Below are positions 1-64,000 of a stretch of 64,000 bases of DNA, piece by piece (position 1 is the stretch's first letter; every line of letters starts with the position of its first letter). The stretch covers positions 62,001 to 126,000 of the forward strand of contig JACTVG010000001.1 in the NCBI GenBank assembly GCA_015660965.1. The letters run 5' to 3'. Both the position numbers and the translations under genes were made by a program. Below the pieces are notes generated by a model, which did not search any database, was not told where the DNA came from, and saw only the letters and a program-made list of their open reading frames with translations. This DNA is from Methanoregulaceae archaeon. GTDB taxonomy: Archaea; Halobacteriota; Methanomicrobia; Methanomicrobiales; Methanospirillaceae.

Positions 1-631
1 GAAATAGAGATGGTACCCATGCGATAATTCGAGCAGTACCTACTTTATCACCAACTACGGCTTCGACCATTTCGCCCGAAGTACCGTCACGACGCATATA
101 TAATCTAGGTTCTTCAACAAAAAGGACGCGAACATCAAGGTCGATCGACTCAGTACTCAGCCGCTCAATTCCATTGGGTGATATCTTGCATTCTATCTGA
201 CAGTTTGCTTTACGCAACGCTAACGCATAGATTTCTTTTGAATTTTTACCTGAATGACGTCCGATAATCTCAAGCACATCATCAATATTAATTTCTTCAA
301 CTGCCCCTGCCCGTTCATCCCAAAGAACAATACGAACCGTTCCGGTATCATCACCTAACAGAAGTGTAGCGACAGCACCTCTCTCGCCATCGGCTCTAAC
401 AAATTCCTTTATTTCGTTTTTATCAAGTACTTTACCGAAAAAAGAGAATAAGCTAGATTTTCCTGACAGCTCTTTGATTTTTACATGTGCTCTTCCAAGG
501 TCACCGACAACGAGCATTGCTGCGGTCGGTTCATCAATTAGATCCCCGCACTCTTCGATTTTTTCTTCTACACGTAGCTCAAAATCTTCTTTCGAAATTA
601 GATCATCAACCAACGCATGGTGAAAGTGCAC
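1..631 (-). CDS. RPA-like OB-fold single-stranded DNA-binding protein (3' part cut by window edge)
   Basis: About 210 residues are visible; the gene runs off the left edge. It contains an OB-fold-like segment near residues 55-112 (pattern 'ATLLLGDDTGTVRIVLWDE') and the beginning of a second one near residue 160, the layout of archaeal replication protein A (COG1599), which binds single-stranded DNA in replication and repair. No zinc finger is visible in the part present. I chose the GTG at 629-631 because GAGAGG lies about 8 bases upstream; the ATG starts just above it fall in a frame that stops at once. It follows lysA with 14 bases between, so it may be read through from dapL-lysA. Family assignment rests on the OB pattern only. 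Confidence 0.75.
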   Translation of the reverse strand, partial: MHFHHALVDDLISKEDFELRVEEKIEECGDLIDEPTAAMLVVGDLGRAHVKIKELSGKSSLFSFFGKVLDKNEIKEFVRADGERGAVATLLLGDDTGTVRIVLWDERAGAVEEINIDDVLEIIGRHSGKNSKEIYALALRKANCQIECKISPNGIERLSTESIDLDVRVLFVEEPRLYMRRDGTSGEMVEAVVGDKVGTARIIAWVPSLF

Positions 632-645
632 AACATTGCCTCTCG

Positions 646-1938
646 TTACTGCTGCCAGGGAGGGCGCGTCATATTGATGGTAAGATCTTCAATTGTCTCG
701 CCCCGTCGCATGAGCCCCACCAATGATCCTTTAATAATAACTTCAGGACATCGCGGACGACTATTGTATTGTGACGACATAGCAAAACCATACGCACCCG
801 CATCGAGTACCGCAATTAAATCTCCAGCAGCAATTTTAGGAAGTTGTCTGTCTATGGCAAGAATATCGCCGGATTCGCAGATAGGGCCAGTGACCGTGTA
901 TGTTGTGGTAGGAGATTTATCCGCTTTATTTGCCACTATCACTTCATGGTAAGCATCGTACATCGCGGGGCGGATGAGAAGGTTAAATCCTGCATCGACG
1001 TTTGCGAATTGTTTATGTGCTGATTTTGTTGAGTTTATACGTGTTAGAAGTACTGTGGAGTCAGCTACAAGTGAACGTCCGGGTTCAACCCAAAGCTCAG
1101 GAGTGATCCCACAAGCCTCGATACCCTCTTTAAAGATGGGTACAATCTTTGCCGCATAATCTTCTGGTGTAGGTGCAAAGTCGGTATCATGATGGTAAGG
1201 AATCCCAAGTCCCCCGCCAAGATCGATAAATTCAAGATTAACGCCAATAGTGGTGAGTTCTTTTGCGATCCGTACCATTACTTCAGCGGCTTGAGCAAAT
1301 AGTTCAACATCTAGGATCTGGGACCCGATATGGCAGTGGAGGCCTATCGGTTTCACATATTTACAAGTTAGTGCCTTCTTGTAAGCGGTTGGAATTTCTT
1401 TATGCGGAATTCCAAATTTGCTTGATGCAAGACCTGTAGCAATTTTCGGATGTGTAGGTATTTTGAGTGCTGGATTAACTCGAAACGCGATTTTTACCGT
1501 TTTTCCGGCTGCTTTCGCTACTGCATCGAGTTGGTAAAGCTCATCAAGTGAGTCCACCGAGACTATTACGTCACTTTTCACTGCCAATTGCAAATCATCT
1601 GGTGTTTTCGAACTACCGTTGAAAAGCAGTTTATCTGCGGGCATTCCAGCATCAAGAGCCAGACAAAGTTCGCCAGATGAGAATATATCAGCACCTGCAC
1701 CAAGTTGAGCAAGTGCCCGTAATACGGCTAGGTTCCCGTTTGCTTTTGCTGCGAAGAGGACTTGGTTCTTGGGGTATCGACTTGAAAGTGCGTTTTGGTA
1801 GTTCCTAAACTGTTCGCAGATCCGGTCTTCACTTGTGATATAGAGCGGGGTACCGTATTTCTCTGCAAGATCAACACAATCATGGCCGTTAATATGGAGG
1901 TGTCCTTTCTTTATCGTCAGGTGGTGAGGGAGTTTCAC
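646..1938 (-). CDS. lysA: Diaminopimelate decarboxylase
   Basis: PLP-dependent enzyme that decarboxylates meso-diaminopimelate to L-lysine, the last step of lysine synthesis. The 430-residue length fits the family. Visible landmarks: the PLP lysine K65 in FAAKAN, HCHIGSQ (201-207), the phosphate-binding GGGLGIPY (241-248), EPGRS (285-289) and the active-site cysteine of CESGD (C354). It overlaps the stop of dapL by four bases (ATGA), so the two are translationally coupled and form a two-step end of the lysine pathway through the aminotransferase route. Expression is presumably driven by the promoter upstream of dapL. Confidence 0.95.
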   Translation of the reverse strand: MKLPHHLTIKKGHLHINGHDCVDLAEKYGTPLYITSEDRICEQFRNYQNALSSRYPKNQVLFAAKANGNLAVLRALAQLGAGADIFSSGELCLALDAGMPADKLLFNGSSKTPDDLQLAVKSDVIVSVDSLDELYQLDAVAKAAGKTVKIAFRVNPALKIPTHPKIATGLASSKFGIPHKEIPTAYKKALTCKYVKPIGLHCHIGSQILDVELFAQAAEVMVRIAKELTTIGVNLEFIDLGGGLGIPYHHDTDFAPTPEDYAAKIVPIFKEGIEACGITPELWVEPGRSLVADSTVLLTRINSTKSAHKQFANVDAGFNLLIRPAMYDAYHEVIVANKADKSPTTTYTVTGPICESGDILAIDRQLPKIAAGDLIAVLDAGAYGFAMSSQYNSRPRCPEVIIKGSLVGLMRRGETIEDLTINMTRPPWQQ

Positions 1939-3083
1939 AGATCTAACCCCCTCATACGGGTGATTGCTTCTTTAATCCTCTCAACGGGACGGGTGATTGC
2001 AAACCGAACGTATCCTTCACCATGTTTGCCAAAACCAACACCAGGAGCTGCAACAATACCTGCTTCATTGAGGAGTTTGGCGACAAATGTCATGCAATTA
2101 TTGACCGGCAACCAGACGTAAAAGGTTGCTTTTGGTGCTTGAACGCTAAAGCCGAGTTCCCGCAATCCGGTAATGAGTACATTTCGACGTTCCTGGTAGA
2201 TGTTGCATGCATTTTTTACACAATCTTGGGAACCGCGAAGTGCAGTAATTGCTGCAAATTGTACAGCATTGAAGACCCCAGAATCAACGTTGGTCTTTAC
2301 ACGACCTAATCCTGTAAGAATTTCTGTATTTCCCACTGCCATTCCGATCCGCCATCCTGTCATGTTGTATGTTTTAGAAAGCGAATGCATCTCTATACCA
2401 ATTTCCATTGCACCTTTTGTCTCCAGAAAAGATGGGGCTCTGTAACCGTCATAAGCAATCTCGGAGTATGCATTATCCGATACTACAATAATATTATGTT
2501 CTTTGGCAAAATCCACTACTTCGCGATAGAAACCATTAGGTGCGATTGCTGCTGTTGGGTTATTTGGATAATTGATGAACATAAGTTTTGCGGATTTTAG
2601 GACTTTTTTTGGAACCTCATCAAGTACTGGGACAAAGTTATTCTCCTGAATAAGCGGCATTTCGTGCACACGACCTTCAGCAAAAAGCGTTCCCGTCTGA
2701 TATACCGGATAGCCGGGGCTCGGCACGAGCACAGTATCTCCCGGGTTCACGAATGCTTCTGCTATGTGGGCGATACCGTCTTTGGATCCCATAAGTGCAA
2801 GAACCTCTTTTTCAGCATCAAGAGAGACTCCGAATCGGTTTTTATACCAATCCGCCACAGCACTTCGATACTCTGGCATACCTGCATACGATGGATAGTG
2901 GTGGTTATTTGGGTTTTTCGCAGCTTTACAAAGAGAGGCAACGATGTGGTCTGGGGTAGGAAGGTCGGGGTCACCTACGCCAAGATCGATTATATCAACG
3001 CCTTTTGTCTGCTGCTTTGCTTTCATCTCGTCAATCCGTGCGAACAGATATGGCGGAAGATTGCGCATTCGTGACGCGTACAT
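1935..3083 (-). CDS. dapL: LL-diaminopimelate aminotransferase
   Basis: Fold-type I PLP aminotransferase that makes LL-diaminopimelate directly from tetrahydrodipicolinate, bypassing the succinylase and acetylase branches; this is the usual route in methanogens. The 382-residue protein shows the N-terminal IIDLGVGDPDLPTP (31-44), NYPNNPT (171-177) and the Schiff-base lysine K237 in SLSKTYNMTGWRIG. The first ATG (3083) has no strong Shine-Dalgarno; an in-frame ATG 15 bases on (MRNLPPY) is possible. Together with lysA it shows lysine prototrophy. The gene points away from cutA across about 175 bases that must hold both promoters. Some annotation pipelines would call it simply aminotransferase class I/II; the DapL-like start supports the specific name. 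Confidence 0.88.
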   Translation of the reverse strand: MYASRMRNLPPYLFARIDEMKAKQQTKGVDIIDLGVGDPDLPTPDHIVASLCKAAKNPNNHHYPSYAGMPEYRSAVADWYKNRFGVSLDAEKEVLALMGSKDGIAHIAEAFVNPGDTVLVPSPGYPVYQTGTLFAEGRVHEMPLIQENNFVPVLDEVPKKVLKSAKLMFINYPNNPTAAIAPNGFYREVVDFAKEHNIIVVSDNAYSEIAYDGYRAPSFLETKGAMEIGIEMHSLSKTYNMTGWRIGMAVGNTEILTGLGRVKTNVDSGVFNAVQFAAITALRGSQDCVKNACNIYQERRNVLITGLRELGFSVQAPKATFYVWLPVNNCMTFVAKLLNEAGIVAAPGVGFGKHGEGYVRFAITRPVERIKEAITRMRGLDL

Positions 3084-3258
3084 AAGTGATATCTATTGGC
3101 GCTATATTCTCTAGTAATTAACGATCTCAATTAAAATGTAGTGAAATGGAAGAAAAGTACTTATAACATATTATCTCCCGATTCATGCTATAAGTTCAAT
3201 GGTAAAAAATGAATAATATTGAGTGCGTTGTCCTAAGTGCGTTTCAAGGTATATTCGT

Positions 3259-3588
3259 ATGAAACACTCACGTGATACAATTGTAATCCTCTCAACTGCA
3301 CCTCCGACTGAATCCGAAGCGCTTGCTAGGATGCTAATTAATCACCGGTATGTAGCCTGTGTCAACGTGGTCCCAGTACGATCGTTTTATCGATGGAAGA
3401 GAGAGTTCTGTGATGACCAAGAGCATCTCCTTATCGTAAAAACAACAAGAGAGAGGGTTGATGAAGTTATCAACGCAATCAAATCGATACATTCGTACGA
3501 GACTCCGGAAATTATTGCACTGCCAGTTATAGATGGGTATTTACCATATTTGGAGTGGGTTTATCAGGAAACGCACAGCGAGGTTTAA
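3259..3588 (+). CDS. cutA: CutA1 divalent-cation tolerance protein
   Basis: Small trimeric cytosolic protein of the CutA1 family (PII-like fold), linked to metal tolerance in bacteria but of unsettled role in archaea. The 109-residue product has the family signatures ACVNVVP and HSYETPEI and ends in YLEWV, as is usual. The open frame extends to a GTG at 3223, but the extra dozen residues do not belong to the family and the ATG at 3259 follows AAGG at a normal distance, so I take the internal start. It is transcribed away from dapL and stands alone. Confidence 0.9.
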   Translation: MKHSRDTIVILSTAPPTESEALARMLINHRYVACVNVVPVRSFYRWKREFCDDQEHLLIVKTTRERVDEVINAIKSIHSYETPEIIALPVIDGYLPYLEWVYQETHSEV

Positions 3589-3757
3589 TTTCTAATGTGG
3601 AAACCAGATTAAGCAAAATGAAAAAAGAGGGAACGTCGATTTTCCATGAATAACATTTTGTGATATGTCATGCATTTTTCATTTATTATGGTGAAAAAGC
3701 GGGTTAACATACACAGCCTTATTTCGTGCAACAGGAGATATTTGGTATAATAGGGGT

Positions 3758-4237
3758 TTGATTGCTCTGGCAGTCGAAGAAAAAACTCAACGGTCTGCAC
3801 TTCTCGTCCTTGGGTGTCCACAGGTACCTGTTCAAACAAGTATTGCGTTGTACTTAATTCATCGGTTAACACAAGCAGGTTTCAAACCCGTAGTGGCTGG
3901 AAACCGATCGGCAGTGACATTGTTGGTTGTTGCCGATCCAAAACGGTACTATTTAGGCGAGGTGCTTGATCTTGATCGAGCAATTGATCTTATAACGGAA
4001 AAAAAGCGCGATTTCGATCTATGTTTTGTCTTTATCCATAACGATGCTGGCATTAGCTATGCAGCGACAATGGGAGCAATCTCTAAGGCGCGTCTCTATG
4101 CAATAATCTATGGAGAGCACTACGACCAGATTGTCTCATCCATCGACTTTCCCTGCCAGAATATTGCAGCGAAATCTATACATAACCCAATGCCTCTTAA
4201 AAAAATGCTTGATGAGGTGGCACCATGGGGTGCGTAG
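3758..4237 (+). CDS. DUF1890 family protein (methanogen-restricted)
   Basis: 159-residue protein resembling DUF1890, a family of unknown function found in methanogens. It has a Rossmann-like N-terminal part (LLVLGCPQVPVQTSIALYL, then a strand with VVAGNRSAV) and a cysteine near the C-terminus (FPCQNIA). The start is uncertain: the frame opens with TTG at 3758, with AGGAGA 19 bases and AGGGG one base upstream, and no in-frame ATG lies near. Its last 13 bases overlap the next gene, DUF1894, and the two are commonly neighbours in methanogens, which suggests a shared complex. In Methanothermobacter, from memory, the pair sits beside hdrCB, hinting at a link to heterodisulfide reductase; that is not shown here. 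Confidence 0.75.
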   Translation: MIALAVEEKTQRSALLVLGCPQVPVQTSIALYLIHRLTQAGFKPVVAGNRSAVTLLVVADPKRYYLGEVLDLDRAIDLITEKKRDFDLCFVFIHNDAGISYAATMGAISKARLYAIIYGEHYDQIVSSIDFPCQNIAAKSIHNPMPLKKMLDEVAPWGA

Positions 4238-4503
4238 AGTCCCTCCCATATGAAGTAATCCTGCGAGGCAGTTCATTCAAAGAGTCTAGAGACTATGTGA
4301 AAGAGCATTTCAAGGAATTCATCAATGTTAAACCCGGGTTTAAGATTTTTGATACCCACATCATTGGCATACCACCAATTGCTATCGGTCTGGATGGAGA
4401 TTTTGTGATTTTTCCATACACAAAACCATGTCATGGCACATTCCTATTACGTGTTGAGGATCCCGAAGAGGCTAAACGTTTGAGAGCGCGAAAACAAGAG
4501 TAA
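4225..4503 (+). CDS. DUF1894 family protein
   Basis: 92-residue protein similar to DUF1894, a small alpha/beta family limited to methanogenic archaea; from memory the structure of MTH1880 represents it and was described as calcium-binding. Recognisable are GSSFKESRDYVKEHF near the start and the strand-rich centre IIGIPPIAIGLDGDFVIFP. The ATG overlaps DUF1890 by 13 bases in a different frame, so the two genes are coupled. No enzymatic motif is visible. Function unknown; the tight pairing says the proteins probably act together. Confidence 0.75.
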   Translation: MGCVESLPYEVILRGSSFKESRDYVKEHFKEFINVKPGFKIFDTHIIGIPPIAIGLDGDFVIFPYTKPCHGTFLLRVEDPEEAKRLRARKQE

Positions 4504-4626
4504 CTGTCAAATCGTTAGATGATTTGAGTATATTAACTGAATGAGATATTCAAATAGACAAATAAAAGACAAATCTCTTATAAGTGTTATTCGAAATTGG
4601 ATGGTACCGTATCTTGTGGGACGGGC

Positions 4627-5019
4627 ATGACTAGCAAGGGAAAAGTACTATTAATGGATGACGAGCAGGTTATCCTCGATGTTACCAAGGAGGTGTTTAA
4701 GTTCCTTGGCTATGATTTAATCTTTGCCCGTGATGGTGCTGTGGCGGTCGACATTTTTAATAAGGAGAGAAACAAAGGGGTTCCATTTGACCTTGTAATC
4801 CTTGATCTTTCCGTACCTGATGGCATGGGCGGAAACGAAGCTTTTGAAAAAATTCACGCAATTGATTCCCAAGCTAAAGTGGTCATTTCTAGTGGGTATA
4901 CCAATGATCCACTAATGACAGACTTTACCTCATTCGGTTTTGCTGGTGTGCTTGCAAAACCTTACCGGATATCTGATATTAAAACACTTCTAGAAACTCT
5001 AATTCAGAAAAAAATATGA
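4627..5019 (+). CDS. Stand-alone response regulator receiver domain
   Basis: 131-residue CheY-like receiver with no output domain. The phospho-acceptor aspartate sits in LVILDLSVPDG, the acidic pair in LLMDDEQ, the switch Ser/Thr in VISSGY and the conserved lysine in LAKPY, so the phosphorylation machinery is complete. The open frame reaches back to a TTG at 4597, but ATG 4627 directly before the first strand fits the family better. No histidine kinase lies next to it; the partner must be encoded elsewhere. It probably passes a phosphoryl signal to a protein target rather than to DNA. Confidence 0.9.
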   Translation: MTSKGKVLLMDDEQVILDVTKEVFKFLGYDLIFARDGAVAVDIFNKERNKGVPFDLVILDLSVPDGMGGNEAFEKIHAIDSQAKVVISSGYTNDPLMTDFTSFGFAGVLAKPYRISDIKTLLETLIQKKI

Positions 5020-5041
5020 TTGTAGAGTTGTTTGGATTAGA

Positions 5042-5926
5042 TCAAGACATTAGTTTATCAATTGCCTCTTCAGCAGCGTTTCTGACATATTCATCTTTAT
5101 CATCAAGCGCCATTTTTAAAAACTCAAGTGCTTTTTTATCCCCGATTTTACCTAATGCCTCAATAGCACCCCATCGAACCGACCAATCAGTGCTTTTTAA
5201 CGTCTCAATAAGGGCGTCAACCGATTCTTCATCACCAAGATTACCGAGCGCCCAAGATGCTGGAACTTGAACAAAGGAATCGGGTTCTTTAAGTGCCGCA
5301 ATAAGAATCTTTGTTGCTTTTTTATCTCCGATCTTCCCTAAAGCATCGGCAGCACTCCAACGAACATACCAATCTTGATCATTCACTGATTGAATAAGTG
5401 GGGTAACTGCTGATGAGTCCCCGATTTCACCCAATGCCCATGCGGCACGAACGCGTACAAACCAATCTTTGTCTTTTAGTGCAAGGATTAATGGGTCGAC
5501 CGCAGGTTTCCCTATAAGTGTTAGAGCAAGAGCACTATGCCATCGCAAATCGCTATCACTTTCCTTGAGTAGATCGATTAGTGGTTTGACAGCATCTTCT
5601 CCTAATTTTGCTAGGAGAATAGTTGCACGCCAGCGGATGTCATAATCCTTTTCGGTCATCGCACGAATGAAATGAGGAATTGCTGGCTTACCGATCCTCG
5701 CCAATGCCATTCCAGCAAGCCACTGGACATCTTTATCCTCATCCTTGAGTGCTTTGATCAAGGGTTTAAGTGCAGGTTCTCCAATCTCACTAAGGATAAG
5801 CGCAGCCCGCCATCGGATGCCGAGGTTTTTATGATACATTGCATTGATCAGACTTTGTAGGTCAATGCCGCCTCTACTATGAAAAGAGTAACTCTTTTTA
5901 TCTGAAATGAATGAGTCGGTTTTCAC
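5042..5926 (-). CDS. HEAT-repeat (PBS-lyase-type) protein
   Basis: 294 residues built almost wholly of eight or nine tandem HEAT-like repeats of about 31 residues, each with the pattern D-x-D-W-x-V-R-W-x-A-A-x-A-L-G-x-I-G-D and then PLI-x-AL. Such repeats, first named in phycobilisome lyases, form a curved protein-binding scaffold. The repeats are unusually regular, which suggests recent internal duplication or selection for a uniform surface. No catalytic motif, signal peptide or membrane segment is seen. It converges with the response regulator (22 bases between stops). The binding partner is unknown. Confidence 0.9.
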   Translation of the reverse strand: MKTDSFISDKKSYSFHSRGGIDLQSLINAMYHKNLGIRWRAALILSEIGEPALKPLIKALKDEDKDVQWLAGMALARIGKPAIPHFIRAMTEKDYDIRWRATILLAKLGEDAVKPLIDLLKESDSDLRWHSALALTLIGKPAVDPLILALKDKDWFVRVRAAWALGEIGDSSAVTPLIQSVNDQDWYVRWSAADALGKIGDKKATKILIAALKEPDSFVQVPASWALGNLGDEESVDALIETLKSTDWSVRWGAIEALGKIGDKKALEFLKMALDDKDEYVRNAAEEAIDKLMS

Positions 5927-6215
5927 AAATTCACGTCCGTTGGAGTTCTCATATTATTATTTGGCATTTCATTAGGATGGTCTTTTATGACCACCTATAT
6001 TCCGGTAAATGGAAGCAGATCCATTCATCGGAATAATCTCTATGAGATGATGGTTGACGCCTCTCTATTTGAATATAACTATACGAATGGACTTGGTTCT
6101 GATCAAACAAGCATTTATAGATCTATCAAATCGTCTTTACGTCATAAATATGTCAGACTATCTATATGCCAATCTATATCTCTGGAAATATTGCATTGGA
6201 ATGTAAGGCGATTTG

Positions 6216-7871
6216 ATGGTTCAAGAAGTGTCAATACTTGTTGGTGGGAAGGCGGGTGAAGGAATTAATAGTGCTGGGGCAATTGTCGCTCAGCTACTCA
6301 ACCATTCTGGATATTATACCTACATGTATTATGATTATCCCTCTCTCATTCGCGGGGGGCACAATTTTGCAATTATCCGCGGTTCAGATCGTCCGGTGAA
6401 TATACACCGCAATTTCGTTGACTACGTTATCGCGCTTAATCAAGACACAATAACTCAGCACAAACAACGCGTAGGTAAGAGAACAATCAATGTCTTTAAC
6501 AGTGATGTCGTAAGAACCGAGGGACAAGGTATATCCGTAAATACGATTCTTAAATCCGAGAATGCGCCAGCAATTATGGGGAACTCTGCAGTGATTGGGG
6601 CTTTTGCAAAAGCATCTGGTATTTCTTGGGATACGGTCAGTGATGTATTTACCCGTCACATGCCGAAAGGAGCTGATATCAATTTGAAAGTGGCCAAGAG
6701 GGGCTACGATCAGGTCAATACGATAAATACTATTAAATCGATTGGAAGCCGCCGGTTCTCCGTCCTTACAGGTAACGAAGCAATCGGTATTGGGTTAGTT
6801 GCGGGGGGTCTTACAGTATATGTTTCATATCCGATGACACCTTCCTCAAGTCTCCTTCACTTCCTTGCGGAAAACACCAAAAAATTTGGGATTACGGTCA
6901 TCCATCCAGAAAATGAAATTTCAGTGATTCTGATGGCACTTGGTTTCGCTTACGCCGGTGGTCGTGCAGCTATAGGTACATCAGGTGGTGGTTTTTGTCT
7001 AATGACTGAAGGGCTCTCACTTGCTGGTATGGCAGAAATCCCGATCATTCTTGTTGTATCTCAGCGGACAGGACCCTCAACAGGTCTTCCAACATATACC
7101 GCCCAGTCTGATCTTCACTTCATACTAAACGCAGGTCAAGGGGAGTTTCCAAGATTCGTAGTCGCACCTGGAGATGTTCAACAAGCATATTACTGGTCTG
7201 CTGTGGCTATGGATGTCGCGTGGCGGTATCAAGTACCTGCATGCATTCTAGCGGATAAAACCCTATCAGAAGGTACATTCAGTATTGAAACCGAGAAAAT
7301 TTCGCAAGCTAAGTTTGCAGATTTACCTCTATGGGATGGAAAAACACCATACTTTAGATATGCCGATACCGAATCTGGAATCTCACCTTTAGCGTATCCT
7401 GGAACTAATGGTGCAGTAGTCAAGGTTAACAGCTATGCACACGATAAGTCTGGCATCACGGCAGAAGAGTCGGGAATTATAACGCAAATGACTCGCAAAC
7501 GGATGAAAAAAGCAACCGTTCTAGCTGATGCAATGGAAAGTTATGACACTATTAACATCGAGGGATCATCTGAAGCAAAAACTGTGCTCATATGTTGGGG
7601 ATCTGTACTGAATACTTGCCGAGAGGTTGCTCTTGAACTCAATTTAAAAGTTATCCAGCCTATTGTGCTCTCTCCATTCCCTGTTATTCGTATGAACCAG
7701 GCACTGCAAGGAATCAAACGGAAGATTGTAGTTGAAGAGAACGTGACAGGCCAACTTTCAGCACTCTTACGGTTTAACGGAATTACTAGTGATGCGATGG
7801 TCTTACATTATGATGGACGTCCTCTTACTCCAGATATGCTTTTAAATCGACTCAAGGAGGTGGGTGTATGA
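6216..7871 (+). CDS. 2-oxoacid:acceptor oxidoreductase, fused gamma-alpha subunit
   Basis: 551-residue subunit of a CoA-dependent, thiamine-diphosphate 2-oxoacid oxidoreductase. Residues 1-180 are the gamma domain (GGKAGEGINSAGAIVAQLL; SLIRGGHN), and the rest is the alpha domain with VSYPMTPSSSLLHFLAE, the variant of the YPITP loop seen in KorA-type subunits, followed by GTSGGGFCLMTEG. The fused gamma-alpha with a separate beta matches the two-subunit 2-oxoglutarate/2-oxoacid class rather than four-subunit pyruvate synthase. ATG 6216 follows AAGG by nine bases; the TTG just ahead is less likely. It overlaps the beta gene by four bases. Substrate cannot be fixed from sequence. Confidence 0.88.
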   Translation: MVQEVSILVGGKAGEGINSAGAIVAQLLNHSGYYTYMYYDYPSLIRGGHNFAIIRGSDRPVNIHRNFVDYVIALNQDTITQHKQRVGKRTINVFNSDVVRTEGQGISVNTILKSENAPAIMGNSAVIGAFAKASGISWDTVSDVFTRHMPKGADINLKVAKRGYDQVNTINTIKSIGSRRFSVLTGNEAIGIGLVAGGLTVYVSYPMTPSSSLLHFLAENTKKFGITVIHPENEISVILMALGFAYAGGRAAIGTSGGGFCLMTEGLSLAGMAEIPIILVVSQRTGPSTGLPTYTAQSDLHFILNAGQGEFPRFVVAPGDVQQAYYWSAVAMDVAWRYQVPACILADKTLSEGTFSIETEKISQAKFADLPLWDGKTPYFRYADTESGISPLAYPGTNGAVVKVNSYAHDKSGITAEESGIITQMTRKRMKKATVLADAMESYDTINIEGSSEAKTVLICWGSVLNTCREVALELNLKVIQPIVLSPFPVIRMNQALQGIKRKIVVEENVTGQLSALLRFNGITSDAMVLHYDGRPLTPDMLLNRLKEVGV

Positions 7872-8719
7872 ATGGGCGACAACTAATTACCGATGCTCAA
7901 AATACATGGTGTCCTGGCTGTGGTAATTTCACGATACAGCATACTCTGAAAACTATTCTTTCTGAAATGGAAAAAGAAGGAACAAATCTTGACGATGTTG
8001 TCATACTTAGTGGTATAGGTTGTCATGCAAAGATCGCTGATTATTTGAATATAAATAGTTTTTATGCAATTCACGGACGAGCGATTCCTGTTGCAAGTGG
8101 TATCAAATGCGCAAATAAAAATTTAAAAGTCATTTGTTGTGTTGGAGATGGTGATGCATATGCGGAGGGTCTCGATCACCTTATCTTTGCTGCAAAACGT
8201 AATATTGACATTACTGTTATTGTCCATAATAATCGTGTATACGGTCTTACTACCGGTCAGTATACACCAACCTCTCCACTAGGCTTCAAAGGAAAATCGA
8301 CCCCATTGGGTACTTTGGAATATCCGTTAAACCCATTAGAGTTGATGCTTGCCAGTGGAGCCACTTATATTGCACGTGGCTATACACGAAAAATGGATTT
8401 GTTAAAAACCCTCATAAGGGGTGCCATTAATCACAAAGGTTTTGCTTTTATCGATGTGCTTCAGATTTGTGCCACTTTCTTTAACATGACCGATTATTAC
8501 AATGCACAGATCTATGAATTGCCTACTTATGACCGTTCAAATGCATCAATTGCCTGTGAAAAAGTAAAGGAATGGGACTACAATAACAAGGCACCGATCT
8601 CGCTTGGACTCTTTTACCAGCGGACCGCTCCGACATTTGATGAGCAATTTCAACATCAAATGTCAGTTAAAAGTGAACGTTATCCGATCGTTAAAGAATT
8701 CCTTGCACTGCGCCAATAG
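7868..8719 (+). CDS. 2-oxoacid:acceptor oxidoreductase, beta subunit
   Basis: 283-residue thiamine-diphosphate-binding subunit. It has the [4Fe-4S] cysteines of CPGCGNF near the N-terminus, GIGCHAKIADYL, and the TPP motif GDGDAYAEGLDHLIFAAKRN ending in the conserved asparagines of VHNN, then YGLTTGQYTPTSP. No separate ferredoxin-type delta subunit lies nearby, so electrons must pass to an outside ferredoxin. It is coupled to the gamma-alpha gene through an ATGA overlap and the two clearly form one enzyme. In methanogens such enzymes usually work in the reductive direction for anabolism. Confidence 0.9.
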   Translation: MNGRQLITDAQNTWCPGCGNFTIQHTLKTILSEMEKEGTNLDDVVILSGIGCHAKIADYLNINSFYAIHGRAIPVASGIKCANKNLKVICCVGDGDAYAEGLDHLIFAAKRNIDITVIVHNNRVYGLTTGQYTPTSPLGFKGKSTPLGTLEYPLNPLELMLASGATYIARGYTRKMDLLKTLIRGAINHKGFAFIDVLQICATFFNMTDYYNAQIYELPTYDRSNASIACEKVKEWDYNNKAPISLGLFYQRTAPTFDEQFQHQMSVKSERYPIVKEFLALRQ

Positions 8720-8790
8720 GAATAGTTCTCTCTAAAAAAAATGGGTACTCGACAAGAATGTGAAAGGTATATTAAAAAAATTAATTCAGG

Positions 8791-9597
8791 TTGAAATGGC
8801 AACGATTTATGTTTCGATATACAAATAATCGACTCCTTATCATACCTTTTATAATCTATATTCTTTGGGTTCTTGAGACATTCTTACTTGAAGGAAGTCT
8901 TGGTGTCTTTACTCGATACCAACCCCTCCCTCTACTTCTGTATACAATCTTTGCAAATATTATTATGGGGATTGCTGTACCGATAGTTTGTCTTCGATCG
9001 GCTTTCATAAGTGGTGCCATAAACATGTTTCAGATTGGATTTCGATCTTTACGAAGAACAGTACTTGCAGCCATTGTTACTGGACTTATCGGATATGAAT
9101 TACTTGTTAACTTTTCTGCCTTTGCTTTCAACCGGCTTGCGTTATTGAATGCCATTGTCCTATTGATACCTGTTGCAATTGCGAGTGTCATGGTTTGCTT
9201 TACACTACTCGGAACACATTTACAAGCATTTGTTAGAAAAAGGGGCGTAAGTGTATCTATAGTTACTAGTGTGATTATTACAGGGGTCCTTTTTGGTCTG
9301 ACCGGTATTGCACATTCCCCGCCAATCAACCAAACAAATATAATTCTTTTATTGATATTGACCGGTATTGCTTCTGCTGTGTTCTTCTTCTCAGTAAGGG
9401 ATGTCTATGCGTCAACATTGTTTGTTACTTTCGGAATGGCACTTGTTCTCTTTAAACAGACCGATTCTTTCTATTCCAATCAAATCGAGCCTCTAATCTA
9501 CGGAATCTCTTTATTATCAATTGTCTGCCTAATTTTTTGTCACTGGTATTTATCCAAAAATTTTAAAACAATTAAAATACCCATAAAAGCCAAATGA
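8791..9597 (+). CDS. Polytopic membrane protein of unknown function
   Basis: 268 residues with about eight hydrophobic segments (for example around residues 16-32, 48-66, 90-106, 120-142, 158-172, 185-200, 210-222, 238-252) and short charged loops. I do not recognise a family. No metal-binding or protease motif is obvious. The frame begins with TTG (8791, six residues before an internal ATG at 8809); the upstream Shine-Dalgarno is weak for both. It follows the 2-oxoacid oxidoreductase by 71 bases in the same direction but has no evident link. It could be a transporter-like or regulatory membrane protein. Confidence 0.7.
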   Translation: MKWQRFMFRYTNNRLLIIPFIIYILWVLETFLLEGSLGVFTRYQPLPLLLYTIFANIIMGIAVPIVCLRSAFISGAINMFQIGFRSLRRTVLAAIVTGLIGYELLVNFSAFAFNRLALLNAIVLLIPVAIASVMVCFTLLGTHLQAFVRKRGVSVSIVTSVIITGVLFGLTGIAHSPPINQTNIILLLILTGIASAVFFFSVRDVYASTLFVTFGMALVLFKQTDSFYSNQIEPLIYGISLLSIVCLIFCHWYLSKNFKTIKIPIKAK

Positions 9598-9644
9598 CCA
9601 GTTTATATAGTAATTTGGAAGCTGGAACTATTTTTTAATTAAAA

Positions 9645-9992
9645 TTAGGATTTATTTGTGGTTAATCGATTCTGACGGTACTCTTTAATTACAGTATGTC
9701 TCTGTCTCCCGTTAATAACACGGCCGAATCCTCCATATGACACGACGTAGATATGTCGGTGAATTACCGTAGTTAAATCTATTTTTTTTAGTGCGACTAT
9801 TGGCGAAAGCCAAGCAAGTCCCTCGGACTCTCCTATTTGGTTAACAACGTCCGCCATTTGGTTGCTCATGAGTGCACGGAGATCTTCGTCAATGAGAAAA
9901 AATTCTGCACCCGCAATGTCCATCATAAGCCCCTTACCTGCCCTTTTCAAAATTCCGGCATTTGAGTAGGTTTCATCCATTGCTTTGCTCAT
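9645..9992 (-). CDS. Hypothetical protein, 115 residues
   Basis: Unrecognised soluble protein. The sequence is mixed alpha/beta, with an acidic stretch (FFLIDEDLRALMSNQ) and a strand-rich middle (HRHIYVVSYGGFGRV), and a basic tail. Translation from ATG 9992 is preceded by GGTGAT at a short distance. It converges with the membrane protein upstream and faces a gene-poor stretch on its other side. Codon use looks like that of neighbours and there are no stops, so I think it is real, but nothing here shows a function. Confidence 0.55.
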   Translation of the reverse strand: MSKAMDETYSNAGILKRAGKGLMMDIAGAEFFLIDEDLRALMSNQMADVVNQIGESEGLAWLSPIVALKKIDLTTVIHRHIYVVSYGGFGRVINGRQRHTVIKEYRQNRLTTNKS

Positions 9993-10261
9993 GGCATCAC
10001 CACATACAAGATTCTGTGTTACTATCTAAAGCTGGCGTCAGACGTTTTATTGCGGTTTTTTTTCAAAATTTACCGAATTTTATGGGGAATTCAGATCTCT
10101 GTAATAATATATTACAAAACATTCTTACAAAACAATCATTGTGCGATTGTAATTGTCATACTAATCTTTGTACGGGCTACAAAGCTGGGTTACGATACGA
10201 TTAAGTAAATCCAACATCCTCGGTGATATATGCCTGAGATAATAGATGTTCGATTATTGCT
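9993..10261. other. Gene-poor stretch leading into a pseudogene
   Basis: AT-rich sequence with no ORF I trust; an 80-codon frame at 9962-10204 on the plus strand is cysteine-rich and has no Shine-Dalgarno, so it looks spurious. The right-hand end runs into the decayed PKD domain described separately. Confidence 0.5.
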
Positions 10262-10473
10262 AGTCGGCTTGCTAGTACGTTTATTGACAATTCAACAGGT
10301 TCACCCACATGCTGCAACTGGAATTTTGGTGACATCGGTGCCGGAACACGTCAATGTTCCGGAATCCGTCGCACCTGTATATTACAATTGGTAAATCTTC
10401 AGTGACTCTTACTGTTTATAATTCTGGAGGTAACAGCACATTCACGCGCTCGAATTATATTACCGTGGATTGA
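10262..10473 (+). pseudogene. Decayed PKD-domain surface protein fragment
   Basis: Reading one frame gives FIDNSTGSPTCCNWNFGDIGAG, then after one frame change NPSHLY..VTLTVYNSGGN and SNYITVD before a stop at 10471. Together they reproduce the second half of a PKD domain almost in full, including the W-x-F-G-D-I-G-A-G core also found in the large surface protein at 33.8-35.1 kb. One frame shift lies between GAG and the NPSH segment (around 10345-10350). No start codon or upstream domain survives. I read it as the C-terminal PKD of a lost surface protein. Confidence 0.8.
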
Positions 10474-10535
10474 GTAAAACGTTATCTGTAATTTTTTAAA
10501 ATCTAATAACAAATGTTGAATCTAATCGCTTACAC

Positions 10536-10575
10536 TTAAGTCAAAATAATTTTAATTTGTAATTTTAAGTCAAAA
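10536..10575. repeat. Direct repeat TTAAGTCAAAA upstream of the TIG lipoprotein gene
   Basis: The 11-base word TTAAGTCAAAA occurs at 10536-10546 and again at 10565-10575, 29 bases apart, about 60-95 bases before the start of the lipoprotein gene. The spacing, close to three helical turns, would suit a regulator binding one face of the DNA. The region is AT-rich, so chance cannot be excluded. Confidence 0.35.
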
Positions 10576-10631
10576 ATTCATTAACGCAAAATAATTATAC
10601 CGATACAAATACTGTATAATCAGTGAATTAA

Positions 10632-11633
10632 ATGAAGGTACACTTTTTGATTGTTGGAATAATTATCATCGCCGTACTTTGTAGTGGGTGCTCCGAACAA
10701 TCTCAAACAGATACGACGAATCCTGTCTCAACACCTACAATAACTCAACAAAATTATGTTGCCGGAGACATCGTTGCAAAGACATCAACCTCTACTGATA
10801 CCTTATGGTTGATTCTAAACTATGATTCAAAAACTGACAAATACGAACGCGCTCTCGTTTATAAAATGTCAGGAAATACTTGGTATCGAAAGGACAATAA
10901 AACGGAATTAATAGAGAGAAGTGTGGCTGAGAAACTTTATCCTGCAAAAGTATCTCATGTAACCTCAATTTCGAGTATATCAATTATTACTCCAACGATG
11001 ACATCAACCTCCACTAAAACCTCTCCTCCAGGTCCAGCACCTAGTATTTCATCAATTACACCAAACAGTGGTACCACTGGCTATAGTGTCAGTATCACAA
11101 ACCTTGCAGGTTCTAGTTTCCAGACCGGTGCAACAGTTAAACTCGTTGGGACGGATGGTACTAGTGTTAGTGCTTCAAATGTTGTAGTGTCTCAAAACAC
11201 AATCACTTGTTCTTTCAACCTCTACGACATTAAAACAGGAAAATATGATATTGTCATCACTAATCCGGATGGTCAATCGGATATACTGCCACAAGGGTTT
11301 ACAGTTAACGATGCAGGGCCACTTATCAGCACTATTACCCCCTCACAAGGTATGATCGGTGCAAACATCGATCTTACCATTGTTGGTTCCGGTTTTAAAA
11401 ATCCAGCCAAAGTGACATTTACTAAAGGAACTGAAGGATTAGATTGTGCGAATACTGTAACGAATACTGCTACCCAAATCACTTGTGTATTAACCATCCC
11501 GCAAGGGACAACAATAGGAGGGTGGGATATCACAGTGAAAAATATTGAAGATCAACAAAACGGTACCGTTTCAAATAAGTTTACTATTATAAATAACACT
11601 ATTACGAGCCCAACGACTACAGGAACGACCTAA
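10632..11633 (+). CDS. Secreted lipoprotein with two IPT/TIG domains
   Basis: 333-residue envelope protein. A short signal peptide ends in a lipobox (AVLCSGCSEQ, Cys near residue 20), so it is probably lipid-anchored on the outside of the membrane. Residues 40-105 form a small domain with a TWYRKDN motif; a Thr/Ser/Pro-rich linker follows; two IPT/TIG immunoglobulin-like domains occupy about 138-225 and 230-318 (ITPNSGTTGYSVSITNLAG; GFKNPAKVTF). The TIG repeats resemble those in the 722-residue protein at 35.9-38.0 kb. The C-terminus is Thr-rich and likely glycosylated. Role in adhesion or cell envelope is inferred from architecture only. Confidence 0.85.
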   Translation: MKVHFLIVGIIIIAVLCSGCSEQSQTDTTNPVSTPTITQQNYVAGDIVAKTSTSTDTLWLILNYDSKTDKYERALVYKMSGNTWYRKDNKTELIERSVAEKLYPAKVSHVTSISSISIITPTMTSTSTKTSPPGPAPSISSITPNSGTTGYSVSITNLAGSSFQTGATVKLVGTDGTSVSASNVVVSQNTITCSFNLYDIKTGKYDIVITNPDGQSDILPQGFTVNDAGPLISTITPSQGMIGANIDLTIVGSGFKNPAKVTFTKGTEGLDCANTVTNTATQITCVLTIPQGTTIGGWDITVKNIEDQQNGTVSNKFTIINNTITSPTTTGTT

Positions 11634-11863
11634 CCTAAAAAATCCCCCTTTTTCTTTAATATTAAATACCCTGAAATTAGAGAGATTGTAACTCACTCCT
11701 TTTTTAATTATTTTTTATACCTCATACTACCATTACCCCCATAATCTCTCAAAATTAGTAAAATAACCAGATTTAAATAGGTTTTAACAATTAGAAATTT
11801 TTTTATACAAGTGTACTTCACTATCCGAAAACTCTTTATTCCAATATTCAATATAGAAATACA

Positions 11864-12376
11864 ATGCCAAAGAGACTATTAAAAAATAGTTTAGTACGAG
11901 CTGGGATTTCACTGGGTATCTGCTTATTAGCAGGATATATTGGATCAATTTATGCTATCCCGGCAATCCGGTCTTGGGGGTCTTCACTAAATAAACCCGA
12001 TCTCATCCCTCCAAATTCACTCATAATTCCTATTGGAATAATTTTGTATATTCTGTTAGGTCTAGCGCTCTTTTGTATATGGCAGGCAGATCTTTCCAAG
12101 AAAGATACAATGACATGTTTTCAACTTTTTATATTCGGACTTGTTCTGAATGTTCTTTGGGTTTATGTATTCTTCGGACTCATGTCTCCTTTCTTTGGGT
12201 TTATTATTATGGTTATGCTACTTGCAATTCTATGCTCGACGATTTTACAGTCATTGCGAGTCTCAATTGCTGCAACTTTTCTCCTGACCCCCTATCTCAT
12301 TGTATCAATTATCGTAGCATATCTTGACTTCATGATCTATATTATGAACCCAAATCTTCCAGTTTTGGTTATTTAA
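11864..12376 (+). CDS. tspO: TspO/MBR family membrane protein
   Basis: 170-residue protein with five predicted membrane helices and the TspO landmarks: WGSSLNKPDLIPPN after helix 1, LYILLGLALFCIW in helix 2 and LNVLWVYVFFG in helix 3. TspO proteins bind tetrapyrroles and act in stress responses; in methanogens the ligand is unknown, but abundant tetrapyrroles (F430, corrinoids) make them plausible. The internal tryptophans typical of the family are only partly kept. It stands alone, with an AT-rich upstream region. It converges on nothing; a decayed AAA ATPase follows 64 bases on. Confidence 0.85.
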   Translation: MPKRLLKNSLVRAGISLGICLLAGYIGSIYAIPAIRSWGSSLNKPDLIPPNSLIIPIGIILYILLGLALFCIWQADLSKKDTMTCFQLFIFGLVLNVLWVYVFFGLMSPFFGFIIMVMLLAILCSTILQSLRVSIAATFLLTPYLIVSIIVAYLDFMIYIMNPNLPVLVI

Positions 12377-12439
12377 GAAATTTTCCAAGCCCCAATATTT
12401 TTTAATAATGGACACGCACCGATGTCGTAAGGAGCGTAT

Positions 12440-12803
12440 ATGCCCATGAAGCGAATCGTGGTTGCTAATTTTAAAAGTTTCTCCGAGCTTGATGTTGAAC
12501 AATCGGCATTCAATGTAGTGATTGGCTCAAACGCAGCGGGAAAATCAAACTTTGTATCCATCTTTAAGTTCTTACGCGATATTGCAAAGCAGGGAATTGT
12601 AAATGCAATCGCCATGTAAGGGGGAATGGAATGTATTAGAAATACCAAGATAAGGGCTTTCGAAAGACCTTTCGATCAAGATTATATACGAACCAGAATC
12701 TCCTATTGAAATTCTCAAATTCTTTTCAATAGAGCATGCAGCAAAAAGTAATCGTTCATTCCATTTTTTTGTGAATAGGTATAAACTACATTATACAGAA
12801 TGA
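12440..12803 (+). pseudogene. Decayed AAA-family (RecF/SMC-like) ATPase
   Basis: A good Shine-Dalgarno (TAAGGAG) precedes ATG 12440. The frame gives MPMKRIVVANFKSFSELDVE and a Walker A GSNAAGKSN, then stops at a TAA (12617) after AIAM. Reading on past the stop gives GGMECIRNTKI in the same frame, and then in the +1 frame from about 12672 SIKIIYEPESPIEILKFF until a TGA at 12801. This is the N-terminal third of the widespread archaeal AAA ATPases of the overcoming-lysogenization/defence type; the stop is one base change from a glutamine codon. The rest of the protein, including Walker B, is gone. Confidence 0.85.
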
Positions 12804-12932
12804 GATGCAGTATCTGCCGCATTATAACCCAATGTATTTTTAATCGTTCATTCAGTCTTTATTATCTATTATCGAAATGATTATCATACAACCCTTTCTT
12901 AATGTCTAAAAAGATCCAATCGGTGAAAGTTT

Positions 12933-13094
12933 ATGGATAAATTCAAATGTTCGATCTGTGGGCATGTCTATGATCCTACAATCGGTGAACCGTGCCAGAA
13001 TATCCCATCTGGGATATCCTTTGAGAAATTGCCTAGCGATTGGCAATGTCCCGTTTGTTGTGCAAAGAAAGAGGAATTTAATAAGGTGAGTTAG
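12933..13094 (+). CDS. Rubredoxin
   Basis: 53-residue rubredoxin, too short for most ORF cut-offs. It carries the two iron-binding pairs CSIC and CPVC and the usual MDKFKCSICGHVYDP opening, with DWQCPVCCAKKEEF near the end. GGTGAAAG lies before the ATG. Rubredoxin passes single electrons; here it sits eight bases ahead of fprA, and the two plainly form an operon for oxygen reduction. In FprA enzymes of methanogens F420H2 is the direct donor, so the rubredoxin may instead serve the superoxide reductase whose ruin follows fprA, or act as an alternative donor. Confidence 0.95.
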   Translation: MDKFKCSICGHVYDPTIGEPCQNIPSGISFEKLPSDWQCPVCCAKKEEFNKVS

Positions 13095-13102
13095 GTATTT
13101 CT

Positions 13103-14290
13103 ATGGTCGCACGTGAAGTTTGTAAAGATATTTTTTGGGTAGGTGCTTTAGATTGGGATCGCAGACTTTTTGATGAACTTATCCCACTTCCTAATGGCAC
13201 AAGTTATAACGCATACTTAATTAAAGGAAGTAAAAAAACCGCTCTCATTGATACTGTTGATCCGACGAAGGAATACGAACTAATCAGTAATCTTGTCAAG
13301 ATTGGTATTGAACAAATCGATTATGTGATTATGAACCATGCCGAGCAGGATCATTCAGGATCACTTCCAATGATCCTCGAATTCTTTCCAGATGCAGTTG
13401 TTGTTGCAAACGAGAAATGTAAGGATTTTCTTGTTGCTCTGCTTCATGTAGATTCAAATAAATTCAAAGTTATCGGTGATCGCGATACTCTTTCATTAGG
13501 AGACCGAACTTTGGAGTTCCTGATTACACCTTGGACTCACTGGCCCGAAACACAGCTCACATTTTTGCAGGAAGATAGGATCCTATTCCCTTGTGACCTA
13601 TTCGGATCCCATATCGCGACAAGTGATTTGTTCATAAAAGATGAACGAACGATATACATTTCTGCAAAACGATATTATGCCGAAATTATGATGCCGTTCC
13701 GAATCACTATTCGGGGCTATCTTGATAAAGTTCGGGCGTTAGATCCTACAATGATTGCTCCAAGTCATGGTTCAATCTACCAAAACCCATCGTTTATTCT
13801 TGATTCATATTTCGATTGGACTTCAGATTCAGTTAAAAATGAGGTAGTAATCCCATACGTCTCAATGCATGGTAGTACATTAAAAATGGTCGAATACTTC
13901 ACTGATGCATTACTTTCACGCGGTATCACTGTAAAGCCATTTAATCTCTCGAAAACGGATGTAGGAGAACTTGCGATGAGTCTTGTCGATGCTGCAACGG
14001 TTGTTATCGCGACTCCTACGGTTCTGTTTGGACCGCATCCGCAGGTAGTTTATGCAACATATCTTGCCAATCTTCTCAAACCCAAAATAAAGTTCGTTTC
14101 AGTTATCGGGTCATATGGGTGGGGAGGTAAATGTGTTGACGTCATTACCAAAATGCTTGACCACGTAAAGGTTGATGTTCTCGAACCGGTTATCGTAAAC
14201 GGGCTTCCAGATGAGAAAGCTTTTCGCGGATTAGATCGACTCGCTGATGATATCTTAAAGAAACACAAAGAGATTAAAATCGTGGAATAG
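13103..14290 (+). CDS. fprA: FprA-type diiron flavoprotein (F420H2 oxidase / A-type flavoprotein)
   Basis: 395-residue protein that reduces O2 to water with electrons from F420H2 in methanogens. The metallo-beta-lactamase half (1-245) has the full diiron set: H79, E81, D83 and H84 in NHAEQDHSG, H146 in HWPET, D165 in CDLFGSH and H222 in SHGS. A flavodoxin domain with an FMN loop (SMHGSTLKMVEYF) follows from about residue 254. Start ATG 13103 is preceded by TTAGGTA. It follows rubredoxin directly and precedes a broken superoxide reductase, so this was once a complete oxygen-detoxification cluster. FprA homologues can also reduce NO; sequence does not decide. Confidence 0.95.
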   Translation: MVAREVCKDIFWVGALDWDRRLFDELIPLPNGTSYNAYLIKGSKKTALIDTVDPTKEYELISNLVKIGIEQIDYVIMNHAEQDHSGSLPMILEFFPDAVVVANEKCKDFLVALLHVDSNKFKVIGDRDTLSLGDRTLEFLITPWTHWPETQLTFLQEDRILFPCDLFGSHIATSDLFIKDERTIYISAKRYYAEIMMPFRITIRGYLDKVRALDPTMIAPSHGSIYQNPSFILDSYFDWTSDSVKNEVVIPYVSMHGSTLKMVEYFTDALLSRGITVKPFNLSKTDVGELAMSLVDAATVVIATPTVLFGPHPQVVYATYLANLLKPKIKFVSVIGSYGWGGKCVDVITKMLDHVKVDVLEPVIVNGLPDEKAFRGLDRLADDILKKHKEIKIVE

Positions 14291-14301
14291 TGGGTTTAAG
14301 T

Positions 14302-14450
14302 ATGACTAAGTTGTTCGATGTGGTAATGTTGTAAATATAAAAGGTTTAAAACCTGGCGATAAACCAGAGGCAGAGTTCTGTATAAAAGATACTGACGTAA
14401 AAGCACGAGCACATTGCTACTTGATTGGAATTTGGACAAATAAACTCTAA
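14302..14450 (+). pseudogene. Internally deleted superoxide reductase (desulfoferrodoxin)
   Basis: ATG 14302 opens MTKLFDV, the usual start of a class I desulfoferrodoxin; a frame shift then gives RCGNVV, the place where the CxxCGN iron site should be, followed directly by [18 protein letters not shown] and [11 protein letters not shown]. The last part matches the C-terminal CNLHGLW region of superoxide reductase, but the iron-ligating histidine has become isoleucine. Some 50 residues of the catalytic core, with the other His ligands, are missing. Position right after fprA (11 bases) supports the identity: this is the ruined third gene of the oxygen-defence operon. Confidence 0.75.
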
Positions 14451-14552
14451 ATGTAAATTTTTCATCCTTCTCCTTAAAAAAATTAAAACTATAGAAGTAA
14501 TTCGTTCTCAACACAACTTTTTTTAAGTTAACATCAGGAGACCTAATATAAA

Positions 14553-15392
14553 TTGCCTACTAACATGTTTACGATGAAGCAGATTGCCCTCTATGGTAAA
14601 GGAGGGATCGGGAAATCGACAACGGCTGCAAATCTCTCTGCTGCGCTTTCGCTCCAGGGTTTTGATGTTCTCCAGATCGGGTGTGATCCGAAACGGGATA
14701 GCACAAGAATGTTAATGCACGGTAGTTTTATTCCGACAGTAATGGATCTGGTTCGCGAACGGGGAGACGGAAAGATAACGCTCGATGAAATAGTATATAC
14801 TGGATTTAATGGCGTGCGATGCGTAGAAGCAGGTGGTCCTGAACCTGGCGTTGGATGTGCCGGACGAGGTATAATAGCTACCTTCCAACTTTTAGAGAAG
14901 TTCGGTGCGCTAACGGGCGATGTAATCTTATATGATGTTTTGGGTGATGTTGTCTGTGGAGGTTTTGCAATGCCGATGCGAGAGGGATATGCTCAGGAGA
15001 TCTATCTTATTACGTCTGGTGAGTTGATGTCACTTTATGCGGCAAATAACATCTGCAAGGCAATAAAACGTCTCTCGCAACGATCAAAGAGCACATGTCG
15101 ACTTGCGGGAGTGATTTGTAATGCAAAAAATATGCCTAGTGAAAAGGAACTGGTTAGTGAATTTTCCCGCCGTATCAATAGCACACTAGTACAGTATATC
15201 CCAAGAGATCGCAAGATACAATTGGCTGAGATCCATAAGCAAACAGTTGTTGAGTATTCGCCTAATTCTACTCAAGCAGGTCTCTATCGAGAACTATCCT
15301 CATATGTCATGACGAACACCAATTTTACGATCCCCACACCCATTGAAATTGATGCTCTCGAAGCCCTCGCCCTTGAATTCATGCAGATTTGA
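14553..15392 (+). CDS. Nitrogenase-like iron protein (NifH/CfbC/BchL family)
   Basis: 279-residue ATP-dependent electron donor. It has the P-loop GKGGIGKST (15-23), C102 in GVGCAGRG and C135 in [12 protein letters not shown], which bridge the shared [4Fe-4S] cluster of the homodimer, and the switch aspartates of GCDPKRDST. All features needed for an active iron protein are present. The frame begins at TTG 14553, with AGGAG 12 bases upstream; ATG at 14565 or 14574 would give the canonical [11 protein letters not shown] start but lies far from it. The next gene overlaps by about 40 bases. It must feed electrons to the two component-1-like proteins that follow. True NifH for nitrogen fixation is unlikely given their sequences. 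Confidence 0.9.
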
Positions 15393-16398
15393 GGGTTGTA
15401 CCCTAACAGGTGCATTATCGGTAACTACCTCAATCAGAGAGGGTATCACTGTTATTCATGGACCTTCGGGATGTGCACATCATAACTTCTCGCTTCTACA
15501 TTCAACAAATCTTGATCATAATCGGATCGCGGTACCACATATAGTCTCGAGTGGACTTCTTGACTCTGAAATTGTATTTGGTGGTGAGGAAGCTCTGGAA
15601 CGTGCAATTGAATCTGCGATTTCTCAGTCTCCAAAATCTGTTTTTGTATTGTCGACATGCATAACTGAAACAATTGGAGATGATGTTATTGCGGTTTGCG
15701 GGAAACACTGGGATGTACCGGTCATACCAATTCCTACTGCCGGATTCCTTGGTGGTTCATTCCAGATGGGTGTGAATAACGCGTTAAAAACAATAGCGGG
15801 TTTAATTGGTGTATACTCAAATAATGGCAGTGTCAATATTATTGGCGAAAAAAACCTCGAATATGAGGTTGAAGAGAATTATACCGAGATAAAACGGTTA
15901 CTTTCACTATTAGATCTTCAGGTTAATGTACGGTTCATTCATAACATTTCAACAACTGACATTGAGAAGATAGGGAGGGCATCCCTCAATATTTTGCGTG
16001 ATGCTGAGTTAGTAAGTGTTGGTAAACAACTTTTCCAACAGTTTGGCACTCCATTCATTGAATCATTCCCAACAGGTTTTTCTGGAACTATCACATTTCT
16101 GAATCAAATTGCTGAGATTTACGGGCTACAAGGTCAGGAAACTATTACCTATGAGGAATCCCTTCATGAGTCTATCCTTGATGATTTTAGAGACATTACC
16201 GGATCTTCTATTGCTGTTGATCACTCGTTCATGATAAGTCCAGATTATGCATTCTTTCATGAGGTTGTCAAAGATCTTCATATAAAAATTAAACCGGATG
16301 GCTGCCTTGTTCCGATTCCAATATCACCGCCTATTGGTACAATGGGAATAAAGCGGATGCTCCACCGCTGGAGGCGAGCTATCCATGCCCAAATGTGA
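15352..16398 (+). CDS. Nitrogenase-like component 1, D-type subunit
   Basis: 348-residue protein of the oxidoreductase/nitrogenase component 1 family. Cysteines C16 (or C11) in SCRFEGC, C41 in HGPSGCAHH and C103 in LSTCITE match the three positions that hold the P-cluster or [4Fe-4S] cluster in NifD, ChlN and CfbD. No cysteine corresponds to the NifD ligand of FeMo-cofactor, and the chain is about 130 residues shorter than NifD, so it does not fix nitrogen. ATG 15352 lies inside the end of the iron-protein gene; a TTG nine bases earlier is possible. The next subunit overlaps by 14 bases. It could be CfbD for coenzyme F430, but the presence of a second, different subunit argues for another substrate. 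Confidence 0.85.
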
Positions 16399-17512
16399 GA
16401 ACCCGCTTTGGCCATGTGCAATGACAGGAGCAACAGCGTGTCTTGCTGGATTTGAAGGAATCACAGTGGTCATTCACGGATCTAGCGGTTGTTATTATTA
16501 TCCGACCACACTCCTCCACGTACCTCTTCATGGCACATTCATTCTAGAGAATGAAGTCATTTTTGGTTCCGAAGAGAGACTTCATGAAGTGATTGAGGAG
16601 CTTCAAGGAAAGGGTAAACGTATCGCTATTGTGACATCATGTGTGCCAGCTATCCTTGGTGAAGACATTCGATCAATGCTCGATTCTAATGATATTATCC
16701 TTGTTGATAGTCCCGGGTTTTCTGGAAATTTTGAGATTGGATACCACACAGCACTTTCGATATTAGAGCCGGCAATTGATTCCGATGCCGTAGGGATTAA
16801 TATTGACGGAGTAAGCCTCTTTGACCCCTTTCATCGCGGAAATGTGCAAGAAGTTGTCAGACTCCTCACCCAAGCTTGTGTTCCGGCTGGTACGGTATTA
16901 TGCTTTGACCATATCGATAAACTTAAACACTGTTCCCCCTTTACATTAGGGGTTGATGGGGATCTTGCAAGCGGTCTTGGTAATTATCTTGGGAATACAT
17001 TGGGATTTCATGCAATCAATGAAACGTTCAATCGGATCGGTCAGGTAATTGAAGATAGTAATGTCGAATCCGTAATAAATGAAAATTCTAGACAGGAGGA
17101 GCGAGTAATACAGGTATGTGACAAGTTCTTGCGCCGGTTTGATCCTCCTTCTGTTGTAATCTTTGCCAGCTTTTCCATCGGAGCATTTGTCGCTAACTTG
17201 TTGGACAAATATCTTGACGCCGAAATTGTTTGCATAGGAAGTCGTACTGACCAGAAATACGATCTCCCCTACCAAGTTCAAAGAGTAGATGGACTTTCCG
17301 ATGTAAAGAGACTAATTGACTATTACACTCCTGACCTTGTTGTGGGGTCATCTTTCGAAAGATCTGTAAAAGGAGGAGCGGCTTTTGTTGGAATAACTCC
17401 ACCACTACGTGGTACGGTCAGACTTGCTTCACGACCACTTGCTGGTATTGAGGGGTCGCTTTTTTTAATTGAAGACGTTCTCAACGCTTGCATGGATCGA
17501 CAATCTGCATAA
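16385..17512 (+). CDS. Nitrogenase-like component 1, K-type subunit
   Basis: 375-residue second component-1 protein, a divergent paralogue of its neighbour. Cluster-type cysteines are C11 in PLWPCAMTGA, C36 in HGSSGCYYYP and C86 in VTSCVPA. Its gene begins inside the end of the D-type gene, so H, D and K-like chains are made together and probably give an alpha-beta component 1 as in BchNB rather than the CfbD homodimer. The middle region (FSGNFEIGYHTAL) matches the family; there is no FeMo-cofactor ligand. The reaction is likely a low-potential two-electron reduction of an unknown, perhaps tetrapyrrole-like, substrate. Confidence 0.82.
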   Translation: MPKCENPLWPCAMTGATACLAGFEGITVVIHGSSGCYYYPTTLLHVPLHGTFILENEVIFGSEERLHEVIEELQGKGKRIAIVTSCVPAILGEDIRSMLDSNDIILVDSPGFSGNFEIGYHTALSILEPAIDSDAVGINIDGVSLFDPFHRGNVQEVVRLLTQACVPAGTVLCFDHIDKLKHCSPFTLGVDGDLASGLGNYLGNTLGFHAINETFNRIGQVIEDSNVESVINENSRQEERVIQVCDKFLRRFDPPSVVIFASFSIGAFVANLLDKYLDAEIVCIGSRTDQKYDLPYQVQRVDGLSDVKRLIDYYTPDLVVGSSFERSVKGGAAFVGITPPLRGTVRLASRPLAGIEGSLFLIEDVLNACMDRQSA

Positions 17513-17609
17513 TACTGGCAATCTTCTCTCTCACACTTTCGCACCGCGCACGTTAAAACATTAAATACCCTCTCAAGAAACGCCTTATTACGACAGAAGG
17601 TGGTCGTGT

Positions 17610-18023
17610 ATGATGAAAAAATCAGGATACTTCCATAAATCGGGGTGTGTTGCATACGATTCCGAAGGTATTCCCCACGAGGTCATAGAACTGCATATTC
17701 AGGGTGAACGTTATGCGATTCGGTTAACAGACCTTGTCCGGGCAATTGCAGGAAAGGTCCGTGTGCAAGTTGAAATCTTAACACACAATTGGAAGTATTA
17801 TCTTGGTACCGTATCTGGCTTAGCTCAAGTTTCGTTGTCTGGAAAAGCACTGAACATCGATTTGTTTAATATCGGCGACTTCACGGTCTCGCTCAACTCC
17901 TTGCGTTCAATCATATATGGAAAGGAGCGATATGCTGTTATCGTGAAGATTCCGGAAATCCCCTATCAAACACGTCTCAAGAAACTCGGGTATGGCCAAC
18001 GGAATCTCGGTGCAATCGCCTAA
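17610..18023 (+). CDS. Conserved-looking hypothetical protein downstream of the nitrogenase-like genes
   Basis: 137 residues, unrecognised. It appears beta-rich (VIELHIQGERYAIRLTDLV; YYLGTVSGLAQVSLSGKAL; INIGDFTVSLNSLRSIIYG) with no cysteine cluster, membrane segment or nucleotide motif. AAGGTGG precedes the ATG pair at 17610/17613. It follows the K-type gene after 97 bases that contain a TATA-like CATTAAATACC near 17558, so it probably has its own promoter. Whether it works with the reductase is unknown. Confidence 0.65.
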   Translation: MMKKSGYFHKSGCVAYDSEGIPHEVIELHIQGERYAIRLTDLVRAIAGKVRVQVEILTHNWKYYLGTVSGLAQVSLSGKALNIDLFNIGDFTVSLNSLRSIIYGKERYAVIVKIPEIPYQTRLKKLGYGQRNLGAIA

Positions 18024-18190
18024 ACCCTCCAACAAATATCTCACCATCTTCTTTTGATAGTAATCATTTTATCATAAAAAATATCGTTCAACATTAATAT
18101 TCTCACAAACAGATCTTTTACTAATAATGTATACTACCCTTTTAGATTCAAGTGTACTGGTGACAATATTTTACGGGAGGTGGAATCTCA

Positions 18191-18991
18191 ATGGTGGAAA
18201 ATGATAATATTTACCGTGAACTTGTAGAGAATCAGCAGGATTATATCGTCAAATTCTCTCCAGAAGGACGGCTACTTTTTGCGAATACTGCCTATTGCGA
18301 GCTTACTGGTAAATCAAAAGAGGAACTCATCGGTAGCATTTTCATGCCAGTTACCGAAAGGCAGTATGCTGACGTAATTGCTACTCAGATGGTGAAATTG
18401 TTTCGCCCACCATTTGCTTGTTACGTCGATCAGTGGATGCAGACAAAAAAAGGGATGCGGTGTATAAGTTGGTCTGCACGTTCACTTCTTGATGGATCTC
18501 AATCTGTTCGTGCTATTGTTGCCGTCGGAAGAGATATATCAAATAGTAAATTTCAAGAAAAAGCGATCCAAAAACGTGACCGTGAACTGATGCTAGTTGT
18601 AGAGAGTGGAAAACAGATGTATTACTCACATACGCCTAATAATGTTATGAACTATGTGAGTCCTCGGCTACTAAAATTACTTGGATATCGCCTTCACACC
18701 GGGAAACGATTATGGACGGACTATTTGTCCGATAATCCCGTAAATAAGGAAGGGCTTGAAAGAACCAAACGAGAAATCGCAACTGGAAGAAGAGAACCAC
18801 GATATCGACTAGAATTTGTCACTGGCAATGGTGTGACCATCTGGTTAGAGGTAAATGAATTACCGATTGTTAAAGACGGAAAGACAGTTGCAATAGTCGG
18901 ATCGCTCATTGATATAACAGAGAAAAAAGAGGTCGAGGAAGGACAGCTTGAAGCAGAGATACTACTTAAAGGTTCCTCCTCGCAATTCTAA
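18191..18991 (+). CDS. Double PAS-domain sensor protein without output domain
   Basis: 266 residues with two PAS domains, about 8-120 (NIYRELVENQQDYIVKFSPEG; AIVAVGRDIS) and 135-250 (RLEFVTGNGVTIWLEVNELP; VGSLIDITEKK). The pattern is that of archaeal multi-PAS histidine kinases, but the chain stops shortly after the second PAS linker and no kinase or effector domain follows in any frame that I can read. A strong GGGAGGTGG precedes ATG 18191. It is either a small ligand- or redox-sensing protein acting by protein contact, or a truncated kinase. No partner gene is adjacent. Confidence 0.85.
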   Translation: MVENDNIYRELVENQQDYIVKFSPEGRLLFANTAYCELTGKSKEELIGSIFMPVTERQYADVIATQMVKLFRPPFACYVDQWMQTKKGMRCISWSARSLLDGSQSVRAIVAVGRDISNSKFQEKAIQKRDRELMLVVESGKQMYYSHTPNNVMNYVSPRLLKLLGYRLHTGKRLWTDYLSDNPVNKEGLERTKREIATGRREPRYRLEFVTGNGVTIWLEVNELPIVKDGKTVAIVGSLIDITEKKEVEEGQLEAEILLKGSSSQF

Positions 18992-19150
18992 AGATCAAAT
19001 TTCGGTAACAATCTACTAAAGCGGCAGTTCATACGATTGCCGATGGATACAATAATTACAGTATTGAGAAAAGAAAAAAGCTGATAAGATCTAGTACAAA
19101 ATATTCCAAATCCCAAAAATATTTCTCGCGATGGGGTGTTTTTACTTTTT

Positions 19151-20266
19151 TCAACTACGTCTAATATTTTTTGCTATATAACTACCAGCTCTTGCCGTAT
19201 TCGCGGAACCGCCCATGTCCTTGGTGATGATGCTATTTTGGATACTCCTTTCGATAGCACCTAGAACAGCAGAAGCTGCTTCATGCTCACCTATATGATC
19301 GAGAAGTAGAGAACCTGCCCAAATGGTGGCTATCGGGTTTGCCACACCCAAACCCTTATATTTTGGAGCAGAACCATGAATTGGTTCGAACATTGATGTG
19401 CCTTTAGGGTTAATATTTCCCCCCGGAGCAAGTCCTAACCCGCCCTGGATCATTGCACCGAGGTCTGTAATGATATCTCCAAACATGTTAGGAGTTACCA
19501 CCACATCAAACCATTCGGGATTTTTCACAAACCACATTGTGATTGCATCGACATAATTAAATTCAGTGGTTACATTCGGGTAGACTTTTGCCGTTTCGGT
19601 AAAAATTTCTCGCCAAAGTCCGTAAATATCTGAAAGTACATTTGCCTTATCAACTGATGTGAGCTTGCGTTTACGTCGTTGTGCTAGGTCAAATGCATAG
19701 ATAAAAATTCGCTGTGCACCTTCCCGTGATATAACACCGATTTGATATGCTATTTCATCGGCGTCGCTGTTTATATCAAGACCAAATTTGATTGAGTAAA
19801 GTTCACGTTCTACAGTAAGTTCAGTCTTCTGATTTTTTTTGAATCGTGATCCGATCCCAATATAAAAATCCTCTGTGTTCTCCCGAACAACTACAAAGTC
19901 TATATCTTTGGGTCCCTTATTAGCAAGAGGTGTTTCGACCCCCTTAAGAAGCTTAATTGGCCGAAGGTTAACATATTGGTCAAAGTAAAATCTGATGGTA
20001 AGAAGAATTCCTTTCTCAAGTATCCCCGGTTTCACTCGTTCGTCTCCAATGGCCCCAAAATAGATCGCTTTAAATTTTGAGAGTTCAGAAAGATCTTCTT
20101 CGGTGAGAAGGTTTCCGGTTGAGAGATATCGTTTGGCTCCGATATCAAAATCTACCCACTCAATATCAAAGTTAAATATCTCTCCTGCGGCATCAAGGAC
20201 CTTTTTGCCTTCAGCAATAATCTCGGGTCCAATACCGTCTCCACCTATAGTCGCGATTTTGTACAT
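19151..20266 (-). CDS. leuB: 3-isopropylmalate (or homoisocitrate) dehydrogenase
   Basis: 371-residue NAD-dependent beta-decarboxylating dehydrogenase. Landmarks: the N-terminal GGDGIGPEI, the substrate arginines in [25 protein letters not shown], the catalytic YNYVDA-like segment [12 protein letters not shown], the metal-binding [12 protein letters not shown] and GSAPKY. It overlaps the small dehydratase subunit gene by 22 bases and ends the three-gene operon. In methanogens this family serves either leucine synthesis or the 2-oxosuberate pathway of coenzyme B (AksF); no isopropylmalate or homocitrate synthase gene lies here to decide. Confidence 0.88.
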
Positions 20267-20745
20267 ATGGGGGCCTCTTTCAATTGTTTCGCATATTCAA
20301 CTAATCCCGCAGCTTCTACAATGCGGTAAACAAATTCCGGTACTGGTTCAACTGGATACTCTTTCCCATCAATGAGAACAATTCCCTCTCGTTCCTTTAC
20401 TACAATCAAACTTCCATCTTTTATTTTGTCCGTGTCAGGACAAACCAGAGGAAGCAAGCCTACATTAATCGCATTACGGAAAAAGATCCTCGCAAATGAC
20501 TGTGCTAGGATAATCCTGATTCCCACGCCTTTGATAGCTAGCGGAGCGTGTTCTCGTGATGAGCCGCAACCAAAATTTCTTCCTGCAACGATTATGTCCC
20601 AGTCATGTGCTAGCCTCGAAAAGTCATCACGAATTCCTTCAAAGGCATGTTTTGCCAGTTCTTTCTCATCATATATAGTAAGGAATCTCCCCGGGATGAT
20701 AGCATCCGTATCAATGTTATCCCCGAATTTCCAGACTCTCATCAT
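20245..20745 (-). CDS. leuD: 3-isopropylmalate dehydratase / homoaconitase, small subunit
   Basis: 166-residue swivelling domain of an aconitase-type enzyme. It shows [12 protein letters not shown] near the start and [19 protein letters not shown] in the middle, followed by [15 protein letters not shown]. The substrate-selecting loop after IIPG reads FLTI, unlike the YLVY of Methanocaldococcus IPMI and the YLRT of its homoaconitase, so specificity is open. The ATG overlaps the large-subunit stop by one base (TAATG); the second ATG three bases on may be used. It combines with LeuC to isomerise the C5-branched hydroxyacid. Confidence 0.9.
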
Positions 20746-21998
20746 TACATCTCCCTCGGATCTGTAATCTCACCGGTAATTGCACTCGCTGCGGCAGTAG
20801 CAGGTGAGCAGAGGTATACTTTCGCATCCGTGCTCCCTTGTCTTCCCCGAAAGTTTCGGTTTGAAGTGGACAGTGAAACCTCTCCAGGCGCGAGGAGTCC
20901 GAACGCGCCTCCCATACACGGACCACAACAAGGTGCTTCAACTAAAGCACCGGCTTTAACAAACTTCTCAATTAGTCCTGCTTTAAGAGTTTTAAGATAT
21001 TCTTCACGAGATGCAGGGATTATAATCACCCGTAAAGATGGTGAGAAGGTCCGGTCTCCCAGCACCTCAGCTGCTTCCACAAAGTCCTCAAACCTACCAT
21101 TGGTACATGAACCGATGAAAACTTGATCAATATGTGTACCAGCTACTTTACTGACAGGTACTCCAAGGTCAACATTGTGTGGAACGGCAACCTGCGGTTG
21201 GAGATTTGAAACGTCATATCGTCGTTGTTCTGCAAACATCGCATTTGAATCACTTTTAAGCTCGAACGGTTTAATCCCTGCTCGACGATCTTTCATATAT
21301 TTCCACGTTGTAGCATCTGGAGGTACTATTCCCGCTTTCGCTCCCATTTCAATCGCCATGTTGCAGCAGGTCATTCTTCCAGCCATATCCATTTGCTGAA
21401 TTGTATCGCCAAAGAACTCGATTGCCTTATAGGTAGCGCCATCAGCGCCGATATCGGCGACGATTGATAGGATCAGATCTTTTGCTCCGACCCGATTCTG
21501 GAAGGTACCGTAAACATCAGCTCGAATTGTTTCAGGAACTCTAAAATATAGTGCTCCAAATTTAAGTACAAAGCCCATGTCAGTCGATCCGATACCGGTT
21601 GCAAATGCACCAACGGCACCATACATACAAGTGTGAGAGTCGGCTCCGACAACAATCTCACCCGGTGCTACATGTCCTTTTTCGACAACAACCTGATGGC
21701 AAACACCTTCAGCGATATCGTAGTTGTGAATCCCTTGGTCGCGAGCAAATTTTCGCATATAGACATGATTCTCTGCAGCTGGGATGGAATCTGCTGGTAC
21801 TTGGTGGTCAAAGAGCATGACAATTTTTTTATGGTCAAAGACTTGGGTTCCCTTCATCTCGTAAAATTTTTGGATAGCAAGAGGACCCGTTATATCATGA
21901 ATCATCGCCGCATCAACTGGCGCCATCACAACCTGTCCCGCTTGAATCTTGTGTGAACATTTACTTGAAAATATTTTTTCTACGATTGTCGCTCCCAT
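20745..21998 (-). CDS. leuC: 3-isopropylmalate dehydratase / homoaconitase, large subunit
   Basis: 417 residues from ATG 21998. The frame is open for another 71 codons upstream but that part is not family-like, and MGATIVEKIFSSKC is the usual opening. Cluster ligands are visible at IGSCTNGR and PCCGPCMGG; GADSHTCMYGAVGAFATGIG is the substrate-binding block. The [4Fe-4S] dehydratase is completed by the small subunit encoded next. Operon order C-D-B is standard. Upstream lies a 500-base stretch with a gene ruin, and the promoter should sit just above 21998. Confidence 0.92.
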   Translation of the reverse strand: MGATIVEKIFSSKCSHKIQAGQVVMAPVDAAMIHDITGPLAIQKFYEMKGTQVFDHKKIVMLFDHQVPADSIPAAENHVYMRKFARDQGIHNYDIAEGVCHQVVVEKGHVAPGEIVVGADSHTCMYGAVGAFATGIGSTDMGFVLKFGALYFRVPETIRADVYGTFQNRVGAKDLILSIVADIGADGATYKAIEFFGDTIQQMDMAGRMTCCNMAIEMGAKAGIVPPDATTWKYMKDRRAGIKPFELKSDSNAMFAEQRRYDVSNLQPQVAVPHNVDLGVPVSKVAGTHIDQVFIGSCTNGRFEDFVEAAEVLGDRTFSPSLRVIIIPASREEYLKTLKAGLIEKFVKAGALVEAPCCGPCMGGAFGLLAPGEVSLSTSNRNFRGRQGSTDAKVYLCSPATAAASAITGEITDPREM

Positions 21999-22498
21999 GC
22001 TCAATCGCAGTACTATGGGCGGTATGGGATAATGTAGTTTCGGCGAGACGCAACTTAGTGTTTCGGAATTTTTTTTTAGTTTGATCAAATACCACTCGCA
22101 TGTATTGCGCATTGAAGCTTTGAAAAAAGCAGGTACTCGTTCCGGTGGTGATGTAGATAGCGTTACATCGGTCCTTGGAGCCCAAATTATTGGTATAAAA
22201 AATGTTGACATTTGGAGTGGTTGTATACCAGTACTTTATGAAAATTATATGATCGGTAACGCGGCACCAAAATCCGACTTCACTCATTTCCAGCCGGGCA
22301 ATGTAACAGTAACTGCAATGCTATTAATCTTTTTCAAGATTCGGTAAATAAAATCTCTTTTCACAATGTTTTTACCCAATCAGTGTGTGATTATTTCATA
22401 AACATAGTTCTTAAAACCGGATCCTTCCGGAATCAATACAAAATTATTCAAGTATCGAATATTCCGAAAATTGCGGATACAATAGGAATGATCAAAGA
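21999..22498. other. 500-base stretch without an intact gene
   Basis: Contains the possible aspartokinase ruin (22081-22347) and the divergent promoters for leuC and nusA. The sequence from about 22348 to 22498 is AT-rich and I see no other structure in it. Confidence 0.5.
22081..22347 (+). pseudogene. Gene ruin, possibly aspartokinase
   Basis: An 88-codon frame, opening with TTG and lacking a Shine-Dalgarno, contains GTRSGGDVDSVTSVLGAQII and KNVDIWSG. These recall the LGRGGSD...GAAL...VEIWTDVDG block of aspartate kinases, but the flanking parts do not follow the family. I regard it as a possible remnant and give it low weight. It runs opposite to leuC and ahead of nusA. Confidence 0.3.
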
Positions 22499-22942
22499 AT
22501 GGAGCGTAATATTGGCTTTAAAGAACGCAGGTACATTGAGGAGTTGAGAATCCTGACTAAATCCACAGCATTGGACTGTGTGATCGATGACCGGTTCGAC
22601 AGAATAATTTACATTATTAAACAAGGAGACATGGGGCTTGCAATTGGGAAAAAAGGTGAGAATATAAAACGGCTTCAGAATGTCTTAGGTAAAAGAATTG
22701 AAATGGTAGAATATGCTGAGTCTCCAAAAGAATTTGTAGCTAATATTTTCAAACCAGCTGAAGTGATTGAAATTGATCAAGGATTAGATAATGGGCCAAT
22801 TAACGTATTAGTCAAGAAAAAAAGTGATCTAGGAATAGCGATTGGTAAGGGTGGCTGTAATATTGAAAAAGCAAGGATTCTTTGTCGTAGATTTTTTGGA
22901 TTTGATGTTGGCGAGGTACTTCTTGTAGCGGGGGAGACATGA
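22499..22942 (+). CDS. nusA: Archaeal NusA-like transcription factor (two KH domains)
   Basis: 147-residue archaeal NusA made of two KH domains only, without the S1 domain of bacterial NusA. KH loops are AIGKKGENI (first) and AIGKGGCNI (second); DCVIDDRFDRIIYIIKQGDMG and VEYAESPKEFVANIFKPA are the typical linkers. It binds RNA and is thought to act in transcript elongation or termination. In many archaea the gene lies in the rpoA2-rpl30e-nusA-rps12 cluster; here it stands with hisE, overlapping it by four bases. It could therefore be a second copy; the usual cluster is outside the window. Confidence 0.88.
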   Translation: MERNIGFKERRYIEELRILTKSTALDCVIDDRFDRIIYIIKQGDMGLAIGKKGENIKRLQNVLGKRIEMVEYAESPKEFVANIFKPAEVIEIDQGLDNGPINVLVKKKSDLGIAIGKGGCNIEKARILCRRFFGFDVGEVLLVAGET

Positions 22943-23241
22943 ATAAAAAAATTGATCCCGCAATTTTCGTGGATCTTTGGGACATTATCAATGAACGAGC
23001 GAATCATCCTTCAGAGCAATCTTATACGAGTCGGCTCCTTACAGATTCGAAAGGGATTGATAAGACCCTCGAAAAGGTCAGTGAAGAATCTACTGAATTT
23101 ATTATTGCGGTAAAAAATGGTGTTCGTGATCGAACAGTAGAAGAGGCGTCGGATTTGATATTCCATTTGTTTGTTGCACTTCGAGCAGCTGATATCGATC
23201 TTGCTGATGTAATAAATGAACTCTCACGGCGACGCAAATAG
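22939..23241 (+). CDS. hisE: Phosphoribosyl-ATP pyrophosphatase
   Basis: 100-residue all-alpha enzyme of the MazG-like superfamily that removes pyrophosphate from phosphoribosyl-ATP, the second step of histidine synthesis. It shows EQSYTSRLLTDSKGIDKTLE, the metal-binding VSEESTEFIIAVKNG and EEASDLIFHLFVAL. Stand-alone HisE is usual in archaea. The ATGA overlap with nusA implies co-translation. No other his gene is nearby. Confidence 0.93.
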   Translation: MNKKIDPAIFVDLWDIINERANHPSEQSYTSRLLTDSKGIDKTLEKVSEESTEFIIAVKNGVRDRTVEEASDLIFHLFVALRAADIDLADVINELSRRRK

Positions 23242-23251
23242 ATCCCTTGAT

Positions 23252-23731
23252 TTATCTTTTTAAAAAAGTATCGAGGTCTACCATTTGGGGAAGGTTTTCA
23301 AAGGCTTGCCCAGCACTCTCAAGTACTGCTTCTTCGACAAAAAGAGGTGCATTTTTTCTAAGAGCTAGAGCAATCCCATCACTTGGTCGACAGTCCACTC
23401 TTTCCTCTTTGTGATCTATTGAGAATACAAGTTGAGCGTAATAAACACCGTCATTGATCGCATCAATCTGTAAGGATTGTACAGAGACACCAAACTTGTC
23501 TAAAGTTTCAATAAAAAGATCATGAGTGAACGGCCGTGGCGGTATTTCTTTAATGTATGCACTGTTTATTGATACTGCCTCAGGAAAACCTATAAAAATA
23601 GGCAGGACTCGTCCCGTCCCGTCAGAAAGTACTACCAGCGGTGCAATACCTCCGGTGCTGATAATAACAAACACTCCTCTCACAGAACATAAGACCGATG
23701 TCATTTCTGCAGAGTCATTATCCTCAACCAT
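23252..23731 (-). CDS. DUF151 bifunctional-nuclease-family protein
   Basis: 159 residues with the DUF151 fold: an N-terminal strand region ending VLPIFIGFPEAVSI, PPRPFTHDLF and the signature RVDCRPSDGIALALR. Plant and bacterial members show weak DNase/RNase activity; the archaeal role is unknown. It converges on hisE (ten bases between stops) and lies 22 bases downstream of the membrane protein gene in the same direction. Start ATG 23731 gives a normal length for the family. Confidence 0.88.
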   Translation of the reverse strand: MVEDNDSAEMTSVLCSVRGVFVIISTGGIAPLVVLSDGTGRVLPIFIGFPEAVSINSAYIKEIPPRPFTHDLFIETLDKFGVSVQSLQIDAINDGVYYAQLVFSIDHKEERVDCRPSDGIALALRKNAPLFVEEAVLESAGQAFENLPQMVDLDTFLKR

Positions 23732-23753
23732 GATAAGGGTTGAGGTAGATCTC

Positions 23754-24779
23754 TTACACCGGTTTTTCTAACGTTGTCTCCCTTCGGACAATCAGAACAC
23801 TTGAGAAAATGCCTAGTGCAAGGTTGAAATAATAAAGAACAACACGCCAGATTACAACAAATACACCAAGAATAGACGATGGAAGGAAGAGGCTATACAT
23901 CGAAGTAGCACCCACTTCCGCAATCCCAGAACTTCCGGGTGTAAGCGGGATCATCATTAATATAGCGAGTATTAAGTTAATGACAAACGATTCAAAAAGC
24001 AACGGGGGTTGCCCTAGCCCGATAAGGATGAGCGATGCAGTTACGCATTCGGAAACCCAATAAAGCATGGTGAAAAATAACCCCCATAAAAGTCCACCCT
24101 TTGCACTCTTAACGAACTTGCGTAGTGCAGAGTGAAAATTGTCTACCTCTTGATCGATCCGGTGCTCCAATTCCTCAATTCTTGGGGATTCCCAATGTCT
24201 TGTAAAGATACGAGCAACTCGAATCATAGTACGTTTAAGAATTTGAGGGCGTTTTGCAAAGATAATGAATAAAACGAGACAGCCAATAATGAAAACGAGT
24301 GTGATGTACATGATTACATTTGAGGTTTCGCCAAGGCTCCTCCACTCACGGTTTAATACAATCATTGCAAATGCCGCAAGCATCACCAGCATTACGCCGT
24401 CCAAAACACGCTCCATGATTACAATTGCAGTTGCATCGCCAAGGGGGACGTTTGCCCGGTAAAGTTCATGGATACGTACTGGTTCTCCTCCTGCTTGTGC
24501 TGGAGTGATACCAGCAGCGAGAAGATTAGCAAAAACAAGATTCAAACTATAGAAAAAGCCAATGCGATAACCCAACGAATTTGTCATCAATTGGACACGC
24601 CAAGCCCAAAAACACATGGTGAAAATGTGGGCAATAAAAGCAAGAATCAGGAAGAGAGGGTTGATCTTATGAAGCGAAGCGATAGTTTGATCGTTAATAG
24701 TGAAAATAAGTAGAAGGACAAGCACTAGTAGCGAAAAAGCGAGGGATATAAAAAGCCATTTCCACTGTGATCGCTCCAT
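23754..24779 (-). CDS. Lysylphosphatidylglycerol-synthase-TM/UPF0104 flippase-like membrane protein
   Basis: 341 residues with about eight membrane helices. The family pattern is clear: NLVFANLLAAGITPAQAGGEPVR with its Gly-Gly-Glu, a cytosolic charged segment near 200-225, and MMIPLTPGSSGIAEVG near the C-terminus. Archaeal relatives such as AglR/AglD-type proteins are associated with polyprenyl-linked sugar translocation; that role is inferred. ATG 24779 is preceded by GAGG at six bases and is better than the TTG four codons upstream. Confidence 0.85.
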   Translation of the reverse strand: MERSQWKWLFISLAFSLLVLVLLLIFTINDQTIASLHKINPLFLILAFIAHIFTMCFWAWRVQLMTNSLGYRIGFFYSLNLVFANLLAAGITPAQAGGEPVRIHELYRANVPLGDATAIVIMERVLDGVMLVMLAAFAMIVLNREWRSLGETSNVIMYITLVFIIGCLVLFIIFAKRPQILKRTMIRVARIFTRHWESPRIEELEHRIDQEVDNFHSALRKFVKSAKGGLLWGLFFTMLYWVSECVTASLILIGLGQPPLLFESFVINLILAILMMIPLTPGSSGIAEVGATSMYSLFLPSSILGVFVVIWRVVLYYFNLALGIFSSVLIVRRETTLEKPV

Positions 24780-24892
24780 TTGTATCCTCAATATCTGAAA
24801 ATGCCTCTAGGTATTTTGTATCTTTAGAGGTTATCGAACAAAGTATAAACGTATGTATGATCAGTGGGTAGTGAAACCAAATGGTTCATTAA

Positions 24893-25465
24893 TCAGAGTG
24901 TAAAAAGATCACGATCTGATATGACTCTTAATAAACCCGCCCGAACTGCCGCATCGAGCCAACCGTGTCCGTAGCTAAAAAACATAAGAGCATTTCCGTT
25001 TTGAAGCTTTAGAAAAGAGCGATTTCCTTGCATTGCATAAATAGAAATAATCATTAAGATTCGTTCGACGGTATCGTGTATTACAGTCTCTCCTTCTGGA
25101 GCAGGAATCGCAGCGGCGCGTGCTTTATCGAGAAGAAGTTTATATCGTTGGGTTTTTTCTTCAAGTAGTTCGCGAAGATTAGTAAGTGGTAATTCTATTG
25201 AAGAAAAAAGTGGATAATCTGACTCTTGGGTCGCAAAAAAGCCGTAAGTTATTCCAAAATGGAGCCACCCAAATGAATAATAAAACGCAGCAAGTGCATT
25301 TACCCAGTCTCCAGATTCAAGAAAGGTGAAACCATCTTCGATATAGGCATTAATCATCTCTAGGTTGTCGGACGCTGACTTATACAGAGCTGTTCCAACC
25401 GGAGTTGTAATTCTGATAATATCCCTCTGTTTGACTAACATCTTTCCACTGTCAGTAATGTTCAT
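24893..25465 (-). CDS. DUF357 family protein
   Basis: 190-residue helical protein. The segment [31 protein letters not shown] is characteristic of DUF357, an archaeal family of unknown function with a TPR-like helical hairpin. It overlaps dphB by four bases, an arrangement often seen, so it may help the diphthamide pathway or simply share regulation. A second helical motif with [16 protein letters not shown] lies near the C-terminus, giving an internal two-fold look. Confidence 0.8.
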
Positions 25466-26211
25466 AGACCAGCAAAAATTTCTAAATATTTTCGTTCCAT
25501 ATCGTGGAGTTCACCTGGGACGACAAGGATATGAAGTGGGGATCCGAAATCAATTTTCCGGATACGCTCAACCGGTCCAGCACTGACAACGGGATTGTCA
25601 GAACCCGCACGTGCTATACCAATATAAATAGGTATATTCAAGTCTTTTTTGTCTGCCATTACTTCGAGCAAGTCGATTGCCTCTTGAATGGTCATAAATC
25701 TGTCATTCTGGATATCGAGATAAACAAGAGTATGAAGGTTCTGGGCGAGGTTCGCAGCGATTACATCGATAGGTGTCATCGGGAACCAATTTTTCTTAGG
25801 GAACGGTAAAGAGCATGATTTACCGAAACGGTAGTTTTGGAGTCCAGTAAGCCCATAGACAGCAGTCGAAATAGAAACGCCGTGAATGATCGCTGTTTTG
25901 ATTCCGATAGTGGCAGCACGGAGTCGAAGATCTATGTGTGTGGTAGATACCATTGGATCACCTACTGTCAGAAATGCCACATTGCTTGTTGTTGCTTCTT
26001 TCAAAAGTTCATCGGGATTTTGTTCAACATCCTCTCGAGAGAGCGGATGTATGGATTTTTTATAATAATTTTCGAGTTCTTTCAGTGATGTACCCATCAA
26101 ACGAGAGGTGTAGCATTCGATGTACACCTTTTCTGCTTCTGCAATGAATGTACGTCCCTTTTCCGAGATATCATTTTTATCAAAGAGGCCGAGTCCTACA
26201 AATGTCAGCAT
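25462..26211 (-). CDS. dphB: Diphthine synthase
   Basis: 249-residue SAM-dependent methyltransferase that methylates the modified histidine of elongation factor 2 on the way to diphthamide. It has [11 protein letters not shown] at the start, [12 protein letters not shown], the [21 protein letters not shown] block and VYLDIQ, all typical of archaeal Dph5. ATG 26211 is taken rather than the TTG five codons upstream because it opens the first strand. The gene overlaps DUF357. Confidence 0.95.
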
Positions 26212-26262
26212 TTTTAATTTACCCAAAGATTGTTCGTCACTACTTTCCTTTTGTATGCGTCA

Positions 26263-27426
26263 TCATGGCGACATCTGTACGATAAAGTCAACCAGTGTTT
26301 CGAGAACTAGCTTAACATCTGCCTTTCGATTGGCTGAGATAAAAAAGATAGGTATGTTCTTATCAATCTTAAGTCCCTTTCTTATTTCACTGTCACTCAT
26401 CGTATCCGGAAGGTCAGATTTGTTAGCTGCAATTATCATAACCAGATGTTTCTCTATCATTAATTTTAAGTGATAGCGAGCACGTTCCAGTGACTGCGGT
26501 TTTGTTGCATCAATCATAAGCACAGCTCCCATTGCATGGGAGAGAAGCTTGGGAACAAGGGAATCAAACCGCGGCTCGCCTGGTGTTCCATAAAGAGTAA
26601 TATCAAAATCCTTCCAGTTCAGCCACCCAAAGTCCATCGCTACTGTAGTAGGATCGCCAGTTGTGCCTTTTCGGTCAATTGAAAAACCAATATCAGAGGC
26701 ATTTTTGACGAAGGTAGATTTTCCTGTTTGTGATGGGCCAGTGATGACGATTTTGGGAATATAAAGGACAACTTTTCCTTGAGTAGTGATGAATGGTACC
26801 GATCTCGAGGGAATTTTTGACCATGAGGCGTGTAAGAGTGTGAAATAATTGAATCGGGGTAGAGAATGCAACGAGGAGTTTAAGGTTATAATCAGATCGA
26901 ATTTCGAATCTGTGAGAAATGCATCTATTAAATGTCTGCCTTCGAGGTTAAGATTCTCGACAATTAATGTGGTTTTTTTCGATGTCTTAGCGGAATCTAC
27001 GATTGCAAATGCACCGTCTAGTCCTAGATCCTCATAAATCAGATCAAGGTACAGGAATACAACTTCAACTGCATTTTCAGTGCACAGTTTTTTAACCCGG
27101 ATCTCCCAGGCATTTTGTATATCCTTACGGTTACGACTGCTTTTTTGGATTCGGTCACGATCAACGGCATCGATGTATGCAATCTTTTTATTGAAAATCT
27201 CGAGAGTACAACCCCTTTTTGTTGCTGCTTCGTGTTTGAATACATCAAATGTAGTATGAGGAATGATCACAAGGCATGAGAGACCTTTGGAGAGAGCAGA
27301 AATGAGTGTTGAGATCATGAAGATCTGTCCGTCAACTCCTGGCTCCAAGCTGTATAACACACGACTACCTTTCGGAATACCCCCTCCCAACATTTCATCG
27401 ATGCCGTTGATTCCTGTTGAGATCAT
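26263..27426 (-). CDS. Fusion of a KaiC-like domain (broken P-loop) with a Rab/COG2229-type small GTPase
   Basis: 387 residues. Residues 1-215 follow the RecA/KaiC pattern (STGINGIDEMLGGGIPKGS) but the Walker A loop reads EPGVDGQI and lacks the GKT/S, so it should not bind ATP normally. Residues from about 228 are an intact GTPase: GPSQTGKST, switch I GTTGDPTTVAMDFG, switch II YGTPGEPRFD and NKSD. The TTVAMDFG/TPG pattern is that of COG2229 and MglA-like GTPases. The start ATG overlaps the preceding stop (TAATG), so it is translationally coupled to the degenerate KaiC-like gene upstream. A role in signalling or cell polarity is speculative. Confidence 0.82.
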   Translation of the reverse strand: MISTGINGIDEMLGGGIPKGSRVLYSLEPGVDGQIFMISTLISALSKGLSCLVIIPHTTFDVFKHEAATKRGCTLEIFNKKIAYIDAVDRDRIQKSSRNRKDIQNAWEIRVKKLCTENAVEVVFLYLDLIYEDLGLDGAFAIVDSAKTSKKTTLIVENLNLEGRHLIDAFLTDSKFDLIITLNSSLHSLPRFNYFTLLHASWSKIPSRSVPFITTQGKVVLYIPKIVITGPSQTGKSTFVKNASDIGFSIDRKGTTGDPTTVAMDFGWLNWKDFDITLYGTPGEPRFDSLVPKLLSHAMGAVLMIDATKPQSLERARYHLKLMIEKHLVMIIAANKSDLPDTMSDSEIRKGLKIDKNIPIFFISANRKADVKLVLETLVDFIVQMSP

Positions 27427-28130
27427 TATCCGATCACTACCTGTCCTTTCTGCATTAAAAATTTCATCCAATCAGAGGATACGCCCTTCAGACCCTGGAT
27501 TCGCAGGTATTGGTTGTTTTGGTCAATTTTTACCTCAACTACTCCATTCATCAATTGTTTGATTAAAGAGATCGTTTTTTCATCAAATGATTCGTTATTT
27601 AGAAGGTAGAAACAAACGCCGTCGATTTTTTTTACCTTTGAAGTAAGGACATGAAGAAATTGGTATAATACTTCGAGTTTACGATACATGAGAAGAGTGG
27701 AAATAGAGTTCACACAAAAGCGAATTGGTGGAGGAAAAAGACCCGATTCGCCATCCGAGAACTCTCCATCGAAAATCAACTCAACCATCTTGGAGAATTT
27801 GATACCAATACCTGTCAGATCTGTAGGACTTGCGACAAACATAAGGCGGTTGGTGTCAGTAATTCCCGGTATTGAGCTTTTAGTAATTGCATCGATTATT
27901 CCGACATATCTTTTATCTATATTCATCATTTTGAAGGCTTCAACAATTTCGGAAGCACGATCGTTAGTTGAAAGAACAATTGCATATTCACCTGGAAAGG
28001 GTTTGGTCAGAGAAAAGGCAAGCTCTTCAGCAAGACTCATCGATGGTGCTAATATAAGAAAATTAGTTCCCGATTCAAACCCACCGGTAACTTGATCGAT
28101 TTGCGAAATCCCTGACTTGAAATTATACAT
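27426..28130 (-). CDS. KaiC/RecA-like protein with degenerate P-loop
   Basis: 234 residues that follow the KaiC pattern: SGISQIDQVTGGFESGTNFLILAP, then a domain with VELIFDGEFSDGESG and FCVNSISTLLMYRKLEVLYQFLHV, equivalent to the Walker B region. At the Walker A position the sequence is APSMSLAEEL, with no Gly-Lys-Thr, so ATP binding is doubtful. It couples by TAATG to the GTPase fusion, itself with a broken KaiC domain. The pair may form a hetero-oligomer in which GTP, not ATP, controls assembly. It probably begins a two-gene operon. Confidence 0.75.
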   Translation of the reverse strand: MYNFKSGISQIDQVTGGFESGTNFLILAPSMSLAEELAFSLTKPFPGEYAIVLSTNDRASEIVEAFKMMNIDKRYVGIIDAITKSSIPGITDTNRLMFVASPTDLTGIGIKFSKMVELIFDGEFSDGESGLFPPPIRFCVNSISTLLMYRKLEVLYQFLHVLTSKVKKIDGVCFYLLNNESFDEKTISLIKQLMNGVVEVKIDQNNQYLRIQGLKGVSSDWMKFLMQKGQVVIG

Positions 28131-28253
28131 CTATTGCATGATTATTTAATGAGTAAATTTATAAGGGCTCCGATAAAAAAGCCAATAAACCGAATAAATC
28201 ATGAAGGGATTAGGTTCTTTAACTTGGGTTCTTTGAAAAATAATGCGATATTT

Positions 28254-28307
28254 GGCTCTGTTGAAATCCTCAACAATAATCCGTATTGACATAGGTTCTA
28301 CAGAGCC
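28254..28307. repeat. Imperfect inverted repeat GGCTCTGT-GAA, possible transposon-end remnant
   Basis: GGCTCTGTTGAAATCCT at the left and, reading the other strand from the right, GGCTCTGTAGAACCTATG match at 11 of the first 12 bases, with about 30 bases between. The ends look like insertion-sequence termini brought together, or a short MITE; no transposase remains. It lies between the KaiC-like operon and the next gene, and could also simply form a hairpin. Confidence 0.4.
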
Positions 28308-28368
28308 CAATATTTATACTAAAAAAGAGCGATGAATCATCAAACCTATTTAGTGGCAATAGGCAATA

Positions 28369-29007
28369 GTGAAAACAATGATTTACTGGGTCTATGAACG
28401 AATGCTTAGACGCCAGATATCGGTCCTTCCAGGGCATATCTGTATCATGATCAGTGGACAGGATATGTTAGACGCTCCGGAAAAACTCATGTTTGTAACT
28501 GAGTGGTGTATTGAGATTTCTACGGAGGTCTCAAAACGAATAATGTCTGAGCATAACACAATTAGAAGTCTCACCTTCCATATTAGCACACCGGAACCTC
28601 ATCACATTGAGCGATGTATTTTTTCAGTTCGTTCGATAGGTAAAATTGCTCATTTAACTCTTCATAATCAAAATACAGAGGAAATTTATGGAAATGGTTT
28701 CGAAGTCGTTGTGGCCATTGGCAAGAGTGGACGAGAAGAGATTACAGCAAGTATTCGCAAGATGGCACAAGACAGAGTTCCACCAGAACAAGTTGATGAA
28801 AAATTACTTGAGTCTTATCTGACATTCAAATATGCCCCGGATATTGTAATTAAGAGTGGGGGGGATCACTTGACAGATTTTCTTATATGGCAGTCAGTGT
28901 ACGCCGAGCTTTTCTTTTCAGATATAAACTGGCAATACTTCCGGAAAGTGGATTTTCTTCGCATTCTGCGAGATTATCAGGCAAGGGTCAGACGGTTTGG
29001 GAAATAA
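28369..29007 (+). CDS. Non-catalytic cis-prenyltransferase homologue (NgBR-like partner subunit)
   Basis: 212 residues, related to the cis-prenyltransferase encoded at 29.8-30.6 kb. The start YWVYERMLRRQISVLPGHICIMISG aligns with the catalytic opening of that enzyme, but the essential Asp of the DGNRR motif is Ser29, and the NRR is replaced, so it cannot be an active synthase alone. The C-terminus keeps the family end: TDFLIWQSVYAELFFSDINW and the RxG motif in RVRRFGK. Loss of the Asp with retention of RxG is the hallmark of NgBR/Nus1-type subunits. GTG 28369 has an AGG before it; ATG 28378 is an alternative. Confidence 0.8.
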   Translation: MKTMIYWVYERMLRRQISVLPGHICIMISGQDMLDAPEKLMFVTEWCIEISTEVSKRIMSEHNTIRSLTFHISTPEPHHIERCIFSVRSIGKIAHLTLHNQNTEEIYGNGFEVVVAIGKSGREEITASIRKMAQDRVPPEQVDEKLLESYLTFKYAPDIVIKSGGDHLTDFLIWQSVYAELFFSDINWQYFRKVDFLRILRDYQARVRRFGK

Positions 29008-29010
29008 TAG

Positions 29011-29721
29011 TTACCGAATTTTTACATTAATCCAACAAGTCGTACCGTCAACCGAACCATCGTGCATTACAAACTGGTTTTTAAGAGTAACGCCAAACGA
29101 TTTTTTGTCAGGAATGGATTTTATTGATTGTGTTCTACACCATCGAATAAAGAGTTGGTACATATCATCCTTGGCAATCATATTTTCACCACTATCACCG
29201 ATGTCAGTTCGTAAAAGTTTTGTGGTTACAAAGCGTTTGATCGCATTCTCCGTGCCCTTTCTCTCTTTAGTATTTTTTTTTGTTTTTTCTGTTGTCCGAT
29301 GAATAACTGGCTTTTCAGACATGTGTGGTTTGTTTGTATCTGGATGGGGTTTCAGTGAACTGCCTATTGGTGTAGATTCTTTTGGAATGTGTCTATGAGA
29401 ATGCTCTTTTTTCAGTTTTAATACTTGTATCGGAGTTGTAGGATCGTCTGCGTTTATAACTGGAGGTAGTCCTATTTTCCCCGATCCAAATAATGAATTT
29501 TGATGAATCACTTTCGATTCTGGTGCGATTATGACAGGTTCTGCAATTGCCTCTTCTGGAATTTGCTGTTGATTAAAATCAATCCCTACGAGATCAGCAA
29601 GGGTACGGTTGCACTCATTGCTGATATTCAATCCACGTTCTTGTGCCGCGGCAAAGATATCGGAACGTAATAGCACTGATGTATGGCGCCACTGCACACC
29701 CCCTTGTTTTTGAGAGGTCAT
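29011..29721 (-). CDS. CcdA-like N-terminus fused to a C-terminal winged-helix-type domain
   Basis: 236 residues. Residues 10-50 (TSVLLRSDIFAAAQERGLNISNECNRTLADLVG) are like CcdA antitoxins and ribbon-helix-helix regulators. A long low-complexity middle rich in Pro, Lys, His and Ser follows. Residues about 160-236 (DMYQLFIRWCRTQSIKSIP; KKSFGVTLKNQF) resemble the winged helix of D5-type primases. No CcdB toxin is adjacent. It is possibly a DNA-binding protein of Methanomicrobiales with unknown job; it lies between the two cis-prenyltransferase genes, convergent with the first by three bases. Confidence 0.7.
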   Translation of the reverse strand: MTSQKQGGVQWRHTSVLLRSDIFAAAQERGLNISNECNRTLADLVGIDFNQQQIPEEAIAEPVIIAPESKVIHQNSLFGSGKIGLPPVINADDPTTPIQVLKLKKEHSHRHIPKESTPIGSSLKPHPDTNKPHMSEKPVIHRTTEKTKKNTKERKGTENAIKRFVTTKLLRTDIGDSGENMIAKDDMYQLFIRWCRTQSIKSIPDKKSFGVTLKNQFVMHDGSVDGTTCWINVKIR

Positions 29722-29802
29722 AATATCCTTATCTTCTATTCTTTTGCCGAATAAGATATAGTCGACGGTATGCGTTGTGAATGTGGTAAAGGTGAAAGTT
29801 AC

Positions 29803-30567
29803 TTACTGTCTTGATCGCACTCTCTGATCATAGACTCGAATAGCACGTAAAAGGTCAATTTTGCGAAAGAGTGGCCAGTAAGGGGCACAGAAATAAACTG
29901 CGGATTCATGACCATTCGCAAGCCATGGTAAGAAATTTGAAGTGCGGTACTCGTTTCCAGTTCGGATAATTAGATCAACAGGAGGCAGTCCTTTTCCGCC
30001 ATGAAGATAAAATTCGACCATCTGCAAATCAATAGCATCAAGTGGAATTTCTCCATTTCGTACAGATGTGAGAATATCGCGGGCAGCGAGAACGATCTCA
30101 TTTCGTCCTCCGTAAGCAAGGGCGATGTTCAGAAAAAAACCATTGTTTGTCTTTGTTGCTTCTTCTGCTGCAACAACTGCTGAAAGAAGGTCTGGTGGAA
30201 GAAGTGAACGGTCGCCAACCATCTGAACCTTTATTTTGTATTTATGTACGCGTTCATCCGTGAGAATTTGCAAAAACTTTTCCTTAAAAAGGGCAAAAAG
30301 CTGATCTACTTCCTTTTGATCGCGTCCGAAGTTCTCAGTTGAAAAAGAGTAGAGGGTAATGTGTTGTATACCAAGCTCATGAACCCAGTCAAGCATCTCC
30401 TCAGTCTTATCCGCACCAGCACGATGCCCTTGAACTGTATCGATACCAAGTGCCTGTGCAAATCGTCGATTTCCATCTTGAATAATTGCAATGTGATTGG
30501 GGATGTTGCGACATTGCATTTGAAGGTAATGTTCGTAGAATGGTTCGACAAATCGTTCTTTGATCAT
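29803..30567 (-). CDS. uppS: Cis-prenyltransferase (undecaprenyl-diphosphate-synthase family), catalytic subunit
   Basis: 254-residue enzyme that makes the long polyprenyl diphosphate used as sugar carrier in N-glycan assembly. The catalytic Asp31 lies in HIAIIQDGNRRF, followed by GHRAGADKTEE, TLYSFSTENF and a variant RTGNEYRTSNFLPW. It ends in RVYDQRVRSRQ and has no RxG motif, unlike homodimeric bacterial UppS. The missing motif is present in the neighbouring non-catalytic homologue, which suggests a heteromer. It overlaps the radical SAM gene upstream by four bases (ATGA), so both are co-expressed. Confidence 0.92.
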   Translation of the reverse strand: MIKERFVEPFYEHYLQMQCRNIPNHIAIIQDGNRRFAQALGIDTVQGHRAGADKTEEMLDWVHELGIQHITLYSFSTENFGRDQKEVDQLFALFKEKFLQILTDERVHKYKIKVQMVGDRSLLPPDLLSAVVAAEEATKTNNGFFLNIALAYGGRNEIVLAARDILTSVRNGEIPLDAIDLQMVEFYLHGGKGLPPVDLIIRTGNEYRTSNFLPWLANGHESAVYFCAPYWPLFRKIDLLRAIRVYDQRVRSRQ

Positions 30568-31556
30568 AGTGGAGTCACCTCTACGATTATTCCTTCATTG
30601 GGATACCGTTCAATGACAGTTTTTTTTCCCGGAATTTTATCCGGAGCCTCTGCAAGTAACCACCACGCTGTTTCGATATGATCACCACATATGGAATATC
30701 CATCTTTTCCTAGTTCCTTAAAACATAACTCAGCACAAGCTTCTGATGTTCCAGCCTCCGGTTCAAGAACACCGTACACTATAGTTCCGTCATCAGTAAT
30801 CTCATCGAAAGGACGTGCAGTATTTTTCGCGATGCGTTTAAGTCGCTCCCGTAATTGCACCGAATCTTTGAATGACGATGAGCACCAATGGACTTTTTCA
30901 TTGAGGCAAAGTTTTTCCGCCCATTTTCGAGTTCCTTTAACTGCATTGTGAAAACTGTCATCAAGCTCAAATCCTCGCCTCCGCATCTCATCAGCATTAG
31001 TCTCTCCCCATTCAAGTTCATTGATGTTCAGAAAGTCCAGGTACGGGAGTGCGGGAATGAGCAGTTCGAGCCCGGGCAATGCGGGGACTTCGATACCGAT
31101 GTCAAAACCTATCGCTTTTGCATGCTGTGCCGAACGGATAAAATCCGATTCGAGGATATTTTCCCAACACTCATGGGATGGGTGGAGTCGGATCTCATCA
31201 ACACATCCTTTTAGTGCAAGAAGCTCTTCGTAAGTTGGAGCCTTCGCCGTGTATAAATGGATCTGATGATTTTTTCCAAATCGATTTTTTAACATTTTAC
31301 AATATTCAATAACACGATCAATGCATAGCAGGGGTTCACCACCTGTGATACCCGTTCCAAGTGCACTCATTGTCTCAGCTTCGTCAATAATCTGAGATGA
31401 GTATTCGATCTTCCGCTCGTTCGCAAAAACTACATCTTTCCCCCTCCGATTGGATGAGAGGGGGCAGTACCAGCACGAACGATGGCAGCGTCCCGTAACA
31501 AAGAGCACCATCTTCGCTCCTTTATAGCAAAGATTACAACCTTGTGAAAGTATCAT
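30564..31556 (-). CDS. Radical SAM protein coupled to cis-prenyltransferase
   Basis: 330 residues with the radical SAM cysteines C24, C28 and C31 in RCHRSCWYC and GITGGEPLL; an extra pair C7/C10 (CNLCYKG) precedes. The overall pattern is close to pyruvate-formate-lyase-activating-type archaeal radical SAM proteins. Cysteines in the C-terminal part (SEACAELCFKEL; YSICGDHIE) may ligate a second cluster. ATGA overlap with uppS shows an operon; whether the enzyme modifies a lipid or protein is unknown. Confidence 0.88.
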   Translation of the reverse strand: MILSQGCNLCYKGAKMVLFVTGRCHRSCWYCPLSSNRRGKDVVFANERKIEYSSQIIDEAETMSALGTGITGGEPLLCIDRVIEYCKMLKNRFGKNHQIHLYTAKAPTYEELLALKGCVDEIRLHPSHECWENILESDFIRSAQHAKAIGFDIGIEVPALPGLELLIPALPYLDFLNINELEWGETNADEMRRRGFELDDSFHNAVKGTRKWAEKLCLNEKVHWCSSSFKDSVQLRERLKRIAKNTARPFDEITDDGTIVYGVLEPEAGTSEACAELCFKELGKDGYSICGDHIETAWWLLAEAPDKIPGKKTVIERYPNEGIIVEVTPL

Positions 31557-31754
31557 AGAATCCGTGGATATGCAGAAACGCTTTCTATTAGTATTGTCTA
31601 TTTTGAGCGTTATGAATTCAAAATGCTTGTTGAAATGGCACGGATAATATCAAACTATTGTGCGAAACCGGCACTTTTGGTTATTCTCTGATCGTTCTCT
31701 CCCGTATATTCAACTGTTTCTGGGAGCGTTTTTATAATTTTTTCTTCCTTTTCC

Positions 31755-31766
31755 TTTTTAAATAGA
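31755..31766 (+). promoter_or_regulatory. Likely archaeal TATA box for the surface-protein genes
   Basis: The sequence CTTTTTAAATAG lies about 60 bases before the first pilin-like gene, in an AT-rich region without coding. It fits the archaeal box A consensus. Confidence 0.4.
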
Positions 31767-31822
31767 GAATTATTTTACCAATTATTATCATATGACGAAA
31801 CAAAGAAATCGATAATAATTGA

Positions 31823-33262
31823 ATGGCTCCGGAACCAGCTATGAGATCTGCCCGCTGCGAAAACGCACTGTCTGAGGTAATCGGGTTTATCCTTATCCTT
31901 GTCGTTGTCATGACTGCCTTCTCACTTTACCTCACGTATTCTGTTCCGATGCAGGGGCGTGAGAACGAGATCCTCCACATGAACGATGTCCGAGATCAGT
32001 TCGTTACGTACAAGATTGGTGTTGATGCGCTCTGGACGAACAGTCAGATCGGTACCGCGATGAGCACTTCCTTTGATCTCGGTACCGGTGGAGCATCAAC
32101 GCAGGGGGGTGGTTTCTCAATCATCCCGGTCATGAACCCGGTTCCGTCAAGCGGGACGCTCGCGCTTAACCAACGGCAGGAAGTTCTTACGGTACAATCG
32201 CTGGGACTGATAGGTAATGGGAATGTTATATCAAACCAGATACTTGTGCCTGGATCGCTTTCTTTCAATGCCACGCCGCAGCAGTTCATAGTCAACATCT
32301 CGGATACCACGCCTTCGGATTACAGTTCAGGAAAACGTTCAGTCCTTGTCCAAGGGCAGAATTGGTCCGTGAATGTGACGGTGAATCCGAGAACTACGTA
32401 TTATAATTATTCCACGGGTTGTCAACCCGCGTCGTGCACTTATGCTGATGGCACACGATACACGGGTACTGATATCACGATCGATATTTATAAAAATGGA
32501 GTGATGACCCTCCAGGATTACACGGTATATAACAATATCCAGCCGCAGAGTAATGTGCCCAATTACACTCTGAACCTAGTTGATGATGTGTATGGTCTGA
32601 ACAATTATTTGAAGAGTCAGCAATACCCGATGAATATAACATTTTCCAAATACGGCACACTTATTTCCGGCTACGGTATTGTGACAATTGCTGACGAATA
32701 TAACCAGCAAGCGGTTCAATCTGTCACTCTTGGTGCACTCCAATACTCCGCGAGCAACAATTACTGGATTCCGCAGACATATTATTACCAGAATGGGGGT
32801 ATATTTCTCGAGCAGGATAATAGCACATACAAACTACCTCCCACGATTACATTCTCCTATGACAAAAGCACCGGCATCATTGGGGTTAAAATCATTGAGT
32901 TGCCCTTCCTGCAGACCAATTCCGGGAGCCTAGGCGGTAACAGCCCGGCCCAGGTCAAAACTCAGGTGACCAGTATCCAGAACCTCCCTTACTCCCAGAC
33001 ATACGCCAATACCAAATGGATCAACCTGAGCATTACTTCCAATGACAGCAGCGCGGTAGACGTATGGTACCGGTACTTCAACGATGCCATCAATCTCACT
33101 GCGGGAGTCCCCATTAATACTGCGTATCCGTATTACTATTCGGGGCTTTCAGGATCCCAGGCATTCCTCAGGATCAACGGCACTGGAACATCAGAAAATC
33201 AATATGATGTGCATGTTGAGGGTTTGCTAGCAAACCTGAGTGCAACGGTTCAAGGCGGGTAA
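31823..33262 (+). CDS. Large surface protein with archaeal type IV pilin-like N-terminus
   Basis: 479 residues. The N-terminus has a class III-type signal (SARCENALSEVIG followed by a 20-residue hydrophobic run FILILVVVMTAFSLYL), as in archaeal pilins cut before the hydrophobic stretch. The rest is a Ser/Thr/Asn-rich extracellular domain with many NxS/T sites and no catalytic motif. ATG 31823 or 31841. It shares direction with, and lies two bases before, the 805-residue protein. It could be a pilin-like membrane-anchored adhesin. The first 300 bases are much more G+C rich than adjacent genes. Confidence 0.8.
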   Translation: MAPEPAMRSARCENALSEVIGFILILVVVMTAFSLYLTYSVPMQGRENEILHMNDVRDQFVTYKIGVDALWTNSQIGTAMSTSFDLGTGGASTQGGGFSIIPVMNPVPSSGTLALNQRQEVLTVQSLGLIGNGNVISNQILVPGSLSFNATPQQFIVNISDTTPSDYSSGKRSVLVQGQNWSVNVTVNPRTTYYNYSTGCQPASCTYADGTRYTGTDITIDIYKNGVMTLQDYTVYNNIQPQSNVPNYTLNLVDDVYGLNNYLKSQQYPMNITFSKYGTLISGYGIVTIADEYNQQAVQSVTLGALQYSASNNYWIPQTYYYQNGGIFLEQDNSTYKLPPTITFSYDKSTGIIGVKIIELPFLQTNSGSLGGNSPAQVKTQVTSIQNLPYSQTYANTKWINLSITSNDSSAVDVWYRYFNDAINLTAGVPINTAYPYYYSGLSGSQAFLRINGTGTSENQYDVHVEGLLANLSATVQGG

Positions 33263-33264
33263 GG

Positions 33265-35682
33265 ATGAAATTCTCCGAGAAGGAGAACAATGATGCATCT
33301 TTCGGTATATTCTCCAACGCTTCCTGTGGGCATTGTGCTGTATCAGAGGTCATAGGGTCGCTTCTATTGATCAGTATCGTGGTCGCGGCAGTCTCTATTA
33401 TTGGAGTTGTACTTTGGTCGCAGCCACTCCCTCATAAATTGCCCTCTTTGTCTGCTATCATTACTAACCAGAGCTGCACGGTATTTATGAAACATGATGG
33501 CGGAGACATGCTGGAACAGCAGTCGTTTAAGATCCTTGTGGATGGCACTGATCAGACTGCCAACTTTACGAAGAATGGTAACCCGGTGTGGACAACATGG
33601 GGTATTGGGGATACGCTGGTCTATACTCCTTCCACATGCAGCGCGATGCCGGGCAGAGTTGATATTGTCTTCAATGACGGCACCAGTTCGTTTGTTATTA
33701 TCTCTGCGTTCTTCGGTTCGTTTTCGTCTTCAGCACCAACAGTAACCACGACAACAACTCTAGTCCCGCCACCAGCTGGAAATTTTACCGGAAATCCACT
33801 GACAGGCCCTGCGCCGCTTACGGTTGTATTCACAGATACTTCGACCAACTCTCCAACTTCATGGAACTGGACATTTGGGGATATCGGAGCTGGGAATACA
33901 TCTACGGTACAGAATCCATCTCACACGTATACAGTAGCTGGAACGTATTCGGTGAACCTTACCGTTGCCAATGCGGGAGGCAGCAATACTTTGATCAAAA
34001 CAAATTACATAACGGTGGCACAACCGGTACCAGCACCTGTTGCTAATTTTGCTGGTACGCCAACTGCAGGCCCTGCGCCGCTTACGGTTGTATTCACAGA
34101 TACTTCGACCAACTCTCCAACTTCATGGAGCTGGACATTTGGGGATATCGGAGCTGGGAATACATCTACGGTACAGAATCCATCTCACACGTATACAGTA
34201 GCTGGAACGTATTCGGTGACACTAACAGCATCTAATGCCGGTGGAAGCAACACTACTATCAAGACAGATTATATCAATGTACCGATTCCAGGATGTCTCA
34301 GTGACAACTTCAACGGAAACGGTATTTGGTCTGGGTGGACATTGATTGGAGGCACTTGGAGTGAATCGAGCGGTGTGCTTGCACAGACTTCTTCAGCTAA
34401 TGGAGATCCCAAGAAGGCGATACTCAGCAATGCCGGATTGTTCAACAATCAGGATTATGAAATAACTGTCAAGGTCAGGATTGATTCATGGGTTGATGGG
34501 GATTATGCCCGTGGCGGAGTAAGCCTGTTTAGCAATACAGGTGATGGGAATGGCTACAACCTTGTATTCCATAATGACCACAACACCGTCCAATGGCTTG
34601 ATGACCACGTGGCTTGGGGACCAAGCTACACATTCAGTTGGAACACCGGAACTTGGTACTGGTTCAAGATGAAATCGGAAAGTGGAACGTTATATGGTAA
34701 GGTATGGCAGGACGGAAGTTCGGAGCCTGCTATCTGGTCGTATACTTGGGTACGGAGCGGACGGACAGGATATCCAGCTCTGAACGGGGGTTCATCTAAT
34801 GGGGGGTCTTCTTCAACAGTTTCATTTGATGATGTTACCGTATGCTCCCCCCCCATCCCACCGGTTGCAGATTTCATTGGAACACCCACCTCTGGGTCAC
34901 CTCCGCTTTCGGTATCATTTACGGACGCTTCAACTGGTTCCCCGACTTCATGGAGCTGGACATTTGGGGATATCGGAGCTGGGAACACATCGACATTACA
35001 GAATCCAGTACATAGCTACATAACTAATGGCAATTACAATGTTACACTCCTAGCGACGAACATATTTGGGAGCAATTTTGTCCGTAAGGATAATTATATT
35101 GTCGTGAATTCCTCGTTAGTGTGCTTCAGTGACAACTTCTACAATAATAGCATTGGGCCTGCATGGACATTGATTGGGGGCACGTGGAGTGAATCGGGCG
35201 GTATGGTAGCGCAGACATCTTCTGCCAATGGAGATCCAAGGAAGGCGATAATAAGTAATGCTGGGTTGATCAACAACCAGAATTATATTATCACTGCTAA
35301 GGTCAGGATTGATTCATGGGTTGATGGGGATTATGCCCGTGGCGGAGTGAGCCTGTTCAGCAATACCGGTGATGGGTATGGCTACAACCTATTATTCCAT
35401 AATGACCACAACACCGTCCAATGGCTTGACGACTGGGTAGCTTGGGGACCAAGCTACACATTCAGTTGGAATACCGGAACCTGGTACTGGTTCAAGATAG
35501 AATCGCAAAGTGGAACTCTGTATGGCAAGGTATGGCAGGACGGAAGTTCGGAGCCTGCTACCTGGTCGTATACTTGGGTACGGAGCGGACGGACAGGATA
35601 TCCGGCTCTGAACGGGGGTTCATCTAATGGGGGATCTTCTTCAACAGTTTCGTTTGCGAATGTAACGGTTTGTCCAAACTGA
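33265..35682 (+). CDS. Pilin-anchored multi-domain surface protein (3 PKD, 2 lectin-like domains)
   Basis: 805 residues. A pilin-type N-terminus (AVSEVIGSLLLISIVVAAVS), a domain of about 110 residues with HDGGDMLEQQSFKILVDGT, a Thr-rich linker, PKD1 (about 175-250) and PKD2 (260-340), a concanavalin-like domain (345-530), PKD3 (535-615) and a second concanavalin-like domain (615-805). The two lectin-like domains share long stretches (VRIDSWVDGDYARGGVSLF; ALNGGSSNGGSSSTVSF). It is surely secreted and cell-bound, and probably binds glycans or neighbouring cells. Its first domain is shared with the 722-residue protein two genes on. Confidence 0.88.
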   Translation: MKFSEKENNDASFGIFSNASCGHCAVSEVIGSLLLISIVVAAVSIIGVVLWSQPLPHKLPSLSAIITNQSCTVFMKHDGGDMLEQQSFKILVDGTDQTANFTKNGNPVWTTWGIGDTLVYTPSTCSAMPGRVDIVFNDGTSSFVIISAFFGSFSSSAPTVTTTTTLVPPPAGNFTGNPLTGPAPLTVVFTDTSTNSPTSWNWTFGDIGAGNTSTVQNPSHTYTVAGTYSVNLTVANAGGSNTLIKTNYITVAQPVPAPVANFAGTPTAGPAPLTVVFTDTSTNSPTSWSWTFGDIGAGNTSTVQNPSHTYTVAGTYSVTLTASNAGGSNTTIKTDYINVPIPGCLSDNFNGNGIWSGWTLIGGTWSESSGVLAQTSSANGDPKKAILSNAGLFNNQDYEITVKVRIDSWVDGDYARGGVSLFSNTGDGNGYNLVFHNDHNTVQWLDDHVAWGPSYTFSWNTGTWYWFKMKSESGTLYGKVWQDGSSEPAIWSYTWVRSGRTGYPALNGGSSNGGSSSTVSFDDVTVCSPPIPPVADFIGTPTSGSPPLSVSFTDASTGSPTSWSWTFGDIGAGNTSTLQNPVHSYITNGNYNVTLLATNIFGSNFVRKDNYIVVNSSLVCFSDNFYNNSIGPAWTLIGGTWSESGGMVAQTSSANGDPRKAIISNAGLINNQNYIITAKVRIDSWVDGDYARGGVSLFSNTGDGYGYNLLFHNDHNTVQWLDDWVAWGPSYTFSWNTGTWYWFKIESQSGTLYGKVWQDGSSEPATWSYTWVRSGRTGYPALNGGSSNGGSSSTVSFANVTVCPN
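33808..34220 (+). repeat. Near-identical tandem PKD repeats at DNA level
   Basis: The stretch 33808-33948 and its copy 34070-34210 differ at only a few positions over about 140 bases (for example the long shared run from CCTGCGCCGCTTACGG through GGGGATATCGGAGCTGG). Identity at synonymous sites points to recent duplication or gene conversion within the gene. Confidence 0.85.
34300..35680 (+). repeat. Duplicated PKD-plus-lectin module, second copy degenerate
   Basis: The segment 34310-34840 (lectin-like domain 1) and 35120-35665 (domain 2) are highly similar at DNA level, with long identical stretches (for example around 34470-34540 and 35300-35370, and the last 90 bases of each). The part between is the third PKD. 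A module of about 810 bases was duplicated. Confidence 0.8.
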
Positions 35683-35762
35683 TGTAAAAAATGTTGGTCA
35701 GGATCACATTAATCTCACCAAATTTTTTCCAATCGAAACTTAGATCTCACTGAGGGTTTGAG

Positions 35763-35795
35763 TTGTGCACAAAACGTTTTTTTTTTTTACTTTTT
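35763..35795 (+). terminator. Terminator after the 805-residue surface protein
   Basis: Palindrome TTGTGCACAA (35763-35772) followed by a run of 12 T (35777-35788) and a second T5, about 80-110 bases past the stop codon. A long T tract is the usual archaeal termination signal; the palindrome may be incidental. Confidence 0.6.
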
Positions 35796-35799
35796 AATT

Positions 35800-35827
35800 A
35801 GGGTTGACACCCTCAAAGGATATATGC
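35800..35827 (+). promoter_or_regulatory. Palindrome plus TATA box ahead of the TIG surface protein
   Basis: AGGGT-TGAC-ACCCT (35800-35813) is a perfect inverted repeat, directly followed by a TATA-like GGATATATGC at 35818-35827, some 40 bases before the start codon. The palindrome is at the place of an archaeal activator site or BRE-adjacent operator. Which regulator would bind is unknown. Confidence 0.4.
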
Positions 35828-35864
35828 ATGAACGCAATTAAATCTGGATAAAAGGTTTTTAGGC

Positions 35865-38033
35865 ATGATACGAACCAAGCGCCATAAGATTTTTTATGCC
35901 AAAAAAGAAAGCGCAGTTTCAGAAGTGATCGGTAGTGTCATGCTTATCACTATTGTCGTTATCGCAGTTTCAATTGTAGGAGTTGTGCTCTGGTCTCAGC
36001 CGCCCTCTGCAAAGATCCCAGCACTGAGCGCGGGAATCGTAAGCCAGAGCTGTAATGTGATAGTCTCCCATAATGGCGGGGACATGCTAGAACAACAGGC
36101 GTTTAAGATCCTCGTAGATGGCACTGATGAGACTGCCAATTTTACGAAAAACGGTAACCCGGTATGGACTTCATGGGGTATCGGGGACACTCTTACCTAT
36201 ACCTCAACTCCCTGCCCTCCCATACCGCAAAACGTGCAGATTATCTATACAGGAGGTAATGGTGCACTCGTGTTATCATCGGGATATTTCGGCACTCAAC
36301 TCTCCGGAAATGCCACAACAACCCCAACACCGACACCGACACCAACTCCCGCACCCGCACCTACGGTCTCCGGCATCACTCCCTCAAGTGCCATATCAGG
36401 CACGATAGTCAGCATCACCAACCTTGCCGGGACCAACTTTGTTAACGGGGCGACCGTGAACCTCACAAGGGCCGGCTACTCAGATATTTCGGGATCCGGT
36501 GTTGGTTTTGTATCCTCAACCCAGCTTACCTGCACTTTCAACCTTGCAGGCGCAGCACCCGGTCAGTGGAATGTTGTTGTAACAAATCCCGATTTCCAGT
36601 CAGGAACTGGTAGTAACCTGTTTACCGTGTCACCTACACTTGCCCCCACTGTCAGTACGATCACGCCCAATACCGGCAATCGTGGCTGGCCGGTGACTAT
36701 CACGAATCTTGCCGGTAACAACTTTGTGTCCGGTGCAATCGTGAAACTGGTGAACAACACTGCAGGTCCCGATGTAGCGGCATACAATGTATTCGTTGTG
36801 AGTCCCACAATGATTACCTGTAACTTTAACCTGCTGGGTGTTAACCAGGGAATCTGGAATGTGACCGTTCAAAACCCCTCATCAGACCCAGGTACGTTGA
36901 AAAATGGATTTACTGTAAACAGTCTTGCTCCAACAATCACGGGGAACTCCGTGCCACCAACAGGAAACCCGGGTCAGCTGGTAACGATAACGAACCTGCC
37001 GGGCACCAACTATCAGCCCGGTGCATTGGTCGATTATTACCAGGGTGGTACAAGAATTAACCTGACCAATGTCAATGTAGTATCTACCACCCAGATGTCT
37101 GGTACATTACAGATACCTGCCAATGCTCCAACCGGTGCATACAATATCATGGTTACGAATACTGACGGGAAATCTGGAACTCGCACATCCGCCTTTACGG
37201 TCCCGATGGTCACGGGTATCACGCCAAACACCTATGTAAGCGGCTGGACAGTGAGTATCACGAATCTGGCGGGCAACAAGTTCAAAGATGGTGCCACGGT
37301 CAAACTTGTTAATGCGTCCGCGGGTCCGGATATTACTGCAACCAATGTTGTTGTTGTGAGTGCAAACCAGATTACCTGTACCTTCGATCTGACCGGTGCA
37401 CCAGCCGCACGACGGAATGTCACCGTTACTAACCCCGACGGTGAGACGGGTACCCTTTCCAACGGGTTTACGATCACCAGCAATGCACCGACCCTTACTG
37501 TAAGGGCGCCAACTAACAGCAACCGGGGATGGCCGGTGGGCGTCACCCTTACCGGTACCGGGTTCCAGCCATCACCGGCAGTCAGGTTAACCCGGTCGGG
37601 ATATTCGGATGTTTATGCATATGGTGTGACAGCAGGCTCTCCGACTCAAATAACCTGTACATTCGATCTCAATGGGGTAACCTCCGGTGCATGGAATATC
37701 TTAGTAACCAATGTGGATGGGCAGTCGTCAGGCACCATGACATTCACGGTCAATGCACCGACACCAACGTTCACCAGCAATACACCCGCCACTGGTGTCC
37801 ATGGCACCACTGTGCCCATTACCATTGTTGGTACCGGATTCCAGCCCGGTGCTACCGTAACATATACCCGGGCTCCAACGACGATATCCTTCACTGTCGT
37901 CAGTGTTACAGCCACCCAGATCACCGGTAATCTGGTTATACCTCCCGGAGCGACACTCGGTCTGTATGGGGTCACAATAACAAATACGGATGGCACAACT
38001 GTAACAAGTGCAAACAGATTCACCGTGACATGA
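35865..38033 (+). CDS. Pilin-anchored surface protein with six IPT/TIG domains
   Basis: 722 residues. The N-terminal pilin-type segment (AVSEVIGSVMLITIVVIAVS) and the following 110-residue domain (NGGDMLEQQAFKILVDGTD) are close to those of the 805-residue protein. A TPTPTP linker leads to six IPT/TIG domains in tandem of about 85-90 residues each, with the pattern GITP..G..G..VSITNLAG..F..GA.V.L and a C-terminal FTVT. The repeats resemble the TIG pair of the lipoprotein at 10.6-11.6 kb. It is a large extracellular rod, likely a cell-surface adhesin. The gene has its own promoter and a terminator before it. Confidence 0.9.
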   Translation: MIRTKRHKIFYAKKESAVSEVIGSVMLITIVVIAVSIVGVVLWSQPPSAKIPALSAGIVSQSCNVIVSHNGGDMLEQQAFKILVDGTDETANFTKNGNPVWTSWGIGDTLTYTSTPCPPIPQNVQIIYTGGNGALVLSSGYFGTQLSGNATTTPTPTPTPTPAPAPTVSGITPSSAISGTIVSITNLAGTNFVNGATVNLTRAGYSDISGSGVGFVSSTQLTCTFNLAGAAPGQWNVVVTNPDFQSGTGSNLFTVSPTLAPTVSTITPNTGNRGWPVTITNLAGNNFVSGAIVKLVNNTAGPDVAAYNVFVVSPTMITCNFNLLGVNQGIWNVTVQNPSSDPGTLKNGFTVNSLAPTITGNSVPPTGNPGQLVTITNLPGTNYQPGALVDYYQGGTRINLTNVNVVSTTQMSGTLQIPANAPTGAYNIMVTNTDGKSGTRTSAFTVPMVTGITPNTYVSGWTVSITNLAGNKFKDGATVKLVNASAGPDITATNVVVVSANQITCTFDLTGAPAARRNVTVTNPDGETGTLSNGFTITSNAPTLTVRAPTNSNRGWPVGVTLTGTGFQPSPAVRLTRSGYSDVYAYGVTAGSPTQITCTFDLNGVTSGAWNILVTNVDGQSSGTMTFTVNAPTPTFTSNTPATGVHGTTVPITIVGTGFQPGATVTYTRAPTTISFTVVSVTATQITGNLVIPPGATLGLYGVTITNTDGTTVTSANRFTVT

Positions 38034-38103
38034 CCCGATAATGGTGGGTTATCACAATCATTTTTAAATTTATATCAGGTTAAGAGCAAAAAACAATAAA
38101 TCG

Positions 38104-39432
38104 CTAATTTTTTAATGTTGGTTCATGCCGGGTGTTATGCGTGGTTGTCGGGATGATTCCCGTATTCCTATTCACGAGCAGGTTATACGCATCATGGGCC
38201 CCGTTATACCGCACCAGCACGTTCTGCAGTTCGAGAATTGACCCATATGGTGCTGAAACAATTTTTTTGTTCTCCATTGTGATATGATACGAGGGCACCA
38301 CCGCATATACCGGCTTTTTTGCCGAACCATCGCAGAGCAGGAACATGTGGGTCTTTGCATCGCCAAGATCCTCTGACATCTTTGCCGCAATGATGTTGAC
38401 CCGTTTATTGGCGTGACGGTGAATTTGTGACAAACGCAAAACCCGCGATCCGGCTGGCACACGATATTGCTTCCATGTTTCCCAGTCTTTCCTGAGCACC
38501 ACGTAACTGTATTTGATATCGGTGTTCACATACCGGAACGGCTCCTTGCATGCTGCAAGCGTCTCCATCAGCCGCGTGGGTATGATGGATGGTGCGGTCA
38601 CAAAACTCCAGCACCGGTCCGGTGTGCAATTTGTACTCCAGATGAACGAGCAGGGGCTGTGGATCGTAAGCCCCCGCTTTTTTAAGGTGAGCGACAATAT
38701 CCGCAGCTGCGTCGATGTTGTTTCTCCGGCAGGTTCAACAATGAGAATCAATCCATCCGGAGAGAGTTGTTTTGCAAATTTCATAACGAGATCCGCACGC
38801 TGTTCCGGTGAGGCGGTGTTCAGTTCGTTGAGGACATTGGAAAAGATCAGCAGATCGATCTTTTCTAAGTTTTTTACAGGGTCAACGGTGGTAATATCAG
38901 CCATAAACGGGAGTTTGATACTGGTGTTTGCATCTTTTTTTGTGCAGTGATCTCGAAGGTACTTGAAAGCTTCGATATGCTCCTCGGATCGCTCCACCGA
39001 ATAAATAGTTGTCCGTGCATCATCCAGCCTTGAATAGAAATCCGCGATTGCGAATGGGACGACGCCCGGGCCTGTGCCTGCATCCAGTACAGTCATGGTT
39101 TTTTTCAACAGTCCATCGCGGGCGAGCATGGCAACCAGGTGTTCGGTCTGCATGAAATAGACGGGGAAATGATATCCGAGGTACCCGAGCACACTGTACC
39201 CTTTCGTGTACTTTAATCTCCTCTGCTGTGATGGCTTCCAGTAACCGTCTTTCTGGGCAACGATCGCATGGCGGAGGCGTTCGAGAATTACGGGATTATC
39301 CCACGATTTGCCCACCTTTTTTGTGATGTAACCTTCAATGGCACGTTCAAAAATCGCGGGGATGCGTCGCTCTGCAAAGAAACTAGCCATCCGCTGCTGT
39401 TCATTCGGGGAGAGGTTCCCGTTGACGTTCAT
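38104..39432 (-). CDS. SAM-dependent methyltransferase, Rsm22-like
   Basis: 442 residues with a Rossmann-type SAM site MTVLDAGTGPGVVPFAIADF (about residues 112-131) and FSNVLNEL, then a conserved Cys cluster SPCSFIWSTNCTPDRCWSF that fits the C-terminal motif of Rsm22 proteins, which are linked to small-subunit ribosome assembly. The last 130 residues have the strand pattern found in such proteins. Enzymatic substrate unknown. The gene converges with the TIG surface protein and shares the higher G+C of that stretch. Confidence 0.75.
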   Translation of the reverse strand: MNVNGNLSPNEQQRMASFFAERRIPAIFERAIEGYITKKVGKSWDNPVILERLRHAIVAQKDGYWKPSQQRRLKYTKGYSVLGYLGYHFPVYFMQTEHLVAMLARDGLLKKTMTVLDAGTGPGVVPFAIADFYSRLDDARTTIYSVERSEEHIEAFKYLRDHCTKKDANTSIKLPFMADITTVDPVKNLEKIDLLIFSNVLNELNTASPEQRADLVMKFAKQLSPDGLILIVEPAGETTSTQLRILSLTLKKRGLTIHSPCSFIWSTNCTPDRCWSFVTAPSIIPTRLMETLAACKEPFRYVNTDIKYSYVVLRKDWETWKQYRVPAGSRVLRLSQIHRHANKRVNIIAAKMSEDLGDAKTHMFLLCDGSAKKPVYAVVPSYHITMENKKIVSAPYGSILELQNVLVRYNGAHDAYNLLVNRNTGIIPTTTHNTRHEPTLKN

Positions 39433-39571
39433 CGCTTAGTAGTGGTGGGGTGGTCTAATGTGATACGTGTTTGCGTCTGTAAATTATGGTACTCAGGCTT
39501 CGGACGCAACATCTACGAGAATAAAGATTAATAACAAAAAACGTTAAGGGCTTTGAATCCCTGATAAAAAG

Positions 39572-39643
39572 AGCCGCCGGGGGGACTCGAACCCCCGACC
39601 TGCTGATTACGAATCAGCCGCTATACCGCTAAGCCACGGCGGC
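39572..39643 (-). tRNA. tRNA-Thr(CGT)
   Basis: 72-nt cloverleaf on the minus strand: acceptor GCCGCCG/CGGCGGC, anticodon stem GCTGA/TCAGC with loop TTCGTAA (anticodon CGT), T arm GGGGG-TTCGAGT-CCCCC, discriminator T. No intron and no encoded CCA. Confidence 0.95.
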
Positions 39644-39687
39644 GTAACACCTCACAGTATCGTTCTTTCCGATAATAAAATATCTGG

Positions 39688-39984
39688 TTAAGAATATCCC
39701 CGCAATGTTGTGACGCTACCGTCTCCCTGCTTTTCATCAGCAGCTTTGATTTTCCCAAATTTTGATTCATAATCTGATACGGTTTTTGATAGCACTGTAA
39801 GCAAGTTCTTCGCATGTGTAGGTGTTATAGAAACAATCGCCTTTGCTCGTGCTTGATTGATTGAAGGTATTTGGTGGAGGAAAACGAATGTGAACTCATC
39901 ATCTTTGTAAGCAATTTGGATCATGTTACTGTAAACGGGGTCAAGAGTCTGTGGGATATTAACTGCAATTTCCTGTCCGGTCAT
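39688..39984 (-). CDS. DUF3467 domain protein
   Basis: 98-residue protein with the DUF3467 pattern: VYSNMIQIAYKDDEFTFVFLH, then RAKAIVSITPTHAKNLLTVLSKTVSDYESKFG. Such proteins are short, widespread and of unknown function. It sits about 45 bases upstream of the tRNA-Thr gene, in the same direction. Start ATG 39984. Confidence 0.85.
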   Translation of the reverse strand: MTGQEIAVNIPQTLDPVYSNMIQIAYKDDEFTFVFLHQIPSINQARAKAIVSITPTHAKNLLTVLSKTVSDYESKFGKIKAADEKQGDGSVTTLRGYS

Positions 39985-40115
39985 ACAGAGTAGATTTGCA
40001 GTATAGAAATAAGTATAATCTGATCATCTCTTGATCAAATTTATAGAATTAAGTCGAAAAAAGGAAAAATTGAGGATATCAAAATTATCAACTAACGTTA
40101 TTCAAGATCTGAAAG

Positions 40116-40766
40116 TTAGACAAGAGTTCTCTGCTCAAAAGCTGCCATCAATCTCCCAATTGTTTTCCAACTCTTTCGTGCGAACGAGGGTGGGGTGTGG
40201 TATTTATTGATATAAGATGAAAGGAATTCAATCGTTGTTGGATCCGATGGATATCCACTTCCGATATTTCCGAAAATTTTAGCTAAATTATCAATCTCCC
40301 TATCTCGCAAAACTTTCGCAACAATACTTGCGGCTGATACAACTTTGTAGGTTTTGTCCGCATGATGTTCTGAAACAATCTCACATTCTGACGTTAGATA
40401 TTCTCGTACCATTTGGGCATATCGTGTTGGTTTTACATCACAAGCATCCACATATGCAGTGTCTGGACAGATCTGTCGGATCACTTTTGCATGTGCCCGG
40501 GCCACACACAGGTTCATTGTAACATTACTGGAACGCGAATCGATATGTTCCGCAGAAATAACTACTGTTGCCAACTTGCACAAAGGGCAGATTTGATTAA
40601 AAAGACGTTCACGCTGCTCGGCTGAGAGCAGTTTGGAGTCTTTCACATTCAAATTGGAAAAAACAGTATCGGACTGGACACCTACTGCAACGACTACCAT
40701 CGGACCGAGCACTGAACCCTTCCCTGCTTCATCTACACCACAAATCACATACAGATTTTCATGCAC
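40116..40766 (-). CDS. rnhB: Ribonuclease HII
   Basis: 216-residue RNase HII that cleaves RNA in RNA-DNA hybrids and at single ribonucleotides. Catalytic residues are visible as D12 and E13 in GVDEAGKGS, and later Asp in YVDACDVKP and SIVAKVLRDREID. Length is normal for archaea. It stands alone between intergenic stretches of about 100-130 bases. Confidence 0.95.
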   Translation of the reverse strand: MHENLYVICGVDEAGKGSVLGPMVVVAVGVQSDTVFSNLNVKDSKLLSAEQRERLFNQICPLCKLATVVISAEHIDSRSSNVTMNLCVARAHAKVIRQICPDTAYVDACDVKPTRYAQMVREYLTSECEIVSEHHADKTYKVVSAASIVAKVLRDREIDNLAKIFGNIGSGYPSDPTTIEFLSSYINKYHTPPSFARKSWKTIGRLMAAFEQRTLV

Positions 40767-40870
40767 AAATTATTTCAAGTGCGATGATGGTTACACGTAT
40801 TTCTCTAGCAATGTCTAAAAAAACGAGTTCGATAAATTTGTCCTTGACTTTCTAAGATAATGATAAAAAA

Positions 40871-42067
40871 TTAACGGAGTGAAGCAGCGAGAGCACCTAA
40901 TTCTAGGACAAGTTTTGGGTTGACCTTTATTAATTCCTTAATAAGATTAAGCGTAGAAAATTCCGTCAGATTGAGTTTTGAAGCGGAACGAATAATCGCA
41001 TTCAATTTTTCATCTGAAAGTGTGATCAAATACTCTTTGATGTGGTAATTGCGTTTGAGGGATTTGCCGATCTTGGATGCTCGCCACCCTGCATCGTACG
41101 CCATCAATGCTTTTTTGCTTGTGTCGCCCTTGCCTATACAATCTGCAGCAACTTCAACCGCAAGGTGACCAGTGAACATCGCATTATAAATACCACCGCC
41201 AGTGAGGGGGTCAACAACACGGGCTGCATCTCCTGTGATGATAAGTCCGTTACTTACAGTACAATCGAGTGGTTGGCAGACTGAAACACCCCCGACAATA
41301 AACTCAATAGTTTTTCCTTTTGGGAATGTTTTGTGGACAAATTTATCGAGATAGTCCTTCGCACGGTGACCTGTCTTGCTTTTTCTACCGCTTATCCCAA
41401 TTCCTACATTGGCCGTTCTTTCTCCTTTAGGAAAAACCCAGAGATAGCCTTCAGGTGCGACCTCGTTACCAAGATAAAAAATGGTTGAGTGAGGATCGAT
41501 GTCAATATCTGTAATTACATATTGAGCCGAGCTCATTATCTCACGAACAGGTACTGTGGTATCAATACCGCACCAGCGTGAAAATTTAGATTCAACACCA
41601 TCGGCCGCAATAACTACTTCTGCATGTACATTCGACACTTTGCCACAGAACTCTACCTTGGCTCCTTTAACAATCCCACCATCCATGATCGGGGCCGTTG
41701 CCCGTGTTTTTACAGAAATGTCGGATCCTGCTTCGGCTGCTTGCCATACTAGTTCTCGATCAAAGATCTTCCGATCAAGGATATATCCAACCTTATTTCC
41801 CGCTAAGTTGGACTCAAGTTCCATAACGGTGCCGTCAGGAGCAACAATGGTAGCTCCACTCATTTCGGCAGATATCCATCTTTTATCGGGTTTAACAAAT
41901 TCAGATAGCGCTGCTTGACCGATACCCTCAGCACATCGCACGGGTGCCCCAATTGCCGATCGTTTCTCAATAAGGCAAACGGATAGACCCTTCTGAGCTG
42001 CCGTTCGAGCGGCAATGGCTCCAGCTGGACCACCGCCAATGACGAGAACGTCATACTTATTTTTCAT
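40871..42067 (-). CDS. Geranylgeranyl reductase family (digeranylgeranylglycerophospholipid reductase)
   Basis: 398-residue FAD enzyme that saturates the isoprenoid chains of archaeal membrane lipids. The N-terminal dinucleotide motif [19 protein letters not shown], the conserved cysteine of PVRCAEGIG and [19 protein letters not shown] are all present. It is preceded, with an 11-base overlap, by a two-cluster ferredoxin that is likely its electron donor. Start ATG 42067 falls inside the end of the ferredoxin gene. Confidence 0.92.
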
Positions 42068-42233
42068 GGACGACCTCTAATGCACCTAATGGACAGACTT
42101 TGGCGCAGATTCCGCAGCTAGTACAATTCTTTTCAACACAAAGGTACGCGTCGATCAATTCAAGGGCACCTTCTGGACAAACTGAGACACAACAGCCGCA
42201 ATACCCACAAATATCCCGATGAACTTTAAGCAT
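42057..42233 (-). CDS. Small 2[4Fe-4S] ferredoxin
   Basis: 58-residue ferredoxin, below most ORF cut-offs. Two Cys clusters are visible: [12 protein letters not shown] and [12 protein letters not shown]. It overlaps the geranylgeranyl reductase gene by 11 bases and so is a likely electron carrier for chain saturation. Start ATG 42233. The neighbour order ferredoxin-reductase recurs in methanogens. Confidence 0.93.
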
Positions 42234-42305
42234 TGAACATTCATGTTAGCGTGCAATTTCCTTAATCTTTACGCAATGAAAAAAAGAGATTCTTTAGGAG
42301 ACAAA

Positions 42306-43421
42306 TCAATAAGAAAACGTGCCGTAACGACCTCCGCCACCAGGATTTAATGTCACTTTTCCATTCCTAAGTGCATCGATCGCGTCCGCCACTTTTGGAT
42401 GTAAGGATTGGATCTCCGAAACAGGTGTATTGATAAGTACCTCAATCTCATTCCCGAAACTTGTAATAAAAGATTCGTAAATATTACGGCATTTCTTAGT
42501 ATATGGAGATGATGCCGTTTCGACTGTCTGAATTATCTGTCCCAATGGAATGATATGGAGGTAAGGAGGACGTGGATGGGATTCGCCAATTGACAGTTCT
42601 CGTGCACGATCATACACGCCTTTTTTGAGAATACCGCCATCTACTGGACATCGCCATCCATGTCGGATAGCATCTACAAGGGAATACTGGGTAAAGCAAC
42701 GGATACAAGCAGTCCGATTATATTTTCCCTCCTCTGGAAAAAAACCAACATTCATTTCAATTGCCCCCTCACATATGCAATCAAACACATCCTTCACTGT
42801 TAGGCTTTTAAGTTTGAGTCGGTTAAATTCTCGTCCGCACTTTTCTGGTTGGGGGCTATGTGCATCAGAGTTAGAAAGAAATGGAACATTATACAAATCT
42901 GGAATTCCGGCACCATAAGAGCTATCAGCAGACAGCCCAAGTTCAAGAAAATCGATTGGTTCTGTTCCATAGCAATCCATAACATGATCATAATAGGCAA
43001 ACATCGCCGTCCATGGCGTAAAAGCATGTGCTGGACCGAGAAGGCCACCGATTTCATGCACATCCTCAGCAATTTCGGAACCCATAAGATTCACATGGGG
43101 TCTTCCGTTTGAATCTATGCCTCGACTTCGATGTTTTAGCAAATCACGTAATGAATCGAACTGTGCGAAGTCTTCTGCTAAAATTAGATGATGGACTCGT
43201 TTTTGATCCTCAACTTCAGCAGTTGGAACCACAATAATTCCAAAATCATTCTCAAGATAGGGCCTCCATGTATTCTGCCAATCTTTATGGAGTGCATCAC
43301 CGCTACCTACAATTTGAATTCCTTTCTTATGGAATGTTTCAAGAAGATTTTCGGGTAGCATCGATGCTGATGTTGCCATTGAAAAATGGGAATGAATATG
43401 CAGATCAGCGTTTGCAAGCAT
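42306..43421 (-). CDS. Endonuclease Q (PHP-domain DNA repair nuclease)
   Basis: 371-residue EndoQ-like nuclease, which nicks DNA 5' of deaminated bases (uracil, hypoxanthine) in Thermococcales and some methanogens. The PHP metal site is seen in DLHIHSHFS, GSGDALH and FLSNSDAHS. A zinc-binding part with CIRCFTQY and RCPVDGG and the helical C-terminus with LHPKVADAI complete the family pattern. It is 13th residue to 371 complete. It starts one base from the PAC2 gene in the same direction. Confidence 0.88.
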   Translation of the reverse strand: MLANADLHIHSHFSMATSASMLPENLLETFHKKGIQIVGSGDALHKDWQNTWRPYLENDFGIIVVPTAEVEDQKRVHHLILAEDFAQFDSLRDLLKHRSRGIDSNGRPHVNLMGSEIAEDVHEIGGLLGPAHAFTPWTAMFAYYDHVMDCYGTEPIDFLELGLSADSSYGAGIPDLYNVPFLSNSDAHSPQPEKCGREFNRLKLKSLTVKDVFDCICEGAIEMNVGFFPEEGKYNRTACIRCFTQYSLVDAIRHGWRCPVDGGILKKGVYDRARELSIGESHPRPPYLHIIPLGQIIQTVETASSPYTKKCRNIYESFITSFGNEIEVLINTPVSEIQSLHPKVADAIDALRNGKVTLNPGGGGRYGTFSY

Positions 43422-43422
43422 A

Positions 43423-44181
43423 TTACCCGATATAGTTCAGCTCTTCGTCCCGCTGCAATCTCTCGCCTTCAATCAAACCTTCGATTACTCTCTCCATTTC
43501 CGCAGCACGGTTATTGAGCTGGGTTGGATCGACTGGTAATTTCAATAGTGTTGAAAGGACAGAAAGGACACTCGTGGCACTTCTTGGGTCAACAAGATAC
43601 CCGCTTGTTTCTCCCATAAGGCAAATACCATCGATTCCCCGTAAAGCCCCCAATCCGAGTAAAAGACCGGCTGTTCCAACAATTCCACCGCCAGGTTCAT
43701 CTCGCTCAAAAACAACTCCTGCTGCTTCAATTTCAGAGCGCAAATCTAATCGGTTTACAGCACCGAGTACTTGGGGCTCCTCTACGAGATGCCCAACACC
43801 AAATCCACCTAGTGTAAAAATCCGTTTGATGCCAAGTTCAGTTGCAATATCAAGGTATTGGTCTGCTAGGATGTAGTGTCCCTCATTGGAGGTGCTCTGG
43901 TAATCTCCAACTAAAAATACCAGGTCACATTCTTCTGTATGGTATAGATAAAGTTCATTTTTTATTAGCTTAGTAACTCCATTTTTGTCAATAATGACAT
44001 GTGGCGGGAAGTAGATTGAATGTATTTCAGCGATTTTCTCGGCGCCAAGCATGTGTATCATATGCTCAGCGACAAGTTTACCAACCTGCCCGATACCAGG
44101 TAATCCTTCAATTAGAATGGGGGAAACAAGTTTTCGATCCTTGAAACTTTCTAAAAAATTTACACTGATATCTTCAATCAC
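43423..44181 (-). CDS. PAC2 family protein (proteasome assembly chaperone-like)
   Basis: 252 residues of the PAC2 fold: LIEGLPGIGQVGKLVAEHM, VFLVGDYQSTSNEGHY and GLLLGLGALRGIDGICLMGETSGY. Archaeal homologues are related to the eukaryotic proteasome assembly chaperone 2; their function is not fully settled. It begins with GTG 44181, overlapping nop10 by four bases, and thus belongs to the translation operon that ends with EndoQ. Confidence 0.88.
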   Translation of the reverse strand: MIEDISVNFLESFKDRKLVSPILIEGLPGIGQVGKLVAEHMIHMLGAEKIAEIHSIYFPPHVIIDKNGVTKLIKNELYLYHTEECDLVFLVGDYQSTSNEGHYILADQYLDIATELGIKRIFTLGGFGVGHLVEEPQVLGAVNRLDLRSEIEAAGVVFERDEPGGGIVGTAGLLLGLGALRGIDGICLMGETSGYLVDPRSATSVLSVLSTLLKLPVDPTQLNNRAAEMERVIEGLIEGERLQRDEELNYIG

Positions 44182-44327
44182 CGCACCATCCTCCTATATT
44201 TTCCATACTTATCCTCGGGGGAAAAACGTGCGGGGTGAGCAGTCACCGTTGGCGCACCACATTTTGGACACGAGACTGAAAGTGTGTAAGTTTGATCGTG
44301 CGGGCAACGTCTTATCCGACCTGTCAT
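44178..44327 (-). CDS. nop10: H/ACA ribonucleoprotein protein Nop10
   Basis: 49-residue zinc-binding protein of the H/ACA pseudouridylation complex. The opening RIRRCPHDQTYTLSVSCPKCG gives two cysteine positions of the zinc site, and the C-terminus ARFSPEDKYGKYRRM matches the Cbf5-binding tail. It overlaps aif2a by four bases and PAC2 by four. Too short for a 60-residue cut-off. Identity is secure by pattern and gene order. Confidence 0.95.
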   Translation of the reverse strand: MTGRIRRCPHDQTYTLSVSCPKCGAPTVTAHPARFSPEDKYGKYRRMVR

Positions 44328-45112
44328 TGACTTTTCCCTGACTTTGGTTTCTTAACGAGTTTTCCTTCACCGCCCGCTTTTTCAATGACTGTGATTGCGG
44401 CATTTGAAGCCTTTTCGAGAGCTTTTTCAGCTTTCTTATAATCAGGTGCAGTCACTTTTATCCGGTAATTTGGAGCCCCGAGATAGAGAAGTTCGATATC
44501 AACCCCGGGGATTTTTGGTTCGGCGCTTTTAAGAGCCTTTTTGATCACACTAATCCCATCGGGCTGGGTGCTTATGAGAATTAAATGCCCGGTTACCTCG
44601 ACTTTCGGAACTTTCACATTTTCATGAGCTACATGTAATAACGCATCGCTTGCCTTTTTCGAAAGTCCGAGTTTTTTAATTACTGCTTCACCTTCAATGA
44701 CAATATCTTCAAAAACAGGGTAAAAGGCACCGTATTTATCCAGGATTGTATCTTCAATGGCAGTTGGTGGCTCCCCGGCCGCTTGAGCAACAAATCCGAT
44801 CCATTTTTTTGCCTTGGATTCGTTTTTCCACTCACGTATCTTCTCACGGCGTTGGTGCTCGTTAACATCTTTTAACGATAAATCGATGTGTCCACGGCTT
44901 TTATCGACATTGAGCACTTTACAGACAATCTTTTGCCCTTCGCGTATATGGTCACGGATATACTTGATCCAACCAGTTGCAATCTCAGAAATAGGAATAA
45001 GTCCTTGACGTCCGTTATATTCGTCCAGTGAAACAAACGCTACAAAATCTTTTACGTTTACAACTGTGCAGACAACAAGTTCCGATTCTTGTGGCCAATC
45101 TCGGTCTTGCAT
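44324..45112 (-). CDS. Translation initiation factor aIF2 subunit alpha
   Basis: 262 residues of the aIF2-alpha family. An S1 OB domain at residues about 10-85 (ELVVCTVVNVKDFVAFVSLDEY; GLIPISEIATGWIKYI), a helical middle and a C-terminal alpha-beta domain (LHVAHENVKVPKVEVTGHL). The open frame continues upstream to 45196, but the usual first residues are MQDRDWPQ at ATG 45112. The gene follows rps27e by ten bases. It binds initiator tRNA within the heterotrimer aIF2. Confidence 0.95.
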   Translation of the reverse strand: MQDRDWPQESELVVCTVVNVKDFVAFVSLDEYNGRQGLIPISEIATGWIKYIRDHIREGQKIVCKVLNVDKSRGHIDLSLKDVNEHQRREKIREWKNESKAKKWIGFVAQAAGEPPTAIEDTILDKYGAFYPVFEDIVIEGEAVIKKLGLSKKASDALLHVAHENVKVPKVEVTGHLILISTQPDGISVIKKALKSAEPKIPGVDIELLYLGAPNYRIKVTAPDYKKAEKALEKASNAAITVIEKAGGEGKLVKKPKSGKSQ

Positions 45113-45122
45113 GTCGACTCTA

Positions 45123-45311
45123 TCACGTGAGATCAGCGATGATCTCAGCCTTGAATTTTGCCTTACCGCCAGTCGGGATGGCAATTTCCTTGCCACAAAC
45201 TATGCAGTTTACTACAGTACTTGCTTTCTCAAAGACGGTTTGTTCATTCTCGCAATCCGGACACTTCACTTTAAAAAATTTGCTCCTGTTCTCTCGAATT
45301 TCCCGTACCAT
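45123..45311 (-). CDS. rps27e: 30S ribosomal protein S27e
   Basis: 62-residue zinc-ribbon ribosomal protein with CPDC and CIVC pairs (FFKVKCPDCENEQTVFEKAS; VNCIVCGKEIAIPTGGKA). It sits between rpl44e (five bases apart) and aif2a, as in most archaea. Confidence 0.97.
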   Translation of the reverse strand: MVREIRENRSKFFKVKCPDCENEQTVFEKASTVVNCIVCGKEIAIPTGGKAKFKAEIIADLT

Positions 45312-45316
45312 TCCAA

Positions 45317-45595
45317 TTACTCCGTCAATTCAAATTTAGCGACCCTGAAACCTTTGCGTAAATGGGCTTTTCCGCAAGTGAGGCATCGATACCGAACGTT
45401 AATTTTTTTGGTCGGTTTGTCGCCCCCTGGAACCTTGGAGAATTTGCCCATGTTGCCCACTGTTCCCCTGCGTGCTTTTTGTCGGTCGATCCAATGGAGG
45501 CCGGTCGTCTTTCCTTTCTTTACTTTCTCGACCTCGTGCATCTGGTGAATTCTGCAAAAGGGGCAGTAAGTCTTGAATTTCGCTGGCATTTTCAT
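45317..45595 (-). CDS. rpl44e: 50S ribosomal protein L44e
   Basis: 92 residues. The opening [13 protein letters not shown], the [20 protein letters not shown] block and [22 protein letters not shown] are typical, with two zinc cysteine pairs. ATG 45595 follows GGGG at eight bases; a second ATG two codons later is possible. It leads the operon rpl44e-rps27e-aif2a-nop10-PAC2-EndoQ. Confidence 0.97.
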
Positions 45596-45629
45596 TATAA
45601 TTACCCCGTTTTTATATCGAATACCATTA

Positions 45630-46274
45630 CTATTTGCTAAGATTCATATTTAATGCTATGTTGCGCTCGACAAGAACCTCGGCATTTCGTTCGGGTAGCA
45701 TAACGATGTCACCTTGTGTGAGCGTATATATTCTCCCATCAATACCCATGAAGGAATCTATGTCTGCAAGGACTTTCACAAGAGTATACTGTGGAGAGAG
45801 CGGTGGAGAAGATAATGGTGTTGCGGTTGATTCGTGAGAGGGTGGTTGATTTTTCGTCCCTGAAAGATCAGTATTGTGCTGTACAACCAGTGATTGATGG
45901 ATGTTAGTAAACAACTTACTTTGGCAATCTCCTATTGCGCTAGTAATACTATCAAACATTTCACGTTCTGGTGGAATCATTCTCTTTGTCTCATCACGAT
46001 CAATATAATTACCCTGAGCTTGGCTCTCAGCTAGCGTGATGATCTTCTTTGCGCGAATGACGAAGATATCATCAGCTGTCTCTCGTATACTCATCGTCTC
46101 TTCTATGATTGTACGTGCTTCATCGGAAAGTGGGTCCTCGATTGCATAAACTTTTGACAGGAGATTGGATACCGCAGTGTGCGTTCGATCAAAAAGATCT
46201 TGAGGTATTTGAGTTAAACGTCCGGTTTCACGTTCCGACAGGAGCACCTTACGTAAGTCATCGAGCCCCACCAT
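45630..46274 (-). CDS. Archaeal GINS complex subunit (Gins51-like)
   Basis: 214 residues. The helical A domain with [21 protein letters not shown], a linker with Ser/Pro and the small B domain at the C-terminus ([35 protein letters not shown]) give the A-B order of GINS51. It joins Mcm and Cdc45/GAN in the replicative helicase. It follows priS by nine bases, a standard archaeal pairing. Confidence 0.85.
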
Positions 46275-46283
46275 AAACGAACC

Positions 46284-47417
46284 TCAAGCAATTTCTGCGA
46301 TCCCGCGACAGCAGAGGAAAACCGCCATCGCTTCTGGTACTGTAATGATCCCTTTTTCAAGCTGATAAGTGCTTCCGAGCATCGGCATGGTTAGGTTAAA
46401 TTGTAGGTCAAGTCTGACAGCACGTGTTCCGAATACAATTGCATCAGTCAATGGGTCGAATCCAGCAAGATTTCGGGCTTCAATCTGCTGAACTCGCATA
46501 CCACTTCCCCCATGAAGTGACGTAGGCATCCTGATGAGCCGTTTGGTATCAGTGGTAACTGGTTCATCGGCAAGTGCTGCCCGCTCATGAAGCCGTTTTT
46601 TAAAGACCCCATCTTCCGCCGATACAATTTGAGAAAGTCCACGATATTTCTTGAAAAGTGTAGCCGAGGGACTGTGGGTAAGTTCAGCGACAATTATTTC
46701 CAACTTTTGGAGCATATCTTCAGCGGTTACTTTACCAACACCTGGAATTTCCGATAGATGGATTGTGGCATCTTTTTTTGGTAAAGTCCCTAGCCACTTG
46801 AGATAATCAATTAATGTGTCACGATATCGATCTTGCCAGCCACTATGTGAATGTCGTGTTAATACGAGCATTGACACCGGATCAATCCCAATACCACAAA
46901 CATAATCGATCAACTCACGGCGTTCGGCGCTGCTCCAAGTTCGGAATGCAATATCCTTAACATGTATATGATAGCCTCGTCCACCAGAGAATACAATATC
47001 AATAGTCTTAGAGTCGATCCCAAACTCATTGATTAGCATTGCAAGGAGTTTTTCAGCTTCTTGTTTTACTCTAGCAAGCATGATATCGTACGGTCCTCGC
47101 ATAAGATGGTCGGCATCAAGATCGAAAATCAGATCTGCTCCTAACCAGTGCTTCTCTTTCATAGTTGGAGCATCTGGCCGTTCATAATAAGCGCTGGAAT
47201 AGTAAACATGAGCTGGTACAAGATTTTTCAGGTACTCGAAAAGCTCATCCTTTCCGGAGAAACCAATGTGACGTCGCATATGAATTTCGGGATAGCCAGG
47301 AGAGAATAAAACAAACCCCCACTCCCGCTGCTCGATTGAAGAAGGTGCGTTCAACACCGTCTTTTTGTAATAATCGGCAAATCGTTGCCGAATAAATTCG
47401 AGCGTTGCGGGCTTCAT
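46284..47417 (-). CDS. priS: DNA primase small (catalytic) subunit
   Basis: 377 residues. The catalytic aspartates D99 and D101 sit in IFDLDADH, and SGGRGYHIH (144-152) is the nucleotide-binding motif. It makes primers with PriL, which lies outside the window. It overlaps elp3 by four bases and is co-transcribed with GINS. Confidence 0.95.
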   Translation of the reverse strand: MKPATLEFIRQRFADYYKKTVLNAPSSIEQREWGFVLFSPGYPEIHMRRHIGFSGKDELFEYLKNLVPAHVYYSSAYYERPDAPTMKEKHWLGADLIFDLDADHLMRGPYDIMLARVKQEAEKLLAMLINEFGIDSKTIDIVFSGGRGYHIHVKDIAFRTWSSAERRELIDYVCGIGIDPVSMLVLTRHSHSGWQDRYRDTLIDYLKWLGTLPKKDATIHLSEIPGVGKVTAEDMLQKLEIIVAELTHSPSATLFKKYRGLSQIVSAEDGVFKKRLHERAALADEPVTTDTKRLIRMPTSLHGGSGMRVQQIEARNLAGFDPLTDAIVFGTRAVRLDLQFNLTMPMLGSTYQLEKGIITVPEAMAVFLCCRGIAEIA

Positions 47418-48994
47418 ATAATCTCCTTTGCCATATATGGCCCTGCCCGCTCATATCCCTGCCTGCGGTAGTATGGGCGTACACCGACGCCACTCATAAT
47501 CGCAATCCGTCGAAACCCAGCATTTTGTGAGATCTCTTCGGCGCGAGAAAGGAGATCTTTACCATGACTCCGGTGTTGGTACTCATCATCATCTGCATTT
47601 CTGCCAAGTGGCACAAGACTCCCGTAAACATGAAGTTCTCTCAAAAGTGCCGATCCTTCGAGTTCTGATGAGAACACTGATGATGGAAACCGCAAACGGG
47701 CAAAACCGATAAGAGAATCACCCGAGATTGAAGAGATAAAGTGTTCTTTACCACCACAACATTCATAGGTGAATGTTTGAATTTCAGTATTAACCTTAGA
47801 GGGTAGGCGACCAATCTCTCGGCACCTGATACAGCGACAGCGGATTCCCATCTCGCTTAAGCGATGTTGTACAAGTTGTCGAAAGTTTGAGTGACGGGAA
47901 CCAGCAACGATAAGTTTAGCTGGTATGTCTCTTTGTATACGCTGAAGGCGAGTATATTCAGGAATCAATGATTTTGCGTACGCAACAAGGTCTATCATCT
48001 CCTCCTCATTGTAGGGTATATATTTACCAGACCGCCATAGTTGCTCTATCTCTGAACCAGGAGTTACAAGCGTTGGATAGATCTTGAGAAAGTCTGGTCG
48101 GAATTGAGAATCGGAAAATATCGTTTCAAACATCTTACGGTCGGTTGTAATGTCAGAGCCAGGTAGATTTGGCATCAAATGAAATCCAACCTTTAGACCT
48201 GCATCCCGTAAAAGTCTGTTTGCTTTTACCGTATCCTCAACGGTGCACCCTCGTCGATTCAATTGAAGGATCCGATTATCAGTATTTTGAACACCCAACT
48301 CTACCTTAGTAACGCCTAATTTGAGCATCTGTTCGATGTGTTCACGTTTGCACCAGTCCGGTCTGGTTTCAAATGTAATACCTACACAGCGGACATCTGA
48401 TAACTCATTTGTTTGAGACACTGTTTCGAATTCGAAAGTAGGGGGTTCATTGGTTGAAATATGGGAATATTCGTTCATCGCCTCAATGCACCGACAAACA
48501 AACCATTTTTGATAATCGATGGAACGAGCGGTTATTGTCCCCCCCATCACAATTAACTCAGCTTTATTGACTCTATGACCAAGAATCTCAAATTGAGCGA
48601 GGCGTGCTTGAACTTGCCTGTAAGGGTCGTAATCATGCTCACGAGCACGTCGTGCTGCAGGTTCCTCACCTGTATAGCTTTGTGGGGATTTGAACGGATG
48701 ATTTGGCCCACCTGGACAAGGGATACATTTACCGTGTGGGCAAGGGGATGGCGAGGTCATGACAGCGATTGGTGCCACTCCAGAAAGTGTCCGTGTAGGT
48801 TTAACTAATAATAGCTTACGTAACTTTTCTCTCTGATTTGGAAGTGCGGCAGCAAGTATAGCAGAATTCTTCGGAACAGCATTGAGCCTATACTTTCTGC
48901 AGATCTCGATTTTCACTGAAACAATTCGTTCGTCATTAGGTTCGAGGGATAGAATGCGGGAGATGATCTCCCGGAATGCCTGTACCTCATCCAT
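47414..48994 (-). CDS. elp3: tRNA uridine(34) acetyltransferase Elp3
   Basis: 526-residue Elp3 with radical SAM domain and C-terminal acetyltransferase. Cysteines C85, C90 and C93 in CPHGKCIPCPGG bind the cluster. LIVMGGTITARS, GVTKVELGVQN and PNLPGSD fall in the barrel; the acetyltransferase part has the HGKDLLSRAEEI acetyl-CoA loop. It makes cm5U34-type tRNA modification. It shares an operon with priS. Confidence 0.95.
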   Translation of the reverse strand: MDEVQAFREIISRILSLEPNDERIVSVKIEICRKYRLNAVPKNSAILAAALPNQREKLRKLLLVKPTRTLSGVAPIAVMTSPSPCPHGKCIPCPGGPNHPFKSPQSYTGEEPAARRAREHDYDPYRQVQARLAQFEILGHRVNKAELIVMGGTITARSIDYQKWFVCRCIEAMNEYSHISTNEPPTFEFETVSQTNELSDVRCVGITFETRPDWCKREHIEQMLKLGVTKVELGVQNTDNRILQLNRRGCTVEDTVKANRLLRDAGLKVGFHLMPNLPGSDITTDRKMFETIFSDSQFRPDFLKIYPTLVTPGSEIEQLWRSGKYIPYNEEEMIDLVAYAKSLIPEYTRLQRIQRDIPAKLIVAGSRHSNFRQLVQHRLSEMGIRCRCIRCREIGRLPSKVNTEIQTFTYECCGGKEHFISSISGDSLIGFARLRFPSSVFSSELEGSALLRELHVYGSLVPLGRNADDDEYQHRSHGKDLLSRAEEISQNAGFRRIAIMSGVGVRPYYRRQGYERAGPYMAKEII

Positions 48995-48999
48995 GACAA

Positions 49000-49266
49000 T
49001 TAATGTTCGGCTGCAACTCGTGTTGATGCAGCATTGGTAGAATAGGTCACCACAGGCATTCGTTGCCCGTGAATGTGGGTGACGATTTCGTCGCCCAGTA
49101 CAAGGAGAGCTTCCTTGTGAGCTTTTTTATCTTTGTGAATATGAACTGGAGAGATTGCAAGAGAGTTATAACGATTGGTTGGGAGTTCTTCATTAGTGAT
49201 ACCTTCATAATACTTCTTAATGTGAATCAATAGCATATGTAAATGGAGTAACTCTTCTTTTTGCAC
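49000..49266 (-). CDS. UPF0058 family protein
   Basis: 88 residues, LLHLHMLLIHIKKYYE and SPVHIHKDKKAHKEALLVLG are the family pattern; the function is unknown. It lies five bases before elp3 and is likely the first gene of that operon. Start ATG 49266. Confidence 0.85.
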   Translation of the reverse strand: MQKEELLHLHMLLIHIKKYYEGITNEELPTNRYNSLAISPVHIHKDKKAHKEALLVLGDEIVTHIHGQRMPVVTYSTNAASTRVAAEH

Positions 49267-49320
49267 ACTATCACCTTCCGCAAAAAATTACATTTGCTTA
49301 TCTGCTGATATATCTTTTTG

Positions 49321-50205
49321 GTGATCTTTATATCCCATTACTTGCGCAGCTGTGGAATTTTGATTGGGCTCGCAATTGGGGATGCTATGGGTGCGCCTTT
49401 GGAAGGATCGTTTGCACCTCGAGAGCGGGTAACAGAAATGTTACCAGGGGGTCTTTATCCACGTCGAAAAGGAGAAGTAACCGACGATACGATGCAGGCG
49501 CTGGCAGTTGCGCAAACACTTATTATTTGCCGCAGGCTCGATCCTTCAGACTTGATGGCACGGTTTCTTGCTGAGTATAAAAAAAATCCACAGTGGTTCG
49601 GTCCCACCTCCTCCAAAGTTTTTGATTTGATCATAAAGGGGATCCAATATGATAATGCTGCTGAAATCGTCCATAAACAGGCTGGGACTAGCCGGAGTAA
49701 TGGAAGTGTAATGCGAGGTTTTCCAATTGGGATCTATTATGCCCCAACATCTGTACCAGCGATGAGTATTGTATGCTCTCGTTTAACGCATTATGATTTG
49801 GTTGCCGCACATTCTTCTGTATGGCTCAATCTTATGACGAGTTCAATGTGTCGCGGTAAATCACGGGAAGAGGCGTTTCGATATGCAAGTAACTTGTGCA
49901 AATACCCAGAAGTCTTCGACCGGCTTGGGGAGTACCAAAAATTTCCTCCAGACCCATCACTTGATGCATTGCTATGCGCTCATGCCGCCCTTTATTGTTT
50001 CATGAACGCCGATTCATTTGAAGATGCATTAATCTCCGCTATAAATTTAGGTGGGGACTCTGATACAGTTGGTGCTTGTTGCGGTGCCCTTGCCGGAGCT
50101 TTTTGGGGCATTGACGCCATCCCAGAACGCTGGAAACAGGATCTTGTTGGTTATACTCAAATCTTTTCAATCGCACAAGAACTTGCTTTGATTGCAGAGC
50201 CCTGA
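49321..50205 (+). CDS. ADP-ribosylglycohydrolase family protein
   Basis: 294 residues with the metal-binding motifs of the DraG/ARH family: AIGDAMGAPLEG, TDDTMQALAVA, RSNGSVMRGFPIG and GGDSDTVGACCGALAG. It may remove ADP-ribose from proteins; DraG itself regulates nitrogenase, though no true nif genes are seen here. GTG 49321 or TTG 49318 starts; both lack a clear Shine-Dalgarno. Divergent from the UPF0058 gene by about 55 bases. Confidence 0.9.
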   Translation: MIFISHYLRSCGILIGLAIGDAMGAPLEGSFAPRERVTEMLPGGLYPRRKGEVTDDTMQALAVAQTLIICRRLDPSDLMARFLAEYKKNPQWFGPTSSKVFDLIIKGIQYDNAAEIVHKQAGTSRSNGSVMRGFPIGIYYAPTSVPAMSIVCSRLTHYDLVAAHSSVWLNLMTSSMCRGKSREEAFRYASNLCKYPEVFDRLGEYQKFPPDPSLDALLCAHAALYCFMNADSFEDALISAINLGGDSDTVGACCGALAGAFWGIDAIPERWKQDLVGYTQIFSIAQELALIAEP

Positions 50206-50219
50206 AAAAAGAGTAAAAA

Positions 50220-50666
50220 TTATACGCCTCGTAATTCGACTAATTTAAGTGCCCGTCCCTTTTCGCAGATATCAGGGGCATTTCCAAGAACATCAATTAC
50301 CACATACTTTTCACCATCAACAATACCATCAGGGTGGCAAAGCTCAAAACTTCTACATTCGGTTTTATTACAGCCATATTCGAATTTGATCTTTGAATTA
50401 ACAATTGCCATATCCGCACTGATGAGTGCCGTGATAGGTGCTTCCATAACCTCAACTGCAGTTGCGCCATTGAGGTGAACGGGACATTCATGATGTGTAG
50501 TGCGGACTGTAAGAATGCGGTATTTCCGACCTTTTTGTAAATTGTGACATACCTTTTTAACTTTGCAGTTATCACAGGCCGGTACTTCTCCCTCAAACAC
50601 GAACTCCACACCTTGCTTTGCATGAACTGTACCGATTAGGGTCACCTTGGTTTTCGCTTCTGCCAT
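50220..50666 (-). CDS. UPF0179 family protein
   Basis: 148 residues of UPF0179. Conserved cysteines occur in ACDNCKVKKVC and ECP, and then CNKTECRSFELC, so it is probably a zinc or iron-sulfur protein of unknown role. ATG 50666 is ten bases after AAGGATT; an ATG at 50672 overlaps the egsA stop. It is coupled to egsA. Confidence 0.85.
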   Translation of the reverse strand: MAEAKTKVTLIGTVHAKQGVEFVFEGEVPACDNCKVKKVCHNLQKGRKYRILTVRTTHHECPVHLNGATAVEVMEAPITALISADMAIVNSKIKFEYGCNKTECRSFELCHPDGIVDGEKYVVIDVLGNAPDICEKGRALKLVELRGV

Positions 50667-50671
50667 ACTCA

Positions 50672-51751
50672 TCAATCCTTATAAAGCATTTTAACAATTT
50701 TTTCTGCTGACTGTCTAGTAAGTCCCATATCGAGAATAGTGAAGCGCTCTGGTCGGATAGTCTTTGCCATCAACAGGGCTTCAACTGCAGTTTCATCATC
50801 AATTCCTATATCAGCCGGGGTTGTTGGAGCACCTATCGTTTTTAATGAACTACGAATACCTTTCCAGTCTCCACCATGCAAGTACATCGATATAATTGTT
50901 CCTATTCCACAACTTTCACCATGTAATGCTTTTCCTGGTGCAATTCTGTCAAGAGCATGGGAGAATTTGTGCTCACCTCCACTTCCTGGACGTGATGAAC
51001 CTGCGATGCTCATCGCCACCCCACTTGAAACTAGAGCTTTTGTAACAAACCACGCAGATTGCTCAGTATGGGGTTTAATTATATGGGCGTTCTTGACGAG
51101 AATCTCCGCAGTCATCTTTGATAGAGCCATTGCATATTCACTCATTGGTTCCCCCTTAACTCGGTGAGCAAGCTCCCAATCAAGAATAGCTGTGTAGTTG
51201 GATATGATATCAGCGCATCCCGCGGCGAGTAGCCGGTGAGGGGCAGCAGCGATAATCTCGGTATCCGCAACAATGGCAATCGGTGGATGAGCTTCGACAG
51301 AGACATTCCCCTTACCCGTTGGTATCGAAGCTCGGGCGGATGCTATACCATCATGTGAAGCAGCGGTTGGAACGGAGATGAACTGACAATCCGTATTGTA
51401 AGAAACGATCTTCGCAGTGTCGATTACCCTGCCACCTCCAACGCCAATTACGAAGTCAACAGCTAAGGCGGCAGTCTCAGCTTTCTTAATAATTGAGGTA
51501 CTTATAGTGTCAGCTGTGAATGTTGTAATGGAATATTTTTCTTCTAATAAACTGCAAATGCGGTCTCCAGCAAGGTTCATGGTGCTTTTACCAGAAATTA
51601 AAAGCGCAGTATCACCAAGTTGTAAATCTTTGCAAACAGCAGGGATTTGTGGGAGTACATCATGACCGATAACAACGTCCCGAGGAAGCTGCATCCATCT
51701 CGATTTATCGAAAGGCTTCAATTTGAGTACTTTTATGGGATCTGCACTCAT
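50672..51751 (-). CDS. egsA: sn-Glycerol-1-phosphate dehydrogenase
   Basis: 359-residue enzyme that makes the archaeal-type glycerol phosphate backbone of lipids. The NAD(P) site GGGRVIDTAKIVSYN, VPTAASHDGIASARASI, GGEHKFSHALD and LHGESCGIG with metal-binding histidines are present. Its start codon lies only 11 bases from that of DUF63 on the other strand, so promoter and operator sequence must be inside one or both genes. A shorter form from ATG 51694 is possible. Confidence 0.95.
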   Translation of the reverse strand: MSADPIKVLKLKPFDKSRWMQLPRDVVIGHDVLPQIPAVCKDLQLGDTALLISGKSTMNLAGDRICSLLEEKYSITTFTADTISTSIIKKAETAALAVDFVIGVGGGRVIDTAKIVSYNTDCQFISVPTAASHDGIASARASIPTGKGNVSVEAHPPIAIVADTEIIAAAPHRLLAAGCADIISNYTAILDWELAHRVKGEPMSEYAMALSKMTAEILVKNAHIIKPHTEQSAWFVTKALVSSGVAMSIAGSSRPGSGGEHKFSHALDRIAPGKALHGESCGIGTIISMYLHGGDWKGIRSSLKTIGAPTTPADIGIDDETAVEALLMAKTIRPERFTILDMGLTRQSAEKIVKMLYKD

Positions 51752-51762
51752 TTAGATCAGAA

Positions 51763-52629
51763 ATGATTAGTGAGTTCATCTACAAATATTACATCGATCC
51801 CATAAAATACGGTCAACCGTACAACGTTGTTGATACTCTCACCTACGCAATCATTCTGGTTATTGGTGTTTATTTATTGTATCGATGGATGTCTCAATCT
51901 TCGTGGTTATCTGATATTGGATTCAAGATTGATACTCGATTCATTCTTGCTACTCTCCCCTATGTTGTATTGGGAGGGGTTTTGAGGGTAATACAAGACA
52001 CTGGAATGATAAAAGGAGATGTCCAGTTCCTTCTTGTTACTCCCTTAATTTATTTTGTCCTTTTTTTCTATACTTTAGGAATGCTCTTCCTTTCAAGATA
52101 CATAACAATGCAGGGATTAACAAAAAATTTTCTTACTTTTTACACAATTATCGGTATATTTTCAGTTTTTACAGTATCCCTTATTTTGCTTGCTTGGGGA
52201 TTAAAAAATACAACCGTTGATCCTAAAATATTCGGTATTATCCTGGCAATGGCAATTACAACATCCATTGCGGTCTGGGCGTGTATGAGATATATCCTCT
52301 CTTGGAATTACGTTACTGAGCCGCTCTATTTGACGCTTATCTTTGGCCATATGCTAGATGCAAGTGCGACAAGCTTTGGTATCGATTTTCATCCTTCGTT
52401 GCATTATATCGAAGAGCATGTTGTTGGATCAGGGCTCATCCAACTGACCGGCACTGGATTTGTGATGTTTCCCTTAAAACTTTTAGTAATATTCCCTGCA
52501 ATCTACATAATGGAGCTCTATAGAAAGGAGGCAAACCAAGCGTTCTGGCATCTCGTCTTGTTAGCTATGATCGTAGTAGGTCTTGCCCCAGGTATTCGAG
52601 ATATGATACGGATGATACTTTATGTCTGA
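51763..52629 (+). CDS. DUF63 family membrane protein
   Basis: 288 residues with about eight membrane segments, and the family pattern FIYKYYIDPIKYGQPYNVVDTL, LPYVVLGGVLRVIQDTG, GHMLDASATSF and APGIRDMIRM. Function unknown; conserved His and Asp in the membrane part (GHMLDAS) may bind a metal. ATG 51763 lies 11 bases from the divergent egsA start, with a TTTTATGG box 26-35 bases upstream inside egsA, suiting a leaderless transcript. It overlaps the next gene by eight bases. Confidence 0.88.
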   Translation: MISEFIYKYYIDPIKYGQPYNVVDTLTYAIILVIGVYLLYRWMSQSSWLSDIGFKIDTRFILATLPYVVLGGVLRVIQDTGMIKGDVQFLLVTPLIYFVLFFYTLGMLFLSRYITMQGLTKNFLTFYTIIGIFSVFTVSLILLAWGLKNTTVDPKIFGIILAMAITTSIAVWACMRYILSWNYVTEPLYLTLIFGHMLDASATSFGIDFHPSLHYIEEHVVGSGLIQLTGTGFVMFPLKLLVIFPAIYIMELYRKEANQAFWHLVLLAMIVVGLAPGIRDMIRMILYV

Positions 52630-53188
52630 CCCCACCCTAAAGAATGCAGTTATTATCATTTTCCTACTATTTTTTTCTACAATTTTGGTGGGGTGGGTAG
52701 GAACGGCACAACATCCTGATATTGGTGAGGAGTTTATGCGCCTATTTGAAAAGCAGGTTGGAGGACAAGTGATGGGGGGTTCTGCCCTTGAAGTTGCGGG
52801 AAAAATTTTTGCTAACAATCTCGAGGCCTGCGTTCTATTGTTTTTAGGAGGAGCATCTTTTGGTATTTTGACGATTGTTATTATGAGCCTGAATGGGATA
52901 GTAATCGGAGCTATCATGGAACTTGTGCATAAACAACACAGTTTTACCTTTGTTGCTGCAGCAATTTTACCCCACGGTGTATTTGAGATTCCTGGTTTTG
53001 TAATCGCAGGTGCCTTAGGTATCATGTTTTCCCAATCGCTGGTAAATGAGTATTATGGTTCAGGCGACGCATCAGCAGAAGCACAACGTCTTGCACATCT
53101 TTTTGTCCTTCTCGTTCTTCCTCTGATAACTGTTGCTGCGATCGTCGAGGCTTTTATTACACCTCAAATCATACAATTGGTAGTTTAA
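52622..53188 (+). CDS. Stage II sporulation protein M-like (SpoIIM/DUF95) membrane protein
   Basis: 188 residues with four or five membrane helices, FANNLEACVLLFLGGASFGI and the diagnostic ILPHGVFEIPGFVIAGALG. In archaea, members are a common membrane family of unknown function, perhaps linked to membrane fusion or curvature. It overlaps DUF63 and lies nine bases before proS, suggesting a three-gene transcript. Confidence 0.88.
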   Translation: MSDPTLKNAVIIIFLLFFSTILVGWVGTAQHPDIGEEFMRLFEKQVGGQVMGGSALEVAGKIFANNLEACVLLFLGGASFGILTIVIMSLNGIVIGAIMELVHKQHSFTFVAAAILPHGVFEIPGFVIAGALGIMFSQSLVNEYYGSGDASAEAQRLAHLFVLLVLPLITVAAIVEAFITPQIIQLVV

Positions 53189-53197
53189 GGATTTTTC

Positions 53198-54634
53198 ATG
53201 GACGAGGACACGGGCGCACTACCACCCAAACACCAGTTTTCCGAGTGGTATAATGACATTTTATGGCGTGCGGAGATCATGGATGTCCGCTATCCCGTCA
53301 AAGGCCTCTATGTCTGGTATCCATACGGTTTTGCGATTCGAAAAAATGTATACCAACAATTGCGTAATCTACTCGATCGTGACCATCAAGAAGCACTGTT
53401 CCCATTACTCATACCAGAACAGGAATTTATGAAAGAAGCTGAGCATATAAAAGGGTTTGAGGATGAGGTATATTGGGTTACACATGGTGGTACGACCCCA
53501 CTCGATGTCAAGCTCGCTCTACGCCCGACAAGTGAGACAGCAATCTATCCAATGTATGCTCTCTGGATTCGTTCACATGCTGATCTTCCTCTAAAGATCT
53601 ACCAGATCGTAAACACATTTCGTTACGAGACAAAACATACCCGGCCTCTCATTCGGCTTCGTGAAATAACTTCTTTTAAAGAAGCACATACGGTGCACGC
53701 AACGTGGGAAGAGGCGAATAAACAAGTAGAAGATGCAATCAATCGTTACCAAGAGTTCTACGATGGACTCTGTATTCCGGTACTAATATCTCGACGTCCT
53801 GATTGGGATAAGTTCCCGGGTGCTGATTATACGATTGCAGTCGATACTATTATGCCTGATGGACGATCGCTCCAAATAGGAACGGTTCACCATCTCGGCG
53901 ATCATTTTTCGAAGACGTTTGCAATACAGTATGAAGATAAAAATGGTGAACAACAATTCGCCCACCAGACTTGTTATGGGATTTCGGAGCGATCAATTGC
54001 AGCGTTGATTAGTCTTCATGGTGATGATAAAGGACTTATTCTTCCCCCTATTATTGCTCCGATTCAAATGGTGATCGTTCCGATAATGATTGGTAATCGT
54101 CATGAAGACGTTATTAAATCTGCGAAAGACCTCGAAAATGAATTACTCAAGATGGGATTCCGTACAAAACTAGACACTCGTGAGATTCGTCCGGGTGCGA
54201 AATATTATTGGTGGGAGCTTCGTGGTGTACCTCTTCGTCTCGAACTCGGTCCACGAGATATAGACTCAGGTAAAGTAATGGCAGTGAAACGTACTGGTGA
54301 GAAAGTAGCACTTGAGCGTTCAGATATCAAAGCGGGTATCAATCGAATTCTTGCTGAAATTTCTAATGTAATGCGCCAAAATGCGAAAGAACATTTGAAA
54401 AATCGACTCTGCACTGTGAAATCAATTGAAGGACTTAACGCAGCGCTTAATGAAGGAAAAGTTGCGGTCGTTCATTGGTGCGATGAACGCATGTGCGGGG
54501 ACGCATTAGAGGAAAGATCAAATGCAACTATCCTTGGAACCGATGTAAAATCCGCGTACATTCCAAGGACGAATGGTGAATGTATTATCTGCGGAAAGAA
54601 AGGAAAGGTAACTCTTGTGGGTAGAGCTTATTGA
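53198..54634 (+). CDS. proS: Prolyl-tRNA synthetase, archaeal/eukaryotic type
   Basis: 478-residue class II synthetase. Motif 2 ([30 protein letters not shown] in part), motif 3 ([13 protein letters not shown]) and the C-terminal zinc-type extension ([23 protein letters not shown]) are present, with the end Tyr typical of this type. It charges tRNA-Pro in the cytosol. Start ATG 53198. Confidence 0.97.
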
Positions 54635-54757
54635 AAATTTTTAATTTTTTTAAGAATGGATTTATTGTTTTAATTCTTAATAAAAAATTTTTAAAACCAA
54701 GATTATGGCATTTTCTGAATGATAAAAACTAAACGTTTTTTATGATTTAAAAAAAAA

Positions 54758-55231
54758 TTAATCTGTTTTTATTGTAGAACATGTCGTGCACAGATAATTT
54801 ACGACAATATTTGTGTGACGCATATCCCCGGTAATCAATTTTTTCCCACCTTTAATAAACCACTTTCCACATTTACTGCATACCTTTATTCGAACCCGAT
54901 CCCACCAGCCAAATGAAATCTCAAGTACAAAATCGGTCTTCGTCCATTCGTCAATTGGTTTATCTGCATTATCCTCATATGCAGTGACAAACTCCATTAT
55001 TTGCTGAGGCGGGACTCCAAGTTCAACGAATTGTTTGAAAACAAAGTAATTGAAGATAAGCCATGAAAGGTCAGATCGTTCTATAATTCCTTCAAACTCA
55101 CCAAACGAATCTTCAAACTCTTCTAACGAGCAACCGCATAATGGACATTTACCACTAACAAGCTCATCTAGAAAAACTTGTTCGTGGCACCCCGGACATG
55201 TAGTGTGTGGGGCGTGCATGCGTGATGTCAT
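54758..55231 (-). CDS. Zinc-ribbon protein of unknown function
   Basis: 157 residues. Two N-terminal cysteine pairs (CPGCHEQ; CPLCGCS) and two C-terminal pairs (VCSKCGKWF; CTTCST) can hold two zincs, framing a helical middle (WLIFNYFVFKQFVELGVPP). I do not recognise a named family; it may be limited to Methanomicrobiales. It stands alone, with 120-190 base flanks. Confidence 0.7.
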   Translation of the reverse strand: MTSRMHAPHTTCPGCHEQVFLDELVSGKCPLCGCSLEEFEDSFGEFEGIIERSDLSWLIFNYFVFKQFVELGVPPQQIMEFVTAYEDNADKPIDEWTKTDFVLEISFGWWDRVRIKVCSKCGKWFIKGGKKLITGDMRHTNIVVNYLCTTCSTIKTD

Positions 55232-55417
55232 AGATGCTCCATTGATTGATACATTGTATATTGTCCAAAATGTTTGATAGTCTTGGCTTCCACATTATTT
55301 ACAATCATTGTAACGAATGCAATCAAATAAGTGGTGGTTTTGCACTTATACATATCACCCGTGCATATGAACATAAAAATCTTGTTTAATTAGTACCTGG
55401 TCCTATCCACCTTGGGT

Positions 55418-55726
55418 TTAATCCGCAGCAAACTCCTCTCGTTCCATAATCAGTGTTCCGAAAACTACTTTCTCTAATACTTGTGCAACGTATTTGATTT
55501 GCATTGCTTTTTCGAGATCTTCGTTGCGATGAATGTCAGCATAGAGTTGGAGACGAATCAGAGCAAAACGGAATCGATCGAGAGTATCATCATCTAGGTT
55601 CATTGCCTCTCGGTAGATTGGTTCAATGAGGTCAGGGAATGCTTGTGTGTTCTCTAAGCATGCAATTACCCCTTTGTATATCGCAAGTGGTTTCTCTTTG
55701 CCGGAAAGAACTCTCATGTTGTCCAT
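55418..55726 (-). CDS. Small helical protein coupled to Mrp/NBP35
   Basis: 102 residues predicted to be all helical (RFRFALIRLQLYADIHRN; YVAQVLEKVVFGTLIMERE). No cysteine cluster except a single Cys. It lies one base after the stop of the Mrp/NBP35 gene and so is co-translated with it, which suggests a link to Fe-S delivery. I do not recognise the family. Confidence 0.65.
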   Translation of the reverse strand: MDNMRVLSGKEKPLAIYKGVIACLENTQAFPDLIEPIYREAMNLDDDTLDRFRFALIRLQLYADIHRNEDLEKAMQIKYVAQVLEKVVFGTLIMEREEFAAD

Positions 55727-55727
55727 T

Positions 55728-56618
55728 TTAACCTTCGACTTCTTTGATGAGTGCTTCCATCACTTTATTAACACTTTCCCAACTAGTGTTAACCTCTTGC
55801 CTGCGGATAATAAACGGGCGTCCTTCATCACCTGCTATGCGCATTTCGATGTCAATCGGAATAGCTCCAAGAAACGGAACATTCAGATCAACTGCGATCT
55901 TTTTACCACCGCCCTTTCCAAACAAATCAATTTCTTTTCCGCAGTGAGGACAGAGCATTCCACTCATATTCTCAATGATTCCAAGCACGGGCAAACCAAG
56001 TTTTTCCACAAATTTTACCGCTTTTCGAGCATCGAGTGTAGCTACATCCTGAGGTGTTGTTACGACAACTGCACCTCTAACATTTGGAGCGAGCTGAGCG
56101 ATTGTAAGTGCTTCATCTCCAGTACCTGGCGGGAGGTCAACAACGATATAATCCAATGAACCCCAATTGACGTCCTCAAGAAATTGTTGAATTGCTGCCA
56201 TTTTCATTGGTCCACGCCAAATCAGCGGGGTACTGGTATCTGGTAGTACAAATGCTATTGAAACAACCGAAAGTGTCCCGGTTACATGTACTGGTTCAAT
56301 CTTGTTCCCTATCATTGCAAATTTTTGATCCTCAATACCTAGCATTTTTGGGATATTGGGCCCGTGCATATCCAAATCCATAAGCCCAACCTGATAACCA
56401 TGATTGGCTAGTGCGAATGCGAGATTAACAGAGACGGTCGATTTGCCAACTCCTCCTTTCCCCGATAGAACAAGAATAACGTGTTTGACATCAATATCCA
56501 CTTTCGGTGGGAGATTGCTTCCCACTTTTGCCTCAGTGCAACTGGTTGCACTTGGGCAGCCAGTACATTCATGTGAACACTCGTCGGGTGTTTGCTGTTT
56601 GGTATTGGTCTTCACCAT
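55728..56618 (-). CDS. Mrp/NBP35-type Fe-S cluster carrier ATPase
   Basis: 296-residue P-loop ATPase (SGKGGVGKST, 52-61) that binds and transfers [4Fe-4S] clusters. N-terminal cysteines at 14, 18, 21 and 27 and a later CPHC are the cluster-binding sites; DLDMHGPNIPKMLG is the family pattern. NBP35-type N-terminal Cys are kept. It leads a two-gene operon with the small helical protein. Confidence 0.93.
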   Translation of the reverse strand: MVKTNTKQQTPDECSHECTGCPSATSCTEAKVGSNLPPKVDIDVKHVILVLSGKGGVGKSTVSVNLAFALANHGYQVGLMDLDMHGPNIPKMLGIEDQKFAMIGNKIEPVHVTGTLSVVSIAFVLPDTSTPLIWRGPMKMAAIQQFLEDVNWGSLDYIVVDLPPGTGDEALTIAQLAPNVRGAVVVTTPQDVATLDARKAVKFVEKLGLPVLGIIENMSGMLCPHCGKEIDLFGKGGGKKIAVDLNVPFLGAIPIDIEMRIAGDEGRPFIIRRQEVNTSWESVNKVMEALIKEVEG

Positions 56619-56960
56619 TTATTTCCTCCAAAAAAATCTCTGATGTTTCTCATCAAATATGCACTTGAACACCTTAAAGTTGTGCAGATCTGAACAGTTG
56701 TCTAAGTACAAATTAATAATGCATCATTACTGGACAAAATCAATATCAGCCGAGAAAGGTTTGATATCGAGAATTGGGGTCCCAAAAATCACATCTAATT
56801 CCAAGAACATAATTATCTATCTATTGTGTTGAATAAGATCAACAATTCCAAAACCAGTATGGGAAATATGTATCTTAAGCACTGAGATTATATTGTAAAT
56901 AATTATTTGAACCGTATCTGACGTCACAATTAATATGTCAAACACCAAGTCACCAGATTG
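56619..56960. other. Intergenic, nothing recognised
   Basis: AT-rich, non-coding as far as I can see, with divergent promoters expected for the Mrp/NBP35 and HD-domain genes. No repeat or tRNA found. Confidence 0.5.
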
Positions 56961-58154
56961 ATGCACTACTTTGTTAACGAACATCATCCTATAGATTCCA
57001 CGCTTGAATCTTCAATTTATACGTATCTCGACAAACGTGAAGCGCTCTTATCACCCCTTGCAACAACGAGTGCTGATGCAGTGCGTCGGTATAATCGGAA
57101 AGTTGAAGATATTCGGACCCCATTTTCCAGAGATGCCGATCGTATTATCCATACAAGGGCATACACCCGTTATATCGATAAAACGCAAGTGTTCTATCTC
57201 GTAGAAAATGACCACATTACGCATCGTGTAATACATGTTCAAATTGTCTCTAGGATTGCCCGCACAATTGGACGTGCGTTTCGATTAAATGAAGATCTCA
57301 TTGAAGCCATCGCTCTTGGACATGATATTGGGCATATCCCATATGGGCATTTTGGAGAGACCTGTCTTTCTGCGCTTTGTGAAGAATATGGAATTGGTAA
57401 ATTTTTCCATAACGTTCAGAGCGTTCAGTTTCTTGACAAAATAGAGGACTGTGATCTCACTATGCAAGTATTAGATGGTATTCTTAGCCATAATGGCGAA
57501 GCTGATGATGTGAAGATCGTTCCGAAACCATGTGCGAATTGGGCTGAGTTCGATAAAAAGGTACAGGATAATTCTGAAGGGAGACGTAACATACCACCTA
57601 TGACGCTCGAAGGGTGTGTCGTAAAGTTCGCCGATACGATCGCTTACATTGGAAGGGATATACAAGATGCTAAAGAAATCGGGCTTTTGAATAATAATAC
57701 CTGTATCCCAATTGAATGTCAGGAAATATTAGGTGATAATAACCGAAAAATTATCAACACCCTAATATACGACCTTCTTGAGAACAGTGATTGCCAGGAG
57801 CAAGGATTTCTTTCTTATAGTAAAGATGTTGAAAAAGCACTCATTGGTCTTCGGAATTTCTCTCGCGAAAATATTTATGAAAATTCGAATCTTACATCAG
57901 AACGAAAAAAGATTAAAGCAATGTACAGTTCACTCTTTTCCAGTTATATTAATGACTTAGAAAAGCAACGCAGTTCTTCACCTATTTTTACTGATTTTGT
58001 TGATGCCAGCTGGATCAGCTCAAGATACCGTGAGACTGCAACATTTGCCGAACTTGTTCGTGATTATATTGCCGGAATGACAGACCGATATTTTGCAAAA
58101 AGATTTGAAGAAATTGTAATCCCTCATCGAATTGAAGGAAAATTTTCCAATTAG
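56961..58154 (+). CDS. dGTPase-like HD-domain phosphohydrolase
   Basis: 397 residues. HD metal site: RVIHVQ, ALGHDIGHIPYGH and KFADTIAYIGRD, with FSRDADRIIHTRAYTR before it, matching deoxyguanosinetriphosphate triphosphohydrolase-like proteins. It likely hydrolyses dNTPs; some relatives take part in defence. ATG 56961 follows a TTG codon. It stands alone on its strand. Confidence 0.9.
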   Translation: MHYFVNEHHPIDSTLESSIYTYLDKREALLSPLATTSADAVRRYNRKVEDIRTPFSRDADRIIHTRAYTRYIDKTQVFYLVENDHITHRVIHVQIVSRIARTIGRAFRLNEDLIEAIALGHDIGHIPYGHFGETCLSALCEEYGIGKFFHNVQSVQFLDKIEDCDLTMQVLDGILSHNGEADDVKIVPKPCANWAEFDKKVQDNSEGRRNIPPMTLEGCVVKFADTIAYIGRDIQDAKEIGLLNNNTCIPIECQEILGDNNRKIINTLIYDLLENSDCQEQGFLSYSKDVEKALIGLRNFSRENIYENSNLTSERKKIKAMYSSLFSSYINDLEKQRSSSPIFTDFVDASWISSRYRETATFAELVRDYIAGMTDRYFAKRFEEIVIPHRIEGKFSN

Positions 58155-58164
58155 ATTAGATGAT

Positions 58165-58356
58165 TTACTCAAACTTTCCCTTTAAACCAGCCCAACCAGT
58201 GAATCCACAATAGATGCAGCCAATTCCATCGCAATGTGGACATGGACATTTTGGTGCAGTGACAAAAACAGTACCTGTTTTGTTGCAATAAAGACACCCG
58301 AGTCCTCCACAATGTTGGCATGTGGCGGAAACATATTTTTTCTTTTCTTTAGTCAT
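58165..58356 (-). CDS. Small zinc-finger protein with DnaJ-like CxxCxGxGC motifs
   Basis: 63 residues with two repeats of the DnaJ-type Zn motif: CQHCGGLGCLYCNKTG and CPHCDGIGCIYCGFTG, each four Cys. Only a zinc-binding domain is present. Function unknown, possibly a chaperone-associated or RNA-binding helper. ATG 58356 is favoured; a longer start at 58368 exists. It is downstream of a decayed HTH gene on the same strand. Confidence 0.75.
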   Translation of the reverse strand: MTKEKKKYVSATCQHCGGLGCLYCNKTGTVFVTAPKCPCPHCDGIGCIYCGFTGWAGLKGKFE

Positions 58357-58407
58357 ACCGTATAACAATGCGAATCAAATTGAACAATTTTACAGTTACT
58401 TACAATT

Positions 58408-58626
58408 TTACAAATCGGTTTCATCAAGATAACTGTCATGAGCATTCAATAGTTCTTCAGCGAACTGATATCGGTTTACCGGCGCCTTTTTTAGGAATTT
58501 TACTATTTTAAGTCATGCACTACTTGACAATACATCAAGATATTCAGAGACTTCATCCAACGAATCGGCGGACTCGTCGACAATCAACGTCGGATATTTA
58601 TCATCTGGTTTTATACCGATTCTCAG
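58408..58626 (-). pseudogene. Decayed winged-helix transcription regulator
   Basis: In one frame the minus strand gives IGIKPDDKYPTLIVDESADS and LDEVSEYLDVLSSSA, then a stop, then LKIVKFLKKAPVNRYQFAEEL and NAHDSYLDETDL. This is the opening of a typical archaeal wHTH regulator (R-LKIL-FL pattern) with an in-frame TGA and a lost C-terminal half. AAAGGAG lies at the expected place before a CTG at 58626, a possible former ATG. Not readable as an intact gene. Confidence 0.6.
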
Positions 58627-58717
58627 AAATTAACTCTCCTTTAGAGTCTTTAACCCTATGCCCAAACCTTTTTTTTTTGAAAACGATAAAAGGAAAAAAG
58701 ATAAAAAGGCTGTCTTA

Positions 58718-59647
58718 TTATTTTCGACAGTTCTTTGATGAATAAAATACTGCACAAGCGATGCCAATTGCTATAAGTATAAACATTGGCGATGATGGTG
58801 ATGTTGGGGTGGGAGTCGGAATTGGAGTTTCGGTTGTTAATTTCGGGGTTGGACGTTTTGTCAACGTTACTGAAACGATGGTAGGTATAGTGTTAACAGT
58901 TGTAGGAGTAATGGTGACGGAAGATTTTGTGTATAATTTAACATTATCAATATACCCTTCAGCAACTTTATTCATCATGCCGTAATCACCTATAGATCCT
59001 AAAAATAACCGGTCCATGCCACTGAGAGACCCGGAAAAAGTGACATAATAACTCCAGATCTGTCTTCCTGTATTCTTGTCACTCACTTGCATGTTGACTG
59101 TGTTTAGCTCATCATCGTAATTCAGGATCACATGATAGGTCTGATTATCTTCAAATCTGATAGTTGGTCCGCCATAAGATGGAGTTAATTCGTCACCCTG
59201 TCCAGAAGCCACTGAAACTAATTTGCTATTTGGTGTAATAACACGAAGATACATTAGTTTCCCATATTTTCCATTCGAAAATTCTGAAATAGAGATCGTT
59301 TTACCACTGCGATCCATTTCTTTGCTTCCTAAACCGAATCGAAAAGTTGCAGTATCATCAGTCTTAAGCGGCATCCAATCATATTCAAGTGTGAATGGTC
59401 CCCTATCATAATCAACAGTGACGAAGGCATAACCCCCTGTTCCAGCTTCTATACCATAATGGTACATCCCTTTGTTGGGATCCCAATAATCCCGAGAGGG
59501 GTTGTTTGTCTGCCAACCGGGATTTGTGATAAATGTTGTTTGATAGATAATGTTCTGTTCGCCAACCATCTGTCCTTGAAGCGGTTGGATGATGAGCAAA
59601 ATGCCAATAACGATAAAAATCCAAAAGAATATGACTCGCAAATTCAT
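58718..59647 (-). CDS. Secreted lectin-like (concanavalin-type) surface protein with C-terminal anchor
   Basis: 309 residues. An N-terminal signal peptide (WIFIVIGILLIIQPLQGQ), a beta-rich lectin-type domain from about 40 to 225 with TLEYDWMPLKTDD and NYDDELNTVNMQVSDK, a Thr/Pro-rich stalk, then a C-terminal hydrophobic segment and KNCRK. It is exported and held in the membrane by its C-terminus. The domain is related to, but distinct from, the two in the 805-residue protein. Likely an adhesin. Confidence 0.8.
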   Translation of the reverse strand: MNLRVIFFWIFIVIGILLIIQPLQGQMVGEQNIIYQTTFITNPGWQTNNPSRDYWDPNKGMYHYGIEAGTGGYAFVTVDYDRGPFTLEYDWMPLKTDDTATFRFGLGSKEMDRSGKTISISEFSNGKYGKLMYLRVITPNSKLVSVASGQGDELTPSYGGPTIRFEDNQTYHVILNYDDELNTVNMQVSDKNTGRQIWSYYVTFSGSLSGMDRLFLGSIGDYGMMNKVAEGYIDNVKLYTKSSVTITPTTVNTIPTIVSVTLTKRPTPKLTTETPIPTPTPTSPSSPMFILIAIGIACAVFYSSKNCRK

Positions 59648-59846
59648 TTTTTCACTCCTTACTTAATTATCATCGATACCGGTCTGCAATAGTTTTATAC
59701 TTATTTCCTTGGACGGTTGGTTAATAAGTATCGATGGTCGATTATACATCCTAATAGCACAACTATAAAAGGGCGGTATTTATTCTATATATAATAAACG
59801 TGTCTCCAAATTAATATAGATGAGGTTAATATTGAGTCAGGATACT

Positions 59847-59853
59847 TATATGC
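59847..59853 (+). promoter_or_regulatory. TATA-like box ahead of tRNA-Gly
   Basis: CTTATATG is about 38 bases before the mature tRNA 5' end, consistent with an archaeal box A and a short leader. Confidence 0.4.
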
Positions 59854-59888
59854 ATAAATTGACGAAATATGATAGTCAGAATTTTTAC

Positions 59889-59959
59889 GCGATAGTAGTC
59901 TAGCGGCAGGACAGGAGCTTCCCAAGCTTCTAACCCGGGTTCGATCCCCGGCTATCGCA
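59889..59959 (+). tRNA. tRNA-Gly(CCC)
   Basis: 71-nt cloverleaf: acceptor GCGATAG/CTATCGC, anticodon stem GGAGC/GCTTC with loop TTCCCAA (anticodon CCC), T arm CCGGG-TTCGATC-CCCGG, discriminator A. No intron, no CCA. The next gene's ATG is six bases after its 3' end. Confidence 0.97.
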
Positions 59960-59965
59960 TTTTCT

Positions 59966-60649
59966 ATGGAGACGGAACCTGAAGGTTACGCTATACGCAT
60001 TATAGCCGAAAATCGTAGAGGTGTCCTCCGTGATATCGCTACTATTGTCGCAGCACATGAGGCAAATATCGTTATGATAAGTCAGGAAACGTTTGATTCG
60101 GGGCCTTTCAAAGGTATGGCGGAGCTCTATTTTGAGTACGAAGCCTCCCCTTCTGATGATCAAAACAAGCTGATTGCTGATTTAACTGATATTTCTTCAG
60201 TACATGAAGTGAAAGCTTATCAACCGTTCGGCAATATCTTTGGTTCAAGAGTAATTATTATAGGTGGTGGGGCACAAGTGGCTCAAGTTGCACTTGGTGC
60301 TGTGAACGAGGCGGATCGTCATAATATCCGAGGAGAACGGATCTCGGTCGACACGATACCTTTAGTGGGTGAGTGGGAACTCGCACTTGCTGTTGATGCG
60401 GTTGCTCGATTACCCCGCGCTTCAATACTCGTACTCGCGGGATCGATTATGGGCGGAGAAGTCTCGAAAGCGGTGGATCGAGTAAGGGAGGCAGGCATTC
60501 CTGTAATATCTCTAAAAATGGTGGGGAGTGTACCTCAGCATGCAGATCTTGTGGTAACCGACCCTATTCAAGCAGGGGTCTTTGCTGTGATGCACATTAG
60601 TAACAAAGCAGTATTTGACATCCACCGCGTTCAAGGTCGAGAGTTCTAA
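59966..60649 (+). CDS. ACT-domain protein (DUF5612 type)
   Basis: 227 residues. The ACT domain at about 8-85 (YAIRIIAENRRGVLRDIATIV) and a second domain with SRVIIIGGGAQVAQVALGAV, PLVGEWELALAVDAV and LVLAGSIMGG, as in DUF5612 proteins of methanogens. It probably senses an amino acid. The start is placed at ATG 59966, six bases after tRNA-Gly and without Shine-Dalgarno, so a leaderless mRNA released by tRNA processing is plausible. It overlaps tsaC by one base (TAATG). Confidence 0.85.
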   Translation: METEPEGYAIRIIAENRRGVLRDIATIVAAHEANIVMISQETFDSGPFKGMAELYFEYEASPSDDQNKLIADLTDISSVHEVKAYQPFGNIFGSRVIIIGGGAQVAQVALGAVNEADRHNIRGERISVDTIPLVGEWELALAVDAVARLPRASILVLAGSIMGGEVSKAVDRVREAGIPVISLKMVGSVPQHADLVVTDPIQAGVFAVMHISNKAVFDIHRVQGREF

Positions 60650-61221
60650 TGGATTTTCTTGATAGAGCTATCTCGGTACTGATGCATGATGGTACTGTCA
60701 TTTATCCGACGGAAACTGTTTACGGACTGGGAGCTGATGCTCTCTCAGACAATGCAATTCAAAAAGTCTATGAAGCGAAAAAACGTCCGTTGAGCCAACC
60801 GATTTCGATAGCAGTCAGTGATTTTGACATGCTTGCTGCAGTTGCGTTTGTAGATTCTTCTATACAAGAGTTTATTCAGATGTTCCTTCCAGGTCCAGTT
60901 ACTGTTGTGCTTAAAGCAAAGTACTCCTTACCAGCGTTACTCTCAGGTGGAACTGGGATGATTGGAATACGCATGCCTGCTCATGATCTTGCTTTGCAAT
61001 TGATCGAACGATTCGATTCACCAATTACCGCTACAAGTGCTAACCTTCATGGTGCAATGGATCCGGCAACACCAGATCAATGCACCGTACCTCGTGACCT
61101 TTTAATTGACGGTGGACGACTTCCCGGGGCACCTAGCACCGTAGTGGATCTTGTTAACCGAAAGATTCTGCGCAGAGGAATTCAAGCCGAAAAAATTGAA
61201 CAGCTTCTCTCTTCGTTATAG
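60649..61221 (+). CDS. tsaC: L-threonylcarbamoyladenylate synthase (Sua5/YrdC/TsaC)
   Basis: 190-residue enzyme of the first step of tRNA t6A37 synthesis. YPTETVYGLGADALSD, KKRPLSQPISIAVSD and GPVTVVLKAK with IGIRMPAHDLA fit the YrdC fold. The longer Sua5 C-terminal domain is absent. Co-translated with the ACT gene; both lie after tRNA-Gly. Confidence 0.93.
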   Translation: MDFLDRAISVLMHDGTVIYPTETVYGLGADALSDNAIQKVYEAKKRPLSQPISIAVSDFDMLAAVAFVDSSIQEFIQMFLPGPVTVVLKAKYSLPALLSGGTGMIGIRMPAHDLALQLIERFDSPITATSANLHGAMDPATPDQCTVPRDLLIDGGRLPGAPSTVVDLVNRKILRRGIQAEKIEQLLSSL

Positions 61222-61232
61222 GTCGAATAGGA

Positions 61233-62159
61233 ATGGATCCTATCAGATTGCGGGACTTTATTGTTGATGAGGATGGCTGGATCTATGCAGTATCAACCTA
61301 TGACAACAAAGAAAAGGTTGGATGTGTGCTTCGCTATGTGCCCGATACATCCGGTGAAAGAGTCAATGCTGAGGGGTTCAGATATCGAAAGTTCGATTTC
61401 GAGGATGCCTTTTCATATATAGCATATCATAAACCTCAGTATCTTGATTCGGTGTTACGAATTCCGATAAGTGACGTGAAGCACGTCCTCAAACCTGAAA
61501 ATGAGATGCTTCGTATCATTTCTCGGAATTACCGTGTAGCGAAACTCGCTTCACTTCTTGAAATCCCAACTGGCTTTATAGGTTGCACGGGATCTCTTCT
61601 TTGTGGTTTAGATAATGAAGCATCTGATATTGATCTTGTGGTATATGGGAAACACTGGTTTTTAGCCCAAAAAACGTTGCAAAATGCCATAAGACAGAGA
61701 AAGATTGAGGAACTTTCTTCTGAGTTGTGGCGAAAAGTATACGAAAAACGGAAGCCGGAAATCCCTTATGACATTTTTTTATTACATGAGTTACGAAAGT
61801 GGAATCGTGGGCAAATTGATAGAACGTATTTTGATTTACTCTATACTCGTTCATACGATGATCTGAATCATTTTACATTAGGCGGTGGTACAATTCTTGG
61901 AAAGACAACAATTGAGGCTGAGGTAACTGATGCTTCTCTAGCATTCGATAGTCCTGCAGTATATACTATAGAACACTCCGAATTTTCACGTATCCTCTCT
62001 TTCACACACACTTATTGCGGCCAGGCTCTTAGAGGTGAGATAATAAAATCGTGTGGAGTTGCCGAACAGCATGGGAACGAGCGATGGCTTATAGTTGGGA
62101 CAACAAGAGAGGCACGAGGCGAGTATATCATATCAAAAACACTTCTAGAAAATTATTAA
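61233..62159 (+). CDS. Predicted nucleotidyltransferase domain protein
   Basis: 308 residues. A nucleotidyltransferase motif GCTGSLLCGLDNEASDIDLVVYG (residues about 113-135) fits a minimal NTase, with an N-terminal domain of unknown type before it (RLRDFIVDEDGWIYAV). Archaeal families of this kind are little studied. It follows tsaC by 11 bases and forms the end of the operon. Confidence 0.8.
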   Translation: MDPIRLRDFIVDEDGWIYAVSTYDNKEKVGCVLRYVPDTSGERVNAEGFRYRKFDFEDAFSYIAYHKPQYLDSVLRIPISDVKHVLKPENEMLRIISRNYRVAKLASLLEIPTGFIGCTGSLLCGLDNEASDIDLVVYGKHWFLAQKTLQNAIRQRKIEELSSELWRKVYEKRKPEIPYDIFLLHELRKWNRGQIDRTYFDLLYTRSYDDLNHFTLGGGTILGKTTIEAEVTDASLAFDSPAVYTIEHSEFSRILSFTHTYCGQALRGEIIKSCGVAEQHGNERWLIVGTTREARGEYIISKTLLENY

Positions 62160-62380
62160 AAAGAATTGGCATAAAAAATTCGATTTCAAATTTTTCCCCA
62201 TCATTAGAAAATAAACTGTTACTTTTAAACATCAAAAATTTAGATCAATAAAGAAGGTTTTATCGATATTTAATCAAATATGAAAACCCCACATACTTCA
62301 TAAAAAATTGTGTGAGAATTAATCACGCCGTTATCATAAACAACCAATTTATTTATCTTATCACCCTATCGGTACAGCAC

Positions 62381-63670
62381 ATGAATTGGGTCCTTCCCAT
62401 AATCCTTCTGGTTATTATTTACGCCGTTATTGCGTACTATATTCATTCAAGAAAATTATTCCAGGACCAAGTTATGTTCTATGGTCCGATCATGGCGATC
62501 AAAACATCGCGGGTTAGCTTTTTTGATCGATTTACAACAATACGCACCGTTTTTCGGATCTATGGTACCTTCGGAGTTCTAATGGTTGCGTTGGTGTCGG
62601 TTTTCATTACCGCGATGCTTGTTTTATCTGTTCGATATACAATAATCGTACAACCAGAGCCGATAGGGATTTACAAGCCGCAGAATATTCTGCTCTTACC
62701 TGGTATTAATGAATACGTCCCCTCTACTCTTGCGGTCTGGCTAGCATTTGTTCTGACAATAGCTATCCATGAGTTCGGTCATGGGATTCTCTGTAGGGTA
62801 GAAAAGATCAAAGTGAAAGGAATGGGCGTACTGCTTGCAGTTATTCCTATTGGGTTTTTTGTCGAGCCGGATGAAGAGGAACTAGAAAAGACAAAGGGGA
62901 TGCCAAAAGCTCGAATGTTTGGTGCTGGCATTGCAAACAACCTTGTTCTGGGTTTTTCCTGTTTTGTTCTGCTAATTTTGTGTATAGGTTTTGCAGTTCC
63001 GATCACTGCTCCGGTAATTCATGGGATTTACAAAGATTATCCTGCATACCAGGCGGGGGTCCCGCAGGGTTCTGTTGTCAAAGCAGTGAATGGTATTTCT
63101 GTAAATACTAGGGACGATATTGCAACTATCTTAAACACAACAAAACCTGGAGATACCGTAGTACTACATATCGAAAAAGACGATGTAGTCTCGGATTATG
63201 ACTTTGCTCTTGCAACATGGCCACAAGAATTCACGCGGTCATCCGGCTTTATGGGTGTTCAGTACTACGATGGTGCATCAATCAAACAATCAATAGGAAC
63301 TATGATCTCTCCATTTGGGGTACTTCAATTCCTAATTATACCATTCGATTCAACAGGGAACGCTCAGTATCTCCGAATTCTTGCTTTCGATTCACCAGAT
63401 GAACAATACTATAAAGTACCATTTGCTGAGTATTGGAGTATCATTCACTTGCTTTTTTGGTGCAGCTGGATCAATATCAATGTTGGGATCTTCAATGCAA
63501 TTCCGATGATCCCACTCGATGGCGGATATATTCTGAAAGAAGGAGTGGACCGTTTGCTTGACCGGCGTGGTCTTGCGAAATATGCACCAAATGTTGTATC
63601 AACAATCAGTTATGTCATGCTTGTTATGCTTATGTCACTAATACTGCTACCCTACTTGTTACATATATAG
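62381..63670 (+). CDS. Site-2 protease family (M50) metalloprotease with PDZ domain
   Basis: 429 residues. Metal site HEFGH at residues 130-134, second motif IFNAIPMIPLDGGYILKEG near the C-terminus, and a PDZ domain around residues 230-290 (GVPQGSVVKAVNGISVNTRDD). About six membrane helices. It should cleave membrane-embedded substrates. ATG 62381 is preferred because the preceding 23 codons from GTG 62312 lack a family match and a Shine-Dalgarno. Confidence 0.92.
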   Translation: MNWVLPIILLVIIYAVIAYYIHSRKLFQDQVMFYGPIMAIKTSRVSFFDRFTTIRTVFRIYGTFGVLMVALVSVFITAMLVLSVRYTIIVQPEPIGIYKPQNILLLPGINEYVPSTLAVWLAFVLTIAIHEFGHGILCRVEKIKVKGMGVLLAVIPIGFFVEPDEEELEKTKGMPKARMFGAGIANNLVLGFSCFVLLILCIGFAVPITAPVIHGIYKDYPAYQAGVPQGSVVKAVNGISVNTRDDIATILNTTKPGDTVVLHIEKDDVVSDYDFALATWPQEFTRSSGFMGVQYYDGASIKQSIGTMISPFGVLQFLIIPFDSTGNAQYLRILAFDSPDEQYYKVPFAEYWSIIHLLFWCSWININVGIFNAIPMIPLDGGYILKEGVDRLLDRRGLAKYAPNVVSTISYVMLVMLMSLILLPYLLHI

Positions 63671-63767
63671 AAAATCTGATTACTCAACTCTAAACTCTTA
63701 AATTTCTGAAATAACACGGCTTTGAAAATCCTTTTTTAAATTGAATGAAATTAAAAATCGTTTTTGA

Positions 63768-64000
63768 TTATTTATGTAATAAAGCTATTTTCGATCCGAT
63801 TGGTACCCCAATATCATCGGCAATTGGTTTGCATTTTACCGCCATTAAAAAAGCCACTGGGGGGAGTTTCTTGTACATTGACAAGGATTCATAATTTGCC
63901 ATGCCCTTTGCAATAATTAAAGTACAATTATCAATTGCATCACGAAGATCTTGGGGGATTTTTTCGAGATCTATCCCGATCTCAGCGTTCCCACCTGTTG
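63768..64000 (-). CDS. DUF89/ARMT1-like phosphatase family protein (3' end; cut by window edge)
   Basis: The last 77 residues are visible: CTLIIAKGMANYESLSMY, a short stretch ending VAFLMAVKCKPIADDIGVP and SKIALLHK before the stop at 63768. These fit the C-terminal part of DUF89 metal-dependent damage-control phosphatases. The start lies beyond the right edge. The neighbour is the site-2 protease, convergent across about 100 bases. Confidence 0.8.
   Translation of the reverse strand, partial: TGGNAEIGIDLEKIPQDLRDAIDNCTLIIAKGMANYESLSMYKKLPPVAFLMAVKCKPIADDIGVPIGSKIALLHK

Follow-up and report, generated by a model that had tools for sequence, protein, structure and literature searches.

Three overlapping genes in an archaeal genome encode a nitrogenase-type iron (Fe) protein, here called H, and two component-1 proteins, D and K. 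Which acceptor does this Fe protein serve, and what kind of compound could the D–K pair reduce? To our knowledge, nitrogenase relatives with known jobs either have an Fe protein gene of their own or draw on the shared NifH encoded in nif clusters. The genes described here belong to the Methanomicrobiales, an order of major methane producers whose cells yield much of the biogenic methane. Our preferred reading, to which we assign a probability of roughly one half, is that CfbC is part of a branched system here, in which H serves CfbD as well as a second acceptor, D–K, that is probably a tetrapyrrole reductase.

Gene models of the locus

The window, that is, the whole stretch of 64,000 nucleotides that was analysed, comes from an archaeal genome of 2.43 Mb in 170 contigs, whose closest named relatives among 84,980 species scanned belong to Methanoregula. 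Three open reading frames (ORFs) were verified at positions 14553–17512. The first encodes H (14574..15392, + strand), a NifH-type Fe protein; its ORF opens with a TTG at 14553, but we preferred the ATG at 14574 as start since most homologues begin there. It is followed by D (15352..16398, +), an alpha-type component-1 protein of about 350 aa resembling NifD and NifE, with an ATG at 15352 as likely start, and by K (16385..17512, +; likely start 16385), a beta-type component-1 protein of 375 aa resembling NifK and NifN. Given this start of D, H and D overlap by 41 nt, and D and K by 14 nt, as expected from an earlier note on this DNA, which had described overlapping component-1 genes after H. 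The same note had called H an iron protein with a P-loop and both cluster cysteines, and these are indeed there: the P-loop reads GKGGIGKST, and the two motifs with the cluster cysteines are present. Pfam searches assigned PF00142 to H (353 bits) and PF00148 to D (183 bits) and, in two stretches, to K (112 bits), each far over the cut-off. All three genes are under purifying selection, with non-synonymous divergence far below synonymous divergence, the latter being saturated or nearly so.

Upstream of H lies a gene for a flavodiiron protein of the FprA type with ODP and flavodoxin domains (13103..14290, +), which is kept in other genomes with or without D–K. A conserved 137-aa protein (17610..18023, +) is encoded after K, and directly after H where D–K has been lost; it had no NCBIfam or Pfam matches.

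H is the CfbC of the Methanomicrobiales

H scored 410.9 bits against the NCBIfam model NF033200 (F430_CfbC), passing its cut-off of 402, and remained under the cut-off of the nifH model TIGR01287. The window genome carries a cfbA-E-D-B cluster on contig 42, which includes a CfbD of 503.9 bits (TIGR03282, cut-off 268.4) and has no cfbC inside. A separate cfbCD set, which the earlier note had proposed to look for, was thus found in part: cfbD is present in this cluster, cfbC is missing there, and H appears to serve in its place.

We then considered how many Fe proteins these archaea have. A PF00142 search of 46 relatives (match threshold E ≤ 1e-30) returned one match each in 14 one- or two-contig genomes with D and K (G139, G158, G189, G046, G052, G056, G085, G088, G096, G103, G120, G121, G124 and G043). 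The sole NifH-type gene of these nearly closed genomes directly precedes D or lies close by. Exactly one full-length CfbD, encoded elsewhere, was present in all 21 genomes tested. Since CfbD needs an Fe protein and the closed relatives have a single NifH, H must be the one that serves CfbD. We conclude from these sequence comparisons that H is the CfbC of the Methanomicrobiales and not an Fe protein private to D–K. The idea of the earlier note that H is part of a three-gene enzyme of its own has to be given up, as H is the only NifH of the closed relatives and stays where D–K is lost.

In the Fe-protein tree, the H proteins of the Methanomicrobiales formed one clade (100/98), apart from NifH and from the CfbC of other orders, which is encoded next to cfbD; the deep order of CfbC, NifH and H is not settled by this tree. 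The window genome may, however, encode another H. Contig 155 ends (L014:11909-11993) within a further H-like gene, of which the opening 28 codons are present, alike in 26 of 28 residues and 76% of bases. The fragment has a similar upstream sequence (TAATATAAATTGCC) and lies beyond a run of genes of the arsenic-resistance type. It may represent a second copy of cfbC or a stray contig.

D and K lie outside the named families

As judged from profile scores and phylogeny, D and K belong to none of the named curated families. The best NCBIfam match of D was NifE, at 105.5 bits against a cut-off of 505.1, and that of K was CfbD, at 43.1 bits against the TIGR03282 cut-off of 268.4; D reached 40.9 bits with the same CfbD model. 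The cut-offs of BchN, BchB, BchY and BchZ were not reached either (D with BchB, 73 bits; cut-off 490).

Because the long Bch branches joined each other in a first tree, the Bch rows were left out of the careful one. Every D and every K fell within its own clade in this tree. The D clade (100/99) had as its sister group the D domains of H–D fusion proteins (100/99), and D together with the fusion D domains was placed near NifD/NifE (98/89). K formed a clade of its own (100/100) without a resolved sister. The best tree kept both D and K apart from CfbD, itself at 100. In approximately unbiased (AU) tests, a grouping of K with K', the partner of the fusion protein, was not rejected (p 0.296), nor was a joint clade with CfbD for D (p 0.08) or for K (p 0.145).

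CfbD, D and K have the fold of the superfamily in common, and also two cluster cysteines, which are all that CfbD has of the three. They differ in that CfbD is homomeric, whereas D–K consists of two different chains with three cysteines each; CfbD is also encoded elsewhere in the same genome, and both D and K score far under its cut-off. The possibility that K is a recognised CfbD paralogue was rejected, as it lies 225 bits under the cut-off and coexists with CfbD, although a deep kinship with CfbD is possible (AU p 0.145). That D and K are not CfbD agrees with the missed cut-offs and the separate CfbD, with the reservation that the AU test leaves a joint clade unrejected. The earlier note had considered that the system might be F430 synthesis only, if D grouped within CfbD and K were its known paralogue. 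The position of D outside CfbD in the best tree and the low CfbD score of K speak against this for the pair; for H, on the other hand, a part in F430 synthesis is what we find.

Cluster ligands and predicted fold

Alignments of 37 D and 37 K proteins showed that the cluster cysteines, Cys19, Cys44 and Cys106 of D and Cys11, Cys36 and Cys86 of K, are invariant in 37 genomes. Those of D share alignment columns with Cys62, Cys88 and Cys154 of NifD, and those of K with Cys70, Cys95 and Cys153 of NifK, so that the 3+3 P-cluster cysteines of NifDK are present in D–K. The ligands of the FeMo-cofactor (FeMoco) are absent. The column of Cys275 is occupied in D by Asp or Glu (14 of 15 proteins) or by Ser (1 of 15), preceded by Arg in 15 of 15, and the region of nitrogenase His442 is a gap. 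These results are in agreement with the earlier description of three cluster-type cysteines per component-1 chain and no FeMo-cofactor ligand.

The PF00148 match in D spans only positions 1–265 of the 399-position profile. Beyond residue 281, an AlphaFold2 (AF2) model of D (pLDDT 87) shows, by DSSP, no more than a short strand and two helices. At this place the model of K (pLDDT 92) contains a full Rossmann domain; it has a three-domain fold and superimposes on NifK (4wes_B) with a TM-score of 0.83. For D, the best structural partners gave TM-scores of about 0.7, with NifEN as the first Foldseek match. According to its model, D is an alpha-type subunit without domain III, the C-terminal Rossmann domain, which in nitrogenase helps to enclose FeMoco. 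The two component-1 chains are indeed different, as had been noted earlier, one being of the alpha and the other of the beta sequence class. The combination of P-cluster cysteines with neither the cofactor ligand nor domain III bears on the origin of nitrogenase from tetrapyrrole reductases.

Distribution, gene order and natural loss

K was detected (E ≤ 1e-59) in 205 of 232 Methanomicrobiales genomes, representing 35 of 40 genera, and in 126 of the 135 high-quality genomes of the order. In a sample of 393 genomes from the phylum, K scored at least 438 bits within the order, the best match elsewhere had 118 bits and no K was found outside the Methanomicrobiales. The 80 named loci kept from the scan of 84,980 species all came from Methanomicrobiales or from unplaced Euryarchaeota metagenome-assembled genomes. 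In an order that contributes so much methane, the Fe protein that serves F430 synthesis is genetically tied to a probable second acceptor, detected in those 205 genomes and never studied.

The gene order within the Methanomicrobiales, a check that the earlier note had suggested, proved to be conserved: among 37 loci, H and D are neighbours in 36, and D and K in 31. The six D–K exceptions are of the Methanoculleus type (L060, L061, L062, L074, L075 and L086), with K located 0.6–5 kb from D and sometimes on the opposite strand. In each of these loci, either D or K adjoins a gene for a universal-stress protein. The neighbours of cfbC include FprA, a desulfoferrodoxin-like protein, a kinase, a TrkH-like protein, leucine genes and a NusA-like protein, and they are the same where D–K is lost. 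By function, the conserved neighbours of D–K are oxygen-defence, leucine and translation genes; no tetrapyrrole biosynthesis gene was found among them, and the neighbours of D–K, including the universal-stress protein of the Methanoculleus-type loci, gave no hint of a substrate. The 137-aa protein is conserved beside cfbC in several genera, with D–K present or lost.

Two genera (g4 and g13) keep the run from FprA through cfbC and the 137-aa protein to the NusA-like gene, with D and K missing. Their genomes have one CfbC and one CfbD. The H proteins of g4 and g13 form one clade inside the order (94/89), which fits a single loss of D–K. As this lineage keeps CfbC and its neighbours without D–K, the pair is dispensable for F430 itself, and so clean a loss in one lineage provides a ready comparison. 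D and K are also present in some closed relatives in which nif genes are absent.

A related fusion system among corrinoid genes

The nearest relative of D is the D domain of a NifH–NifD fusion protein of 728–766 aa, which is encoded together with K' (support 100/99). We examined loci of this type at L261:2530-13382, L260:4199-16698, L262:1925-18957, L263:7266-16330, L264:1529-12499, L265:4229-12367 and L259:646-16467; the hosts are Methanospirillum-type, Methanolacinia-type and other Methanomicrobiales genomes, and Methanosarcinaceae genomes. The cluster comprises CbiZ, a ChlI-like AAA protein, an AAA/VWA (ChlD-like) protein, FecB/BtuF, FecCD, an ABC ATPase, the fusion protein and K'. The FecB/BtuF, FecCD and ABC-ATPase genes precede the fusion gene in complete loci, while CbiZ, the AAA genes and CobN and/or CbiK occur in most of the loci, the gene set varying from one to another. 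From this gene content, the cluster looks like a system for import or handling of corrinoids or metallo-tetrapyrroles with a nitrogenase-like reductase of its own. Since a relative of D is encoded here among CbiZ, CobN, CbiK and BtuCD-type genes, a tetrapyrrole is suggested as the substrate class of D–K, this gene context being the one independent, though indirect, pointer to it.

The FeMoco ligand is absent from both D and the fusion protein. They differ in architecture, as the fusion carries a fused Fe protein and a full-length D, unlike the separate H and shortened D of the window, and K' has only one of the three cluster cysteines left in the aligned sequences, whereas K of the window has three. 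The fusion system has been mentioned before, as a nifH–nifE fusion (Dos Santos 2012; PMC3464626).

Proposed function of D–K

In the mechanism that we propose, H would act as the ATP-dependent Fe protein CfbC and reduce the CfbD encoded elsewhere. D and K would assemble into a second acceptor made of both chains, probably a heterotetramer of composition D2K2, to which this Fe protein also docks. The [4Fe-4S] cluster of H would hand electrons on to a P-cluster-like site, for which D and K would supply three cysteines each, and this site would pass them to an organic substrate sitting where nitrogenase holds FeMoco, in a site with no metal cofactor. The likeliest substrate would be a modified Ni or Co tetrapyrrole, with reduction of ring bonds in a step outside the needs of the F430 skeleton. 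The pairing of D with K, their docking to H, the direction of electron flow and the substrate class are steps that we infer. Sharing of the Fe protein between CfbD and D–K is well supported; nevertheless, NifH is promiscuous, and a single Fe protein is for this reason no proof that it reduces D–K.

As the cofactor ligand and domain III are missing in D, an L- or M-cluster is disfavoured and an organic substrate in the vacated site is favoured. Enzymes of the superfamily without FeMoco, namely DPOR, COR and CfbCD, reduce tetrapyrroles (PMC7242693). This family precedent, together with the gene context of the fusion system, makes a tetrapyrrole the best guess, and the substrate of D–K is perhaps of this kind. 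That D–K is an order-wide, hitherto overlooked reductase sharing CfbC and performing a new tetrapyrrole reduction, with a shortened alpha subunit and a metal-cofactor-free site that receives electrons through a relay of the P-cluster type, is quite conceivable, and we put it forward tentatively. If D–K is a CfbC-driven reductase, these methanogens would carry out an unmapped reduction, probably of a tetrapyrrole. The earlier note had proposed an alpha-beta reductase for a tetrapyrrole or another compound; this is still the best reading for D–K and agrees with the fusion gene context, with the correction that H is not private to it. Nitrogen fixation by D–K, which that note had dismissed, was likewise rejected here, as the cofactor ligands are missing and closed relatives with D and K lack nif genes.

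DPOR (BchL–BchN–BchB), with a heteromeric component 1, no cofactor cluster and tetrapyrrole chemistry, is the parallel that we propose. It shows low sequence similarity to D–K, its Bch rows being on long branches in the quick tree, and BchN/B hold their cluster with three Cys plus an Asp (at the second position of BchB), compared with the 3+3 Cys of D–K, which in this respect is closer to nitrogenase than to DPOR. With NifDK, D–K has these 3+3 cysteines in common, but not the ligands Cys275 and His442.

An alternative is that D–K is an accessory of F430 synthesis without a substrate of its own, which holds or pre-reduces Ni-sirohydrochlorin a,c-diamide or regulates CfbC. The tight linkage to cfbC across the order, the H common to the D–K locus and CfbD, and the unrejected joint clade of K and CfbD (AU p 0.145) would all fit such a role. 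We nonetheless consider it unlikely, because the F430 pathway runs without the pair in g4 and g13, with their one CfbC and one CfbD, and because other orders make F430 with cfbCD alone, cfbD lying beside cfbC. Corrin synthesis offers another candidate role, that of the missing cobalt-precorrin-6A reductase (CbiJ). None of 52 Methanomicrobiales genomes tested had CbiJ (PF02571), CbiC was found in 40 of 40 tested, and the sister H–D fusion sits in a corrinoid gene cluster. However, one genome (G130) has CbiC and lacks CbiJ, D–K and the fusion, and Haloferax and Sulfolobus control genomes also have CbiC without CbiJ, which makes another, general archaeal solution likely; D–K as a replacement of CbiJ was accordingly rejected as very improbable. 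Whatever its identity, the pattern of CbiJ and CbiC across the order implies that the corrin pathway there uses another reductase.

Profile and fold both place D closest to NifE, which is its top NCBIfam score, with NifEN as first structural match, and N2 reduction is expected neither of NifEN nor of D–K. D–K could accordingly be imagined as a scaffold of the NifEN kind, on which [8Fe-9S-C] L-clusters are completed or from which they are delivered, for example to the activation complex of methyl-coenzyme M reductase (MCR), in which L-clusters are found, NifB being essential in methanogens (PMC12176620). We find this improbable: D lacks domain III and has Asp, Glu or Ser in place of the Cys ligand of the L/M-cluster that is present in NifE, K differs from NifEN in its three cluster cysteines, and MCR activation is needed by all methanogens, whereas D–K was found only in the Methanomicrobiales and is absent from one of their lineages. 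Reduction of a small sulfur or other compound, comparable to methylthio-alkane reductase (Mar) or the isethionate system NflHDK, appears just as doubtful. Such nitrogenase-like enzymes for sulfur compounds do exist (PMC12552129, PMC11423573), and the 3+3 P-cluster cysteines resemble those of nitrogenase and Mar; yet D has lost the [8Fe-9S-C] ligand and the domain that closes over FeMoco, no sulfur-assimilation gene was found near D–K, and the pair is near-universal in an order that has no such known common trait.

Relation to earlier reports

Dos Santos 2012 (PMC3464626) described NflD, now CfbD, and also, as yellow clades in Fig. 4 of that work, nitrogenase-like pairs of archaea that have 3+3 Cys but lack the FeMoco ligand. 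These pairs have the same ligand pattern as D–K, although the text names neither the Methanomicrobiales D/K nor a tie to CfbC. In the passages searched of recent structural and phylogenetic studies, one of the MCR activation complex (PMC12176620) and one of methylthio-alkane reductase (PMC12552129), D–K is not mentioned. Our literature search, with few subscription papers in reach, returned no reports of D–K or of its linkage to CfbC.

Other nitrogenase-like genes

We also came across a NifD-like protein of about 390–430 aa that is encoded by a single gene and has all three P-cluster cysteines together with the FeMoco-type Cys (L095:5927-7117, L096:6128-7348 and L101:6798-8078, all on the − strand, as well as L216, L217 and L221). 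The gene adjoins a cfbA-E-D-B cluster in L095 and a NifH-like ORF in L221. Its ligand set would possibly suit a nitrogenase-like homomer that has a site for an L-cluster. Finally, a second nitrogenase-like operon, with the order D-K-H and the FeMoco-type Cys in its D protein, was found on contig 70 of the window genome (L012:6764-10378) and in L099, L100 and L218; in L012, it is followed by a methyltransferase gene.

Follow-up and report, generated by a model that had tools for sequence, protein, structure and literature searches.

The two overlapping genes described here are probably the form that an archaeal G-protein module of three parts takes in Methanomicrobiales. Its parts would be a KaiC-fold partner, an MglA-type GTPase with a KaiC-like pseudo-ATPase fused to it, and a Roadblock/MglB-type regulator. 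The genes are found in a 64,000 nt stretch of DNA, here termed the window, from Methanoregulaceae archaeon GCA_015660965.1 (contig JACTVG010000001.1, positions 62,001 to 126,000), which is part of contig C4 of genome G000, referred to as the own genome. The presence of the same pair together with a switch-regulating third protein across archaea suggests a little-known archaeal signalling module. The features of the pair are given in Table 1.

Table 1. Features of the partner and fusion genes, in window coordinates.
Feature	Position	Strand	Basis
Partner protein, 234 aa, KaiC fold, DUF7504, Walker A lost	27426..28130	-	Pfam and predicted structure
Fusion protein, 387 aa, KaiC-like domain and MglA/Ras-type GTPase	26263..27426	-	Pfam and predicted structure
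KaiC-like (inactive) domain of fusion, residues 1–217	26776..27426	-	Pfam and fold match
GTPase domain of fusion, residues 218–387	26266..26775	-	Pfam and sequence match to solved structures
Degenerate P-loop of fusion, EPGVDGQIF, residues 28–36	27319..27345	-	Motif reading
Degenerate P-loop of partner, APSMSLAE, residues 28–35	28026..28049	-	Motif reading
GTPase G1, GPSQTGKS	26716..26739	-	Motif reading; G, K and S/T kept in 66/66
GTPase G3, GTPGE (without Asp, Gln replaced by Glu)	26575..26589	-	Motif reading
GTPase G4, NKSD	26413..26424	-	Motif reading
TAATG, overlap of partner stop and fusion start	27424..27428	-	Sequence reading

The partner gene comes first and the fusion gene second. 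The junction reads GGATAATGATC, where the stop and start codons have one base in common, as the initial annotation had stated. Comparison with relatives shows that the ATG start of the fusion is conserved. A longer fusion beginning at the TTG at 27471 is unsupported because the reading upstream of the ATG varies among these relatives.

The N-terminal part of the fusion gives a Pfam KaiC (PF06745) match at residues 2–106 with 31.0 bits (cut-off 26.6). The predicted model has a pLDDT of 84.9 and a pTM of 0.71, with pLDDT below 50 at residues 251–261 (switch I), and its residues 1–223 match a KaiC structure with a VIA Z of 22.7 (rmsd 2.6, 211 aligned). KaiC proteins display xPGTGKTxF at the P-loop. 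The Walker A motif GxxxxGK[ST] is absent from the fusion, and EPGVDGQIF is situated at the P-loop position. Motif counts are from 66 fusion proteins among the matches listed, i.e. 72 minus six near-copies (L014, L026, L056, L060, L066, and L077). A Lys at the P-loop is found in one of these, L093 from Aenigmarchaeota (SPLVDKSSF). The Pro and Phe at the two ends of the motif are kept in 63 and 65 of the 66, respectively, thus the fusion P-loop was remodelled and not randomised. The GKS in IPxGKSLIY of the ANME rows was rejected as a functional P-loop; it sits before beta-1, off the P-loop position. Five loci (L076, L078, L087, L089, and L090) have a further KaiC-family protein behind the fusion, and this one has GKS.

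The partner is a member of DUF7504 (PF24336) by score, with 79.6 bits against a curated Pfam cut-off of 27; the family is without known function. Its KaiC/RecA fold is shown by fold only, not by a PF06745 score. The predicted model (pLDDT 90.0) matches PH0284 with a VIA Z of 23.7 (rmsd 2.3, 211 aligned). Fold matches and structure prediction thus agree with the earlier statement that the KaiC fold is retained in both proteins. The Walker A motif is also absent from the partner, with APSMSLAE at the P-loop position, and the reported lack of Gly-Lys-Thr/Ser in both domains is correct. A profile comparison of the partner with the KaiC domain of the fusion aligned 49 columns at 29.7% probability, and this is too weak to support a recent duplication as the origin of the two domains. 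DUF7504 paralogues found elsewhere in the own genome have no related GTPase beside them among the neighbours read.

The partner P-loop differs between lineages. It is an intact GKS in Archaeoglobaceae (L072, L075), and among the matches listed 22 loci show GK followed by Glu or Asp; these belong to ANME-2, Methanosarcinales, Methanoperedens, one Methanobacteriaceae MAG, and Parvarchaeota/Nanoarchaeota. In Methanomicrobiales the Lys is absent in 32/32 rows, a count that leaves out L014, which a contig end truncates. These lineage states would be most simply read as loss of Ser/Thr first and of Lys later. It had been proposed that ATP hydrolysis was given up in favor of a GTP switch. For the window this is supported in part, in that the Lys is lost in both domains and a GTP switch is in place, but the loss is not one event, because the fused domain is dead almost everywhere while the partner may have GKS, GK-acid, or no Lys at all. 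The partner states form a natural series in which the ATP site goes stepwise from intact to absent.

The C-terminal part of the fusion gives a Pfam Ras match at residues 225–382 with 44.1 bits (cut-off 21.6), and among solved structures Rab and Arf proteins match it best by sequence alone. The initial annotation described the G1–G4 motifs as complete. G1 and G4 are indeed present, but G3 is GTPGE instead of DxxG, lacking the Asp and having Glu where the catalytic Gln would be, and the description is therefore not exact. The switch-I region reads TTVAMDFG. Among the 66 listed fusion proteins, G1 and the first and last G of GTPG are found in all. The residue after GTPG is Q in 59, E in 3, K in 3, and Y in 1; with Gln replaced in 7/66, GTP hydrolysis may be weak in these. 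The G4 residues N, K, and D are present in 65, 64, and 60 of the 66, and erosion of G4 in a few Methanomicrobiales (L025, L027, L028) suggests that these may be gradually losing GTP specificity. A tree of 38 fused and 16 stand-alone GTPase domains, all from loci of this analysis, puts the fused domains in one group; L102, whose open reading frame begins at the edge of its available sequence, is the only stand-alone domain inside the group.

The assignment as MglA-like agrees with the GTPG at G3, which is of the type of MglA groups 2–5. The GTPGQ without Asp common to these groups in the available text of PMC4316618 is found in the fusions with Q in 59/66 listed proteins and Glu in the window, and the 387 aa fusion falls outside the single-domain size of 150–240 aa; the census set aside proteins longer than 240 aa. 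The same text places MglA group 4 almost entirely in methanogenic Euryarchaeota, records no conserved neighbours for the archaeal mglA genes of this group, and reports 404 of 488 MglA sequences as coupled to MglB (PMC4316618). A stand-alone GTPGQ-type GTPase is present on contig C5 of the own genome (L171, 5549–6064), directly after EF-2 in an S12-S7-EF2 cluster (ribosomal names by eye).

A full-length fusion is found in 27 of 61 related genomes from three families of the window's order, and the partner is directly upstream in 27/27 (L014 is cut by a contig end), which upholds the earlier view of two coupled KaiC-like genes. The fusion is present in six of eight genomes of the window's genus, the own genome included. 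It is absent from G003 (96% complete) and G007 (76%), and is therefore dispensable. By hand count, with the match required to begin before model position 200, 69 of the phylum's 392 genomes carry the fusion; 36 of these belong to the window's order and 33 do not.

A search for the fusion in other archaea had been recommended and it was successful, with full-length fusions (L056–L100) obtained from the best 80 of 574 loci. Carriers among these 80 are Methanoregula, Methanolinea, Methanocalculus, Methanoperedens, ANME-2, Methanosarcinaceae, Alkanophaga, Archaeoglobaceae, Methanobacteriaceae MAGs, Altiarchaeota, Micrarchaeota, Aenigmarchaeota, Parvarchaeota, and Nanoarchaeota, where single lineage names may suffer from MAG binning errors. 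One carrier, Methanocalculus chunghsingensis (L059), is in cultivation. Methanomicrobiales form one long-branched side of the fusion tree (SH-aLRT 100). There are at least 72 full-length fusion proteins across archaea, and with 27 full-length copies in 61 genomes, chance or a sequencing or assembly artefact, named earlier as a possible refutation, is excluded. When viral contigs were searched with the fusion, no relative emerged, which argues against a phage origin. A defence system was likewise rejected, the window proteins giving no PADLOC match at 1e-3; the L072 partner shows one weak match (mad8, 7e-4).

Outside the order, a partner-like open reading frame is directly upstream of the fusion in 28 of 39 loci among the matches listed, a number that includes the weak L067 (E = 0.0013); L080 is cut by a contig end. 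A KaiC-family protein is found elsewhere nearby on the same strand in L076, L078, L087, L088, L089, L090, and L095, and on the opposite strand only in L084, L092, and L093. None is present within the stretch viewed around the L086 fusion.

Roadblock/LC7 proteins are the usual partner of MglA. In 36 of the 39 listed loci outside Methanomicrobiales, a Roadblock gene adjoins the fusion on the same strand at distances of −39 to +87 bp, and the approximately 120 aa protein is Robl_LC7 (PF03259) in 5/5 tested (E-values 3e-14 to 3e-21). The three exceptions are L067, with the Roadblock gene upstream of the weak partner-like open reading frame, L086, with two such genes within 4 kb, and L087, where the contig ends. 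In genome G077 a single 546 aa open reading frame consists of KaiC, GTPase, and Robl_LC7. In Archaeoglobaceae (L072, L075, L177) a V4R-domain protein, Pfam-tested in L072, follows the Roadblock gene.

No Roadblock gene is found in the window's operon, nor near the fusion in the 23 Methanomicrobiales loci (L039–L060 plus L082, with one genome represented twice, L042/L056). In terms of gene order, the Roadblock gene has apparently left the operon in the window's order. The own genome carries Roadblock genes at three places, none at the operon. One lies just past the window on C4 (L169, 2367–3385), with response regulators behind it, the first of which carries a MetOD2 output domain. At C4:157000–167000 (L170), a pair of Roadblock-type genes lies ahead of a PilB3-like ATPase and a T2SSF protein, beside a MinD/ParA-type ATPase. 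Genome G016 (96% complete) contains the fusion and gives no Roadblock match anywhere in the genome, thus Roadblock is not essential there.

A mechanism can be proposed for the module. The two KaiC folds may form a hetero-oligomeric scaffold, as a ring or as dimers, as KaiC/RecA folds do, and the conserved coupling of partner and fusion fits such a hetero-oligomer. The role in polarity put forward in the initial annotation is conjectural. At least one of the two folds would be unable to bind ATP, and the attached GTPase, instead of ATP hydrolysis, would switch the state of the hetero-oligomer, its GTP-bound and GDP-bound forms binding different targets. In the ancestral form a Roadblock dimer may have served as GAP or co-regulator of the GTPase. 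With both ATP sites and the local Roadblock control gone, the window's lineage would be left with a GTP-only device, whose GTPase (Gln to Glu at G3) could be slow, use another GAP, or act mainly as a GTP-binding switch.

Neighbouring genes hint at possible outputs: in some lineages they include V4R and sensor proteins, gas vesicles, and pili, in others translation genes. At 31823–38033 (+) of the window there are three large proteins with type IV pilin-like N-termini (SEVIGF..., SEVIGS...) and, by eye, PKD- or IPT-like repeats. Of the other readings, the most probable is that the same module specifically switches type IV pili, archaella, or other surface/buoyancy structures, by analogy with MglA/MglB on Myxococcus pili, but it appears unlikely. 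In its favor, pilin-like genes (by eye) are just upstream in the Methanobacteriaceae MAGs L076 and L078 and in L096–L100, the L095 module (7185–12035) is inside a gas-vesicle cluster with GvpA-type (PF00741), GvpF/L twice, and GvpK, two Roadblock genes of the own genome are beside the PilB3-like ATPase and T2SSF protein, and the pilin-like genes of the window are 4–10 kb from the operon. Archaeal type IV pilus loci often include Roadblock proteins, and KaiC ATPases associate with these pili, in the available text of PMC4858521. However, the constant neighbours in the 23 Methanomicrobiales loci are Dph5-like (21 loci), DUF357 (21), and a membrane protein family (20), not pili, and the neighbours listed for ANME-2 and Methanosarcinales loci are mostly housekeeping genes. 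The suggested look for chemotaxis, archaella, and pili thus found pilin-like genes in some loci, but a pilin-like cluster is near the operon in only 3/23 Methanomicrobiales loci.

A further alternative, which is improbable, is that the GTPase-KaiC complex is a factor linked to translation, acting on ribosomes or EF-2. The Dph5-type methylase follows the operon in the 21 loci noted above (the window copy gives TP_methylase, 4.7e-18), CRS1_YhbY, S19e, TruD, or RNase HII adjoin the module in ANME-2, Methanoperedens, and relatives, and the stand-alone GTPase relative of the own genome follows the EF-2 gene. Housekeeping neighbours are however frequent by chance and vary between lineages, and the Roadblock, V4R, gas-vesicle, and sensor neighbours do not fit. 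A KaiC-type ATPase/autokinase, or even a clock, in which the P-loop is a functional variant, is slightly less probable still. The KaiC fold of both proteins and the intact or GK-acid P-loop of partners in other lineages would agree with this, but among the matches listed the absence of the Lys in every Methanomicrobiales partner row and in 65/66 fusion proteins argues, at the level of motifs, that the window P-loops are not functional variants. A decaying remnant without function is hardly credible: the P-loops are lost, G4 is eroding in some species, and two same-genus genomes are without the fusion, but G1 is intact in all 66 listed proteins and dN/dS is 0.02–0.24 for all genes and segments in six pairs of relatives. 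These pairs are other relatives, used because dS against the window's nearest relatives is mostly saturated; by this measure the pair is shown to be under purifying selection.

The three-part module has likenesses to several known systems. The Elongator Elp4-6 ring is likewise hetero-oligomeric, and its RecA-like folds lack canonical Walker motifs. Unlike the window pair it has no GTPase; the PAXNEB similarity of the fusion is weak (Pfam E = 0.17). Elp456 is absent among the fold matches listed for the partner and fusion models, an absence that carries no weight against a likeness. With MglA/MglB of Myxococcus and MglA groups 2–5, the module shares GTPG at G3 and, outside Methanomicrobiales, a Roadblock gene beside the GTPase, but here a KaiC-like domain and the GTPase make up one protein, which is coupled to another protein of KaiC fold, and the window operon is without Roadblock. 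Actinobacterial conservons (CvnA-D) also combine an NTP-using signalling protein, Roadblock, and a GTPGQ-type GTPase in one operon, in the portions of PMC13343842 and PMC4316618 available. In the archaeal operon a KaiC-fold pair replaces the histidine kinase and the GTPase is fused; no counterpart of the histidine kinase CvnA or of CvnC was recognised in the operon and its neighbours. Inactivated KaiC (iKaiC) domains are a recognised class and KaiC-family signalling in archaea has been proposed, but the available text of PMC5847659 gives no GTPase or Roadblock link to KaiC.

The initial annotation knew of no described system with this layout. No description of a KaiC-GTPase fusion or a KaiC-Roadblock operon was found in the open literature searched, as far as its accessible text goes. 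The layout itself belongs to a larger module with Roadblock/LC7. Of its components, iKaiC, MglA/MglB, and conservons are each known and their combination is apparently new, although an earlier description is possible. As a tentative reading, archaea may have their own G-protein signalling module, an "archaeal conservon": an attached MglA-type GTPase under Roadblock control would have replaced the ATP switch of a KaiC-family hetero-oligomer, and the module would be sufficiently ancient to be found in Euryarchaeota, Altiarchaeota, and DPANN, with a stripped form in Methanomicrobiales working on GTP alone. KaiC-like proteins have been proposed as main archaeal signalling hubs; the module physically joins such proteins with an MglA-type GTPase and a regulator in a defined, testable unit. 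Elsewhere in the window, positions 14553–17512 (+) carry a NifH-like gene and two NifD/K-like genes, by eye of the cfbC/cfbD type of methanogens.
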